64,000 nt of DNA from Platerodrilus igneus (Eukaryota > Arthropoda > Insecta > Coleoptera > Lycidae). The notes under the pieces were generated by a model, which was not told the DNA's origin, made no database searches, and saw nothing but the letters and a program-made list of their open reading frames with translations. The DNA lies in NCBI GenBank assembly GCA_036346225.1, contig JARFIW010001186.1, positions 1,003,501 through 1,067,500 of the forward strand, in the 5' to 3' direction. Made by a program: the position numbers and the translations under genes. Positions 1 through 64,000 of the stretch are shown piece by piece. The first letter of the stretch is position 1; the number at the start of each line of letters is the position of its first letter.

Positions 1-739
1 AAAAAAATGTTTACATTATATGTGTGTTTATGTTGTATTCATAATCAGACGTTTCAACCGTCGCTAGATGGTCTTTATCAATGATGTCTTTTTCCTATAC
101 TAAGATACATAAATATTATATCTAACAAATATCTAAAATTTGCTTACCAATAAATGGAGCTTTATATATTTATAACAAAGTATAAATTAAACCATTCCAT
201 TAAATGATGTGGTACAGTTACTATAATTCAATTTATTTAATTTAAAATTGTACAAAACATTTATGTCACAAATTAAAATATTGTTATTATGTATAAATTA
301 TGTTTTATACCTTGATGCGAGTTGCTAAATTCTTAGTCAAAATTTAAAATTCAAATTTCTTAATAAACATGTATCATAAAATGTTTAGTACAAAGTTTGA
401 TTGGAAACTAATGCTTGATTTATCGGAGTTTTTGTCACTCGATAAAGACACATTTTAAAAAAACAGGTTAGAATAGTAATAGTTTCTACAATGATGTATA
501 TCTGTGTTATTAGGTATGTTTATGTATAAATATATATGTATATATCAACGTGCTTATTCATTTAAATTCATACCTATATATGTATACAACCTGTACATAC
601 CTCTACGCATAGACATACGTTTACTCACTCTATCTTGCCTTCATATATGCAAAACAAACATACTTTCCTGATTAATTTTATGCTTTTTCATTTTAATAGA
701 TTATAATATATTTTACTTAATTTGTTAATATCCATTTTA
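1..739. other. AT-rich stretch without recognised gene
   Basis: No coding region, RNA gene or clear repeat boundary was recognised. The sequence is AT-rich with short TA-rich runs near 520-590. It lies downstream of the PLE fragment that follows on the minus strand, so part of it may be the 3' untranslated tail of that element. Confidence 0.4.
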
Positions 740-1381
740 TCATTTACTGATGTTGGATGTTTAATGATATACACCATCTCTAGGAATTCTCGATTTTTTT
801 GGTTTGCTTCTGTTTTTAAAATTGTCGTTTTGTTGAATTCGAATTTATGTTGGGCTGGTTTTCATGTTTGGTTAGAGCAGTTTGGTTAGATTTATCATAT
901 TTATGACCATTTATTTTTTTCTCTAAATGCTGCATACTTTGCCCAATCTATACGCAATTGCAATTATGTTGACACGGAATCTTATAGATGGTGTGTGTTT
1001 TTTTATTCTTAGGAGTGCTGTCTTTTAATTTACTAAAACAACTTTTTGTTAAATTGTATCTCTTGTGCGCATTATATTGTTTTATTAATAATTTTTGTAG
1101 GTTTTCGGATAAATTTTGCACATACGGTATGGGTGCATATTTTATTATTAATTTATTTTTGGTATTGTTGATGTAGTTTGTGTTATTGTATTTATTAATT
1201 TGTTTTTAAATATCCATTCAATTAAGTATAGTGGATAATTATTTTCTCGTAATGTGTTTTTAGCTTTTCCAATTGCTTCCCATCTATATTCAGGGTCTGA
1301 TAAGCACCAATTTGTTCGATTAGGGAATAATTCTAATTTATAATAATTCATAATAAAAGCTTGAACTTGTATTGAAAACAC
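740..1381 (-). pseudogene. Penelope-like element fragment, GIY-YIG endonuclease region
   Basis: On the minus strand a 77-residue open frame (1381-1148) contains EAIGKAKNTL and similar residues of the PLE linker. After frame changes the reading continues with YNAHKRYNLTKSCFSKLKD and then TIYKIPCQHN...CVYIGQSMQHLEK...INGHKYD. The pattern (I/V)YKI.C..C...YIGQ....L..R...H is the GIY-YIG nuclease start found at the C-terminus of PLE reverse transcriptases. No reverse transcriptase domain was found at higher coordinates, so the copy is 5'-truncated near 1381, and several stops and frameshifts make it dead. Family assignment rests on the YIG motif and the cysteine-containing insert; it looks diverged from the PLEs near 16.7 and 50 kb. 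Confidence 0.7.
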
Positions 1382-2284
1382 TACGAATATAGAACTATGT
1401 TTTACATTATGTATGGATATTTTATTGGTATTATTCGTTTTATTTATTCAATGAAAATTGAATTATTATTACTCAAACTTGCTACATGAATGATGTCACG
1501 TAATTATTCATTATTCCACTCAATAAAATTAACATTTGCAGTGATAAGCCGAGATATGAAACTAGATATTCTGTTTATGAAGACGCATTTGGATTGATAG
1601 TAATTTGAAATGATTGGATTTTACGTTTGGTCAATAAAGTTGACTTTTGCATTGTTCAGTGTATTAAATCAATCAGGTACTTTGTTGTGAATAGAAACCA
1701 CCATTATTGGTGCAGACTACATGATTTTTATCAGGACTGATACTCTTATAGAATAAAAAATCTCTCAAACCATGTTATTGTTAACTTTATAGATATGAAG
1801 TTATAAACAAAACCAGTTTAATTTTAAAGTTTTATTCTAGATATTCTGCTGACAAATGAAGTTATTTAAAAATAATGCTGTGATTCATAAAAATTAGTGC
1901 AAGTTGAAAGTATTCGTAATTATTATAAAGTGTCTGCAATTAGTTGATTATTGCAAGTTCTGAAAAATTACAAGAAGACCAACATTTTATGATTTACTTT
2001 AAGAAATAGGAGAATATTTATGTTTAAATTTAATTCTAATCTATTCTAATTTGATTACATTTAGCTCAATTCGATTCAATTTGAATCTATTAGATTTTAT
2101 TTTACTCCATGGTTATCTTTCTCTGCCTATTATTAGTAAAACTCTTGCATATTCGTATTCAAGTTAAAACAATCACTAGGTTTAGCAAGTCTGATAGTAA
2201 TTTATATAAGAAGACTATTATTGACGAAGAATTAGTATTTGGATTATTTGGAATTTAAAGTATTGGAGGACTGGCAAATTTGTA
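1382..2284. other. Intergenic AT-rich DNA, nothing recognised
   Basis: No reading frame of note and no repeat that could be matched elsewhere in the window. It separates the PLE fragment from the left inverted terminal repeat of the next transposon. Confidence 0.4.
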
Positions 2285-2548
2285 GTTATTTCAAGGCACA
2301 AAAATATTTTTTAAATTTTTTTATTGTTTATCATTTAGACACAGCAGTCATTTCTGTTTCAGGCCACAAGAGTATTTTCGCATTTGCAAGCATTTGCGAT
2401 TTTTTTTAATAATTCAGTAATGGATTGCACTAGGTCTTTCGAATAAAAAGCATTTAGTTTAGCACACTCTGGTCTACAAATTAAAACCATTACCACCTAA
2501 CTGAATGTATTCCTTAATATATTTTTAATAGTTCAAAGTTAAAGTACT
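2285..2548 (+). repeat. Left terminal inverted repeat of outer transposon
   Basis: Pairs in reverse complement with 12597-12855, with scattered substitutions and small indels. The best-conserved stretch is the inner end, around 2500-2548 (CTAACTGAATGTATTCCTTA). The outer end fades near 2285-2295. Confidence 0.7.
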
Positions 2549-2729
2549 AATAATTATTTGTTGAAACAATCCTGTTTCAGCAGGCTAGCAAACAGCATCT
2601 GCAAGTGTGCACAGGTTCAGGTTTCTCTGTGAGTCTGCACTGACATATGTGTGTTGTCTTTCTCCTTCCACCAGTATATGTCCAGTTAACTATTACCTCT
2701 TGAAGTGTGCAATTGTAATACCTTTTTAA

Positions 2730-3724
2730 ATGGAGTCTCAATGTTCTGTTGGTGTTTTTTATTAAAGAATCATGTCATAAAAGTGTGTATGGAGTGTTTC
2801 CTAAAGACGTTACTTCAATTGAAGATTATAGTGAAGAAGAAAAAGTGTTGTTTTACTTAAGAGTCGACTCAGAGTTAAATGAACGTGTAAGTATCAAGAA
2901 ATTAAATACTTAAAAAAATTTCAACACATTTTTAACCAGTCTTGCTTGGACCCTTTAAGAAACATAAGACGCCTATAATAACAAAAAGTCTGAGAGAAAT
3001 AACGTTTGATCATTATTCAAAAAATAAAAGTCCTTTTATCAATATCATACCAGGAAAATCATTGTGTCCAGCATAGTATTCTAAAATATTTGTAATTAAC
3101 AAAGAAAGTGATAGTTCAGATAAAAAATTTTGTGACTTATCAGAAACTATAAATAAAGTTAATTCGGCTTGCAAAATCCTAGGTGTATCGCTTGCTAGCA
3201 AAATTAAAAAACTAAGCAAGTAAAACATACCTTTTGCCTAGAATGGAAAAATTAAGAAAGTGGCAACTACTATCAAAAAGATTTGGAAGATTCATTTCAA
3301 AAGCAAATTTTTACTATACCACATGAAAGTTCTCAAAATTTCCCAACTGAATATGATGATTTGATAGAAAAAAACTAAATGTCATAATTCAAACAAAGAG
3401 AGTAAAATTAAGATTACTAGCTTACTGCCAATTTCTTGAAGTTGAGCAAAAGTTAGTGATGAATGTAATGTGTGAGAAAGTTTGGTTAAATTAACAAGGC
3501 ATTTAGTGAAAGAACAAGGAATTTTACTTTTGCATTATAAAAAAAATTCATCTAATTTGATATAAATTAAAACACGATCGTAAGGGTTATTAGTTTTTAT
3601 GAAGACGGCAATAATAGCAGTTTGATGCCCGACAAAAAAGATTGTGTTTCAGTGAAAGAAAATGGTACTAAGGTTCAAAGACAAAAAAGTTTAGTATTGT
3701 ATAATTTAAATGATCTATTTACTG
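2730..3724 (+). pseudogene. Transposase-like gene, 5' part (decayed)
   Basis: An ATG at 2730 opens MESQCSVGVF. Reading then shifts frame to KESCHKSVYGVFPKDVTSI, then to LDPLRNIRRPIITKSLREI and IINIIPGKSLCP, and ends with VISFYEDGNNSS and VSVKENGTKVQRQKSLVLYN before the BEL insertion at 3725. The pattern (cysteine-rich N-terminus, LRN..RPI.TKSLREI, IIPG..LCP, later FYED) matches my memory of a recurring uncharacterised transposase-like protein family in insects and cnidarians; I cannot name the family with certainty. Several frameshifts and stops show the copy is dead. The 3' part resumes at 10740 in the frame expected if the BEL element is removed. Confidence 0.6.
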
Positions 3725-4219
3725 TGGTGCATAAAGATTGCGAAAGATTGCGAAATTTGAAGGACCTTTTAATATGTTTGTGATTCAACACAATGTGTAA
3801 TGACATATGGTTATCGGCAGTATGGCTTTCAAATTTATATCAAAAATTATAATACAAATGTAACAAGTACAAATTATTAATTAGTTATAACAAAACGAAC
3901 ATACCTCCAGTAGTTTTCTGAGCAGGTACGGTACACTGAAAACGGCGATGATTAAGCGGTTTGGTTCACTTGAAATCACGCACTTCAGACATATAGAGCA
4001 GCTGCACTTGTTGCTTGAAGTTCAAAATTCCGAAAACGAATGATAACAAATGCCAAATCGTCTTCTTCTCTTCTGATTGGAGATAATTCGGCATATTTAC
4101 GACAATTGGCGATTGTAATGCGCCAATTTAAAAATAGTTTTATTAACAACTGGAGTTGTTTAAAAACGCGAAATAAATTGTGTTTTATTTTAAAATGAAT
4201 AAAACGGGAATACGAACCA
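3725..4219 (-). repeat. 3' LTR of BEL element (495 bp)
   Basis: Runs from TGGTGC to GAACCA on the plus strand and matches 10254-10735. It has an extra AAAGATTGCG copy near its left end and one extra CTT in a CTTCTT run. It is the 3' LTR because the element is coded on the minus strand. Confidence 0.9.
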
Positions 4220-4236
4220 TAACTGCCCACCAAAAA
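4220..4236 (-). other. Candidate polypurine tract of BEL element
   Basis: Minus-strand sequence TTTTTGGTGGGCAGTTA directly precedes the 3' LTR, where the plus-strand primer should lie. Only its GGTGGGCAG part is purine-rich, so the call rests mainly on position. Confidence 0.4.
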
Positions 4237-4430
4237 TAGCATATAAGATGCTATTTTTTCAAATACAAAATTTTGTCTTATAACTGCTGGTAGCTATAAG
4301 TTACACAAATTCAATACAACAATACGAGTTTGGTTATGTACATATGTATATATAAATTATTTTTTTTTTTATAGGCACGAACACAAAATATTATTAGTAT
4401 ATTTACATAAATGCACAAATTGAAATTTAT

Positions 4431-5096
4431 TCATTGTGATGGCAACGGACACAATTTGACCATGGGACGTTTTAGTATTCCCTTAGACGTTTGAACAGAA
4501 GCTACACGAGAAACGCCATCAGTTCTAGGATGTAGCTGAATGATGCGAGCTAGTCGCCAACAAAGGGGAGATACTGAATCCTCCTTTATGATAACGAGAG
4601 TACCAATGTCAATGTTGTCTAATTGTTTAGATTTGAACCAACGAGCACGTTGATATAATTGATGTAAATACTCCTTGTGCCACCGATCCCAAAATTCCTG
4701 CTGCAATGCTTGAATTAATTGCCAGCGCGACAAACGAGACTGCTTTATATGAGAAACAATAGGATCAGGGAATGACGACAAAGGTTCCAGGGTCAAAAAA
4801 TGGCCTGGAGTCAACGAACGAAGATCATTAGGATCGCTACTTAGACTGCAAAGAGGTCTAGAGTTCAACAGAGCCTCAATCTGAACAGTAAGAGTTTGAA
4901 ACTCTTCAAGGCTAAGTATTTGACTACCCACAACACGAGCTAAATGAGTTTTAACGGACTTAACTGCACTTTCCCAAATGCCTCCAAAATGGGGAGCAGA
5001 AGGGGGGGTTAAAATGCCAGACAATAGCTTCTGACTCGACAGATTGACGAAAATATTCTTGTAGTTGTCGATCAGCACCAACAAAGTTTGTTCCAC
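4431..5096 (-). pseudogene. BEL integrase C-terminal part with DUF5641-like domain
   Basis: A 221-residue open frame. The segment APHFGGIWESAVKSVK carries the glutamate of the integrase DDE triad, followed by ALLNSRPL and LTPGHFL and a tail with RWQLIQALQQEFW and LVIIKED, the features of the DUF5641-like integrase C-terminus of BEL/Pao elements. The upstream integrase part lies in another frame (4960-6531). The break falls at a run of seven G near 5004-5010, so one homopolymer indel separates the DD part of the active site from the E part. The apparent ATG at 5096 is inside integrase and is not a real start. Confidence 0.85.
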
Positions 5097-6531
5097 AATC
5101 GCTGTAGATGTCTTGACAGCGACCGCGGCGAGCTATAAAACGTCGAAGACAGGCAATAACTGAGTCAGTAGACAGATCCAAAACAACATCAAAATGCAAG
5201 GCCTTGGTAGCCAAACAAACGAAAACACAAAGAAACGACTTAAATGTTCTGGAGCCCCTCTTACGATATGGCATAATAGTAAAGGGACCAGCAAAATCTA
5301 TTCCGACAGAGCTAAATGGTTTAGTCTGGGAAACACGATAATGGGGTAAGTTACCCATAATAGGAACAATAGGTACAGGATTGATTCTATAGCAACGATA
5401 ACATTTCGACAAAATGCGACGGATAGCGTGACGAGACGAAAGAATCCAGAAATTTTCCTGAATTAAATATAAAGTTGTATTCACTCCAGAATGCAGATTC
5501 TTGCAATGAACTTGTTCTATCAGTAAGTCCGTAAAACGATGTTTACTAGGTAACAAAGCAGGATACTTAGTAGAATCGGGAAGGCTAGAATGAGTTAGTC
5601 TACCGCCCACTCTCAAAATATCATTGGAATCGAGGAATAAACCTAAACGCTGAAAGTGTTTAGGTAAAAGTCCATTTTGACGAAGTGCTTCTAATTCATA
5701 CTTAAACGATGTGTGTTGAACTACTTTTGTGATAACCATTAGAGAATTTTGTAGCTCTAACAAAGACAATGATAACGAATTCAGAATATTTTTTCTCGTG
5801 TGAAATACTCTTAGGCAATATGCAATTATGCCTTGAATTTTACGTAAAGACGAAAATCTTTCAAAGAAATTATCAATCCATGTCGATTCTATAGTAGCGA
5901 CACACACAAGGTGTTTCTCTTCAACAGATGCTTCTGGAGACAAAACACATGGCAAAGGCGAAGGCCAATTTGCTTCAGGGATTGACAAAAATAAAGGACC
6001 TGCCCACCATAACGGATGCCAGGGCAGTACAGAAGGAAACAAACCTCTTGTGGCACAATCAACAGGATTGTCACAAGAGCGAATATAACACCAACATTCA
6101 GGAAGAACTCTTTCCTGAATGAAACTTACAAGATTAGCAACAAATTTTTTCAAACGATAAGCAGGTGACTTTATCCAAGTCAAAGCCACCGAGGAGTCAG
6201 TATAACAAATTATTTTTTCAAATGTTATAGACGAATAAGCACCAATTACAAATTGTACCAATTTTGATAAGAGTATCCCAGCACAAAGTTCCAGCCGAGG
6301 TACGGATAAGTATTTCAGAGGAGCTACCTTTGATTTAGCTATAACAAAACGAACAGAAATATCCCCAGAATGAAATACCATACAAAAATAAACAATGGCT
6401 GAATAGCCCTTTTCTGAGGCATCAGCAAAACCATGAAGCTGCACGCTACAAGCTTCTTTAATAGCTAGATAATGTGGTATCTGAATTGATTCAATAATTG
6501 AAAATTCAGAAACAAATTTTTTCCAAAACAT
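4960..6531 (-). pseudogene. BEL RNase H and integrase N-terminal/catalytic part
   Basis: A 523-residue frame. RNase H appears near residues 33-50 (LHGFADASEKGYSAIVYF). An HHCC-type zinc-binding region lies near 320-370 (H...H...CYRCYR). The integrase core begins with VGIDFAGPF (first aspartate), then SDCGTNFVGA (second aspartate). The frame joins the upstream Gag-protease-RT frame through a shift near 6525-6535, and loses the frame again at the G run near 5004-5010. Both shifts look like single indels. In an intact element this would be part of one polyprotein. Confidence 0.88.
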
Positions 6532-9500
6532 GACACATCTGGAGGATCCTCATCCCAGTCTAACCCAAGAACCCAAAATTGTTGAATGAGTCGCTTGAGG
6601 GCGAAAGTGACTGGTGTAAGAAATCCCAGAGGGTCATAAATGCGAGCAATCGTTGAGAGAAGTATACGTTTAGAGATACGATTCTCCAAAAGTTGAAGAT
6701 CGAAAGAAAAAATGTCTAACTGTGATTGCCAACGGAGTCCAAGTACCTTAATGATAAAATCACCACCACTTGCAACAAGATTTGACTTCGATTGTTGGTG
6801 TTCAAGAGAGATGTCTTCCAAAAGTACTGGATTATTGCTAGCCCATTTACGTAATTCAAAACATCCTGAACCAAGCAACCGGACAAGCTGACATTTTAGT
6901 TCCTGAGCTTCCGACAGAGTGGAAGCACCACACAAAATATCATCAACATACAAATTGTTTTCCAACGCTTGAGCAGCCAAAGAATATGTATTCTTGCCAA
7001 GTTTGGCTAACTCCAAAATTGTTCGAATCGCTAATAATGGAGCTGATGACACCCCATAAGTGATGGTGTTCAACTGATAAGTCTGAATAGGCTCAGACAA
7101 ATTCCACCTCCATTGTATTAGCTGATAGCGACGATCTGATTCTGTTATCAATATCTGACGATACATTTGTTTAATGTCACAAACGACAACAAATTTGTAA
7201 GTACGAAAAGCTAACAATATTTTAACAATATCGTTGTGGAGCTTAGGTCCAGTAAGCAAGGTATCATTTAATGAAATACCATTAGTTGATTGTGCAGAGG
7301 CATCGAATACAACCCTCAATTTGGATTTACCATTTCCCATCTTAAAAATTGCATGATGCAAAATGTAGTACAAATCACTACCAATAGGAGCAGACGGTAA
7401 AAGTGACATGTGACCTGAAGATTCATAATCACACATGAAATCAACATACAATTTGCGAAGTTCTGTATTGGCTTGGAGACGACGCTCTAAACCCAACAGA
7501 CGCTTAACTGTAATAGCTTTTGAATCTGGAAAGTCGGGAATATTTTCCTTGAACGGAAGACTTACTCCAAACCTACCATTGAACAAACGAAATAACGATT
7601 TATCGAATGGCTGTTGAGCCATAAGGTCGTCCGGAGAGGACCGTTTATTACCCGGAATATCTTCAAGTTCCCAAAATTGTTTGAGATTAATATCCCTGTA
7701 AGGATCAACCGAAACAAAAAATGAATTTAAGCGATGTGCTGACATGAAATCTATAGGACCAAAAACCATGTAGCCGAAAATTGTATTAATTGCAACTGGA
7801 GAATTGTCATTACCAGTGATTTTCCCATCTAGTATAATACGAGAAGCAACGTCAGCACCCAACAACATCTGAATAGGAGCTGGCTGTCTCCATTGTTCAT
7901 CTGCAAGTTTAATATTCTCCAAATGAGACCATCGAGATTGTATAAGTTTCGCTGGAAGGTCACCGCAGATGGACGGTAAAACCATAAAAGTTACCTTTAA
8001 ATTACTATCTGTAGGGACAGAATCATATTCCTGAATGGGTCGTATTATACCAGAAATCATGCCTAAAGTTGGATGCGAAGTTTGACCCAAACCAGAAATA
8101 GGAACATGCGAAGGACGAGATAACGACCCAATAGATTTACGACAATCTTCAGTAATAAACGAGATTTGACTTCCAGTGTCAACAAGAGCACGAACAATTT
8201 GAGGTCGATTTCTCTTGTCAAGAATTTCTAAATAAACTGTGGGTAACAAAGCAAGACAAGTTGTTGCTGCAGAACCAATAATGCTTGTACAAACATTAGT
8301 AGAAGTACTAGCTTGAGGTGTCTCTTGACGAATTGGAGTATTCGAAGAGGACAAGTGCGAAGTAGTGTTAGGCGAAACAAAATGAAGAAGTGAATGATGA
8401 TGTTTACCACAATGTCTACAGGATGACTTCGAAAAACAAGACGACATGCTGTGGTTAGGTCGAAGAAAATTCAAACATAACTGATTATGTTTGGCTTGTT
8501 CATGACGCTGAGTTGGAGACAATTTAAGAAATTGCTCACACGAATACAACGAATGATTGCCTTTACAAATAGTACATAACGTATTACTCCTAGAATGAGT
8601 AGCAGTTTGTGCTAGAAATGTTTTAGGCTTCGAATCAAAATTAGAACGTGTAGGACTTAGTCGACTATACGATTTAGCAGCAGTACCTTTAGACAATGGT
8701 GTTTTTGAAATCCCACTGGGCACCAGGTTATCTAAAGCAACGCATTGTTTCAACAAAAACTCTTTAACACATTGATAAGTTGGCACTTCAGACGAATTAA
8801 AGTGCAACTCAAATCTTTTATGAGTAACTTCATCAAGTTTGCTTAACAAAAGATCAACCAGAACAAAGTCCCAGCTATCTGTATCAAATTGTAACGATTT
8901 CAATATTGACAAATTTTCATTAAACCCATCAACCAAATTCCGAAGTTGCTTTGAATTCTCTGTAGTGAGAGACGGATACTTTTTCAATAAAGACCAATGA
9001 TGGTTGGCTAAGAGCCTTCTATTCGAAAAACGATCTGTAAGTGTTTTATATGCTAAAGGGTAATTATCAGAGGTCATTGGAATGCTCTTGATAAGATTAT
9101 ATGCCTCATTTTTAAGTGATAGTATAAGGTATTGAAATTTCTCGATGTTCGACAAACTTGAATTATGTATAAGTGTGTCAAACACATCTTTAAATGTACA
9201 CCAATGCTTCAGATCACCAGAAAATGTACTTAACTGGACTCTGGGAAGCTTGACATTAGACAATTGAGACGAAGTTGCAGCAGGCGCCTGTGTATTAAAC
9301 CCATCTGACGTGCTGACTGAAGAAAAAAGTTTATCTTCCAAAAGATTTATCGAATAATAAATTTTGTCAAGTGACAATCGTTCTTGCAATAGTAGTTGTT
9401 GAGATTCTTCACTTGTTGCATGAAGAATTAACAAATAGTTTTCATTGTATTCCTTGTAAATTGATTCTACATTTCTATATTGTATTTTAAATTAATTTCT

Positions 9501-9605
9501 AAGTGATGGATCATCCACCGAACGATTTGCACAATCTAAGATCTCTTCCAATCTTGCTTTATGCAAGGAATTGGCTAAAATCAATTGATCTTTCCTTGGA
9601 GCCAT
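6465..9605 (-). pseudogene. BEL Gag, protease and reverse transcriptase part of polyprotein
   Basis: The natural start is probably the ATG at 9605: it opens MAPRKDQLILANSLHKARLE and stays in frame with the long downstream frame. An in-frame TAA at 9494-9492, after 37 codons, interrupts it; the long open stretch then runs from 9434. Features counted from 9434: Gag region to about residue 280; cysteine/histidine motifs near 286-350 (CTICKGNHSLYSC and CRHCGKHHH); aspartic protease near 415 (ALVDTGSQISFIT); reverse transcriptase with active site YVDD near 828. The frame ends at 6465 after a shift near 6530 into the RNase H frame. The stop and two shifts are the only lesions I found. Confidence 0.9.
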
Positions 9606-10253
9606 TAGAATGTCGCTAATGTCCAAATTTATTCAAGTAAACAAACTAAATAATGCAAACAACAAACCTAACCTCAAGTTTTAGACTACAATACAACTTT
9701 AAACTTTACCAAAGATGCTAATAACAATAATTATACAATAACTCACCTGTGTTTAAATAAGATTAAACAAGAACAAACAATTTTCAATTAATTAATCTCT
9801 GTAAACATGTATTAGAAGGAAGTTGCAAACATATATGTAAACATTTAATTACCATTTAATTATACCTTTTGAATCATGTGTATTTGTAACAAACAAACAA
9901 CATATATTATCGAAACTGCAATAACTTTTGATAAATAATTGCAGTAAATAAGTATTTTCAAAAACACAACCTAAAATGTTTGTTTACAAATGCAAATGAT
10001 TAAGAAATGAAATTATGTTCGACTTACTGCGCCACCTTATGGGTATTGCCCGAAGTTAAACATTCAAAATAATATTCCCTGTAAAGAAAGCGATATAACG
10101 CCGGTAACAAAATCAAATCTGTAATGCAGGTGTTGAAGCACACTATTCTACAAATACGTTAATTTATTAAGTACATAACCAAAGTCGAAATTATTGTTTT
10201 TAATGGATGTAAATCCAGGACTGTTACAAATTCAGGCCGAAGTGACCAAGAAA
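9606..10253 (-). other. BEL 5' leader between LTR and Gag
   Basis: About 650 bp of AT-rich leader between the 5' LTR and the Gag start. A possible primer-binding site, TGGTCACTTCGG on the minus strand (10248-10237), starts five bases inside the LTR edge. TGG is expected because it pairs with the CCA end of a tRNA; the tRNA was not identified. Confidence 0.5.
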
Positions 10254-10735
10254 TGGTGCGTAAAGATTGCGAAATTCGAAGGACCTTTTAATATGTTTGT
10301 GATTCAACACAATGTGTAATGACATATGGTTATCGGCAGTATGGCTTTCAAATTTATATCAAAAATTATAATACAAATGTAACAAGTACAAATTATTAAT
10401 TGGTTATAACAAAACGAACATACCTCCAGTAGTTTTCTGGGCAGGTACGATACACTGAAAACGGCGATGATTAAGCGGTTTGGTTCACTTGAAATCACGC
10501 ACTTCAGACATATAGAGCAGCTGCACTTGTTGCTTGAAGTTCAAAATTACGAAAACGAATGATAACAAATGCCAAATCGTCTTCTCTTCTGATTGGAGAT
10601 AATTCGGCATATTTACGACAATTGGCGATTGTAATGCACCAATTTCAAAATAGTTTTATTAACAACTGGAGTTGTTTAAAAACGCGAAATAAATTGTGTT
10701 TTATTTTAAAATGAATAAAACGGGAATACGAACCA
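10254..10735 (-). repeat. 5' LTR of BEL element (482 bp)
   Basis: Matches the left LTR with about eight substitutions. On the minus strand it starts TGGTTCG and ends GCACCA. The target-site copy ACTG follows at 10736-10739. Confidence 0.9.
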
Positions 10736-10739
10736 ACTG

Positions 10740-12135
10740 AATTCAAAAAAAGCAATCCTAATATTAAAATTAGAAGGTCGAAATTTTGCGCATTCAGAAC
10801 GGAATGATGTATTGTTGCAAGGGCATCTGGTTGGTACCCATAACGTTTGTGTTTGTTTGTGTTACAAAAATGTAAAGTTGATGATAGATGGGGCCAATAT
10901 TAGAGTTGACTCTAAAGACCTTTTGGAACTTCTGGTATGCAATATTGATAGTTTGGGAAAATGTCAAGACTGTCCAGGCAAACAAGCTTTGCTTGACAAG
11001 TTTAAAGAATCATAAGAAGATGATTTTATGCCTTTCAATATAGCATACAAACAATGGGTAAAACAAGGCAGAACAAAAATGGTCACAATCAATAAATCAC
11101 GAGAAGTTTTTTGGAAGTATTGGTAGCTAAACTTGAAAATCTTAAAATGATCATTTTATTGCCAAAGCTCAAGATCAATTCATGAAAGACAAAAAGCAAA
11201 CCTTGGCAGTTGATGAAAGTTTACTTCTTGCCGATTTTTCTGAAAAGTATACCTTCGTTGTTCATGATGAAGTACAAGGGCACCACTGGCTAAACAAACA
11301 GGCGACAGTTCATCCATTTGTGTTGTATTATAAAGATAAACTAAAGAGTCACAGTTTTTGTGTCATAAGTGACCACCTACAACACAACACTACAACAGTG
11401 CACTGTTTTCAATTGCAATTATAAACTACCTAAAAGAGCATCACCCTTCCATAAACAAACTGATCTACTTTTCACATGATATTGCAAGTCAATATAAAAA
11501 CAAAAAATTTTATTGGCATGTCCTTTCACAAAAAAGATTTTGGACTTGATGTCGTATGGCACACTTTTTTGCATTATGTCACGCAAAGAATGCATGTGTT
11601 GATGTCAGGTGTACTACAAAGCAAGCTGTCACAAAAGCTAATCTTGACACCTCAAGGAATGTATAAATTCTGTAAAGGACAGGTAAAAGTCTTGGAGGCA
11701 AGATTCAACACTTGTCAGAAGATTAAAGTCACTAGATCGTTTCATTGTTTTATACCCCAGTCAAACAACGTTCTCAAGTGTCAGTTTACATCAACATCCA
11801 TTCATAGTGAACTTCATCAAACTGAAAAGGTTGTACCACTGACACTACGAAATAAAGACATAGTGGCTTGTGTTTATGATGAACAGTGGTGGATTACCAA
11901 AGTTTATAATATTGAATGTCAAAACCAAGATGTGCATGTTACATTTTACCACATACTAGGACCAAGAACCTCATTTAAAAAAGTTGAGAAGAATCAAGTT
12001 TGGATGCCAGTTAAAAAGGTGCTAATGAAACTGCCTCCCTTGGAATTTACAACTGTAACTGGGCAAACTTTTATAGTAACACCCAACTGGATGAAGAAGT
12101 TCCTCATATGTTCAATGAACATTACTAAAAACTAA
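10740..12135 (+). pseudogene. Transposase-like gene, 3' part (decayed)
   Basis: Reading resumes after the BEL insertion in the expected frame: codons before 3725 end LFT, and together with bases here continue EFKKSNPNIKIRRSKFC. Further parts lie in different frames: NVCVCLCYKNVKLMIDGANI (10845-), FVVHDEVQGHHWLNKQATVH and FCVISDHLQHNTTTVH (11182-11424), LIYFSHDIASQYKNKKF (about 11460-11510) and a 219-residue frame (11476-12135) with ILTPQGMYKF and a basic C-terminal part. The set VQG.HW...QAT.HPF, ISD...H, FS....SQYKN and ILTP is what I remember of the same uncharacterised transposase-like family as the 5' part. At least four frame changes make it non-functional. Confidence 0.62.
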
Positions 12136-12596
12136 TACGATGAGAACAACATTTGTAATTAGTTGGGTAATTTTCAATTCAAAAGTAAGGAATAATCATC
12201 TAGGTAGATTTAAATTATCTAATTGATATACTATATTCCATTAAAGATTGATATGCAAAAAACGTGACTCATATTTGTAATTCTTTTTTCATAACTTCCA
12301 ATTCAATCTCATAGTTGACATTTATACTGGAGTTTGATACCATAAAAGTCTATTAAGTGTGCAATTTTCAGATTTTTAACAGGTCCCTTAGCAAGGATAT
12401 TGGAGACCAAAAATAAAAAATTCAAAAAAATCCATTTTAAAGTAGTGTATTTTTTTAAGGATAAGCTTAGCACCATTGATACTCTATAAGAACTGCACTA
12501 TGTAGTGTAATAGCACAAAAAATATTAGGACTGATAAATCACACTTTTTTTTTGGAAAACTACTGTTCAAAAATTGAGTTTTTTAAAATTGCGACC

Positions 12597-12855
12597 AATA
12601 ACTTTGAACTATTAAAAATATATTAAGGAATACATTCAGTTAGGTGATAATGGTTTTATTTTGTAGGCCAGAGTGTGCTGAACTAAATGCTTTTTAATTG
12701 AAATGTCTAGGGTAACCCTTTACTAAATTATTATTAAAAAAAGAAAACGCACATGCTTGCAAATCCGAATAAACGCCTGTGGCCAGAAACAAAAATAACC
12801 GCTGCTTCTAAATGATAAACAATAAAAAATTTAAAAAAATACTTTTGAGTCCAGT
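12597..12855 (-). repeat. Right terminal inverted repeat of outer transposon
   Basis: Reverse-complement partner of 2285-2548. The inner edge includes AACTTTGAACTATTAAAAAT, mirrored on the left around 2520-2548. Confidence 0.7.
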
Positions 12856-13267
12856 AAATGTTAGGGAATTCACCCAGTAAATATCAAATTTTTCTGAGAT
12901 GGTCAAGTAACCAATTAATCTTTTCCTGGACTACTTGGCATAGATTGACACGTAAACAAAGGTTAGAAGAGCTTTTAAGATTTGCGATTTTCTGTACGAG
13001 ACTTTTCAACGATATTTAAATCTGCAATTTGAGCAGTGTTTTGAAATTGATAATTTTTTATTGTAAGTGGTAATAACTTTCATGTTTGATCAAATTAAAT
13101 GTGAATCTCACAATTTTCACTTAGGAAATATATATTTGTAGAACACAGCGCAATTTTCATGTATTATAAAAAAAGATATATTTTTTTAAAGAGTAAAAAA
13201 TATATCACAGCTGCAGAGTTTTTTAAAGTTCTACTAACTGAGATAGTCAAGCAAGTGGATTCTTGAA
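12856..13267. other. Intergenic DNA, nothing recognised
   Basis: No gene or matched repeat seen between the outer transposon and the following microsatellite. Confidence 0.35.
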
Positions 13268-13274
13268 TTTAGAT

Positions 13275-13288
13275 TTATATATATATTT

Positions 13289-13349
<61 letters not shown>

Positions 13350-13376
13350 CACACACACACACACACACATATATAT
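13275..13376. repeat. (AT)n and (AC)n microsatellite
   Basis: Long TA dinucleotide run followed by about nine AC units and a short second TA run. Confidence 0.95.
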
Positions 13377-13377
13377 A

Positions 13378-13537
13378 TTTTACAGGGTGTTACCATGAAT
13401 TTAAGGAATTTTTTTTCTGGATTCTTTTATTTTTGGTGGGATTTATTTGATGCCCAAATTCTACAAATAAATCCCACCAAAAATAAAAGAATCCAGAAAA
13501 AAAAATTTATGTAAATTCATGGTAACACCCTGTAAAA
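13378..13537. mobile_element. Fold-back (MITE-like) element, 160 bp
   Basis: Left arm TTTTACAGGGTGTTACCATG... is mirrored at the right end ...CATGGTAACACCCTGTAAAA. The arms extend inward about 70 bp with few mismatches to a loop near 13450-13466. No target-site duplication could be assigned because the left flank is microsatellite. ACAGGGTG ends are common among insect miniature elements, but the family is not determined. Confidence 0.7.
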
Positions 13538-15370
13538 TACAAGCGTACTTTCATTCATTGATGTACAAGCAAAAAATCAAATTCACCATGTACAAATAAT
13601 CACCCTGTATGACATAAGTATATTGTAAATAGATAGCAAGTAACGTAAGTAGTATATGTAAATATAATCAATTATAAGATACCGTATAACGCATTTAAAT
13701 GGGAATGCAAATCAATCATTTTAAGATAAAGGCTAAGCCATTTATTTTCACTTATTAATTTTCAATACATTTTGATAAAAATGCTTTTCATTTGCTGTAA
13801 ATAGCATAGAATAGTACAAGCTTTACGCATTTAGCATAAAACTACAATCAACGTGTATTTAAAAATATCAATTTTAATATTAATTTTGTGTACTGAAACA
13901 CGTTTTGTCATAAAAGCAAATATTTCTATAAAATGCAACCCCTTTTGCATTAAAAAGCAATGAAACTTTAAATTAACCACCCTGTGGATTACAAAAATTA
14001 TTTTAAATAAAGAATTCTCTAGAATATAACGTATTTAGAACTACGTAAATATCTAATTTATGAATGGAGCATTCATTCCAAGAAATGTCCCGATCATTGA
14101 AAACCCCGTAAAAACTGATAAAAATTATTTATTACCTTTCGCATTCACTGTTGAAAAGAAGTGATGCGACACAACCTTGGGTGTTAAACAAAGACGAAGC
14201 AAAGCGTGTCACGAATACGTGGAACAAGATTACAAGGTAATGAACTCAACAAATTTGAACGCTAATGAGGATTTCCATGAAAATTACGTAAGATAAGTGT
14301 TAATTATTTAGAATGAAATTGCACACATTCTATTACCTTCTAGAAACAGATAAAATCGTGTATATAAGGAAGCGTTTATTAAAACCGAGGTTTATTCGAT
14401 TCTTAAATTCGATTGTGGAACGTTATTTTGATTGAAGTCGAGAGCTATTGCTTTGCGAAGATGATATTTCAAGTATGCAGTAAGCATACTGTAATTTATT
14501 AATTACAATGGTACAATGAATATAGAAGTGTTGTTTTAAATGCAAATTACAAAAAGAAAATGGAATTTACTAATTACAATAAAGACGGATAATTCTTCAA
14601 TATAACACTATTTTAAAAATTTTATTAAATAATCGAAAAAAAGATAACTAAAAAAATGTACTTTGGTAGCTGCTGTTTGACCGAGGATTTTAAATGTGGA
14701 AAATCTTGTAAACTGATTTAAACATCAATTTAAAATAAGAAGATATTTAATTATGAGGAGCGTTTTTGTGAATTTTGCAAGTATTACTTTTATTTTATTA
14801 CTAATATTGGAGTATTTTTATTTAATTTAAGGTAAAACAATAAGTATTAATCATATAATTTTTTTTTGTGGAAATTTTTTGCCGGGGAAGTTTGTGTTCA
14901 GAGTTCGAAATACTCTGACCTCTTAATAGATGATCTGTCAAGGGTTTTTTGGCCAAAACAAATCTTACAAGCAGGGTAATAATCATAACCAGGTAAACCA
15001 TCCATAAAAGAAAACATTTTGTTCTGTAAATTTAAAATAAGGTAAGGAACATTTTTTTAGAAACTATTTTGTTTGAAAAAAATGATGTCATAAATGTTCT
15101 ATATGCTTTAGTATGAGAGAAAATATTTCATACTGTATAAATGCATTAATATTGCTGCTTGATTTCATTTTGAAAACTCCAACATTTCCGTTGAGCTAGC
15201 CAGGCAAAGTTAGAAAGGAAAGTAGGTGAACAATTTCAAGTTTTACAAATTGCTGAATCTGTATCACAGCACTCTTTTAGTGACGCTCTCAAAGTAAAGC
15301 GTTGTCACAGCACTCTTTTAGTGATGGGTCTTACCACAGCACTCTTTCAGCGGCGCCTCAATGCTGTATA
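13538..15370 (+). repeat. Non-coding repeat, copy 1
   Basis: Two blocks of this interval recur in the same order downstream: 13545-14110 resembles 15375-15960, and 14700-15340 resembles 17606-18110. Landmark shared strings are TTATTTTCACTTATTAATT in the first block and AAGTTTGTGTTCAGAGTTCG in the second. Near 15260-15360 a short motif CACAGCACTCTTTTAGTGA is repeated three times. No coding capacity was found. Confidence 0.6.
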
Positions 15371-15986
15371 ATACAGCGTACTTTTATTTATTAAAGTGCC
15401 ATGCAAAACGCAAATTCCACGTGTATAAATAATCACTTTGTATGATATAAGCGTATTGTAAATACATAGCAAATAACATAAGCTATATATGTAAAAATAA
15501 TTAAGTGTAAGATACCTTAAAAATGCATTAAATGCAAACGCAAATCGATCATTTTAAGATTAATTCAAATCCATTTATTTTCACTTATTAATTATCAATA
15601 CTTTTTCGATAAAAATGCTCTTCATTTGCTGTAAATAGTATACAATAGTGCTAGCTTTACGGATTTAGCATAGAAACTACAATCAATCTTGTATTTAAAA
15701 CCCTAATTTTAATCTTAAAACACGTTTTACCGTGAAAGCATATATTATCTATAGACTAGCACCTAGTTTGCATTATAAGGCTTTAAATTAATTTGCCTTT
15801 GTATAGCATAAAAACATTGTAAATAAAACATGTTCTCGTATTTTGGAGAGGAATTGAGAAAAATGTGTCAATTTCATATGAACTAATTAATAAAGAAACG
15901 TTTATTCCAAGAAGCAACCGGAAAATTGAAATAACCCATAAAATCAAGCCAAGAAGCCGAAGATATTTAATAAGAAAAGCCCTTCG

Positions 15987-16034
<48 letters not shown>

Positions 16035-16169
16035 CTTTATTTTAATATCTTGACCATCTGTATTAGATATAATAATGAAATTTCTTGGACGTTGGTCAAT
16101 ATATACCTATAGTTATTTCTAAGAGTAGGTAGAATAACTATAACAATTTGTAGTTGCGTTTATTATTTT

Positions 16170-16200
16170 GACGCGTTTCGGTCTTCAGGACCATTATCAA
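16170..16200 (-). ncRNA. Degenerate hammerhead-like motif in PLE arm
   Basis: Minus strand reads TTGATAA, then a helix II hairpin GGTC/GACC, then GAAACGCGTC. The last part fits the GAA-helix III-cleavage triplet of PLE hammerheads, with a palindromic helix III (ACGCGT). The core differs from CTGATGA at two positions, there is an extra T before helix II, and helix I pairs poorly, so activity is unlikely. Confidence 0.35.
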
Positions 16201-16711
16201 ATACATTCTACAAAATATTACCTATAGAATATGAAAATATTTTAATAATTACATCCCTAAAACTTAATTGTAGATTGCGTATTTAAACTAAATTAAAACA
16301 TTTAAACATTTGTCACAATTATAAAATTCTCCGATAATTATTATTTCATAAAGATAAAATTAAAAAGATGTTTTTCGTTTAAAAATACGAGAACGAAGAA
16401 CACTTTAAAAAGTAAATGAATGTAGTAATATTAATTATTTAGTCTAAACTGTTAAACAATATAAAATGTAGTGTGTGGTGATAAGTAAAGCCTGTTTAAT
16501 AGTGGTGGTATATGTATGAAATATGTGCAATAGGATATTTATAACAAAGTGCAACTATGCTATTAAATTTTGGTAGAACTGTGTGAAATTCTCTTGATCG
16601 TTTTTTGAATTTATTGCTTGTGTATTTTTTTGGATTTGGATAGTTTCTAAAAATCCTCTTTTACTGTCTTTTATTTCAGTACCTAAAATTTCTACATTAT
16701 CAAAATCAAAT

Positions 16712-17086
16712 GTGTGTAAATTTTCTAAGGCATGGGCCAGACCAGAAATAGAGCAAAAGTACAAAACACACACCATATACAAAATAAATTGTAGCAATTG
16801 TTCCGGCGTGTATATCGGAAATTCCAAGCAATACCTCCATAAACGAATATACGAGCATAAATATTCCATAAAAACTAACAACAAAAAATGCACCGCTCTA
16901 GCGGCCCATGCCTTAGAAAATTTACACACATTTGATTTTGATAATGTAGAAATTTTAGGTACTGAAATAAAAGACAGTAAAAGAGGATTTTTAGAAACTA
17001 TCCAAATCCAAAAAAATACACAAGCAATAAATTCAAAAAACGATCAAGAGAATTTCACACAGTTCTACCAAAATTTAATAGCATAG
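16712..17086 (+). pseudogene. PLE GIY-YIG endonuclease fragment, 124 codons
   Basis: The frame contains HTIYKINCSNCSGVYIGNSK and then LHKRIYEHKYSIK, the start of a GIY-YIG nuclease domain with the cysteine pair typical of PLEs, and further on KRGFLETIQIQ, where the catalytic glutamate is expected. The first ~11 residues (MCKFSKAWA) come from the inverted left arm, so the open frame is partly an accident of the palindrome. No reverse transcriptase is left. In a full PLE this nuclease would make the target-site nick that primes reverse transcription. Confidence 0.75.
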
Positions 17087-17442
17087 TTGCACTTTGTTAT
17101 AAATATCCTATTGCACATATTTCATACATATACCACCACTATTAAACAGGCTTTACTTATCACCACACACTACATTTTATATTGTTTAACAGTTTAGACT
17201 AAATAATTAATATTACTACATTCATTTACTTTTTAAAGTGTTCTTCGTTCTCGTATTTTTAAACGAAAAACATCTTTTTAATTTTATCTTTATGAAATAA
17301 TAATTATCGGAGAATTTTATAATTGTGACAAATGTTTAAATGTTTTAATTTAGTTTAAATACGCAATCTACAATTAAGTTATAGGTATGTAATTATTAAA
17401 AATATTTTTCATATTCTATAGGTAATATTTTGTAGAATGTAT

Positions 17443-17473
17443 TTGATAATGGTCCTGAAGACCGAAACGCGTC
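17443..17473 (+). ncRNA. Degenerate hammerhead-like motif, mirror copy
   Basis: Mirror image of the motif at 16170-16200: TTGATAA, helix II GGTC/GACC, GAAACGCGTC. The same core differences are present. Confidence 0.35.
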
Positions 17474-17568
17474 AAAATAATAAACGCAACTACAAATTGT
17501 TATAGTTATTCTACCTACTCTTAGAAATAACTATAGGTATATATTGACCAACGTCCAAGAAATTTCAT

Positions 17569-17610
<42 letters not shown>

Positions 17611-18137
17611 TATTGCTTGTAACTGATAGTTAAATATTTGTCATTTAAATCTAAACTAGAATAAGTGTTAATCATCATTTATTTTTGTAAGGATCTTTAC
17701 CAGGAAAGTTTGTGTTCAGAGTTCGAAACACTCTGACCTTTTAATAGATTATCTCTCAAGGATTTTTTGGCCAAACAAACCTTACAAGTGTGAAAATCAA
17801 AGCCAGGTAAACTATCCACCAGAAAAGAGATTTAGCATTTGTTAGAAATAATTTTGTTTGAAAGAAACAATGTTGTAAATGTTGTATATGCTTTTGTAAG
17901 AGAGAAAATTTTTCATACTGTATAAATGCTTTGTGATATTGCTGTATTTGATTTCATTTTTAAAAACTCCAACATTTCCGTTGAGTTAGCCAGGCAAGTT
18001 AGAAAGGAAGATAAGTGAGAAATTTCAAATTTTACAATTTGCTCTATCTGTATCACAGCACCCTTTTAGTGACGCATTAAAGCGTGGCGTTGTCACAGAA
18101 TTCTTCTATTGACGCCTTAATGTGCGGAGTTGTCACG

Positions 18138-18138
<1 letters not shown>

Positions 18139-18185
<47 letters not shown>

Positions 18186-18268
18186 TAGAACATAAACACA
18201 TTTCGGAGTGTGCATGCACGCACACACACAACACATGCACACTCGAAATGTCTTTATGTTCTACCTAT
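18139..18268. repeat. (AT)n tract followed by an inverted repeat
   Basis: An (AT)n run (18139-18182) leads into a hairpin with ~35-bp arms, 18181-18216 and 18234-18268 (ATAGGTAGAACATAAA mirrored by TTTATGTTCTACCTAT, one arm base missing), with a CA-rich loop. The layout resembles the (AT)n-bordered PLE hairpins elsewhere in the window, but no PLE coding sequence is present. Confidence 0.6.
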
Positions 18269-18714
18269 ATAAAAATAAAGTTTAAAAAGCAACACCCGAG
18301 TTTGATCCACCACTGACTACGGGGAGTTACCAGAGTTTACTATATTGTTTTGGATGTTGTAGCACCCACTTATGTTATTATATATATTTAAATACTTATT
18401 TTTGTTGAGTTTGTATATTGAAGTATGTTCGTAGTGTGAGATACTGGTAATTGTTATTATAGTATTGCACACGATTTTTAGCGCTGTGCGCATAAAGAGG
18501 AATGCTTAATGTCTTAAGAGAATTGAATTTACTGGTATGGATATATAAACGTCTAGTTGTAGTTGATCTTCAATAAATTGCAATATGTGAGTTCGGGTTT
18601 TTATTATAGATTAAAAGGAATCCACATGGTTTTTATAGGTGATTGTTTGTTATCTTTTAAAAAGTTGTTATAACATTGTACTGGCTGTAATTATCGGAAA
18701 AATATTCTAAAAAA

Positions 18715-19350
18715 ATAAAGTAAAACTGACCAGTACACTTCTACAACATGAACTGAACATAATTTATAGCCTGAGCCAGTCATCATTTGTTATGTAATTT
18801 TGTAAGTGAAATATTTGCTTGGTAACATGATAAAAACCAACAAAAAACCCTGCATCTGTCAAGTGAACTCTTACAATGTTATTAGTAATACATTTTAAAG
18901 TGTCAAGTCATATATTAATCTTTCTGAAATACACTTGAAATTGACTTTCTAGCTGGATAAAAATATTTTTTATTTACTCGAGTCAAATTGTTCATAGAAA
19001 TTACTGTCGAATTAAGGCATCATGCTTTTTCTCGTGTAGTTTCTATGACAACCTGACTTCGTCCAAAATAATTTTATCTGCAAAAAGTTGTCCTCTTGTA
19101 CCTACTCCTGATTAATAAATACACTTCTATAATACAAATTCAGATTTATAGCTTCAACCAATCAGTATTTACGATCCCATCAGAACAGCAACTGTCATGT
19201 ACACTTAGATGTACTATCATGCTGTCATGATGTTTAAAAATATTTGTACTGATTATCTAAATCTTCTTCAAACACACTTGAAGTTGACTTTGTAACTAGA
19301 TAAAACTATTTTTGATTTACTGAAGTCAGATTGTCATTGAAATGTACAAA
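18715..19350 (+). repeat. Diverged direct duplication
   Basis: 18715-19000 and 19105-19350 share several blocks in order, such as ACACTTGAA(A/G)TTGACTTT and GGATAAAA/AGATAAAA followed by a TATTTTT-type run. Spacing is about 370 bp. No coding sequence was recognised. Confidence 0.45.
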
Positions 19351-19673
19351 ATGTAATATTATGATGCGGGCCAATCCAAAAAAAAGATTTGTTCATCCTT
19401 AGTGCTCACATGGTTCCAAAAGAATTCCAGAAAAAACTGTGGTAAAGACCAATTTAACAGTCAACTCTATGTTTTTTAAAAAACGAAAATGCTGATAATT
19501 AGTGTTTCGTTAGTGCTTTTTAGTGCTCTAAAAATCATCAATAATGATGTTATGCTTTCAAAAAAAAAAACAAACAGAAAAAACATTGGTAGGCCAAGTT
19601 AACTGTCGATTTTCGGCATTTTAAACTGTTTTTACAGTAAAAAGGTTAGAACTTGTGGAGGAACATGTAATGC

Positions 19674-20520
19674 TTATAACCTACTCAAATTGTCAAGAAA
19701 AAACCCATCTTTTATTATGCCGAGGAGCCAATGTAGAGCTAAAACATTATCTTTTTTAATGAGAACAAGTGCTCCTACAACAATTGATGGACTTGTGACA
19801 TTACGTTTTTGACGCATTTGTAATTTCATTAGATATTCCAACCTCCAATGTTTCCAAAAAGACAACCAAACAATCGAGCAGTTGCTCTCTGGTAATGCAC
19901 TTAAAGGAGTGAGCGTGAAAAAATATGCCAGAGTTAAAATCATTAGATAGGTGGCATCTGTACTCAACTAAGACAAGGGACGAGAATTAATAAAATCTTC
20001 AATATGGATAAAAACAGTATTTAATCCTTCAGATCTTAAAATTTTATTGCCAATTGCTTTGTATAAGTGTTTTAACACGTTTAATCTGGGACTCTTACAC
20101 TCCCAAAAAATTAGGGCTTAATGGAGGCTGAAAAATGCAAAAACCATATGAGATACTAATTCGCAGCCAATAATTTCTCTGATTTTAATAGATTACAGAA
20201 TTTATTAAATTTATTTTTGGCACCTATAAAATTTGTTCCCCTATCACTATAAATAACAAAACATGCACCATGCCAGAAGAGAAAACATTTTAAAGCAGTT
20301 AACAACATATTAGAAAACAAGTATAATACCAATTCCAAATGCAAAGCTTTTGTCACTACAAATAAATAAACATATAAGTAAACCTTTAATCTGATTATTA
20401 CTTTAGAGCTTCCTAATGTAATTCTGAAGAGTCTGGCAAACTCTGTAGCATAATAAAAACCGGTATCACTCCATGTATGCAAACGACACCATTTGCAACA
20501 TTTGGGCTTTATGGGAAATA
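19674..20520 (-). pseudogene. Old BEL/Pao integrase remnant
   Basis: Two minus-strand frames: 20482-20156 contains GYxYVYLFVVTKALHLEL-type and YSDRGTNFIGAKNKF residues (integrase core with its second catalytic aspartate), and 19967-19674 contains STDATYLMILTLAYF, FWKHWRLEYLMKLQ and VGALVLIKKDN (DUF5641-like tail). The domains follow the order of the intact BEL element at 4431-6531 but at clear sequence distance, so this is a different, older family. Frame breaks are numerous and no LTRs were found. Confidence 0.78.
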
Positions 20521-21699
20521 AAAATCAGATGAGAAAGGGGAAAAGAGCAATTTAAAATGGACAATTTATTATTGAAGCACCCTATATAATTTTGATTTCA
20601 GTATAATAATGTTTAATAAACTAGTGCAATAAATAGGATGTCTCTATAAATTTAGAAATCACAAGGTCATCATTTTGTTTCTGTACAATACATTTAAAAT
20701 GAAACTCCAATTCATTAATTATTTTAAAAACCACCAAAAAGGAAAATTAATTTCAATACATCCTCTTAACACATTAAGTAAGCTTTTGTACATTAAAAAT
20801 ACTCCATTTAATAATATACCAACCTAATTATGGATATCCGTTACAACATATGCAAGATACAACAAAAATCGAGTTTTTACAATGTAATACAAAAAATATG
20901 AGTTAACGAAACCCACACAGATTAAATTACAAACCAGACATCAATATACAGAACAAGGTATTTATTTATATCACAGTTACGCGAGGCTAGCAAAAAGAAA
21001 TCATGAGTCAGTCAGACATCTTACATGTTAGGTATATATTAATAGCATACATCTCCGAGGCAGAAAAGTGGAGATAATGACATCACTAAACAGTCACTTG
21101 AACAAAAGTTTTCAGTTGTTTAGAAGTTCTTAATACCGACAGATAGGGGATTAGAAGAAAAGTAAAGGTTTGGTTTGTCGTAAACACCATGTTGATTATG
21201 AAATAATAAATAAAGGTCCAAGTGTTTGCTCACAGATTTTCGACATAACCTACAAACTCAAGGAGATTGGGACAGCTTGTTTCCCAATAAAATCGTTTGG
21301 AATTCAATGCCCCGAAGGATCAAATGATATTTATTGATTCAATGGAATTGATGGTGACTTTCAGATGAAACTGTAAGGTAAATTTGTTTTAGAATTAGAT
21401 ATGTAATTTAAACTGTATGGTTGATGGCATTTATAAAGTATTGCCCAATATGTAGTGTTACATAATTAGAAATTACTCAATTTTGATCAATTTTCTGTTA
21501 TTTATTACTATAGGAACCCATTTCACTGTAGTTGGCCAGTGCATCCTTATTTTGTTACGGTATTCCTGTCCCTTTTGGGCAATTCCAAATATAAAAACTT
21601 AATGCTTCAACACCTGTAACCCATTTTAGAAAACACATTACAAAATTTTTAATAAAAACAATAATTGCATTTAAGAATGCAATATAAAGAACAGTAACT
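20521..21699 (-). other. Probable degraded BEL interior, no readable domain
   Basis: Lies between the integrase remnant and a possible protease remnant on the same strand, where reverse transcriptase and RNase H would be expected. I could not read a recognisable motif in any frame, so membership of the BEL remnant is inferred from position only. Confidence 0.25.
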
Positions 21700-21930
21700 T
21701 TATGTGCACTTATTGAAAATGGAAACAATTATGGTCCAATAATACTATCAATGGAACCTGATTGATCTAAAGTAGTATCTATCAATGGAAGGTCCATAAA
21801 AATGCACAAATGAATCTCTATGAATTGCATTATTAAGGAGTCTGTTATTTTGTCGATTAAAACTGCCAAATTATAGCTTGCATTGGAATCAAAAAAGACA
21901 CAACAATCAAGCTTGTTATTCCTGTAATCG
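21700..21930 (-). pseudogene. Possible BEL protease-region remnant
   Basis: Minus-strand reading gives VFFDSNASYNLAVLIDKITD and then MDLPLIDTTLDQSGSIDSII, reminiscent of the DSG-type aspartic protease followed by the LxDPxFxxPGxIDxLLGAD segment of BEL polyproteins. The supposed active site DSG reads DSN. The call is weak but fits the integrase remnant 1.2 kb downstream in the same orientation. Confidence 0.4.
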
Positions 21931-22078
21931 AACTACCACTAACACCAATCAGTACCTCAAACAAAATGATCACAAGGGCTAATATTTAAATCAAGTAATT
22001 GTGCAAATTCAAATAAGAAATGAGTGTGCAAACATGAATTTAGACAACATTAGCAATATGTAAAATATCAGGACAGTT

Positions 22079-22456
22079 TCATGATCAGACAGTTTAACAT
22101 ATGATTGCTCATCCCAAGGTCCCACGTTCAATTCCCGATACAGATTGCTTGAAAATTGTTAGGCAAGTATTTTTTACAAAAATTCAACCCGTTCGGATGA
22201 GAGGTAAAATGTAGATACCGTGCATGTGTGTGTGTGTGTGCATTATCATGCATGTTAAATACCCCTACCTTGCTTGATTCGACAAAATTCAAAATTTCCA
22301 GGTAAAAAAAAACTCGTTCCTTGGTCAATGTAGTATCGTTGGGTGAAATATACGAAAATAAAATGTAGGAATATGTAAAATACCATTTGAAAAATGTTAA
22401 GCAAGCATTTTTCATAACACCCTTGTACGGGTGAGAGATGTGTGCAAATAACTTGT

Positions 22457-22461
<5 letters not shown>
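22079..22461 (+). mobile_element. tRNA-derived SINE
   Basis: The head contains TCAGACAGTTTAACATATGA, a degraded box A region, followed about 30 bases later by GTTCAATTCCC, a near-consensus box B, in AAGGTCCCACGTTCAATTCC context typical of a tRNA T arm. Downstream is a body with an internal GT repeat and two related blocks (GCTTGAAAATTGTTAGGCAAG and GAAAAATGTTAAGCAAGC). The element ends at an (AT)n run at 22462-22493. No transcription terminator or target duplication was assigned. Confidence 0.5.
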
Positions 22462-22496
<35 letters not shown>

Positions 22497-22514
22497 GTAG
22501 GGCAGAATACGTTC

Positions 22515-22709
22515 TAAGGCATTTTTGAGGAATAGTATGTGATATATTACAAGCAGAGATTGAAAAGAGGTAGATGTAGACCTAGATCAGACAGTTATAG
22601 ATGCAAACTGTGCATATTTCAGGGAAATCTGTAGGTTAGTTCAGAATAGGGAACAATGATGGTACGCGTCTAACCAGTTCTAGGACTGAAGACCTAATGA
22701 TGATGATAC
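22515..22709 (+). pseudogene. 3' end of an RTE-like LINE with ATG-repeat tail
   Basis: Read across frames, this gives RCRPRSDSYRCKL, RLVQNREQ and ASNQ, resembling the C-terminus of the LINE at 33188-33333 (RVGRPRQNYISQII...RLAQNRKEFRAASNR). It ends in AATGATGATGATA, a short microsatellite-like tail of the kind seen at RTE LINE 3' ends. Only the extreme 3' end is present, as expected of a 5'-truncated insertion. Confidence 0.6.
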
Positions 22710-22750
22710 ATAAACTTCTTTATAAAGATAACGACCTTAATTTCAATATA

Positions 22751-23240
22751 AAATGGTATTCTTTTTGTAAGTTTCAGGTCTTCTTAAATAATCAGTACTC
22801 TTTTTTATAAATCTAAGCTTTCGGATATATACAATCCTTTGTCAAAGATACTAAAATATACAAAAATAGTAATACTGTAAAATGATAAAGGTATGCTGTT
22901 ACTTACTAAAGTGAGGCTACAGATATAAATTAAAAATACATTTGTTTAGCAATACAAACATTAAAGATATAAACTTGTTGGAAGTTAGGTGAAGTTTGAC
23001 AGTTGACAGGTAAGTGTTTTATTTTTGACTGAAAGCTCCCCCCTTTTTTTTAAATTTTTTAGTTAAATCTTAAATAGCATGTTGTGTGTGTGTGTGTATG
23101 TTAGTAGCTGTTGTGTAGATTACTAAATATTTTTAATTTATGTGTTAGTGGTTTGAAAATTAGATACTGTATATATAGAGCTCAAACTATCAAAATCAGT
23201 TTTTTTGTTCATACTGTTAGAATTTTGAAAAATGTAACAT
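22751..23240 (-). mobile_element. 3' end of a Penelope-like element, fused to a LINE
   Basis: Reverse complement of the 3' region of the PLE at 51264-53427. Both contain GAATACCATT at the 3' end, GAAAGCTTAGATTTATA, a (CA)n run, and the sequence around the PLE stop codon. The match ends abruptly at 23240, where R1-like LINE ORF2 sequence begins on the same strand. The conserved TTTGACAAAGGATTG...CGAAAGCTTA segment near 22818-22848 resembles the second half of a hammerhead but lacks a CTGATGA core. Confidence 0.8.
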
Positions 23241-23582
23241 ATTTATCTCTACTACTACCTGATCTTTGTTAGAAATTTGACTTATCATTATTGCTTCAAT
23301 AGTTTGGCTTCTTATTAATATTGCTGTTCTCGTACGGTCATTTCCTTTATAATATGTACGAACCTTTGACGAGATTCCTATTATTTTATTTTGTATCGAG
23401 TACGGTTCTTGCACTAAACCTATATCCAAATTGTGTTGATCCATAATTTGAATTAGGTTGTCAGTAGCTACCTTTGAATATTGTAGATTAATTTGTACAC
23501 ATTTGATATCTTTTGCCCTATTTGCATTTATATCTTTATTATTTTGAAAAATCCTATTTCTTCTATTTTTGTCTTGAGCCAT
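23241..23582 (-). pseudogene. R1-like LINE ORF2, endonuclease N-terminus only
   Basis: Starts with the ATG at 23582, two bases after the ORF1 stop, so translation by stop-and-reinitiation is plausible in an intact copy. It contains KCVQINLQYSKVATDNLIQI and IGLVQEPY, the N-terminal strand and the catalytic glutamate (QEP) of an exonuclease/endonuclease/phosphatase-fold LINE endonuclease. The style (QINLQ.SK.A...L) is that of the R1/LOA group. The LINE sequence stops at 23241; the last open-frame residues (LHFSKF) are PLE-derived. The rest of the endonuclease and all of the reverse transcriptase are missing. Confidence 0.8.
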
Positions 23583-23584
23583 TC

Positions 23585-24589
23585 TTAATAATTTATATTC
23601 CGCTGTTGCCGTTTAAGTGCTATTTGATAACTAGGGCAGGTTTTATCTAAGGATGAGTGGCATTCATTAATGTTGCTTTTTATATTATATTTGTTATAAT
23701 TAGAGCAATTAATACATTTATATTCATTCTTTGACGCTTTACAGTCTTTTAGTTGATGGTTACCTGCACATATTGAGCATGTTACTTGACTTCTACATTC
23801 TGTGGCTCTATGATTAAATTTACTGCATTTAAAACATCTTCCAACAACAACGTAATCCTCGATATTGCATAACTTCCAACCTATTTTTAATTTTCTATTT
23901 AAAATCCGTTGTCGAGCTTCAGGTAGGATATTAATTACTACGTTTCTAATATTTCTTTTGCTTTTGAAGACAAATTTAGGTTCAATTTCGTTTTCTTTTA
24001 GATTGAATTCTGGGTTTTGTAGTCTTATTATTTCTTCTGCATTGCTTATGTCAATCTCTTCAGGGATATTATAAATAATCATTCGAGGGTTTCTGTGACT
24101 GGTTGTTACAGCTGTCAGGGCTTCACTGCATTTTTCATTTATTGATTCCATAATTGTTTTTAATTCAGTTGCATTTTCAGTTTTGATTATTATTTGACCA
24201 TTTCTTAATGCTTTGAAGCTGTTAATGCCAACTTTAAGTTCAGTAGGATTGATCGTTGATTTGATAATTTTCTTCATTTCATCTGTCGTTTGGTTGCTAT
24301 TTGATTTCACGAAAACTACATGCTTGTCTTCATCTTTAAAAGGTACATTCCTGTTTGCACTTGCAACTTCAGAGTATAGTTTTTCAAGACGGAATACGGG
24401 TTCTGGTTTTAGAGTTTGATTTTCTACTTTCAAAATTTCTTGATTTTCATAATTCTTTGTTGTTTTTACATTGTTATTTAGCGATAGACTAATTTTATTA
24501 AAAATACTTCGCAAAACACTTACCGATTCAGTAACGTTGATAAGTGTTTGAAGTAGATTATTAAACTGTTCTTCTTCATTTCCTTCCAT
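23585..24589 (-). CDS. R1-like LINE ORF1, Gag-like nucleic-acid-binding protein
   Basis: A 334-residue frame with no internal stop. It opens MEGNEEEQFNNLLQTLINVT, with a coiled-coil-like N-terminal third. The C-terminal third holds three cysteine motifs: CFKCSKFNHRATEC, CSICAGNHQLKDC and a CINCSN...H...C variant, the CCHC zinc knuckles typical of LINE ORF1 proteins, which bind the element's RNA. In an active LINE it would package RNA with ORF2, but ORF2 is cut off here, so the element cannot be autonomous. The frame itself looks intact, which suggests a young copy. Confidence 0.82.
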   Translation of the reverse strand: MEGNEEEQFNNLLQTLINVTESVSVLRSIFNKISLSLNNNVKTTKNYENQEILKVENQTLKPEPVFRLEKLYSEVASANRNVPFKDEDKHVVFVKSNSNQTTDEMKKIIKSTINPTELKVGINSFKALRNGQIIIKTENATELKTIMESINEKCSEALTAVTTSHRNPRMIIYNIPEEIDISNAEEIIRLQNPEFNLKENEIEPKFVFKSKRNIRNVVINILPEARQRILNRKLKIGWKLCNIEDYVVVGRCFKCSKFNHRATECRSQVTCSICAGNHQLKDCKASKNEYKCINCSNYNKYNIKSNINECHSSLDKTCPSYQIALKRQQRNINY

Positions 24590-24850
24590 TTTTGGATAAA
24601 AGTTCCTAAATCCAGGTGACGTGTACAGCTTGCTTTTGGGACGTCCAACTTTGCCCCTACGGCTGATCGGATTGTCCGTAACTCTCAGTTCCGACCGTCG
24701 GCGGCCAGATCTCCAGAGACGGCGAGCTTAGCACAGCCGTGTTGTGCTCTAGCCATTGGCAGCCAGAAACCAGAAGGCTCGCACGCAATCTAGGACGCTC
24801 AGGTGTACTTAACGATCAGGAACAATTTTATATGGGCAGTAGTTAAACTT
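24590..24850 (-). other. 5' untranslated region of the R1-like LINE
   Basis: Noticeably GC-richer than its surroundings (GGCGGCCAGATCTCC, CCGACCGTCGGCGG) and placed directly upstream of ORF1, as expected for a LINE 5' UTR with internal promoter. The outer boundary is taken where the sequence returns to AT-rich, around 24840. Confidence 0.5.
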
Positions 24851-27430
24851 ATCAGCTGATCCGAAAACTTTAGAATACTAACTTACAGTTCAAACACTTA
24901 CTATTAAAAAAAATAATAAATAAAACGATTCCGCACATAACTATAGTCATTTTGATACTAAACACTATATTTAAATTCACAAAACTCACCACTAAAACTT
25001 AAAAAAACTGGAGCCAACAATCGAACACGTGTTAACAACTACATCACGTGTGTGTGTCGTGTGTGTGTGTGTATGTGTATGTGTGTTCTTGTACGGCATA
25101 TGCTGTGGCATCTTGTGTGTGCAATATCCTGTATTATTACGCCCGTTCTACTTGTGGACCCATACACTCGGATACGACAACAAAATATATATTTTCTAAA
25201 TCCGTCGTTACTTACTTCTAACGTAATTGTTATTTTATCTGAAAATTGGCATGAAAGTTCCTTAAAAAATTTTTCTGAAGTGTGTAAATTATTCCATAAC
25301 TCAAGCTGTTGCACATCTTGCTTTATACTGAAATGTGGATTCACCCGTAAAACGTCGCCCTCTAGGATACACACGCGTTCAATGTTGGAACTATAGGAAG
25401 CCAGTAATAATTGTGTGAACATACAAAGCATATAATATATTTAGACTTTGAAATACGTTTAACTGGTCTACAAGGAATTGAGTTGAATGTCATATATTTG
25501 CAAAAACCGTATATTTTGTTGAGGGACTCCCACAGTAATTTTTAGGCTAAAATTTAGATTTTAAAAGGGTTAGAAAATATTGAGGCGTAGATTATTGGAA
25601 ATCTGAGTTTTCAACGGTGTAATCCTTGCTGGAATTTTTGTTAAATAGATGTATTTACTATCAGTTCAGTCCAACGTGGGCCAAAATAATTATATTTTAA
25701 TTATCACAAGTAAATTTGGATAAGATTTAAATATACCTAAATAAAAATAGCTTAATTTGTTGCATTGACTGCTCAGTGTAGTATTGGAAACCTAATTGTG
25801 TGATCCCGACTCGTTTTTTGCTAATTTTTTTTATTACTGGCACTTTGTACCTACTAAGGTTATCGGTTTTAGCTTCTAACAAAGATAAAATGCATATTCT
25901 GATAGATATCTATCAATCCTCTCAGTTGTAAGCCATCGGTATCCGTTTATGCTATCTATTACTTATAAATTTTAAGATGTATTAAGTTTCAAAATTTAAA
26001 GAATCAACCAAATTTGTATATTTTATTGGCAAAGCGTAATTATTAACTATAAAAATTCATCTTAGAAACGATGCAAGTGTTGTCAATTTACTGCAAACTC
26101 AATTTAGAAAACGATGTATGTATTCATAAAAATGCAACAATCTCAATTGCGAAAGACGACGTAAGCGTATTTTTATTTAGATGGAACTGTACCAACTAAA
26201 CGATTTCTAGCCAACGTACATTGTTGAGCGTTTTTACTAGTAGTACAGCTTATTTGAAGATGTCGATTCTATCACTATGTGATGGTTGTTAACAACAACT
26301 TGGTTGGACAACTATTACATTCCTGCGCATTAACTACATAAAACCTGTCTTTACATCCTGGCATCTTTCTCTCTGAACGATATACGTTTGAAACCTTTGC
26401 TTCGTGAATTAGTTACAAGTGTTTTCTGTATTGTAAGTGAACTTAATATTGGATTTAAATTGCAATCAATATTCACTATCATTAATTTATGGTGCAGGTA
26501 ATTATTGTTACAAAACAGGTAGGTAATAAAGTAGTTAATATAAATTTAAAAATTTAAAAATGGTGTCATTTAACTAATGGTCAGATATATTATTATTCCT
26601 AATGGGAATGTTTGTTTAATTGCTGTAATACTATAAGGTATATAAACTGCATTTCGGTTTTCAGAAATTTAAAAGTAGGTTAAAATTTCTATATTTGCAG
26701 GCGATGTTGTAGAAAACTACATTTAACATAATTAAAACCATTCAAGATCACTGTTTTTAGGATAGTGTATCAAAATACCTCTCGAAAGTTGTCGAATTTT
26801 TATAAAAATTTGAAATCAAAGTGGTCGGTTTTGCATGGAATTGGCGGGAGATTTAAGAATAGCAGGGACAAAGGTTATGGATGAACGTGTCAAAGCTGTG
26901 ACCTTCAATTGCAGGGCATCTCCAGAATTTTAAGGTTTTCATTTTGTATTCGTTTAAAAAGAATATTTTCAAATAAATCTGAAACAAAATTTATTATGGA
27001 TGGCCGCATATTTCGTGGTGCCGTTGGCATGTGCGGTGAATTTAAAAACATGTGCGCCGATGTGATTTCACCGAAAAAGAAGCATTTATAAATCTTTCTT
27101 CAAACTCCAAAAGTTTCAATTATTTTTCTTATCCCGCTATAATATAAATATTGTATCTTTTACGGAACATTAGATTCTGAGAGGTTTAAATATTTTTCAT
27201 TTGATAGCAATAAGTAGTTAAAGCTTTCTGAAACAACTGGGTCTGCAAATAAATTTTGTTATCACAGTCTTTCACTTTGCTCTTTTCTCTTCGAGTCAAA
27301 AGATGAATTTCTTATGAACTTACTTCTCACAATAAATATCTGAAACCAAAATTAGTATATTACCTATAAGTTTAAATTATTATAATAGAAATTGTCTACT
27401 TGACAGTGTACCTTTATTTGCTTTTTTTTT
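24851..27430. other. Unassigned DNA with small open frames
   Basis: Contains a (GT)n run at 25047-25085 and opposite-strand frames at 25052-25396 and 25039-25431 that overlap it; neither shows a motif I recognise. A 60-codon frame at 26909-27091 also lacks recognisable features, although an acceptor-like TTCAATTGCAG precedes it. A host promoter or 5' exon may lie here, but I see no firm evidence for one. Confidence 0.3.
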
Positions 27431-27440
27431 AGTATCAATT

Positions 27441-27573
27441 ATGTTGCTTGCATCAAGAGGAAGGAAAATGGTGGCGATGATTCAAGATAGAAGTACCCTG
27501 GAGGCTCTAAATATTCCTGGTTATGAAACTACCAAAGGCACAAACTTGTACGACAAGCTTGCATTTATTCAAG
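27441..27573 (+). CDS. Candidate first coding exon of the recombinase-like gene
   Basis: A polypyrimidine run ending in AG at 27431-27432 is followed by ATG at 27441 and 44 open codons (MLLASRGRKMVAMIQDRSTL ... KLAFIQ), then a donor G|GTATGT at 27573/27574. The exon ends in phase 1, the phase needed to enter the recombinase exon at 36030. The joined codon would be GCT (alanine). If correct, the intervening intron is about 8.5 kb and contains an RTE-like LINE with a nested LTR. Against it: other exons may lie between, and I have no transcript evidence. It may belong to another gene. Confidence 0.4.
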
Positions 27574-27754
27574 GTATGTATTTAGAAAATGTCATTGTTT
27601 ACAAAAATCGTAATAACAAGTAAGTACAACTACACGATGCTCTCTTAACAAATTGATATGAAAATCTGGTTTTTCAAAATAGGTTGTGTGAGAAGAATCA
27701 AGTCTTTTAACGAAAAAATTAGTTTAATTTATGCACTACAGAAGCTTGTTTTAT

Positions 27755-27838
27755 GAATATAGCCAGCCGTACATGATACAATTAAAGCAAGATTAACTTA
27801 ATAATCTTGCTTTAATTGTATCATGTACGGCTATATTC
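27755..27838. repeat. Near-perfect 84-nt hairpin
   Basis: Arms of about 37-41 bases (CCGTACATGATACAATTAAA mirrored by TTTAATTGTATCATGTACGG) surround a 5-6 base loop; the only break is a 4-base insertion (CCAG region) in the left arm. Size and pairing would fit a miniature inverted-repeat element or a small-RNA precursor; neither is shown. Confidence 0.75.
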
Positions 27839-28794
27839 TATATTTTACAGAAATTAATTTTTTCTTGAAAGTAAGTAGCCATCATGGCAAAGACACAATT
27901 TTTGGTAGGATTTTTCTTCTAAAAAAAAATGGTAGTCTAGTTCTATTTACATCGATGTTTTCTAGAAAACTTTTTCTAATTGAAATCCATTTAAATATTT
28001 TATCAATGGGTTGTAAATGTTATTATCAATACTATTTTGGTAGTTTATTATATCATTACAACGACCTGCTATTTTTGCAACCTTATATTTTAATTAACTG
28101 TAATAACTAATAAATATTGTATGTTTATTTCTGCTAAAGTTGGAGAATTACTATCTACTTCAAACGACTGTGTTAACCTTATTATTATTGCATTGCAGAA
28201 ACATAAACACACAATGCGGCAAATTTGCTTTTATGTCTCATATTAAAAGTAGCGTCACAATGATTGTGAAATAATATAGACTTTTTTGTTTTATTTTCAA
28301 ACGAACAATTTATTTAATGAAAAATGAAAAAATTTATGTTGAGTTTTCATTTGATTGGCATATGTAGAACTACCATTAAGCACATGCATTACATTACACA
28401 GTAGTATATTATTCTAGTTTTGATGTAGTTTTCTTACACACCACTGATGCCGAAAATGTTTTATTAATTTTTGAGAAGATGTAACATTTAATCATAAACA
28501 CAAATTTTATGCCTTCTGTTTTGTTTAGTAATTTACAGGTCAGTTAAATTTTTGTATACGGTAGCTTCTAATGTTTGCTGTGGATTTGTTTTTAATTTCA
28601 AAATACTAGCGGATTTGCCTAAGAGGTGCTATAAATTAATTTTCTAAAAATAAATTATGCTATTAAAAATTTTTATTTTGTATTGGAATATTATATAATT
28701 TCGGAAACTTTTTTAGAGAGTGGCTTGAACATTACCGTGTCGGAATCGTGGATCTAGAAATAAAAGCAACATTAATAGTAACCAATCATATATA
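27839..28794. other. No recognised gene; hypothetical ORF only
   Basis: A 95-codon frame at 27823-28110 begins inside the hairpin and has a low-complexity hydrophobic/aromatic composition expected of AT-rich non-coding DNA. Nothing else was identified. Confidence 0.35.
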
Positions 28795-28869
28795 TACTCC
28801 CTCAATCGGATCTCCGGGAGGGGGTACTTGGGGCTCGTCATGGTAAGGATTTAAAACAACGGTTCGATT

Positions 28870-29640
28870 TAGTGATAGAAACTTGGAATGTAAGGTCATT
28901 ACTTAGAGCAGATAAGTTAACGAATTTATTAGTCGAAATGAGAAAAAGAAAGGTGGACATTTTAGGTATTTGGAGGTGAGATGGCCAGATAGGCATGACT
29001 TTTGGAAAAATAGTTATAAAATAATTACAACTTTGTCAACGAATGGACAGGCAGGGATAGGAATAGTGTTAGGTAAAGGATTAGGACGTAAAGTTAAAGA
29101 GTACTTACAATTTAGTGATAGAATAATTGTGGCTAGATTGAGTACGAAACCCACAGACACTGTTTTAGTACAGGTATACATACCAACAACTTGGTACATG
29201 GATGAGGAAGTAGAAATGGTATACGAGGATATAAATAGTATAGCGAGAAAATTAAAGGGAGATGAGAATTTAATAGTTATTGGCGATTTTAATGCGTGAG
29301 TGGGAGAAGCTAGTGAGGGAAAAATGGTAGGAAAATTTGGATATGTTAGACGAAATGATAGAGGAGAAAGATTAGTTGAGTTTTGTCAGAAACTTAGATT
29401 AGTAACTATAAACACTCTATTCGAACAAGATATTAGACGAAGATATACCTGGAAAGCGCCAGGTGATAGGGCTAGATACCAAATAGATCACACTTTAGTT
29501 AAACAAAGATTTAGAAACTAAGTTAGAAACTGTCGTAGTTATCCAGGGGCTGACATAGATAGCGATCATAACTTAGTTAAAATGAAGTGTAATCTAAAAT
29601 TTAAAAAATTGAGAAGGGCTAAAAGAGAAGCTTAATGATA
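28870..29640 (+). pseudogene. RTE-like LINE endonuclease domain
   Basis: Reading across several frames gives VIETWNVRSLLRADKLTNLL at the start of an EEP-fold endonuclease, then GQAGIGIVLGKGLGRKV, TKPTDTVLVQVYIPTTWY and LIVIGDFNA (the D-x-N motif), RRYTWKAPGDRARYQIDH and finally DIDSDHNLV, the C-terminal SDH catalytic motif. Stops and frame breaks interrupt it, including a TGA directly after GDFNA. In an active element the domain nicks target DNA for target-primed reverse transcription. Confidence 0.8.
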
Positions 29641-31530
29641 GTGAGGTATAAGAGGAATATAAACAAGTATTAGATAATAAGATCAAAGAGATAGCTATAG
29701 GAGGGAACGTAAAAAATCGATGGGAAAAAATTAAAAGGCTGTACGTGATACAGAAATATGGACTATAGGTAAGACGAAAGTAGAAGCGAGAAAACCGTGG
29801 GTAACAAAGGAGATATTAGATTTAATAGAGAATAGAAGAAAGCTTAAACCTTCCAAAGTATTGGATAGTGAAAGTAAGCAAAAAATATAATAGAGTTAGA
29901 AATAAGATAGTACATGAGTGTAGAGAAGCTAGAAATAAATGGATGGAGGAGAATTGTAAGGGAATACGAGATGATTTGAGAGTAGGTAAGACAGACAGGA
30001 CTTCCAGGGCAGCTAAAAAGTGTTTCGGGGAAGATAGGAAAAAATATTACGGTATTAAAGATTAGAATAATGAGTTTCTAATAAATAAAATTGAGGTAGC
30101 AGATAGATGGAAAAAATATTTAGAAGATTTATATAAGGAAGACGATATGGATGAGTTAGAGAACGACCGAGAAGAGGATGTAGAAATAGGGTTCTCAATA
30201 TTAAGAAAGGAATTTGATAGAGTTGTTAGGGAACTTAAACTAAATAAAATGCCGGGTATAGACGATATATCCGCAGAATTAATAAAATATGCAAGTCAGA
30301 AAACTTTAGACAGATTATATGAACTAATAAAAGTAATATATGACACAGGTGAGATCCCAATAGATTTTGAAAAAAATATCCCAATCCCCAAAAAGTCAGG
30401 AGCTGATAGGTGTGAGAATTTTAGAACGGTTAGTTTAACTTCTCACACTTCCAAAATACTAACAATTTTAATTAAAAATAGAGTAGAAGCTTTGACTGAG
30501 AATTATTTACGCAAAGACCAATATGTTTTTCGTAAAGACAGAGGGACTAGAGAACCGTTACTAATGATTAGGGTAATTATCGAAAAAATGTTACAAAAAA
30601 ATTAAAAGACTCATTTCGCGTTTGTAGATTTAGAAAAAGCATTTGATAGGGTTAATTGGATTGTTACGTTCAGGGTTTTGCGAAAAATAGGAATCTCTCT
30701 TAGGGATAGAAGAATTATTTACAGTCTATATAAAAATTAAAATATAGTATTTAATTTTGACGAAATAGAAAAGGAAGCTCAGATTAGAAATGGTGTTAGA
30801 CAGGACTGTATACTATCTTCCTTGTTTTTTAATGTTTATATTGAGGAAGCTTTAAACTTAGCTAGAGAGAACAAAGAGATAGGTATTAGTGTACAGAGAC
30901 AGAAAATAGACATGTTACGTTTTGCAGATGATATAGCCATTATAGCAGAGTCTAGAAAAAAAATAGGAGAGTTTTTAAATATTTTAGATGAGATACTACA
31001 GAGTAACTATAGTATAAGAATTAACGCAGGAGAGCCAAAGATAATGACAAGTGAATTACAGCCTAGTTCTACACCAAAATTAAAAATAGGTAATACCGAG
31101 TTAGAGGAAGTAGATGAATTTTGCTATTTAGGTAGTATAATTACAAAGGAAGGACGTAGCAAAAGGGATATAGTAGCTAGAATATCTCAAGCTAGAAAAA
31201 TGTTTTTAAAAAAGAAAAACTTACGAATAACTAATAGTATTAGTTTAGATAATAGAAAAGTTTCTTAAAGTCGTACGTATGGACCGTTCTATTATATGGT
31301 AGTGAGACTTGAACATTTAAAGGGGTAGATAAGAAAAAGGTAGAAGCTTTTGAAACTTGGTGTTATAGGAGAATGTTAAAGATTAGTTGGACAGATAGAG
31401 TAACAAATGAGGAAGTTTATGGAAGGATGTGTGAGGAACCCTGAATGTGGAAACAATTAAAGATCAGGAGAGATAGAATGATAAGGCACCAATTAAGACA
31501 CGAGGGACTATTTAGTAAAGTCTTAGACTA
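29641..31530 (+). pseudogene. RTE-like LINE reverse transcriptase domain
   Basis: Frames 30147-30605 and 30822-31268 are the longest parts. They contain LNKMPGIDDISAELIKYA, IPIPKKSGADRCENFRTVSL, then after a stop FAFVDLEKAFDRVNW (first catalytic aspartate), NGVRQDCILSSLFFNVYIEE, and LRFADDIAIIAES with the FADD active-site box near 30913-30925. Later FCYLGSIITKEGRSKRDI and FETWCYRRMLKISWTDRV belong to the C-terminal domain. The GVRQGCPLS-type motif reads GVRQDCILS here. Multiple stops make it a pseudogene. Confidence 0.82.
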
Positions 31531-31533
31531 TAG

Positions 31534-33187
31534 TGTAACGATTTTTTGCATGTGCCTGCCCCACGTTCCGGCGACAGTGAGACTAATTTTTGTTGTTTTT
31601 TTATGATGATGGGTTGGACGCCAGTGAACAAAAATCTTCCGACATAGCTAGGGGTCTATTTCTGGGTAGAACAATAAGAAGTGGGGGGTACGTCGAATTT
31701 TGTTTGCAAACCAAAGCTAAACTAAGTTAAATAGGCGCCACCAAGTCCTGAGATAATCACGATAATAGCAAAGCACAATTCTAAGGGCGGACGTGGAAAC
31801 CCAAAGATAAAACAATCGCCTTCGTTAACAAAAACCTGTCTTGTAAAAATAAGACGCAGCTCCTGTAAGGAATTATAAAGATTAAATAAATAAAAATGTA
31901 GAACACCATTTGTGTCCTATAAAAGTATCAAAAATAAAAAAGGTATATCCAATAAGATATTGGCACAAAATTATTACTTAAAAATTCTACCTTTATGTTA
32001 TCAGATTTGATCGCATTTGACCAAAATAAAAGTCTCAAAGTTTAACTAATTGTTTACTGAAGAAAAAAACTTTCTTTTAAAATTTCAAAACTTTTTATCA
32101 GGTAAAAAAATTTCAACAATAACATTTATAACATAATTTTTGTCTTTTTAAAGCAAAAGACTGCTCTTTAAACATAAACTTTGTTTTAAATATTTGATTA
32201 AAATAATTTGTTACCACAATGCACTGAATTAACGTTTCTATCCTGGGCAGATCTTTTCAGGTGGATTACAGTTTCTAAATTATTACACAGCGTGTATTTA
32301 ACTTTTTCATACTTAGATTTTATAATTTATCTGTAAATAAAAGCTAATTACAAGAATAGGAATGTTTAATTTAAATTTTATGATAGCTGCACGAAGCATC
32401 TGCTTTCACGGCAACATCTGTCAACTGTGCACACAAAAAAAAGTATGACGTCGAAAATATACCATGAAATCTATCTGAGGTTCAAATGGAACAAAGCTTG
32501 TAATTATATAAACCTAACTTAACAAAATTTCGTTCTACGGCTTGTAAAACCAGTTCAACAATAATTGAGAATTAAACAGATTATATGTTCGTAAACATAA
32601 TAGCAACTTTTCGTGCTTTATATGATAGTCTGTTTAACAAATTTTTACGACATTCAAAACGCATGCAAGAAATTTCTTATATGTAATAACGAACCGAACT
32701 GCCTCTGTTGCTCCAAGACAAATCTGGACGGAAATTCATAATCTCCAAACAATGTTACTAGCCATTTCTAATTTGGGATAACTGCAATCAAAACCAACAG
32801 CTTCACTCGTACTTAATCTATTATTCTTCGATGGCGAATTCTTCGTTGACGCGCTAAATAAATGAAACCAAATTAAATTAGTTTCAGGTCTAGCACGACC
32901 TGACCCGCTTACATAAGTAATTTAGCCGAAGGTCGCATGCCTCTAGCCGGGAATACATCCTGATAAGGCGGTTGCTAGCGGGCGACTAACTCGACGAAGC
33001 GAGAACCGAATGATAGCGACGTTAGAGGTGGAGAAATAGCAAAGAAGCAGCTAGAGATGCTTGACGAAGTAACTTTATGTCACACAGATATTTTAATATA
33101 AGAAGATTAATAAAGAATAAGGCACGCTTAGCGCATTATCCTCGTAATTCAATGCGAATAATTATTGCTCAAATTAAACATGTTACA
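31534..33187. mobile_element. Solo-LTR-like insertion, 1654 bp, TG...CA ends
   Basis: Begins TGTAACG and ends ATGTTACA, so its termini form a short inverted repeat TGTAAC/GTTACA of the kind found at LTR ends. The 4-bp sequence ATAG flanks both sides (31530-31533 and 33188-33191). Removing the insert and one ATAG copy restores the LINE reading frame through DYRLPNKNRVGRPR. There is no coding capacity inside. Size, TG...CA ends and the 4-bp duplication fit a solo LTR left by recombination; a DNA element with very short TIRs is the alternative. Orientation is unknown. Confidence 0.65.
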
Positions 33188-33333
33188 ATAGACTACCAAA
33201 TAAAAATAGAGTAGGAAGACCTAGACAAAACTACATTAGTCAAATTATTAGAGATTTAGGTTGTGAAGGGTATGTAGACATTTTTAGGCTAGCTCAGAAT
33301 AGAAAAGAATTTAGAGCTGCGTCAAACCGACCA
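33188..33333 (+). pseudogene. RTE-like LINE C-terminal coding end
   Basis: Continues the LINE after the LTR-like insertion: RLPNKNRVGRPRQNYISQII, then RDLGCEGYVDIFRLAQNRKE and FRAASNRP before a stop. This matches the C-terminal GRPR...RLAQNREEWRAA-type ending common to these LINEs. Confidence 0.75.
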
Positions 33334-33540
33334 TAAGTAAGTTTGAAAACAAATTTAAAAAAATAAGAATCAATTAACTAAACGTCACCATGACACAACT
33401 CACAATTAGTTAGCGGTCTGGCATGTTGGCAGCGATTCGTTGCTTAAGCCTTACCATAACATATAATTTAACACTTTTCCCTTTTTGAAGGGGATAATCA
33501 GGTAATATTTCATTCCCTTGTAAATGGGAATCATGTAAAC

Positions 33541-33585
<45 letters not shown>
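33541..33585. repeat. (AT)n microsatellite
   Basis: About 22 TA dinucleotides, directly left of the hammerhead-like hairpin. Such tracts border most PLE-related modules in this window. Confidence 0.95.
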
Positions 33586-33588
<3 letters not shown>

Positions 33589-33659
33589 TAAAATTAGTAA
33601 TATTGACTGTTTTTATAATGTATAAGCAAAATAAATATTGGGGATACAGTCAGATTGGG

Positions 33660-33802
33660 CATGGATTTAATATAAACTTCTTATAACCATTTCAATTGTA
33701 AACAATTGTAAATTGTAAACTTTATAATCTATCCTGATGAAGAAAATAAACATTTTCGAAAGCTTGAAATGGTTATAAGAAGTTTATATTAAATCCATTT
33801 TC
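33660..33802 (+). other. PLE-like hairpin with a hammerhead-like motif
   Basis: Arms of about 31 bp (33662-33692, GGATTTAATATAAACTTCTT..., and its reverse complement at 33768-33798) enclose CTGATGA (33734-33740), an extra A, a strong helix II (GAAAAT/ATTTTC, loop AAAC) and GAAAGCTT. These are the parts of a hammerhead of the PLE type with palindromic helix III. Helix I next to the core pairs only two bases, and the extra A after the core is atypical, so cleavage is uncertain. The left arm begins almost exactly where the cleaved RNA 5' end (GAAATGG) would start, which suggests a head-to-head copy begun at a self-cleaved end. Confidence 0.5.
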
Positions 33803-36029
33803 TATACGACCTTGCTCTATGTATATAGTTTAAATGTTGCTTGTGGTTTATAGGTCAGCTAGTAAATAAGATAATGCTCTTTTTTATTGCCTAAATTTTG
33901 ACATTTATTTAATTCTTGTTCACAGGCACTAAAATGTAGGGACATAGTGTTAAATGACATATTTTTATGTAGATTCGTGGTAAGGAAAAAATTAATAATT
34001 TGTATACGTTAATTTAATACAAGGTTGACTATTGCAGGCAAATATTAAAGCTTCGCGATATATAAAAATCAATAATTGATGCAACGGATATTTGTTTAGC
34101 ATCGTAAACTAAAGGGTACGTTAACTTAATTCGTAGAAGGCGACAAAACCGCATAACCAAACGGTTAAGGAGTTCAGTTCAGTTCAGTACAAAACTTTCG
34201 ATTCAATGGTATAAAATATTCATCAAAAGCTTAAGTATAAAAATAATAATCTGAACTTCTTTATTTTATTTATCTAATAAAATAGATTGATCTATGCACA
34301 AGATACTCTAAATGTTTAAACATAACAATAATATTTTTATTTACTAAAAATTCTCGAAACTGCCAAAGTTGTTTATTATCTACCCAAATTTTATGCGAAT
34401 ATCCTTGCATTAAATTAACCATCAATTTACGAATTCCTTTGGATATTTAAACGAGGACATTGATAACAGTGCACAAACAAAGACCAAAAATAAGTGAAAA
34501 ACACTTACCGATCTGTATTTAAAAAAAATAACTGGATTTTCCGAACTATGTGTTTTGAATTAAATTTGACGTAAACACACGTAGCACCTGCATAGTACAT
34601 CTGCTTCAATGCAATATTAAAAGACCGCCGTTTTAAACTCAGCAGACCGTTAGATATTTCTTATTCTTAAAGATGCAAATTTAACCAACTTATTCAATTT
34701 CCATTCTTTTACTAGTTTATTAATCTTCCATATTAATCTATATGCTACGTCATTTTCAGATTTAAGTATTCGCATAATATTGAAGATCTAAATTTTAATT
34801 TATCTTTACTTTCTACTGCTGTCGTTTAGTCCTAACTTAATTTGAATTTTGATTTTGCCACACTAAAAGGATTGCAACATCTTGGTGTTAAAATTCGTTA
34901 CAAAAATAATACCACGGAGCATTACAAACGTGGCCATTTAATGACACACAAGGAAAATGAGAGTCCTCACACTATATATGCTTGCTTTATGATGAGAAAT
35001 CAACATCACTCATAAGGGTCCTTCACAAAAAATAGCCTCTAATTCAAAATTGTAATGCCTAATCTATAAGAGATACCACATGGTGCTTTGAAGCGTTATA
35101 CTTAGCGAGCACGCTGTCGGTCTTCAATTAGCAACAGACTGTTAATTTTGTGTTTCAGAGAATATAATACCTTTCATGCAAGTGCTAATATCAAATTATA
35201 ATGTGTACTCTTTAACCTTCGTTCAGATTAGATGCCTTGTAAAATATAATAAAAGCATTCTTCTTAATTTTCTTTGGGAATTAAACCACTCATAGTTTTT
35301 AAAATCTACTTTATTTACGTTTCGAAGATTAAGAAGAATGCTAAACAAGCCACAACAAACATACAGGGAGTATAATAAAAGCAGTTTTCTATCATAAATA
35401 AGTTACTGTGATACAAAACGAAAACATGAATTCTTAAGGTAAATCTTTTTAAATAACTACTTCATATCGGTAATTTAATAATAAAGCCACATTTTTATAT
35501 TTAAATATGAAATATTATACCAAAAAAGAAAACTGAAATTTAATTTGATACAGTACCTATACCAAAAACTTATTGTACAGGATTCTATTGCTTACAACTT
35601 TTGTCAATGGATTGCAGCGTCAACTTTGGTTAAGTAGTAGTGCTATCCAAACTGATTGTTATCTTTTTTAATGGAGTTATACATTTATACTGCTTAACCA
35701 TAAAATAATAGAAAACTTTGCTTTGCTTAAATCCAGATGTATAAGAATACGCAATGAGCCGGGGGCTATAAGTACTTTAGGGTGCGTTTCTAGGTATATT
35801 ATGTTTCGTGTTTTGTTTAATATTTATATCTGTGATTTTATGTAGAACAGATTATATAAAATTAAACTTTTGTTTATCAAACGTTCACTTCTTTTTTGTT
35901 TAGGGTAAAAGAGGAATTACAAGTTTTTTAAATTTTTGGAAATTCATAAACGAATTCTAAAACTTTTTAAATTTTAATAATTGCATATTACTTACATTTA
36001 TATTTTAAGCTAATTATTGTTATTTACAG
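33803..36029. other. No recognised gene; probable intron or upstream DNA
   Basis: Upstream of the main recombinase exon. I saw no exon with convincing splice sites and phase. A small inverted repeat (35254-35268 with 35328-35342, AGCATTCTTCTTAAT) is present. The last bases (TTATTTACAG) form the splice acceptor for 36030. Confidence 0.35.
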
Positions 36030-38108
36030 CTTATTCGCAAGGAGGTTCACCAAAGCCAATTGCGTGCGTATCACCTTTTACACCCCAATCTAAAGTGGGA
36101 GAGGATGAACCATTTCCTGAGTCTGAAAGCGAATACTTTCCCAGCCCACATTCATCAATTAGTGAAGCCGAAGGTCCTGAAATACTTCAAGAAACAGTAT
36201 TACGTGCAGCAGATGTCAGTTTAATGAAACTACTTGCTAAAATGGAATATACTACTGAAGCAACTTATACGACAAATTGTAAAATTATAGATTCCACATC
36301 GAAAGCTACAAATGCTGTTGGATTTGTGGTTGAAGAGTGCTATAATACTGCAGAAAAAAGAGTACTGATCGATTTTGCAAAAAAAGATAGTGGGAAAAGA
36401 ATTCGTGACAAGGTACATTCGTGTTATTTTTGCAATAAATTGTTTAAGAATAATTTACCTCGACATTATCAACGAGCACACAGTAATGAAACTGAAGTTG
36501 CAAAAATTTTTGCCATACCAGGTCTTAAAAGGAGAAGGGAAGAATTAATAAATTTAGGAAGATGTGGAGATTTTTATCATAATTGTGAAGTCCTAACCTT
36601 GCCGAAAGGAGAATTAATATTAGCACGAAGACCAGCTGAACATGATTTGCAGTTTTCAGCTTACACAGATTATGGACCATGCCCCGAATATTTTGGATTT
36701 ATGCTAAAACGCCATATCTGGCATCATCTGAAATATAGCTGTAATGTCAAAAGAAACCAAAATGAAACGACAGATAAGTGTGAAAATTTTGATAGACGAT
36801 TAGTTGTTACAGAGAATGCAGCATTACTAAATGGCATTCTGGCGCGAACTTTATCAAAAGAGTTTGTGTCAAATATTTTGAATAAGTTTAAGCATGATGA
36901 TATCTCAGAAGTTTGTAAAGCAGATCCCTTGGTTGTAAGGTATGGTGCATTTTTGTATGAGAAGTACAACTCTTCCCAAGGCAAATTAATAAGGCAAAGT
37001 ATGCGACAACTAGCTAGGTTAATTTTGGAGGTGCGACAACATAGCAATGACGTTTTTTTAAGTGAACTTATTTGCCTGCAGAATTTTGACACTATTATTT
37101 TAGCAACGAAACGACTATGTCTTTCTAATACAGAAAATGTAAGTAGGCCACAGTTTGGCATACCGTCTCTAGCGCTTAAAATGGGATATGCTTTAAAAAA
37201 ATGTGCTGCTATTGAGAGGGGACAAGCCCTCAGACGTGGCGACCTTGCAAAAAACAAAAAACTAATAGCTTTTTTAACCTTGTTAAAAATTGAATGGAGT
37301 GTTAAAATATCTTCAAATGCTAAGGCAACTTTGGAATCACGGAAATTGAATGCTGTTGACTTACTTCCGTTAACAAGTGATCTTTTAAAACTTAGGGTTT
37401 ATTTGGATAACTCTATTAAGAAAATTAAAACTGACATCATGCAGTCTTTTACAAGGAATAGTCGGGTGGATTTGGCATCGTTAACGTTAGTCAGAATTAT
37501 ATTGTTCAATAAACGCCGTTCGGGAGAAGCATCTAAAATTACCATGCAACAGTATGCAACACGTCCTTCATGGAACAATTTGGGAACTGAGGAAATCAAA
37601 AATTCATTAACATCGTTTGAAAACGAATTAGCATCCAAACTAACACTTGTGCAAGTAATTGGAAAGCGGGGAAGATTAGTACCTGTCATTCTTTCGCACG
37701 AGGTTAAACAAATCATAGATCTGCTTATACATACAAGGGTTAAAGCAGGCATTGAAAACGAAAACCCATATATCTTTGCCGTGCCAGGTACTGCCGTAAG
37801 CCATGTAAGAGGTCATGATTGTATTAAGAAGTGGTGTCTAGAAGCAGGATTGCAGTTCCCTGCTATAATTACGGGCTCCAGATTAAGAAAATATGTTGCA
37901 ACTGTTAGTCAATTATTTGATCTAACTGAAAATGAGCAGGATTGGTTAGCACGCCATCTTGGGCATGATATTCGTGTTCATCGCGAATTCTACCGCTTAC
38001 AAGAAAATGCAGTGGAACTTACCAAAATCAGCAGATTATTAATAACTATTGGCCAAGGAGAAGCAGTAAAGTTTTCGAATAAAAAGTTACAGGACATAAG
38101 TATTAAAG
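36030..38108 (+). CDS. Crypton-type tyrosine recombinase-like protein, main exon
   Basis: Open for about 693 codons from the acceptor TTTACAG|CT to the donor AAAG|GTAATT, with no internal stop. The few codons before 36030 are intronic. An acidic N-terminal stretch (EDEPFPESESEYFPSP) precedes a C2H2 zinc finger, CYFCNKLFKNNLPRHYQRAH (near residue 136 counted from 36017). The C-terminal half looks like a tyrosine recombinase catalytic domain: NKRRSGEASKI (first Arg, RxGE context, near 500), VIGKRGRLVPV (Lys, near 548), SRLRKYVATV (second Arg, in the HxxR region with S in place of H), LGHDIRVHREFYR (His/GH region and final Tyr, near 650-660). The residue pattern fits an intact R-K-R-H-Y set. Such proteins occur in Crypton transposons and as host genes derived from them. 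Entry and exit phases are both 1. It presumably acts on DNA in the nucleus; catalysis is not shown. Confidence 0.8.
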
Positions 38109-38758
38109 GTAATTACAAATGATTATTTCTACTTCGGGTTGCAAAATTTTTTAAAAATCAAATATGAGAAAAAGTAATCTTCATCAGTTGACGAGGAAAG
38201 TGTTTGCTTTAATTCAGTGATTTCAATTGTAATATAAACCAGTTGATTTAAATTAGTGATAGTTTTTCCTAGCAAGCCCAATAGTGTATACAAATGTTGG
38301 ACTATCATGTCGTATTAACTAAAACGAGAAGATAAAAGTTTCCAAAAACATCCACTCTTGTTGTAATTGGGCCCTGCTATAATATTTAATGTGATATCAC
38401 AAATGAAAGCTTTGTTCTAAAGCATTTCATTACAATTAGAATAAATAAATAAAACCGATTTTCACAAGAAATGCTCAAAATACGCAACATTGGTCTCCAT
38501 GCAGTAGTTAAGTAGATTGTCAAATGCTTATCTTATTTTTGCGTGTATGAAATATTTCTACAATCATTTATACTTTTTTGAAGCAAATCGTGTGTCTTTG
38601 TTTAGGTTGGTTTTGGAAATTTTTGTTTTGGTTTCTGAAATACTTCAAGTGTATTGTTTAAAAAAACACTTATTACATCCATAGGATTCATGCTCAATTT
38701 TGTATTTCTGTCCATAGCCTTATACATTTTAAAATGAATTAAAATAAAATTGTTTCAG

Positions 38759-38914
38759 ATTTACCTCCAATAAGTGAAGAACCTAATTACGATAGTGATA
38801 TAGAAGTCACGGAAAAAGAGGAAAATCAAGCAGATTGTGTTATGAACTTCACAGTCCACAATTGTTCCGAGAATGCAAGTTATTTACCTGCATCCAAAAA
38901 TTCTAAGACAAAAG
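38759..38914 (+). CDS. Recombinase-like gene, second downstream exon
   Basis: Acceptor TTGTTTCAG|AT and donor AAAAG|GTATTG. Phase 1 at both ends, so it adds cleanly to the exon ending at 38108, with the junction codon GAT. It encodes 52 residues of acidic, serine- and asparagine-rich linker (DLPPISEEPNYDSDIEV...), no stop. The intron before it is 650 bp. The linker has no recognisable domain, but its composition suits a spacer between the recombinase domain and the following SANT-like region. Confidence 0.7.
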
Positions 38915-39606
38915 GTATTGTACTTAGTAATTGTTTTTAATTTATACAGATGTAAATAGGTTTCTGTAATTTTTAATTTTAAATTAATCCATTGAGGAGT
39001 TGTTTTATTTAATATCAAAATTGGTAAATCATAATTTAGGACAAGGCAGTTTTGAACCAAACTATATATTAACATTGTTACTTCAAAATGTTTAATTGAT
39101 TTCCAGATACCAGATTTTAATCGTTATAGAAACCTAGGTAATAGGAAACCAATTAATCAAGCAAGTTAATTTCAATTTACCACCATGACAAGACTATTAG
39201 TATTTTAATAAACTTTCATTAAGTATAACGTGAATGTTTTTAATGCCTGTTTTAAAACCGCATTTTGAATATTGAACATTTTTAATTTTAAGTATGGTAT
39301 AAAACATTTCACATCTTTCAATTACTATATTCTCTGTTGTTCTGCATGATCAAATACGGGATTAATTGTTTGCTAAGTTCTGTGCTATTTGGCCCACACA
39401 AGTTATTTGTTAAATTGCTGCATTTAAATTCTCTTGGAACTTAAATGTAATTAATAGATATTTATGGATGTTTTTCTTGTGCAGATTTGGTTTTGGTAAA
39501 TTCTTATTAGCTTGCTTTATAGTTGGTTCATCTTTAAAATGAAAGTGTAATAAAATATAAATAACCCTTGTTGTTAAATGTCGGAATTAACAAGTATTTT
39601 AATTAG

Positions 39607-39836
39607 GAAAAAGTGGTTCTAACAAAATAGCCAAAAGGAAACTCGGGACAATTTGCAGCAGATCTCCGTGGTCTGATGAAGAAAAGAAAATAATCCTAAC
39701 AAAAATGCAAGACTATATAAGAAAAGATCGTTTACCTGGAAAGGAAGCTTGTGCAAAATTACTAGAGGCCAATCCTATTCTTAAAAATAGAAAATGGACG
39801 CATGTAAAATTTTTTGTAAAAAAATTATATTTCTAA
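39607..39836 (+). CDS. Recombinase-like gene, last exon with Myb/SANT-like end
   Basis: Acceptor TTTTAATTAG|GA in phase 1 (junction codon GGA), stop TAA at 39834-39836. It encodes KSGSNKIAKRKLG, then SPWSDEEKKIILTKMQDYIR, LPGKEACAKLLEANPIL and KNRKWTHVKFFVKKLYF. The W...EEK...L..F...I....LPGK..C...L...P.LK.R.W...K..V pattern is the Myb/SANT-like C-terminal module that I recall at the end of many animal proteins with this recombinase-like domain, which strongly supports the exon joins. It probably binds DNA or protein. The three exons share phase-1 introns throughout, as expected of a real gene rather than chance frames. Confidence 0.75.
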
Positions 39837-41282
39837 AATACATAAAGATGTAGTAATTAATAGATTTTATATATAATTAAACAATTTTATTTATTATAGT
39901 CGATGAGAGTTTCACCTCCTTTGAATACCGTTTACCTGGTAAAGAAAGCAGTAAGTCAGTTTTGCATTTTAGAGGATTAGATTTGATGAATTCTGGTTAC
40001 TATTCATATTTGGTTGAGGATTAATACTTTAAATGTTTATGTTATGTAAAAATATGTTTATACTTTAAATCTAGTATACTATGTAAACATACACTACTTA
40101 GTTCTTATTGTAGAACACTGTGATAGTGACGAAACTAGGTTTTTACTTGAATCGAACAATTTAACCCCCATAGGTACTCAAAAATCACTTCAAATAAAAG
40201 TTAGTAATTGTTTTTCTTCAGTTCGACCGACTTTTTTCTAACAAACCTTTTTGTCCAAAACTTTTATTTTAGAGACATTACGTGTCTCAACCTGCAAGGG
40301 TGTGCCCCAAGTGATAATATGACATGCGTAATTAGTAAGTTATAAAATGAACAAAACACTTTATACAAAAGCTGGAATTATATATGTGTATATATATTTC
40401 CAAAAAGCATCAATCAGCTTGTTAAACGATTATTTATAGCAAGGCAATAGTAATCATAAGGTAGGTATAATTAAACAAAATATAATAAAGACATATCAAA
40501 TGTTTTCTATTTTAATAACATGGTGACAAATATTTCTGTAGATTTAGATTACTATTTTTTGGACAGATATTTCCCATATCTGATATTTCACATTTGGTTA
40601 AGTTGGCTTTGGTAAAATTGTTGTCACAATGTAATCACAATATTTGTTGAGAAAATAAAAGCATGATTTATAAAATGTTCTTTTAACGCACACGGTGTTG
40701 CATTTAAAATAATACTCGACGTATTTTATTATTGAAAATGGCCATTGATGCACTCGGGACAAAACTCGGAGCAACAACAAAACTACTAGTAAAAACCGTA
40801 TCCTTATATCTTTTCTAAGTAAAAAGTGATGTACGATCAAAAGCGTCAGAATTCTCTACGGCATTTTAAACATGCCGTCATTGTAAATCAGTGGCTGATC
40901 ACTTATCATTCGAACTAAAAAGTTTTATGCATTCATGAGTAAAGCAGAAATTCATTGCACATTTAATTTTGATTTTGATTTGATAAATTTGGTAGAAGTG
41001 ATTGACATAGAATTAAATAATCAATTACACATTTCAAAATAAAACCTTAAAATGTTTAATATTTTCATAACAAAATTACAAATAATGTGATTGCAAGAAA
41101 CACTTCAATTTCAGTATGCACATTCAAAGAAGCAAAATCATTTAGACACTGTTGTCTCGTTGTGCTTCTGAGATAACTTAATTCATCTTACGGTTGAAAA
41201 TGATCGTTCTGGAGTTGCTGTTGTCGCGAATAATACTTGCCAACCCTTGGAATATTGTGTTTATGTTTTTAAATGTTTCCAT
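39837..41282. other. Downstream DNA, nothing recognised
   Basis: 3' flank of the recombinase-like gene. AATAAA-type signals are frequent in this AT-rich stretch and cannot be singled out. Short acceptor-like TTTATTATAG at about 39890-39899 is followed by a possible exon, but no coding continuation is supported. Confidence 0.35.
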
Positions 41283-42388
41283 TTACAAACCTGGAAGTAA
41301 AAATACTATAAACGGATAAGTTTCAGTATTATCCGATTCTGAGGATATAAATTCTGCTTCAACGTTACTCACTAACAATGCATCTAGCGCATTTTGAATG
41401 TCCTGATTGCAAATTCGTTGCCTCCACATTTTGACTTCCGAGATGAAATTTCTTTCTGTACAATACAAAATTTCTCCATAAAGTTTTGTAAAGGTGTGTG
41501 CATTTCTTGTTTAGGAAATAGTTGTCCAAAACTTCAGAAAATTAATTTGCGATTTTCGAATCGACTTTGAACATGAGGAATGTAGTTAAGTATCAAGAAA
41601 TTTTGTATTTTTTTCAACATTTTGCTTTACAGCATTGCAACGATGTTATTGCCAATAGCAACGACGTGGATGTTTTATTTCTATCTCGTACTGAGAATAA
41701 ACTTTAGGAATATATTCATAAATAAAATTTGGAATAATGAATCCGTAATATCTCACTATCCCTTGAAGACATTTACAGCATCATCTGCCAATAGCTTCTT
41801 CTAAATTTAAATTTTTTTCTGACTCGAGGGTCAAACGACAGAATTGACCGATTCCATAATATGACAAGAGATTTGAAATTCAATTTTAAAATCGCTGTCA
41901 AAAGTTGGTCTAATTTCACATCAGTGAATTTACTTAATCCAAGCGCAGTAACTCGTAAGTGTTTAACACCCAAGATGGATTTTCTATGATAATCAAGCTT
42001 CTTGTGGCTTCGAAAGGTTTCTTTTGCATGTCTCCAAACTCTATACGGCTTGCTGACAGTTTTCCCAAAGATCACTTTTTCCGCCGGTTTTCGCACCAAA
42101 AGTTACGCAGTACATACAATATTCGCCATCATTTTTAGGAGACTATGCCGACCATCTGAACACTTTCAACCCATTTCTTTAAAGAGACACATTTTTCGCA
42201 TTTGATTTTGGAAATTGATACTTGATCAGTGGCACCCATGAACCATTGATTATTTTTAGTAATTCTGCGTTACATATGTCATTCTTGGGAAAAAGTGGGA
42301 TATTGTTTTCAATTAATGTACTATTCGAACTTGAAGACTGTTGATCATCACAAACCGTAGCATCAAGCAGGTAAGAATGTATATTCAA
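41283..42388 (-). pseudogene. ZMYM1/hAT-like transposase-derived pseudogene
   Basis: Minus-strand frames 42388-42179, 42099-41773 and 41468-41283. In order they give ICNAELLKIINGSWVPLIKY, YQFPKSNAKNVSL, KNDGEYCMYCVTFG and GKTVSKPYRVWRHAKETF, then SHKKLDYHRKS. The series YKFP...W..YS..DG..C.YC..FG...GKLV..P...W..A...F..H....YH matches the TTF-type zinc-finger N-terminus of zinc finger MYM-type protein 1-like proteins, which derive from hAT transposases. Downstream parts are broken by many stops, and no DDE core or dimerisation domain could be read. Confidence 0.6.
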
Positions 42389-45300
42389 TGATATAACTAC
42401 CTCCGATGCATTTTTTTTACCGTAAGAAATGGAATCTTCAATGTTTGAAAAATACCCAAAAATTAAGTTGGATTTGGATCTACAATTCTAAGATTAGTTG
42501 ATTTTCATTTTGGAAAATCGTTTCCACTTGGTTTTACATTCAATGATTGTAAATTTCAAAATGTTTGTTACGGTAATTCGTGCGGACAAAAGAAAAGAAA
42601 AGTACAGTAAGCAAAGGAACAATAAGCCAGCATCGAATACCGCAACAAAAACAAGGGAAATCCAAAGAAGGCCCTACGAGCTGGAAAGTCATAAAGTGGG
42701 GTGGCTCACAGAAAGAAAAGGAAACAAGAAAGGAATTTTATTTACAAAACCCTAAGAGAACAACATGTTATAAAAAGGAAAACCAACAAAAAACATTCAT
42801 CAAGAACATCCCTGAAGATTTACATAGTAGTACACCAAAATCTACGCAAAACAATTAGTACACTCCACAACCTCAATTTAATTTTTAACCTAAAACAAGA
42901 ATTAGCAAAAACATTGAGTTGTTCTGCCACTTGGTTGCTAACATTTTTTTCTTTAAAAATTAATACAATGAAAAACATTACACAGTTACAGCAATCAATA
43001 AGAACTGTATACAGGGTGAAATGCATTCCTTCATGTATCTGAAAAACATTATTAAGAAAATACCATGACACCTAAACAATGGTGTAACTTTAAATTTACA
43101 TAAACGAAATTTATAAGACAATCAATGCTGAACTATTATCTAGTAAATACTCAACTAATAAAAGCTGTCACCATAACATTTCCGACAACTGCAGCGAAGT
43201 AAGTTCAATTTTACACTAACATCTGCGGTTGTGCGATAAGTTATATTATAAACTTACAGAAAAAGAAACTAGACCCAATTTTTCTTGAGAGAAGTCAGCA
43301 AAACGATCCAGAGAAAAATCAGCAAGCCTTATGTTTATTATGCCGTGCCTGCCTCAAGCTTATCACATGTGACCTTGAAGGCCTGATAAGTCACGGTTTT
43401 GTAGTCGACATCTGTTGGAACACGTGTCACATCATACTGTTAATGCGAATATATAGGATTGTTCACTTGAATGAAAAGGAAAATATCAGCATGCGGATTT
43501 ATTTCCCCAACCAAAAGGTGTCACGCGTCTACCTCTAGGTATTAGACTTACCTAGTTCAAAGTATAATAATTTTGAAATGTAAACAAAAATGAGTAGCTT
43601 ATAAATTTACAATACCAATGACATCTGTCAAGAGTGTAGCAGGAAAACTGGATTCATTTTCTTTCTTTGGTTTTTTTCTTTATTTTTAGGCTACATCAAT
43701 GTACGTAGCACAGTCCAATGATTTCTACGATATTACTTCACCGTTTCTCTGAACCTTACATGAATTACGCTCTTCCTTATTAAAGCAGATAGGATATTTC
43801 TAATTTTCCACAAACGAACTAACTGTTTTGCCATAATTCGTACAACTAACTTATGGTTTGCTTCTGGCAAATGGAACTACCGTCAACACTCAAAAATTCT
43901 GTCCAACGCCTCCTCAGGAAGGTGGCCTAACTTTTCACATAAAATTATGTAAAGTGTAACATCTCAATAATTCCGTGTAAGATAAATAAGACGAAAATTT
44001 TAGTGGATCGAAATTGTTAATAAATTCTCAAATAACCGTAAATAAAATGTTGTAAGATTTAAGTAAGTAAGAACAAAAATATTCACGTACAGGGACTGAA
44101 CCTAAAAGATTGATATTATATTTTGGTAAATGTGTACTATTTATGGAGAAACGATTGTTGCTCTAAGGTGTATAAATGCTACACTTTGAATCTGAATTCT
44201 TGAAACTTGTTTTTACTGTATTTAAGTTCTTGAAATTAATATTTAATGTTTGAATTGATAGCGAAACCTATATTTTCAAAATTTTATTCTATAGGTTTCA
44301 TTTAAAAAATTTCACTTGTAAGAACTGCCGTTAAATATATCTTTCTCAGTATTTTATTATAGTGAAATAATATAAGTTTGTTAAAAATGTATTAAAAGAG
44401 TATACAATCTCCGAGGATGAGGCACTTTTTGAAAATCAATTACAATATGGAACCTGTATACTAATCGGATCCTTTACTTTACGCATGAAATACATAAAAG
44501 TTGCAGAAAATAATGCAATAATTAACAACAGTCGTTGAGCGCATATATCGAAATGCCAAACCTTTAAATAAAAAAATATCGAAAAGTTGAGTGACAAATC
44601 AAAAATTCAAATCATCATACCAACGGGGCGGGTGGCAACCCGTTGGTATAAAATGCCGCAAAAGCGTCATAAAAAATTTTACATCAAATAAGTCGGCAAA
44701 ATTTAGGTTGGTACAAATATATGACTAAAAGTTGTTTCTCTGCACATTTACATAAATTATTAATTTGAATTTTTTAATTTACAGATTTTATGTTCCGGTT
44801 GTTTTCTGGAATGGCTCCTGCAAGTAAAACATGAAAATAAAGTGCTCCTAATTTTTTTCGTCAGTAGGTTACGAAACTTATAAAATAGTTTTATCTAGGA
44901 CCATAATTACAACTTCATTCAATTATAAATAGTAATAACGCAATTGCAACAATTCGTGATTCGATGCCTATACTCTCCCAAACCGAGTTTAATAAGATGG
45001 CAGAAACACGCGTGCACACGTAGTTATAAATAGAAAAACTTTGCTCCGTTTAATTCTTACACTTCTAAATATTTTCGTTCGATTTACGACTTTTTCAAAT
45101 ATTTCCACCCTTCCATTTCGATATTTTGTATAACTACCTGTTATGGAAGATGCCTCCCTGTTCACGTATTATATTTTAATAACTTGATTTGTTCCCATAA
45201 AACTTATTCCAATACAATTGAAATAAGTGATTGTTTAACACCCTGTAGTATGTTATTAGTATATTTAGTTTAAGTCAAAGTACCTCAATCTATCTATTGT

Positions 45301-46450
45301 TTGATATAACAGCGCAAATGTATTCGGTTATCACCAATCTTTGCTTTCTGAAAGGATATGGTTCATTTATTAATAGTAGTAGTATAAGTTTGAATAGAAT
45401 AGATTTCCTACATTTATGATTAGCGGAGGCAATTGAATTCGAATTTGCCGGTTTCTTTATCTGTGTATGGCATACAAATATTCCAGAAGTGTTCTTTGAC
45501 ATGTGGTATCCTAATGTTTTAATCGATTACTATTTCGTTTCTTAAACTGAGTTCACTTCTATTCTGCATTTCGTCCTAAGATGTATTGTCTGTGTTCGTG
45601 ATGCTGTTAATTTGAAAGCAAAACACGCTTCCTTGGATAAGCGCATATCCTCTGTGCATTGCTCTTTTGTGTAGACCTCCTGGTCCAGTTATGGTTGCAG
45701 CATTAACAATACTTGATACCGTGGTAACAATTTCTCAGTAAGCAAGATCGAGATTTTTTGCTGCTTTACCTCACCTGATTTAGGTGCAAGATAAGTATCT
45801 TGGCACATGGAGGTGTGTTACCTTGGTCTTTCATATCAAGAGATTATTGCTTATCAGCGTTGGCGTTGATGCGTAACCCACGCACCACAAAGAAACTCAA
45901 AACATTACTCCGACGGTCAGAGCAACCATATAAAAACCCGCTTCGAAACTAGCTTCACTGATGTTTCTTGCTAATTTAAATTGCTTATTAGAAATTGGTC
46001 TAAATCTACTGTGTTTAGCTAAATTTGTTTGTTTAAAAGAAATCATAAGCATTACCTATTTTGTTCATTATCGATCTATATTACATGTTACAATACGAAA
46101 TGCGCACTTCGTACCTCAATTATTAAAAATTGTCCATAAAATGTAATTCTTTTTTAAATAGAATTTTTTTTTGTGTATTGTCAATAAAAATTCGATGGCG
46201 ATGTCCTTTCTTTGTCTATGTGAACCATCCCACTCTCCGCTATTGTATAGTACGCCACCTCTAGGTTTCTTTTATATTTTTTATAACTTATCGTGGTTCG
46301 TGCGGGTGCTTATTTTACTTTACTTTCTTTTCGGTTTCAGCCTGGTCCGTGCATTTTACCGTAGCAACTCACAATTAAAGGAAATACTTTTATAACGAAT
46401 AAATAACGAATTCATTTGCATTCCGAAACTACGTCAATGCATAGGCTGCA
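42389..46450. other. Unassigned DNA with overlapping small frames
   Basis: Three overlapping plus-strand frames at 42498-42755, 42580-42858 and 42701-43042 are lysine/glutamine-rich with no recognised domain and are most likely chance frames. A perfect 11-bp inverted repeat with an 11-base loop lies at 44617-44649. The moderately GC-richer patch 45590-45940 stood out by composition but could not be assigned to a family on either strand. Confidence 0.3.
44617..44649. repeat. 11-bp inverted repeat (ATACCAACGGG/CCCGTTGGTAT)
   Basis: Perfect arms separated by GCGGGTGGCAA. GC-rich compared with the flanks. It could be a small fold-back remnant or a protein-binding palindrome. Confidence 0.6.
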
Positions 46451-46468
46451 CAAGAGATCAGAGATGAA

Positions 46469-46690
46469 ATGGGTCATGGGTCAACTGGGTCACTGGGTCC
46501 AAGTGGGTTACTTTTTTGTTTGGGTTACTGGGTCAGTGGGTCCCGTGTACTGACCCGGATTGACCCAGTGACCCACATTGACCCAGTGACCCACATTGCC
46601 TCAGTGACCCATGTTGACGCAGTGACCCAAATTGACCTGGTGACCCAAACTGACCCAGTGACAAAACTGACCCAATTGATTCAGTAACAA
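46469..46690. repeat. Left subterminal GGGTCA/TGACCC repeat cluster
   Basis: More than fifteen copies of GGGTCA or TGACCC spaced by 4-9 bases. Orientation switches near 46550, where GGGTC copies give way to GACCC copies. The 72-codon open frame here (IDPVTHIDPVTH...) is an artefact of the repeat. Confidence 0.85.
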
Positions 46691-47534
46691 ATTGAATTAT
46701 TGAAGTCATAAAAATCTTTTTCCTATACTTTCAGCTCAATTTATTAACTATTTTCACAAATGCATAAACTTATTGGTGCCGTTAGTTGCTAGCATTCGTT
46801 TAATATTTCAAGCAAACGCTGAAATGTTTTGTAATCAATACATCGCTTTTTATATAATATGAAACGCATTTTTACAAGTTTTTCAAGAAACGTGCTGTGG
46901 CGCTGTGCCGCGAGAATGCAGTGTTATGAACGTACACAATTTTGTATGTTCAAATAATAGTATTCTTTCACATAAGAACTGAAATAATTTGTAGCAAAAA
47001 TCTTAATATTATATACCCGGTTATTTTCAGTGCCCATTATTTTTGTAATTTGTATATCATTATCATTAAGCATGGATAAACATCACCTTAATTGTAATTT
47101 AAACCTTATACATAAGTGCTGACTTTTATAAATCTCCGTGAGACCGAGTTTTCTTGATAAGACTAATTAACTAAAAGAATGATGAAGATCATATAAAACA
47201 ATTTTCCTGTATCAATCAACTCGATGTCAGAAAACGGGATTATTGAATTTATATTTTATTGCGTCTGTCATTGAAAAATGTTTTGGTCATTTAGTTTATT
47301 TAATTGTTAAACATTCTCACACTAATTAAAATTGTCTCGGACAGCAGCTACTCCTTCTGCCAGATAGTTCTGAGATTTATTTTGTAACTGTAATTCGTAG
47401 AACAGCACATATTTATTAAAAATTAATAATAAAATCTCCAAATTTCATAATCGGTTATTCGATAAAACTCGCCCACTAATTGAAGACATCACAGAGGATC
47501 AATTTGAGACAGTAAGAAAATTTTTGCAACTGCA

Positions 47535-47705
47535 TCAATTTGGGTCAATTTAGGTAACTGGGTCAATTTGGGTCACTGGGCCAATGTGGGTCAATTTAGG
47601 TCGCTGGGTCAGTGTGGGTCAATTTGGGTCACTGGGTCATGGGTCACTGGGTGGTGGGTCACATCCTCATTTGGGTCACTGGGTCACATTTTAGGTGACC
47701 CATTT
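47535..47705. repeat. Right subterminal GGGTCA repeat cluster
   Basis: About fourteen GGGTC(A/G/C) copies in GGGTCAATTTGGGTCACTGG-like arrangement, mirroring the left cluster of the same hAT element. Confidence 0.85.
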
Positions 47706-47721
47706 CATCTATGCAAGAGAT

Positions 47722-49260
47722 ACTGAACTTGACGGACCGTAAAGCTATTCTTGGGCGTTCAGGCATGACAGAGCACGTCCATCCTATGTAGCGAAAGCGA
47801 ATGTGCCGCACTGATTTCATATGTAAGCAATGGCGGGACGCGCATTGATCATCGAGCTCTAAGAGCGAGAAGTAGAATTCCACGTGCTGACTGACGAGCA
47901 TGGAATAGTGAGGGTGGCATCATATTGTAAATATAAAATCTTTAAAAATATATTTGCATAAATACCAATGTCTTGTCTATGACTTAACATCCCTAGATAA
48001 CGTTTGTCATTTCATTAATGATAAAAGTGGAAGTGTTAAACCCCTCGCAGGAATCTGTATCCACCATTGACAAAAATTAAATTAGTCACTTGCTCTAATA
48101 GTAAAGTGTAACAAACTATATATTTTTGAAAAGACGTGGATACATGGAGTATTCCATATAAAATAACGTACAATTTTTACGTTAAAAAGCATTCTATATA
48201 AAAGGTCGTGCAATAGGATTTATACCCCATAAAGAACTTACGAAGTAAATAAATAGATTAATGAAAACCCCCATCCTACAATTTTTTTCATGTAAACAGT
48301 TATTAATCATCAAAATATATCATAATTTCGTGGCACTCCCTGTATTACCAAACATAAATGTAATTAAAGTACATTGAAAATTATGCCCAATCTAGACAAA
48401 TTCAACCCACAAAAAAATACCTCATTTGTTCTTTCAAATGTTGTGTAAAATTTAACAATGTTATGTAGATATCCATTTAACGAAGAAAATATTAATTTTG
48501 GCATCTTCTTGGATGAATTTTAACTCCTGTACCATTTGGAGGATGGCAATTACTAAAAAACAATCGTAAAGGCTTGAAGCAATTTATACTATCGCTCAAA
48601 ACACATTATCTAAATAGTATGAACTAAAATAATTAAAAATATATGTTGTTAAAAATGTATAAATGGATAAAAAGTCCCAAAATTAGATGCCTTTGTCTTA
48701 GAATTACAGTTAATTGAGAACAAGAATATTGTTGTAGTTTATTAATGAACATGAAACCGACAACCAGTTAAAAAGAATGCCCTTAAAGAATTGTCAGATT
48801 TAGGGACATTTCCAACTCCAAAATTAAAATTTTAAAAATGTGTCTAATTCTTTTGAGATATAGCAAAACAGCTCAAGTACACGTTTAAAATTTGCGTTTA
48901 CTGTGATTCAACAAACACACAGGCAATAAGCACATCCTGTGGTATTATTTACACACATGAAAATAATGAACTTGTTATGACATCAGTTTACACCCAATAC
49001 TTGTACTATACTTCTGGCATCCCCATACACACCGGATACAAATTATATTTCTAGTGACCTCCTTTATACACATCCGATTTGTTGTGGCAACGATGCCACA
49101 ATTGGGTGAAACACAAGGTGCCGATCTTCTTTGAAATGGAGTGTATGGCGATTCGGCCTAGTGCGCTGAAATACTAAATTTTTTTGTATATCGGCAAGCC
49201 ACAAAATTCTCAAGTGACCACAATTGATGTTATAGCCTGGAGTCCACAGTAAATACCTGC
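47722..49260. other. Intergenic DNA, nothing recognised
   Basis: No gene or matched repeat. A less AT-rich block at 49020-49260, directly beside the GT-rich tract, may be part of a SINE-like element, but no promoter boxes were convincing. Confidence 0.3.
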
Positions 49261-49265
49261 ACCTG

Positions 49266-49520
49266 TATGTGTGTGTGTGTTCGTGCATGCGTGTGTGTGT
49301 GAGCGCGCGCGCGTGTGGGGTGTGCGCGCATGCGTGCGTGGGTGCGTGTGTGAGTGTGCGTGCGTGGGTGCGTGTGTGTGAGAGAGTGAGTGTGTGTGCA
49401 TGCGTGCATGGGTGGATGCGTGCGTGTGTGTGTGAGTGTGTGTGCGTGTGAGCGCGCGTGTGGGGGTGTGCGCGCGCGTGCGCACGTGCGTGGGTGCGTG
49501 CGTGTGTGTGAGTGTGTGTT
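49266..49520. repeat. GT/GC-rich purine-pyrimidine alternating tract
   Basis: About 250 bp of (GT)n with many GCGCGC, GCGTGC and GAGTGT variants. It sits where the (CA)n tract (52948-53095) lies in the mirrored PLE arm, so it is the expanded microsatellite of the minus-strand PLE copy, which ends in it. Long alternating purine-pyrimidine runs can adopt Z-DNA. Confidence 0.9.
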
Positions 49521-49529
49521 TTGAATATT

Positions 49530-51255
49530 TTTAATTTATTTGTTAGTGGTTTGAAAATTTAGAAGATACTGTATATATAGAGCTCAAACTATCAAAATCA
49601 GTTTTTTTGTTCATACTGTTAGAATTTTGAAAAATGTAACACATTTCAAGAAATTCTCTTTTCTTTTTATGACTTTCAATGTCTAAAATTTTTAGTGTGT
49701 TGAAATGTATCTCATGATGAGTGCTATTAACATGAGTAGTTAAAGCACATGCATTGGGTTTGACTCGTATGTCACTTTTATGTTGAGTAATACGTTGTTT
49801 TAACTTTTGTAAGCTTTGTCCTATGTAAGATTGGTCACAATTTAAACAATTAATTTTGTAGATAACGTTTCGTTGGTATAATGGAGTTGTTTTATCTTTT
49901 ACTTTAGAGAATAGGTTATTTAGAGTTAAACTATTCCTTTTCACAATTTTTATGTTAAATTTTTTGAAAATATTTTCTAATTTGACGGTTAAATGTTCTA
50001 TATAAGGGAGAGATTGAAATGTTAAAGTAGTATCGTTTTGGTTTTTTGTGTTATTATTGAGAATTGCATGAGGTGTCATGTGATTGTATAGAAGACATTT
50101 AATTAAATTGGATGGATAGTTGTTGTTTTTTAGTATGATAAAGAGTTTTTTAAATTTTTTTGGTATAACGATGGATGACTAATTTTTTGAACTCTATTTT
50201 TTAAACCTAAGATGATGTTAATTTTAATGTTGTATGAGTGATATGATAAATAATTTAAATATCTGCCGGAATTAATAGGTTTTTGATACCAATCTAAAAT
50301 AATGTTGTTTTCTAAATTTCTAATTAGTAAAGTGTCTAAAAAAGGAATCGAGCGATTATTTTCGTTTTCTATGGTAAATTGTATTTTGTTGTTATAACTA
50401 TTGAAAATTTGTAAGGTTTCATTGAGTTATCTTTAGGAATAGCTGTTACCATGTCGCCTACAAATTTCTTTATCAATGGTAAACTGAAAGGGAGTTTAGG
50501 GATCACATTATCTAGTAGGGTGTCCATGACAATTTTGGCTAATATAGGACTTAAATTGGAGCCCATTGGACAGCCAGATATCTGAACATAAAATTTATTA
50601 TTAAATTTAAAATAACTTGTTTCAAAGAGAAAATTAATAATTTCTATAAAAACCGGTTTTGAGATATTACAATTGTTTGTGATGTTTAACCATAAGTTAA
50701 CAATATTTTGTAATACTAACTCTTTTGAAATGTTTGTGAAGAGTGAAATTATATCTAAACTTATTAATATATAATTATTTGGTAGTTGGTAGTTGTTTAT
50801 AAAGGTTGCAAGTTCAAAAGAATCTTTTACATTGTTTTCGTTTAGATTTGTTGATTTTTCTAAAATAATAGCAATGAATTTAGAGAGCTTTTCAGTTGGA
50901 TTATTGTATGAAGCTACAATTGGTCGAATTGGGTTATCTAATTTATGGATTTTTGGTAGACCATATAATTTTGGAATTGAGCTGCTATAATTATTACGTA
51001 ATTTAGCTTCTTCATTAGTAATGAATTTTTTGTTTTTTAGCTCTTGTATAAATTTTAAGGTTTGTGCTTGAAAGCGAGATGGGGTCTACAGGAATTTCTT
51101 TGTAAGTTAAATGATCATTGAGTAAGGTGTCTATCTTCTGAATATAGTCAGCTTTTGAAATGGCTATGCTTAAGTTTCCTTTATCAGCTTTTAATATAAG
51201 TAAATCACTATTTTCTTTTAAGTATTTACGACATTTGTTGAAGTCTAACATAAAT
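49530..51255 (-). pseudogene. Penelope-like element copy, minus strand
   Basis: 5'-truncated PLE. In order on the minus strand: MLDFNKCRKYLKENSDLLIL KADKGN-type RT start (51251-51015); RT segment MGSNLSPILAKIVMDTLLDN with active-site region FVGDMVTAIPKD (50566-50369), where the expected DD reads GD; and a 178-codon frame (50079-49543) with VIYKINCLNCDQSYIGQSLQ (GIY-YIG), LKQRITQHKSD and KKREFLEMCYI (catalytic glutamate). Several frameshifts lie between these frames. The RT active-site change and the frame breaks make it inactive. It faces a second copy (51264-) head to head. Confidence 0.85.
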
Positions 51256-51263
51256 TTTGATTT

Positions 51264-53047
51264 AACGTTATGTTAGACTTCAACAAATGTCGTAAATACT
51301 TAAAAGAAAATAGTGATTTACGTATATTAAAAGCTGATAAAGGAAACTTAAGTGTAGACATTTCAAAAGCTGACTATATTCCAAAGATAGATACCTTACT
51401 CAATGATCCTTTAACTACAAAGAAATCCTGTAGACCCGACATCTCGCTTTCAAGCACAAACCTTAAAATTTATACAAGAGCTAAAACAAAAATTCATTAC
51501 TAATGAAGAAGCTAAATTACGTAATAATTATAGCAGCTCAATTCCAAAATTATATGGTCTACCAAAATCCATAAATTAGATAACCCAATTGACCAATTGT
51601 AGTTCTACAATAATCCAGCTGAAAAGTTCAAATTCATTGTATTATTTTAGAAAATCAACAAATCTAAACGAATACAATGTAAAAGATTCTTTGAATTTGC
51701 AACCTTTATAAACAACTACCAACTACCAAATAATTATATATTAATAAGTTTAGATGTAATTTCACTCTTCACAAACATTTCAAAAGAGTTAGTATTACAA
51801 AATATTGATAACTTATGATTAAACATCACAAACAATTGTAATATCTCAAAACCGGTTTTATAGAAATTATTATTTTCTTTGAAACAAGTTATTTTAGATT
51901 TAATAATAAATTTTATCTTCAGATATTTGGCTGTCCAATGGGCTCCAATTTAAGTCCTATATTAGCCAAAATTGTCATGGATACCCTACTAGATAATGTG
52001 ATCCCTAAACTACCTTTCAGTTTACCATTCATAAAGAAATTGGTAGACGACATAGTAACAGCTATTCCTAAAGATAAACTCAATGAAACCTTACAAATTT
52101 TCAATAGTTATAACAACAAAATACAATTTACCATAGAAAACGAAAATAATCGCTCGATTCCTTTTTTAGACACTACTAATTAGAAATTCAGAAAACAACA
52201 TTATTTTAGATTGGTATCAAAAAACTATTAATTCCGGCAGATATTTAAATTATTTATCATATCACTCATACAACATTAAAATTAACTTCATCTTAGGTTT
52301 AAAAAATAGAATTCAAAAAATTAGTCATCCATCGTTATACCAAAAAAATTTAAAAAAACTCTATCATACTAAAAAACAACAACTATCCATCCAATTTAAT
52401 TAAATGTCTTCTATACAATCACATGACACCTCATGCAATTTTCAATAATAACACAAAAAACCAAAACGATACTACTTTAACATTTCAATCTCTCCCCTAT
52501 ATAGAACATTTAACCGTCAAATTAGAAAATATTTTCAAAAAATTTAACATAAAAATTGTGAAAAGGAATAGTTTAACTCTAAATAACTTATTCTCTAAAG
52601 TAAAAGATAAAACAACTCCATTATACCAACGAAACGTTATCTACAAAATTAATTGTTTAAATTGTGACCAATCTTATATAGGACAAAGCTCACAAAAGTT
52701 AAAACAACGTATTACTCAACATAAAAGTGACATACGAGTCAAACCCAATGCATGTGCTTTAACTACTCATGTTAATAGCACTCATCATGAGATACATTTC
52801 AACACACTAAAAATTTTAGACAAATTCTAACAGCATGAACAAAAAAACTGATTTTGATAGTTTGATCTCTATATATACTTATCTTCTAAATTTTCAAACC
52901 ACTAACAAATAAATTAAAAATATTCAGTAATCTACACAACAGCTACTAACACACACACACACACACACACACGCATGCACCCACGCACACACCCACACAC
53001 ACACACCCACCCACCCACCCACACACCCACTTACCCACCCACCCACC

Positions 53048-53079
<32 letters not shown>

Positions 53080-53426
53080 CGCACACACACACACAACATG
53101 CTATTTAAGATTTAACTAAAAAATTTTAAAAAAAGGAGGGGAGCTTTCAGTCAAAAATAAAACACTTACCTGTCAAATGTCAAACTTTACCTAACTTCCA
53201 ACAAGTTTATACCCCTAATGTTTGTATTGCTAAACAAATGTATTTTTAATTTATATCTGTAGCCTCACTTTAGTAAGTAACAGTATACCTTTAAAATTTT
53301 ACAGTATTACTATTTCTGTATATTTTAGTATCTTTGACAAAGGATTGAATATATCAGAAAGCTTAGATTTATAAAAAAGAGTACTGATTATTTAAAAAGA
53401 CCTGAAACCTACAAAAAGAATACCAT

Positions 53427-53427
<1 letters not shown>
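51264..53427 (+). pseudogene. Penelope-like element copy, plus strand, with 3' tail
   Basis: Mirror partner of 49530-51255. The same first residues (MLDFNKCRKYLKENSDLRIL) open at 51270, the RT segment at 51938 keeps LVDDIVTAIPKD with both aspartates, and the GIY-YIG part lies at 52423-52830. A deletion of about 50 bp after KILD removes the stretch with the catalytic glutamate (present as KKREFLEM in the other copy). A (CA)n tract (52948-53095) and a ~330-bp tail follow, ending GAATACCATT before (AT)n. The tail is the same as that fused to the LINE at 22751-23240. Frame breaks occur between the RT parts. Confidence 0.85.
52948..53095. repeat. (CA)n/(CCCA)n tract in the PLE 3' region
   Basis: CA dinucleotides interrupted by CACCCA and CGCA variants. 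Counterpart of the GT-rich tract at 49266-49520 and of the shorter (GT)n near 23082-23097 in the LINE-fused PLE tail. Confidence 0.9.

Positions 53428-53470
<43 letters not shown>
53428..53470. repeat. (TG)/(AT)n junction between PLE and ribozyme array
   Basis: Short TGTG followed by about 19 AT units. It directly separates the PLE 3' end from the first 511-bp hammerhead unit. Confidence 0.9.
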
Positions 53471-53473
<3 letters not shown>

Positions 53474-53638
53474 ACAAGTTATTTGCAGTCCACAATAGGA
53501 AATAGTATATAAAGTAAGATGTATCTGTAAACAAACCCTTATGAAAATAATAAGAGCTATTGACAAATACAAATGGGGCTAGTAGTTATATAGCCATTAA
53601 CAAAACATTAGCTTTATTACTTCACAGGGGAGGAAACA

Positions 53639-53683
53639 TCCACTGACCAATGGTTTCGGCTTGTTAAGCCTCATCAGAGTGAA
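53639..53683 (-). ncRNA. Hammerhead ribozyme 1, all core bases intact
   Basis: Minus strand in order: helix I strand TTCACT; core CTGATGA; helix II GGCTT/AAGCC with loop AAC; GAA; helix III ACC/GGT with loop ATT; cleavage triplet GTC; helix I strand AGTGGA, pairing 6 bp with TTCACT (one G-T wobble). All invariant hammerhead positions are present. Predicted cleavage lies between plus-strand positions 53645 and 53644. Helix III has only 3 bp, as in minimal hammerheads of PLEs and animal retrozymes, which may need dimerisation for efficient cleavage. Confidence 0.88.
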
Positions 53684-54149
53684 ATAGTTCCCAAGAACCC
53701 TATGAAGTAATCGAAGCTATTATAATGATATAATTTCGAAACAATCACTATACTATGGCAAAAGTAAATAAAACCGCCATCAGGTGATAAAACACCAACA
53801 CTACTAAAGTGTGGAAGTACAGAATTGAACCGAAACTACATAATAAATTTTATAGATGACTATAAAAGTACGTCTGGCCTTTGAGATTTGCGGAATGTTA
53901 CAGCAAAATTTATTTGCAAACGTAACAAACCTTCTCGTGGAGACACCCGGGTTCATGCCCCAAAGGCAATTCAAATAAATAAAGACAAGTTATTTGCAGT
54001 CCGCAACAAGAAGTAGTATATAAAGTAAGATGTATCTGTAAACAAACTCTTATGAAAATAATAAGAGTTATTGACAAATACAAATCGGGCTGGTAGTTAT
54101 ATAGCCATTAACAAAACATTAGCTTTATTACTTCACAGGGGAGGAAACA

Positions 54150-54194
54150 TCCACTGACCAATGGTTTCGACCTGTTAAGCCTCATCAGAGTGAA
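54150..54194 (-). ncRNA. Hammerhead ribozyme 2, core intact
   Basis: Same layout as the first copy. Helix II differs (GGCTT with AGGTC) but pairs through two G-T wobbles. CTGATGA, GAA, helix III ACC/GGT and GTC are all kept. Confidence 0.85.
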
Positions 54195-54469
54195 ATAGTT
54201 CCTAAGAACCCTATGAAGTAATCGAAGCTATTGTAATGATATAATTTCGAAACAATCACTGTACTATGGCAAAGTAAATAAAACCGCCATCAGGTGATAA
54301 AACACCAACACCACTAAAGTGTGGAAGTACAGAATTGAACCGAAACTACATAATAAATTTTATAGATGACTATAAAAGTACGTCTGGCCTATGAGATTTG
54401 CGGAATGTTATAGCAAAATTTATTTGCAAACGTAACAAACCTTCTCGTGGCGACACTCTTGAGAACTAT

Positions 54470-54514
54470 TTTACTCTGATAAGGCTTAACAAGCCGAAAC
54501 CACTGGTCAGTGGA
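54470..54514 (+). ncRNA. Hammerhead ribozyme 3, G8 changed
   Basis: Plus strand. Helix II and GAA are intact and helix III reads ACC...GGT with loop ACT, but the core is CTGATAA, changing conserved G8, a catalytic residue, to A. Helix I has one further change (TTTACT). Probably inactive. Confidence 0.78.
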
Positions 54515-54984
54515 GGTTTCCTCCCCTGTGAAGTAATAAAGCTAATGTTTTGTTAATGGCTATATAACTACCAGCCCGATTTGTATTTGTCAATAGCTCT
54601 TATTTATTATTTTCATAAGAGTTTGTTTACAGATACATCTTACTTTATATACTATTTCCTATTGCAAACTGCAAATAACTTGTCTTTATTTATTTGAATT
54701 GCCTTTGGGGCATGAACCCGGGTGTCGCCACGAGAAGGTTTGTTACGTTTGCAAATAAATTTTGCTGTAACATTCCGCAAATCTCAAAGGCCAGACGTAC
54801 TTTTATAGTCATCTATAAAATTTATTATGTAGTTTCGGTTCAATTCTGTACTTCCACACTTTAGTAGTGTTGGTGTTTTATCACCTGATGTCGGTTTTAT
54901 TTACTTTTGCCATAGGTCAGTGATTGTTTCGAAATTATATCATTGTAATAGCTTCGATTACTTCATAGGGTTCTTGGAAACTAT

Positions 54985-55029
54985 TTCACTCTGATGAGGC
55001 TTAACAAACCAAAACCATTGGTCAGTGGA
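54985..55029 (+). ncRNA. Hammerhead ribozyme 4, G12 changed
   Basis: Plus strand. CTGATGA, helix I and helix III are intact, but helix II reads GGCTT/AAACC and the base after it (G12) is A, giving AAAA instead of GAAA. The G12 change removes the putative general base and fits C-to-T decay of a CpG on the other strand. Probably inactive. Confidence 0.78.
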
Positions 55030-55189
55030 TGTTTCCTCCCCTGTGAAGTAATAAAGCTACTGTTTTGTTAATGGCTATATAACTACCAGCCCGATTTGTA
55101 TTTGTCAATGGCTCTTATTATTTTCATAAGAGTTTGTTTACAGATACATCTTACTTTATATACTACTTCTTGTTGCGGACTGCAAATAA

Positions 55190-55190
<1 letters not shown>

Positions 55191-55231
<41 letters not shown>
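55191..55231. repeat. (AT)n microsatellite
   Basis: About 19 TA units separating the 511-bp unit array from the next ribozyme-bearing hairpin. Confidence 0.95.
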
Positions 55232-55233
<2 letters not shown>

Positions 55234-55314
55234 AATAAGTAAATTTAATGAGTCTTAAAATAATATCAAAGAATGAAATTTAATAGCAGTAACTAAATAT
55301 TAGCCACAAGGGCA

Positions 55315-55359
55315 TCCTGTCGACACGTTTTGCCCTTATTGGGGCTCATCAGGACAGGA
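55315..55359 (-). ncRNA. Hammerhead-like motif, G12 changed
   Basis: Minus strand: helix I TCCTGTC/GACAGGA (7 bp), core CTGATGA, helix II GCCC/GGGC with loop CAATAA, then AAA in place of GAA, helix III ACGTGT and cleavage base C. Only G12 deviates, and GGGCAAAAC instead of GGGCGAAAC fits CpG decay. Probably inactive now. Confidence 0.7.
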
Positions 55360-55367
55360 GTAGCGAC

Positions 55368-55411
55368 TCCTGTCCTGATGAGCCCCAATAAGGGCAAAAC
55401 ACGTCGACAGC
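55368..55411 (+). ncRNA. Mirror hammerhead-like motif, G12 changed
   Basis: Plus strand: TCCTGTC, CTGATGA, GCCC/GGGC, AAA, ACACGTC, GACAG. Same G12 change as its mirror, and helix III differs slightly (ACACGT). Confidence 0.68.
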
Positions 55412-55481
55412 ATGCCCTGTGGCTAATATTGAGTTACTGCCATTAAATTTAATTTTGATATATATATATATATATATATAA

Positions 55482-57289
55482 TTTTTTTTTAAAAGTCGAC
55501 CGTTAAGTTGCTCTTCCCACAGATTTTTGTATTTTTTCTTGGAAACCGTGAGAGCAGCAACGATGAACTTTGGTGCATTAAAATCGTCATCCTTTTTTGT
55601 TATTTTACGAAATGGATGTGAAATGTGTCTTCTGTTGCATTTTTAAAGGCTTTAAATAATAAAATCATTTCCATAATTATAATTATCACAAAAATGTTAA
55701 AGTACTTAGCCATTTACATTGAAAGCATGTTAACTTTATAAGACAATTTAAGAAAATTTATCACTTTAAATAAACATTCTTTTCATAAGAGATTTAGAGA
55801 GAAATAGTCACCTTTGTAATAGTCTGCAACAATATTCTGCTAAAGCTTGAGTAGTATTGTTTGCACTATGTATATTCCACCTGTAACTTTTTGTGCCCTT
55901 ATAAGAACATGCATTAGTTCCTTTATTTTAAGATTAAGCTATGTTAATTCTTATGCAACTGCTAAGACTAATGTTGCGAAATCACACATATACAAAGGCT
56001 AACAACTGTTAAAAACAACAACCGAGACAGATCCGTGCCGAGTTGTCGGTATTCGGATCTCATATTGAACGCGAAGTATCTTTATCAATGTATACAAAAC
56101 CAAATAGTGTGCCAACTGGTAGGAAACTTGTAAATCCTTTGCGATAATTTGAGAAATTCGAGTACTGGTGAATAATTCACGATTGGCATTAACGACAGAT
56201 TCTTTTTTGCTTTAAATTAGTATCACAACGTCGTCTTAAATGTGTACACATTAAATATGTTAAAAAAAACTTTAAAGTGCTCCAGTTCTGTTTTATTGGA
56301 TACATGTCTATTTAAATTACGCAAGGGAATCATCTGATGAAGTCTTTTCTGACATTGATTATAAATCAACCTGCATAATAAGCGGATGTCAATAATTTAA
56401 AAAAATTAATATTAAATAATCATTTTAATGCACATTACTCCAAACATAAAAATGCAAGACAAAATGTTATAGTAATATTAAAGTCTGTTGGTTACGTTAA
56501 CGATTTCAAAATCATTTTATTCTTATAATAGAATCAAAACTACCATATACTACACATTAATTCTTACATGCACAACAGCTAGGTTAATATAATTTGTTAG
56601 TTACTAATTACTTTATTTAAAAATTACAAATTTCTACTACAACACTTACAATTTGTAAGACTTGTTAACCCAGAGAGTGTAGCGATGGGGGGGCACTTCT
56701 AATTTGCTGAATACATTTAGGAATTTGCATAACGGGAATTATTAAGCCTTCTACCCATCAGAATTTCATAAAAATAACGTTAAACGATGCGGTCAACCTG
56801 ACCGCATCTAATAATATCAGATTTAATAAAAACAATTGTGTAGATACTTATTTATTTACCATTATGCAAATTCTTTAGTAATCTACATTGACTAGTTGTT
56901 AATTTGTAGCAACTGCGCATGTGCAGAAGTTACAGAAATCTGCAAATACGGTTTCAGAAACTACAACAACGATGGCGCAAAGAGCATAAAACTAAAATAA
57001 TACAGAACATTTCATTTAATATATTTTTATTTCAAAACATAGATAAACACCCACCGGTTTTATCTATGTTTCAAATATTTGCTACGGTTTCTGAATAAAA
57101 AATACATATTCATTTGTGACAACTCTAATTGTATTAAGGTAGCTTTCCAAATATATTATTTAATGAGTAAAGTTAAATATAATTTTTAAACAAATATATT
57201 ATTTTTTCCAAATTACCATTTAATAAATATTTTGTACAATGAAATTGAATCTGAACCTCAATAAAAAGGCAAAGCTATTTTGTCCGCAT
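55482..57289. other. Intergenic DNA with two small palindromes
   Basis: No gene recognised. Two perfect hairpins: 56786-56808 (GATGCGGTCA, loop ACC) and 57035-57071 (AAACATAGATAAA arms, 11-base loop). A run of seven G is at 56688-56694. The stretch ends at the first diverged satellite unit. Confidence 0.4.
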
Positions 57290-60200
57290 TATTTAAAAAG
57301 TTACAGCGAAATATACAACAATGGTCAAACGACAAAACCAATTCAAATTTTTTCTATTTTTGACCCTATCGAGTTCGAACTTTGTAATTTAAATGCACTA
57401 TGACCGACCGCACCAAACGCAAAAAATTGCAAGCTTCTATGCAGAAAATTGTGGCTGCCAAGAGCCGCCAAATATCCATTCAGCAAAATACAATTTGTGA
57501 CGTAACTTTTTTCTAAATATAAAAATCGATGTTAAATATTAATCAATCGGTAAAGCTTTCTCGTCCGCATCATTTGAAACAAGTTCCAACGAGCTATGTA
57601 GTTGCGGTCAAGAGCCACAGTCATTTCAAAATTTTTCAAAATTTTTTTATTTTTAACCCTATCGAGTTCGAACTTTGTAATTTCAATGCACTATGACCGA
57701 CCACACGCAACGCAAAAAATTGCAAGCTTCTATGCAGAAAATTGTGGCTTCCAAGAGCCGCCAAACATCCATTCAGCAAAATACAATTTGTGACATAACT
57801 TTTTCTAAATATAAAAATCGATGTTAAATATTAATAAATCGGTAAAGCCTTCTTGTCCGCATCGTTTGAGACAAGTTCCAACAAGCTATGTAGTTGCGGT
57901 CAAGAGCCACAGCCATTTCAAAATTTTTCAAAATTTTTTTATTTTTGACTCTATCGAGTTCGAACTTTGTAATTTCAATGCACTATGACCGACCACACGC
58001 AACGCAAAAAATTGCAAGCTTCTATGCAGAAAATTGTGGCTTCCAAGAGCCGCCAAACATCCATTCAGCAAAATACAATTTGTGACATAACTTTTTCTAA
58101 ATATAAAAATCGATGTTAAATATTAATAAATCGGTAAAGCCTTCTTGTCCGCATCGTTTGAGACAAGTTCCAACAAGCTATGTAGTTGCGGTCAAGAGCC
58201 ACAGCCATTTCAAAATTTTTCAAAATTTTTTTATTTTTAACCCTATCGAGTTCGAACTTTGTAATTTCAATGCACTATGACCGACCACACGCAACGCAAA
58301 AAATTGCAAGCTTCTATGCAGAAAATTGTGGCTTCCAAGAGCCGCCAAACATCCATTCAGCAAAATACAATTTGTGACATAATTTTTCTAAATATAAAAA
58401 TCGATGTTAAATATTAATAAATCGGTAAAGCCTTCTTGTCCGCATCGTTTGAGACAAGTTCCAACAAGCTATGTAGTTGCGGTCAAGAGCCACAGCCATT
58501 TCAAAATTTTTCAAAATTTTTTTATTTTTGACTCTATCGAGTTCGAACTTTGTAATTTCAATGCACTATGACCGACCACACGCAACGCAAAAAATTGCAA
58601 GCTTCTATGCAGAAAATTGTGGCTTCCAAGAGCCGCCAAACAACCATTCAGCAAAATACAATTTGTGACATAACTTTTTCTAAATATAAAAATCGATGTT
58701 AAATATTAATAAATCGGTAAAGCCTTCTTGTCCGCATCGTTTGAGACAAGTTCCAACAAGCTATGTAGTTGCGGTCAAGAGCCACAGCCATTTCAAAAAT
58801 TTTCAAAATTTTTTTATTTTTGACTCTATCGAGTTCGAACTTTGTAATTTCAATGCACTATGACCGACCACACGCAACGCAAAAAATTGCAAGCTTCTAT
58901 GCAGAAAATTGTGGCTTCCAAGAGCCGCCAAACATCCATTCAGCAAAATACAATTTGTGACATAACTTTTCTAAATATAAAATTGATGTTAAATATTAAT
59001 AAATCGGTAAAGCCTTCTTGTCCGCATCGTTTGAGACAAGTTCCAACAAGCTATGTAGTTGCGGTCAAGAGCCACAGCCATTTCAAAATTTTCAAAATTT
59101 TTTATTTTGACTCTATCGAGTTCGAACTTTGTAATTTCAATGCACTATGACCGACCACACGCAACGCAAAAAATTGCAAGCTTCTATGCAGAAAATTGTG
59201 GCTTCCAAGAGCCGCCAAACATCCATTCAGCAAAATACAATTTGTGACATAACTTTTTCTAAATATAAAAATCGATGTTAAATATTAATAAATCGGTAAA
59301 GCCTTCTTGTCCGCATCGTTTGAGACAAGTTCCAACAAGCTATGTAGTTGCGGTCAAGAGCCACAGCCATTTCAAAATTTTCAAAATTTTTTTTAATTTT
59401 GACTCTATCGAGTTCGAACTTTGTAATTTCAATGCACTATGACCGACCACACGCAACGCAAAAAATTGCAAGCTTCTATGCAGAAAATTGTGGCTTCCAA
59501 GAGCCGCCAAACATCCATTCAGCAAAATACAATTTGTGACATAACTTTTTCTAAATATAAAAATCGATGTTAAATATTAATAAATCGGTAAAGCCTTCTT
59601 GTCCGCATCGTTTGAGACAAGTTCCAACAAGCTATGTAGTTGCGGTCAAGAGCCACAGCCATTTCAAAATTTTTCAAAATTTTTTTATTTTTAACCCTAT
59701 CGAGTTCGAACTTTGTAATTTCAATGCCCTATGACCGACCACACGCAACGCAAAAAATTGCAAGCTTCTATGCAGAAAATTGTGGCTTCCAAGAGCCGCC
59801 AAACATCCATTCAGCAAAATACAATTTGTGACATAACTTTTCTAAATATAAAATCGATGTTAAATATTAATAAATCGGTAAAGCCTTCTTGTCCGCATCG
59901 TTTGAGACAAGTTCCAACAAGCTATGTAGTTGCGGTCAAGAGCCACAGCCATTTCAAAAATTTTCAAAATTTTTTTATTTTTGACTCTATCGAGTTCGAA
60001 CTTTGTAATTTCAATGCACTATGACCGACCACACGCAACGCAAAAAATTGCAAGCTTCTATGCAGAAAATTGTGACTTCCAAGAGCCGCCAAACATCCAT
60101 TCAGCAAAATACAATTTGTGACATAACTTTTCTAAATATAAAATCGATGTTAAATATTAATAAATCGGTAAAGCCTTCTTGTCCGCATCGTTTGAGACAA

Positions 60201-60755
60201 GTTCCAACAAGCTATGTAGTTGCGGTCAAGAGCCACAGCCATTTCAAAATTTTCAAAATTTTTTATTTTGACTCTATCGAGTTCGAACTTTGTAATTTCA
60301 ATGCACTATGACCGACCACACGCAACGCAAAAATTGCAAGCTTCTATGCAGAAAATTGTGGCTTCAAGAGCCGCCAAACATCCATTCAGCAAAATACAAT
60401 TTGTGACATAACTTTTCTAAATATAAAATCGATGTTAAATATTAATAAATCGGTAAAGCCTTCTTGTCCGCATCGTTTGAGACAAGTTCCAACAAGCTAT
60501 GTAGTTGCGGTCAAGAGCCACAGCCATTTTAAAATTTTTCAAAATTTTTTTATTTTTGACTCTATCGAGTTCGAACTTTGTAATTTCAATGCACTATGAC
60601 CGACCACACGCAACGCAAAAAATTACAAGCTTCTATGCAGAAAATTGTGGCTTCCAAGAGCCGCCAAACATCCATTCAGCAAAATACAATTTGTGACATA
60701 ACTTTTTTCTAAATATAAAAATCGATGTTAATCAATTAGTAAAGCTTTCTTGTCC
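57290..60755 (+). repeat. Satellite array, ~291-bp units, plus orientation
   Basis: One diverged unit at the left edge (57290-57590) and 11 further units spaced 285-292 bp (marker GTTGCGGTCAAGAGCCACAG at 57602, 57894, 58186, 58477, 58769, 59059, 59348, 59640, 59930, 60220 and 60505, give or take a few bases). Units are nearly identical inside the array and diverge at both edges, as expected of homogenisation by unequal exchange. The ~63-codon frames that recur once per unit are by-products of the repeat. Confidence 0.95.
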
Positions 60756-60779
60756 GCATCGTTTGAAACAAGTTTCAAC

Positions 60780-60935
60780 GGTTTCACGTTCTGAAACAAT
60801 TGGGTAAAATAATTATGCACCACTATGGCTTATATTTACCTTAGACAAGAACTCCTGTGGTTAAAGGCAAGTTTAGCTTATTAAATAAAAGACTCCCGTG
60901 GATGTCTCAGCAACAAATTACAAACATTACGATTT
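60780..60935. other. Non-satellite spacer at the orientation switch
   Basis: About 155 bp without similarity to the satellite, between plus- and minus-oriented halves. The last plus unit is cut after CAAGTTTCAACG and the first minus unit begins at CATTTTGAAATGGCTGTGG. Confidence 0.8.
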
Positions 60936-60939
60936 AAAA

Positions 60940-63900
60940 CATTTTGAAATGGCTGTGGCTCTTGACCGCAACTACATACTTCGTTGGGACTTGTCTCAAA
61001 CGATGCGGACAAGAAAGCTTTACCGATTTATTAATATTTAACATCAATTTTTATATTTAGAAAAAAGTTATGTCACCAATTGTATTTTGCTGAATGGATG
61101 TTTGGCGGCTCTTGGCAGCCACAATTTTCTGCATAGAAGCTTGCAATTTTTTGCGTTGCGTGCGGTCGGGCATAGTGCAATGAAATTACAAAGTTCGAAC
61201 TCGATAGGGTCAAAAATAAAAAAAATTTGAAAAATTTTGAAATGGCTGTGGCTCTTGACCGCAACTACATAGCTCGTTGGAACTTGTCTCAAACGATGCG
61301 GACAAGAAGGCTTTACCGATTTATTAATATTTAACATCGATTTTTATATTTAGAAAAAGTTATGTCACAAATTGTATTTTGCTGAATGGATGTTTGGCGG
61401 CTCTTGGAAGCCACAATTTTCTGCATAGAAGCTTGCAATTTTTTGCGTTGCGTGTGGTCGGTCATAGTGCATTGAAATTACAAAGTTCGAACTCGATAGA
61501 GTCAAAAATAAAAAAATTTTGAAAAATTTTGAAATGGCTGTGGCTCTTGACCGCAACTGCATAGCTTGTTGGAACTTGTGTCAAACGATGCGGAAAAGAA
61601 GGCTTTACCGATTTATTAATATTTAACATCGATTTTTATATTTAGAAAAAAGTTATGTCACAAATTGTATTTTGCTGAATGGTTGTTTGGCGGCTCTTGG
61701 CAGCCACAATTTTTTGCATAAAAGCTTGCAATTTTTTGCGTTGCGTGTGGTCGGTCATAGTGCATTGAAATTACAAAGTTCGAACTCGATAGAGTCAAAA
61801 ATAAAAAAATTTTGAAATGGCTGTGGCTCTTGACCGCAACTACATAGCTCGTTGGAACTTGTCTCAAACGATGCGGACAAGAAGGCTTTACCGATTTATT
61901 AATATTTAACATCGATTTTTATATTTAGAAAAAAGTTATGTAACAAATTGTATTTTGCTGAATGGTTGTTTGGCGGCTCCTAGCAGCCACAATTTTCTGC
62001 ATAAAAGCTTGCAATTTTTTGCGTTGCGTGTGGTCGGTCATAGTGCATTGAAATTACAAAGTTCGAACTCGATAGAGTCAAAATAAAAAATTTTGAAAAT
62101 TTTGAAATGGCTGTGGCTCTTGACCGCAACTGCATAGCTTGTTGGAACTTGTGTCAAACGATGCGGAAAAGAAGGCTTTACCGATTTATTAATATTTAAC
62201 ATCGATTTTTATATTTAGAAAAAAGTTATGTCACAAATTGTATTTTGCTGAATGGATGTTTGGCGGCTCTTGGCAGCCACAATTTTCTGCATAGAAGCTT
62301 GCAATTTTTTGCGTTGCGTGCGGTCGGGCATAGTGCATTGAAATTACAAAGTTCGAACTCGATAGGGTCAAAATAAAAAAATTTGAAAAATTTTGAAATG
62401 GCTGTGGCTCTTGACCGCAACTACATAGCTCGTTGGAACTTGTCTCAAACGATGCGGACAAGAAGGCTTTACCGATTTATTAATATTTAACATCGATTTT
62501 TATATTTAGAAAAGTTATGTCACAAATTGTATTTTGCTGAATGGATGTTTGGCGGCTCTTGGAAGCCACAATTTTCTGCATAGAAGCTTGCAATTTTTTG
62601 CGTTGCGTGTGGTCGGTCATAGTGCATTGAAATTACAAAGTTCGAACTCGATAGAGTCAAAAATAAAAAAATTTTGAAATGGCTGTGGCTCTTGACCGCA
62701 ACTACATAGCTCTTTGGAACTTGTCTCAAACGATGCGGACAAGAAGGCTTTACCGATTTATTAATATTTACATCGATTTTTATATTTAGAAAAAAGTTAT
62801 GTCACAAATTGTATTTTGCTGAATGGTTGTTTGGCGGCTCTTGGCAGCCACAATTTTCTGCATAGAAGCTTGCAATTTTTTGCGTTGCGTGTGGTCGGTC
62901 ATAGTGCATTGAAATTACAAAGTTCGAACTCGATAGGGTTAAAAATAAAAAAATTTTAAAAAATATTGAAATGGCTGTGGCTCTTGACCGCAACTACATA
63001 GCTTGTTGGAACTTGTCTCAAACGATGCGGACAAGAAGGCTTTACCGATTTATTAATATTTAACATCGATTTTTATATTTAGAAAAAGTTATGTCACAAA
63101 TTGTATTTTGCTGAATGGATGTTTGGCGGCTCTTGGAAGCCACAATTTTCTGCATAGAAGCTTGCAATTTTTGCGTTGCGTGTGGTCGGTCATAGTGCAT
63201 TGAAATTATAAAGTTCGAACTCGATAGAGTCAAAAATAAAAAAATTTTGAAATGGCTGTGGCTCTTGACCGCAACTACATAGCTCGTTGGAACTTGTCTC
63301 AAACGATGCGGACGAGAAGGCTTTACCGATTTATTAATATTTAACATCGATTTTTATATTTAGAAAAAAGTTATGTCACAAATTGTATTTTGCTGAATGG
63401 TTGTTTGGCGGCTCCTAGCAGCCACAATTTTCTGCATAGAAGCTTGCAATTTTTTGCGTTGCGTGTGGTCGGTCATAGTGCATTGAAATTACAAAGTTCG
63501 AACTCGATAGAGTCAAAAATAAAAAATTTTGAAAAATTTTGAAATGGCTGTGGCTCTTGACCGCAACTGCATAGCTTGTTGAACTTGTGTCAAACGATGC
63601 GGAAAAGAAGGCTTTACCGATTTATTAATATTTAACATCGATTTTTATATTTAGAAAAAAGTTATGTCACAAATTGTATTTTGCTGAATGGTTGTTTGGC
63701 GGCTCTTGGCAGCCACAATTTTTTGCATAAAAGCTTGCAATTTTTTGCGTTGCGTGTGGTCGGTCATAGTGCATTGAAATTACAAAGTTCGAACTCGATA
63801 GAGTCAAAAATAAAAAAAGTTTGAAATGGCTGTGGCTCTTGACCGCAACTACATAGCTTGTTGGAACTTGTCTCAAACGATGTGGACAAGAAGGCTTTAC

Positions 63901-64000
63901 CGATTTATTAATATTTAACATCGATTTTTATATTTAGAAAAAGTTATGTCACAAATTGTATTTTGCTGAATGGATGTTTGGCGGCTCTTGGAAGCCACAA
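60940..64000 (-). repeat. Satellite array, same unit, minus orientation
   Basis: At least 10 units of about 280-293 bp in reverse orientation, running off the window end. Unit variants are mixed: CTTGGAAGCC, CTTGGCAGCC and CTCCTAGCAGCC types, plus a GTGTCAAACGATGCGGAAAAG-like variant at about 61580, 62150 and 63590. The plus half is almost entirely of one type. This suggests partial higher-order structure. Confidence 0.95.

What the first reader, a model, noticed from the sequence alone, without database searches (positions are those of the whole stretch)
53471..55190. Tandem and inverted ~511-bp units each carrying a canonical hammerhead ribozyme
Seen: four 45-nt motifs with core CTGATGA, a 5-bp helix II, GAA, a 3-bp helix III and GTC cleavage triplet, and a 6-bp helix I. 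Two are intact and two have substitutions at core G8 or G12. Spacing in the direct pair is 511 bp (53639 to 54150). Known: minimal type I hammerheads in tandem non-coding units define animal retrozymes, and related ones occur in Penelope-like element terminal repeats. Inference: this is a retrozyme-like or PLE-derived non-autonomous element whose multimeric RNA could self-cleave into ~511-nt units, possibly circularised and copied by a PLE reverse transcriptase. The longer unit and the palindromic arrangement may mark a form not described before.
Basis: partly seen in the sequence, partly recalled or inferred. Interest (0 to 1): 0.92.

Follow-up and report, generated by a model that had tools for sequence, protein, structure and literature searches.

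The report
Beetle retrozyme inserted Penelope-style
This is a small non-coding mobile element, probably of a beetle, that carries a self-cutting RNA and sits in the genome as mirrored tandem copies whose ends look like those left by a Penelope-type reverse transcriptase, which points to the enzyme that moves this little-understood class of elements.

Summary
53471-55190 is two head-to-head arms of ~511-bp tandem units; four junctions carry a type I hammerhead, two intact (minus strand), one G8A, one G12A. An intact-core descriptor gives 2 hits here, 0 in 300 shuffles; Rfam gives only sub-threshold matches. The unit is a dispersed family of the host's 2.7-Gb genome: 188 matches; 39 of 1397 candidate places scored. 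In 37 of those 39, arms are cut at scattered 5' positions, but 52 of 63 visible 3' ends lie at two unit positions 41 nt apart, both at CTTTAT, mostly in (TA)n; 25 of 37 sites are head-to-head; of 17 pairs with both ends classified, 14 have one end of each kind. This matches the published Penelope-like element (PLE) footprint: both target strands primed, two internal start sites, an optional 30-40-bp tail on one inverted copy. PLE RT/endonuclease remnants share the window. Best reading: a beetle retrozyme family moved by PLE machinery, in print only a likely candidate. Self-cleavage, circular RNA and the partner PLE remain unshown.

The parts
53433..53470 (.). (TA)n tract at the 3' end of the left arm (target)
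53471..54456 (-). left arm: 301-nt 5'-truncated unit + full 511-nt unit + 174-nt 3' end stopping at site B
53639..53683 (-). hammerhead 1, intact core and helices; predicted cut between 53645 and 53644
54150..54194 (-). hammerhead 2, intact core; helix II kept through G-U pairs
54457..55190 (+). right arm: 52-nt 5' piece + full 515-nt unit + 167-nt 3' end at site B
54470..54514 (+). hammerhead 3, G8A core change
54985..55029 (+). hammerhead 4, G12A core change and a broken helix II pair
55192..55231 (.). (TA)n tract between the two insertions
55232..55262 (-). 31-nt extra 3' extension on the left arm only of the second palindrome (PLE-like 'tail'; length by subtraction of the arm and TA coordinates)
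   Evidence: comparison with passages
55263..55461 (.). second TA-flanked head-to-head palindrome: truncated copies of a ~300-bp tandem hammerhead family (tandem units in L030)
55315..55359 (-). minimal hammerhead of the ~300-bp family, G12A
55370..55410 (+). minimal hammerhead of the ~300-bp family, G12A
22443..22461 (+). last ~19 nt of an extremely truncated unit ending at site B, followed by (TA)n, at the end of a SINE-like repeat (inference)
49357..53427 (.). broken PLE copies as a large palindrome (RVT_1 at 50369-51085 -, GIY-YIG at 49543-50178 -; 52354-52830 + just below the GIY-YIG cut-off); its right end abuts the (TA)n before the 511-bp array
16030..17579 (.). head-to-head palindrome of a second PLE family (endonuclease end), (TA)n on both sides; ~34-nt tail 16030-16063 on the left arm only

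Best explanation
The locus is an insertion of a non-autonomous, non-coding retrozyme family (~511-nt unit). Shown from sequence: tandem units with hammerheads, dispersed copies, two preferred 3' ends, scattered 5' truncation, head-to-head arms, (TA)n targets. Inferred: a transcript of tandem units cuts itself at each hammerhead into 511-nt RNAs, which close into circles. A PLE protein binds the RNA, its GIY-YIG nuclease breaks AT-rich DNA on both strands, and each 3' DNA end primes reverse transcription at one of two internal start sites (A after unit position ~134, B after ~175). Running round the circle yields tandem units; each cDNA stops at a random point; the two cDNA ends join in the middle, giving a mirrored pair flanked by (TA)n.
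For: Family of 188 matches at 39 scored places of 1397 candidates. In 37 sites (64 arms, 63 visible 3' ends): 25 ends at A, 27 at B, 11 elsewhere; 5' ends of A/B arms spread over 1-480. CTTTAT lies in the unit's sense strand at 131 and 172 only, 41 nt apart. TA-rich flank for 19 of 25 A and 23 of 27 B ends, against 51 of 10,744 background windows of the fetched flanks. The unit's other TATATA (position 53) is none of the 63 ends, so microhomology alone does not explain A and B. 25 of 37 sites head-to-head; 14 of 17 pairs with both ends classified are A+B (310 of 20,000 label shuffles reach this). A tail on one arm only is also seen in a PLE (16030-17579) and in the ~300-bp family (55232-55461). 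Published PLE biochemistry: both strands cut and extended, AT-rich targets, two internal RT starts, tail 30-40 bp; head-to-head inverted pLTRs with a 31-bp tail on one. Four variant columns agree within an arm (317 of 330) and between arms (125 of 137) more than between sites (12,131 of 20,498), as expected if one RNA kind feeds an insertion. Sense RNA folds as a circle at z -6.8 and -7.1 for two units (antisense of the first -3.6; 60 shuffles each). Longest stop-free run 65 codons.
Against: The window's own pair is B+B, not A+B. 8 of the 25 pairs have one arm whose outer end is at neither site: L034, L038, L048, L053 stop inside the unit with no TA flank, as ordinary twin priming or later loss could give; L025 and L026 are alignment breaks that run on; L029 stops at 158, L049 at 148. 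12 of 37 sites showed no inverted partner by BLAST; of these L027 is a cut locus whose partner is in the list, and L036 has a 10-nt one by eye. The four variant columns were picked by eye; with all 16 the contrast is weaker (743 of 818 and 484 of 524 within arms, 528 of 602 between arms, 70,071 of 85,901 between sites), and the window's arms mix variants at column 147. Hammerhead change in copies is not clearly lower than elsewhere: whole motif 0.0273, core 0.0164, rest 0.0178 (non-CpG). In the PLE family searched genome-wide, 40 of 41 matches reach the tail end (the query ended there, so this is biased), and three minus/plus neighbours 1.4-4.1 kb apart look like pairs with two tails. No autonomous PLE sharing the unit's start region was found. 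The ~300-bp family's RNA is not unusually folded (z -1.1).
Confidence: 0.8

Rival explanations
1. The units are the pseudo-LTRs of an autonomous PLE (PLE-derived debris), not an independent retrozyme.
For: PLE pLTRs carry minimal type I hammerheads and the same end signature. The hammerhead core of the unit contains ATG, open for 25 codons, as in the Anolis PLE whose ORF starts at stem II. A 76% relative shares only the hammerhead and start region (L060).
Against: Units abut directly (up to at least 7 pieces in one arm, chained with gaps under 60 nt), leaving no room for an ORF between them; the RNA is strongly folded, as stated for retrozymes; helix III is 3 bp with a loop, whereas PLE forms are described as lacking it or the loop contacts.
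Confidence: 0.13
2. A hammerhead-bearing satellite spread by recombination or extrachromosomal circles, with the mirrored form from DNA rearrangement.
For: Tandem arrays of about a dozen units at C821 and C1164; a roughly 500-bp hammerhead satellite is known in crickets.
Against: Dozens of short dispersed insertions whose outer ends fall mostly at two unit positions and abut (TA)n are not expected of unequal exchange.
Confidence: 0.03
3. A retrozyme moved by a LINE (ordinary or twin-primed TPRT).
For: LINE-like frames are in the window (RVT_1 at 30066-30605 just below its cut-off; class judged by eye). Twin priming also gives inversions (established knowledge), and four pairs (L034, L038, L048, L053) have one outer end inside the unit with no TA.
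Against: In 17 of 25 pairs both outer ends are the same two sites, whereas twin priming should start the second cDNA at arbitrary places. No poly-A in the end flanks printed; no shared LINE tail was looked for.
Confidence: 0.05

Closest known systems
Metazoan non-LTR retrozymes (PMC7229834; parts 2 and 3 of 6 of the text and passages seen)
   Same: non-coding tandem units with type I hammerheads, low GC, strongly folded RNA, co-existence with PLEs
   Different: unit 511 nt against 150-450 bp stated; head-to-head arms with two preferred 3' ends in (TA)n ('inverted', 'tail', 'head-to' do not occur in the main text)
Penelope/Poseidon PLEs (Anolis PAc, PMC11167929, parts 1 and 2 of 4 seen; Adineta Penelope, PMC3846280, passages seen)
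   Same: AT-rich targets, both strands primed, two internal start sites with a 30-40-bp tail, head-to-head inverted copies with an optional tail on one, hammerhead near the start site
   Different: no ORF in the 511-nt unit; helix III formed; units in direct tandem
pDo500 satellite of Dolichopoda crickets (PMC2837043, passages seen)
   Same: insect, roughly 500-bp units, hammerhead with self-cleavage shown in vitro
   Different: satellite making about 5% of one genome; no insertion anatomy in the passages seen; sequences not compared here

Membership tests
animal retrozyme | type I hammerhead once per tandem unit | tested here: met
   108 unit junctions; 78 without indels, of these 57 core intact, 41 core and all helices; 20 of the other 30 have as only indel one base lost at the helix II/loop II border
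animal retrozyme | non-coding | tested here: met
   longest stop-free run 65 codons
animal retrozyme | unit of 150-450 bp | tested here: not met
   511 bp; read as a size range seen so far, not a defining limit
animal retrozyme | strongly self-paired RNA | tested here: met
   z -6.8 and -7.1
animal retrozyme | dispersed retrotransposed copies | tested here: met
animal retrozyme | self-cleavage and circular RNA in vivo | not testable with these tools
   needs bench work or RNA-seq
Penelope-like element | ORF with RT and GIY-YIG domains | tested here: not met
   absent from the unit; present in separate neighbours
Penelope-type integration | two internal RT start sites giving an optional 30-40-nt tail | tested here: met
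   A and B ends 41 nt apart, 52 of 63 ends
Penelope-type integration | head-to-head inverted copies, one of them tailed | tested here: met
   25 of 37 sites head-to-head; 14 of 17 pairs with both ends classified are A+B; 8 further pairs have an unclassified end; the window's own pair is B+B
Penelope-type integration | same signature in PLEs of this genome | tested here: inconclusive
   seen in the window PLE; genome-wide query biased to tailed copies; the unbiased search did not complete

The most novel reading that the evidence does not exclude
A PLE dimer works as a two-ended copying machine: one protomer starts at site A and the other at site B on the same kind of circular retrozyme RNA, each primed by one side of a broken (TA)n tract, and reverse transcription round the circle writes tandem units on both sides before the cDNAs are joined. 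The A+B bias of pairs would then be the footprint of that asymmetric dimer, common to retrozymes and PLEs.
Probability: 0.4. Interest if true: 0.82.

Novelty: new variant of a known kind. Interest (0 to 1): 0.72.

Why it matters
Which enzyme moves animal retrozymes is stated only as a likely or strong candidate in the passages read. Here the integration footprint of a retrozyme family can be read in dozens of copies and matches a footprint explained by purified PLE protein. It turns the question into a direct test, supplies the two predicted start sites, and bears on how PLEs make their mirrored insertions.

Tried and rejected
Rfam at gathering threshold: nothing. RF00008 in the own genome: 0 matches, but none of the 14 control genomes rang either, so uninformative. 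Exact hammerhead patterns in viral contigs: 0 and 0. The element ending at 22443-22461 was first taken for the partner PLE; it is a SINE-like repeat (65-73% copies in four fetched loci) whose last ~19 nt look like a truncated unit. L060 was tested as a partner PLE: no PLE-like frame recognised by eye upstream. 'Insertion prefers centres of palindromes': 2 of 10 sites with TA on both sides have mirrored outer flanks, 4 of 90 between-site controls do. Hammerhead conservation in copies: not found. The first motif count (107 junctions, 76 scored, 38 intact) was replaced by a gapped alignment (108 junctions, 78 without indel, 41 intact; the 30 with indels are listed). In one search four of 16 variant columns were picked by eye as likely subfamily marks; all 16 are. 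Two of the 39 listed places (both on C646) were not read; L023 and L027 do not cover their whole arrays; two further arm pieces in L033 lie 0.5-1 kb off and the DNA between was not examined.

Paper searches behind 'no report found': (open-licence library only; the 2014 PLE-hammerhead paper is not held).

Full report
What is there. Region 53471-55190 consists of two arms in opposite orientation. On the hammerhead strand the left arm (minus) is a 301-nt piece, a full 511-nt unit and a 174-nt piece; the right arm (plus) is a 52-nt piece, a 515-nt unit and a 167-nt piece. Each unit junction holds a type I hammerhead: CTGATGA, a 5-bp helix II with AAC loop, GAA, a 3-bp helix III with ATT loop, GTC, and a 6-bp helix I. 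Motifs at 53639-53683 and 54150-54194 (minus) are intact; 54470-54514 has G8A; 54985-55029 has G12A and a broken helix II pair. An intact-core descriptor finds 2 places in the window and none in 300 dinucleotide shuffles. Rfam gives nothing at gathering score and, with relaxed filters, 26.0 bits to Hammerhead_HH9 for the first unit, half the cut-off.

Host. The window lies in a 2.71-Gb assembly of 1723 contigs. An open 702-aa frame at 36014-38122 has its best named relatives in beetles (the top ones 45-57% identical over 62-96% of it), with hemipteran names too among 72 hits (only 8000 candidates were scored). A beetle is therefore likely, but the frame may itself be a mobile repeat.

Genome-wide anatomy. 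The 511-nt unit finds 188 matches; 39 of 1397 candidate places were scored. I analysed 37 of those 39 places, window included, two of them (L023, L027) only in part. Of 64 arms, 63 show their 3' end: 25 at unit 131-140 (site A), 27 at 172-182 (site B), 11 elsewhere. The alignments run into the (TA)n; the true junctions follow CTTT at ~134 and ~175. The hexamer CTTTAT occurs in the unit's sense strand at 131 and 172 only, so the two ends are 41 nt apart at the same word. The flank is TA-rich for 19 of 25 A ends and 23 of 27 B ends, against 51 of 10,744 background windows. The other TATATA of the unit, at 53, is none of the 63 ends. The 5' ends of A/B arms are scattered from 1 to 480. A pattern for the B end followed by TA finds 145 places in the genome with up to one mismatch, and the same pattern read backwards 0; the two of these that I fetched hold a diverged relative (L060) and a truncated unit (L061).

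Head-to-head pairs. 25 of 37 sites have a minus arm followed directly by a plus arm. Of the 12 without, L027 is a cut locus whose plus arm is in the list, and L036 has a 10-nt plus arm by eye. In 17 pairs both ends are A or B: 14 are A+B, 2 B+B (the window is one), 1 A+A; 310 of 20,000 shuffles of the labels reach 14. In the other 8 pairs one arm ends elsewhere: four inside the unit without TA (L034, L038, L048, L053), which twin priming or later loss could explain, two at alignment breaks (L025, L026), and two at 148 and 158 (L049, L029). In 13 of 25 pairs the arms overlap by 1-9 bases at the centre, which suggests joining through microhomology; I did not test this against chance.

Link to PLEs. 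In Anolis the purified PLE protein cuts and extends both DNA strands at AT-rich sites and starts reverse transcription at two adjacent internal sites, which explains the optional 30-40-bp tail (PMC11167929, parts 1 and 2 of 4). In Adineta, inverted PLE copies are most often head-to-head, with a 31-bp tail optionally on one of the inverted pLTRs (PMC3846280, passages). The window shows the same in a PLE: 16064-17579 is a palindrome of 99.3% identical arms with a ~34-nt extra end on the left arm only, in (TA)n. Its frame has no Pfam match but finds the same places in L034, L030 and L045 as the GIY-YIG frame of the other window PLE. RT and GIY-YIG remnants lie at 49.5-52.8 kb, and that PLE palindrome ends against the very (TA)n that precedes the 511-bp array. 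A genome-wide search with the 16-kb PLE end returned 41 matches, 40 of 687 candidates scored; 40 of the 41 reach the tail end, where the query also ended, so the set is biased; three minus/plus neighbours in it look like head-to-head pairs with two tails. The unbiased pattern search did not complete.

A second family. 55232-55461 is another TA-flanked palindrome with two minimal hammerheads (both G12A) and a 31-nt extra end on the left arm only. In L030 the same sequence stands as three direct ~300-bp units next to a 511-bp array, and in L052 a 511 arm sits inside a copy of it. Its unit RNA is not unusually folded (z -1.1, 100 shuffles), so it may be a PLE terminal repeat or a second retrozyme.

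How copies are made. At four variant columns picked by eye, units agree in 317 of 330 comparisons within an arm, 125 of 137 between arms of a site and 12,131 of 20,498 between sites; with all 16 informative columns the figures are 743/818 (neighbours) and 484/524 within arms, 528/602 between arms and 70,071/85,901 between sites. Among 58 full units, those of one site differ by 2.3% on average (35 pairs; 2.1% on the same strand, 3.1% in 6 opposite pairs) and those of different sites by 3.6%; none of 2000 label shuffles gives as low a within-site mean. One RNA species per insertion, copied round a circle, fits this; a multimer from a uniform array would too, and the window itself mixes two variants in both arms. 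The unit RNA folds as a circle far better than shuffles on the ribozyme strand (z -6.8, -7.1) and less so on the other (-3.6).

Ribozyme state. Of 108 junction motifs, 78 have no indel; 57 of these keep the core and 41 the core and all helices; 27 of the 29 sites with such a motif have at least one fully intact. Of the 30 with indels, 20 have as only indel one base lost at the helix II/loop II border, and 19 of these 20 also carry T to C in helix I, which turns a G-U into a G-C pair. The hammerhead does not change clearly more slowly than the rest in these copies (whole motif 0.0273, core 0.0164, rest 0.0178 at non-CpG columns), as expected of insertions decaying after arrival; so activity must be shown at the bench.

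Verdict. It works like a retrozyme and is integrated like a PLE. It meets the tested features of animal retrozymes except the reported size range, and fails the defining feature of a PLE (an ORF). PLE movement of animal retrozymes is proposed in print as likely; I found no report of two fixed 3' ends or head-to-head arms for retrozymes in the open-licence searches made (main text of PMC7229834 searched for the words).

Noticed in passing
57342-64000: Long 292-bp tandem satellite in two blocks of opposite orientation (57.2-60.8 kb against 60.9-63.9 kb, about 93-95% identical).
   Followed up: no
36014-38122: Open 702-aa frame with no Pfam match at E 0.001 but relatives in many beetles and some other insects; perhaps a mobile recombinase-like gene (guess by eye).
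   Followed up: partly
13376-13539, 18172-18277, 27765-27832, 33661-33798: Further short palindromes, three of them beside or near (TA)n; 33661-33798 contains CCTGATGAAG...TTTTCGAAAG, resembling a decayed hammerhead.
   Followed up: partly
4431-9491 and 20156-20524: BEL/Pao-type retrotransposon frames (for 4431-5132 and 6465-9491; the last judged by eye only).
   Followed up: no
22060-22440: SINE-like repeat with a B-box-like stretch (by eye); 65-73% copies in four fetched loci.
   Followed up: partly
L060:467-723: 76% diverged relative of the unit's hammerhead and start region, ending at site B in a TA tract; upstream unrelated to the unit, hammerhead core decayed.
   Followed up: partly
46551-46695 and 47519-47687: TGACCCA/TGGGTCA tandem repeats in inverted orientation about 1 kb apart.
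   Followed up: no
G000 C646:614865-617059 and 626194-628810: Two multi-unit arrays in opposite orientation about 9 kb apart; not fetched.
   Followed up: no
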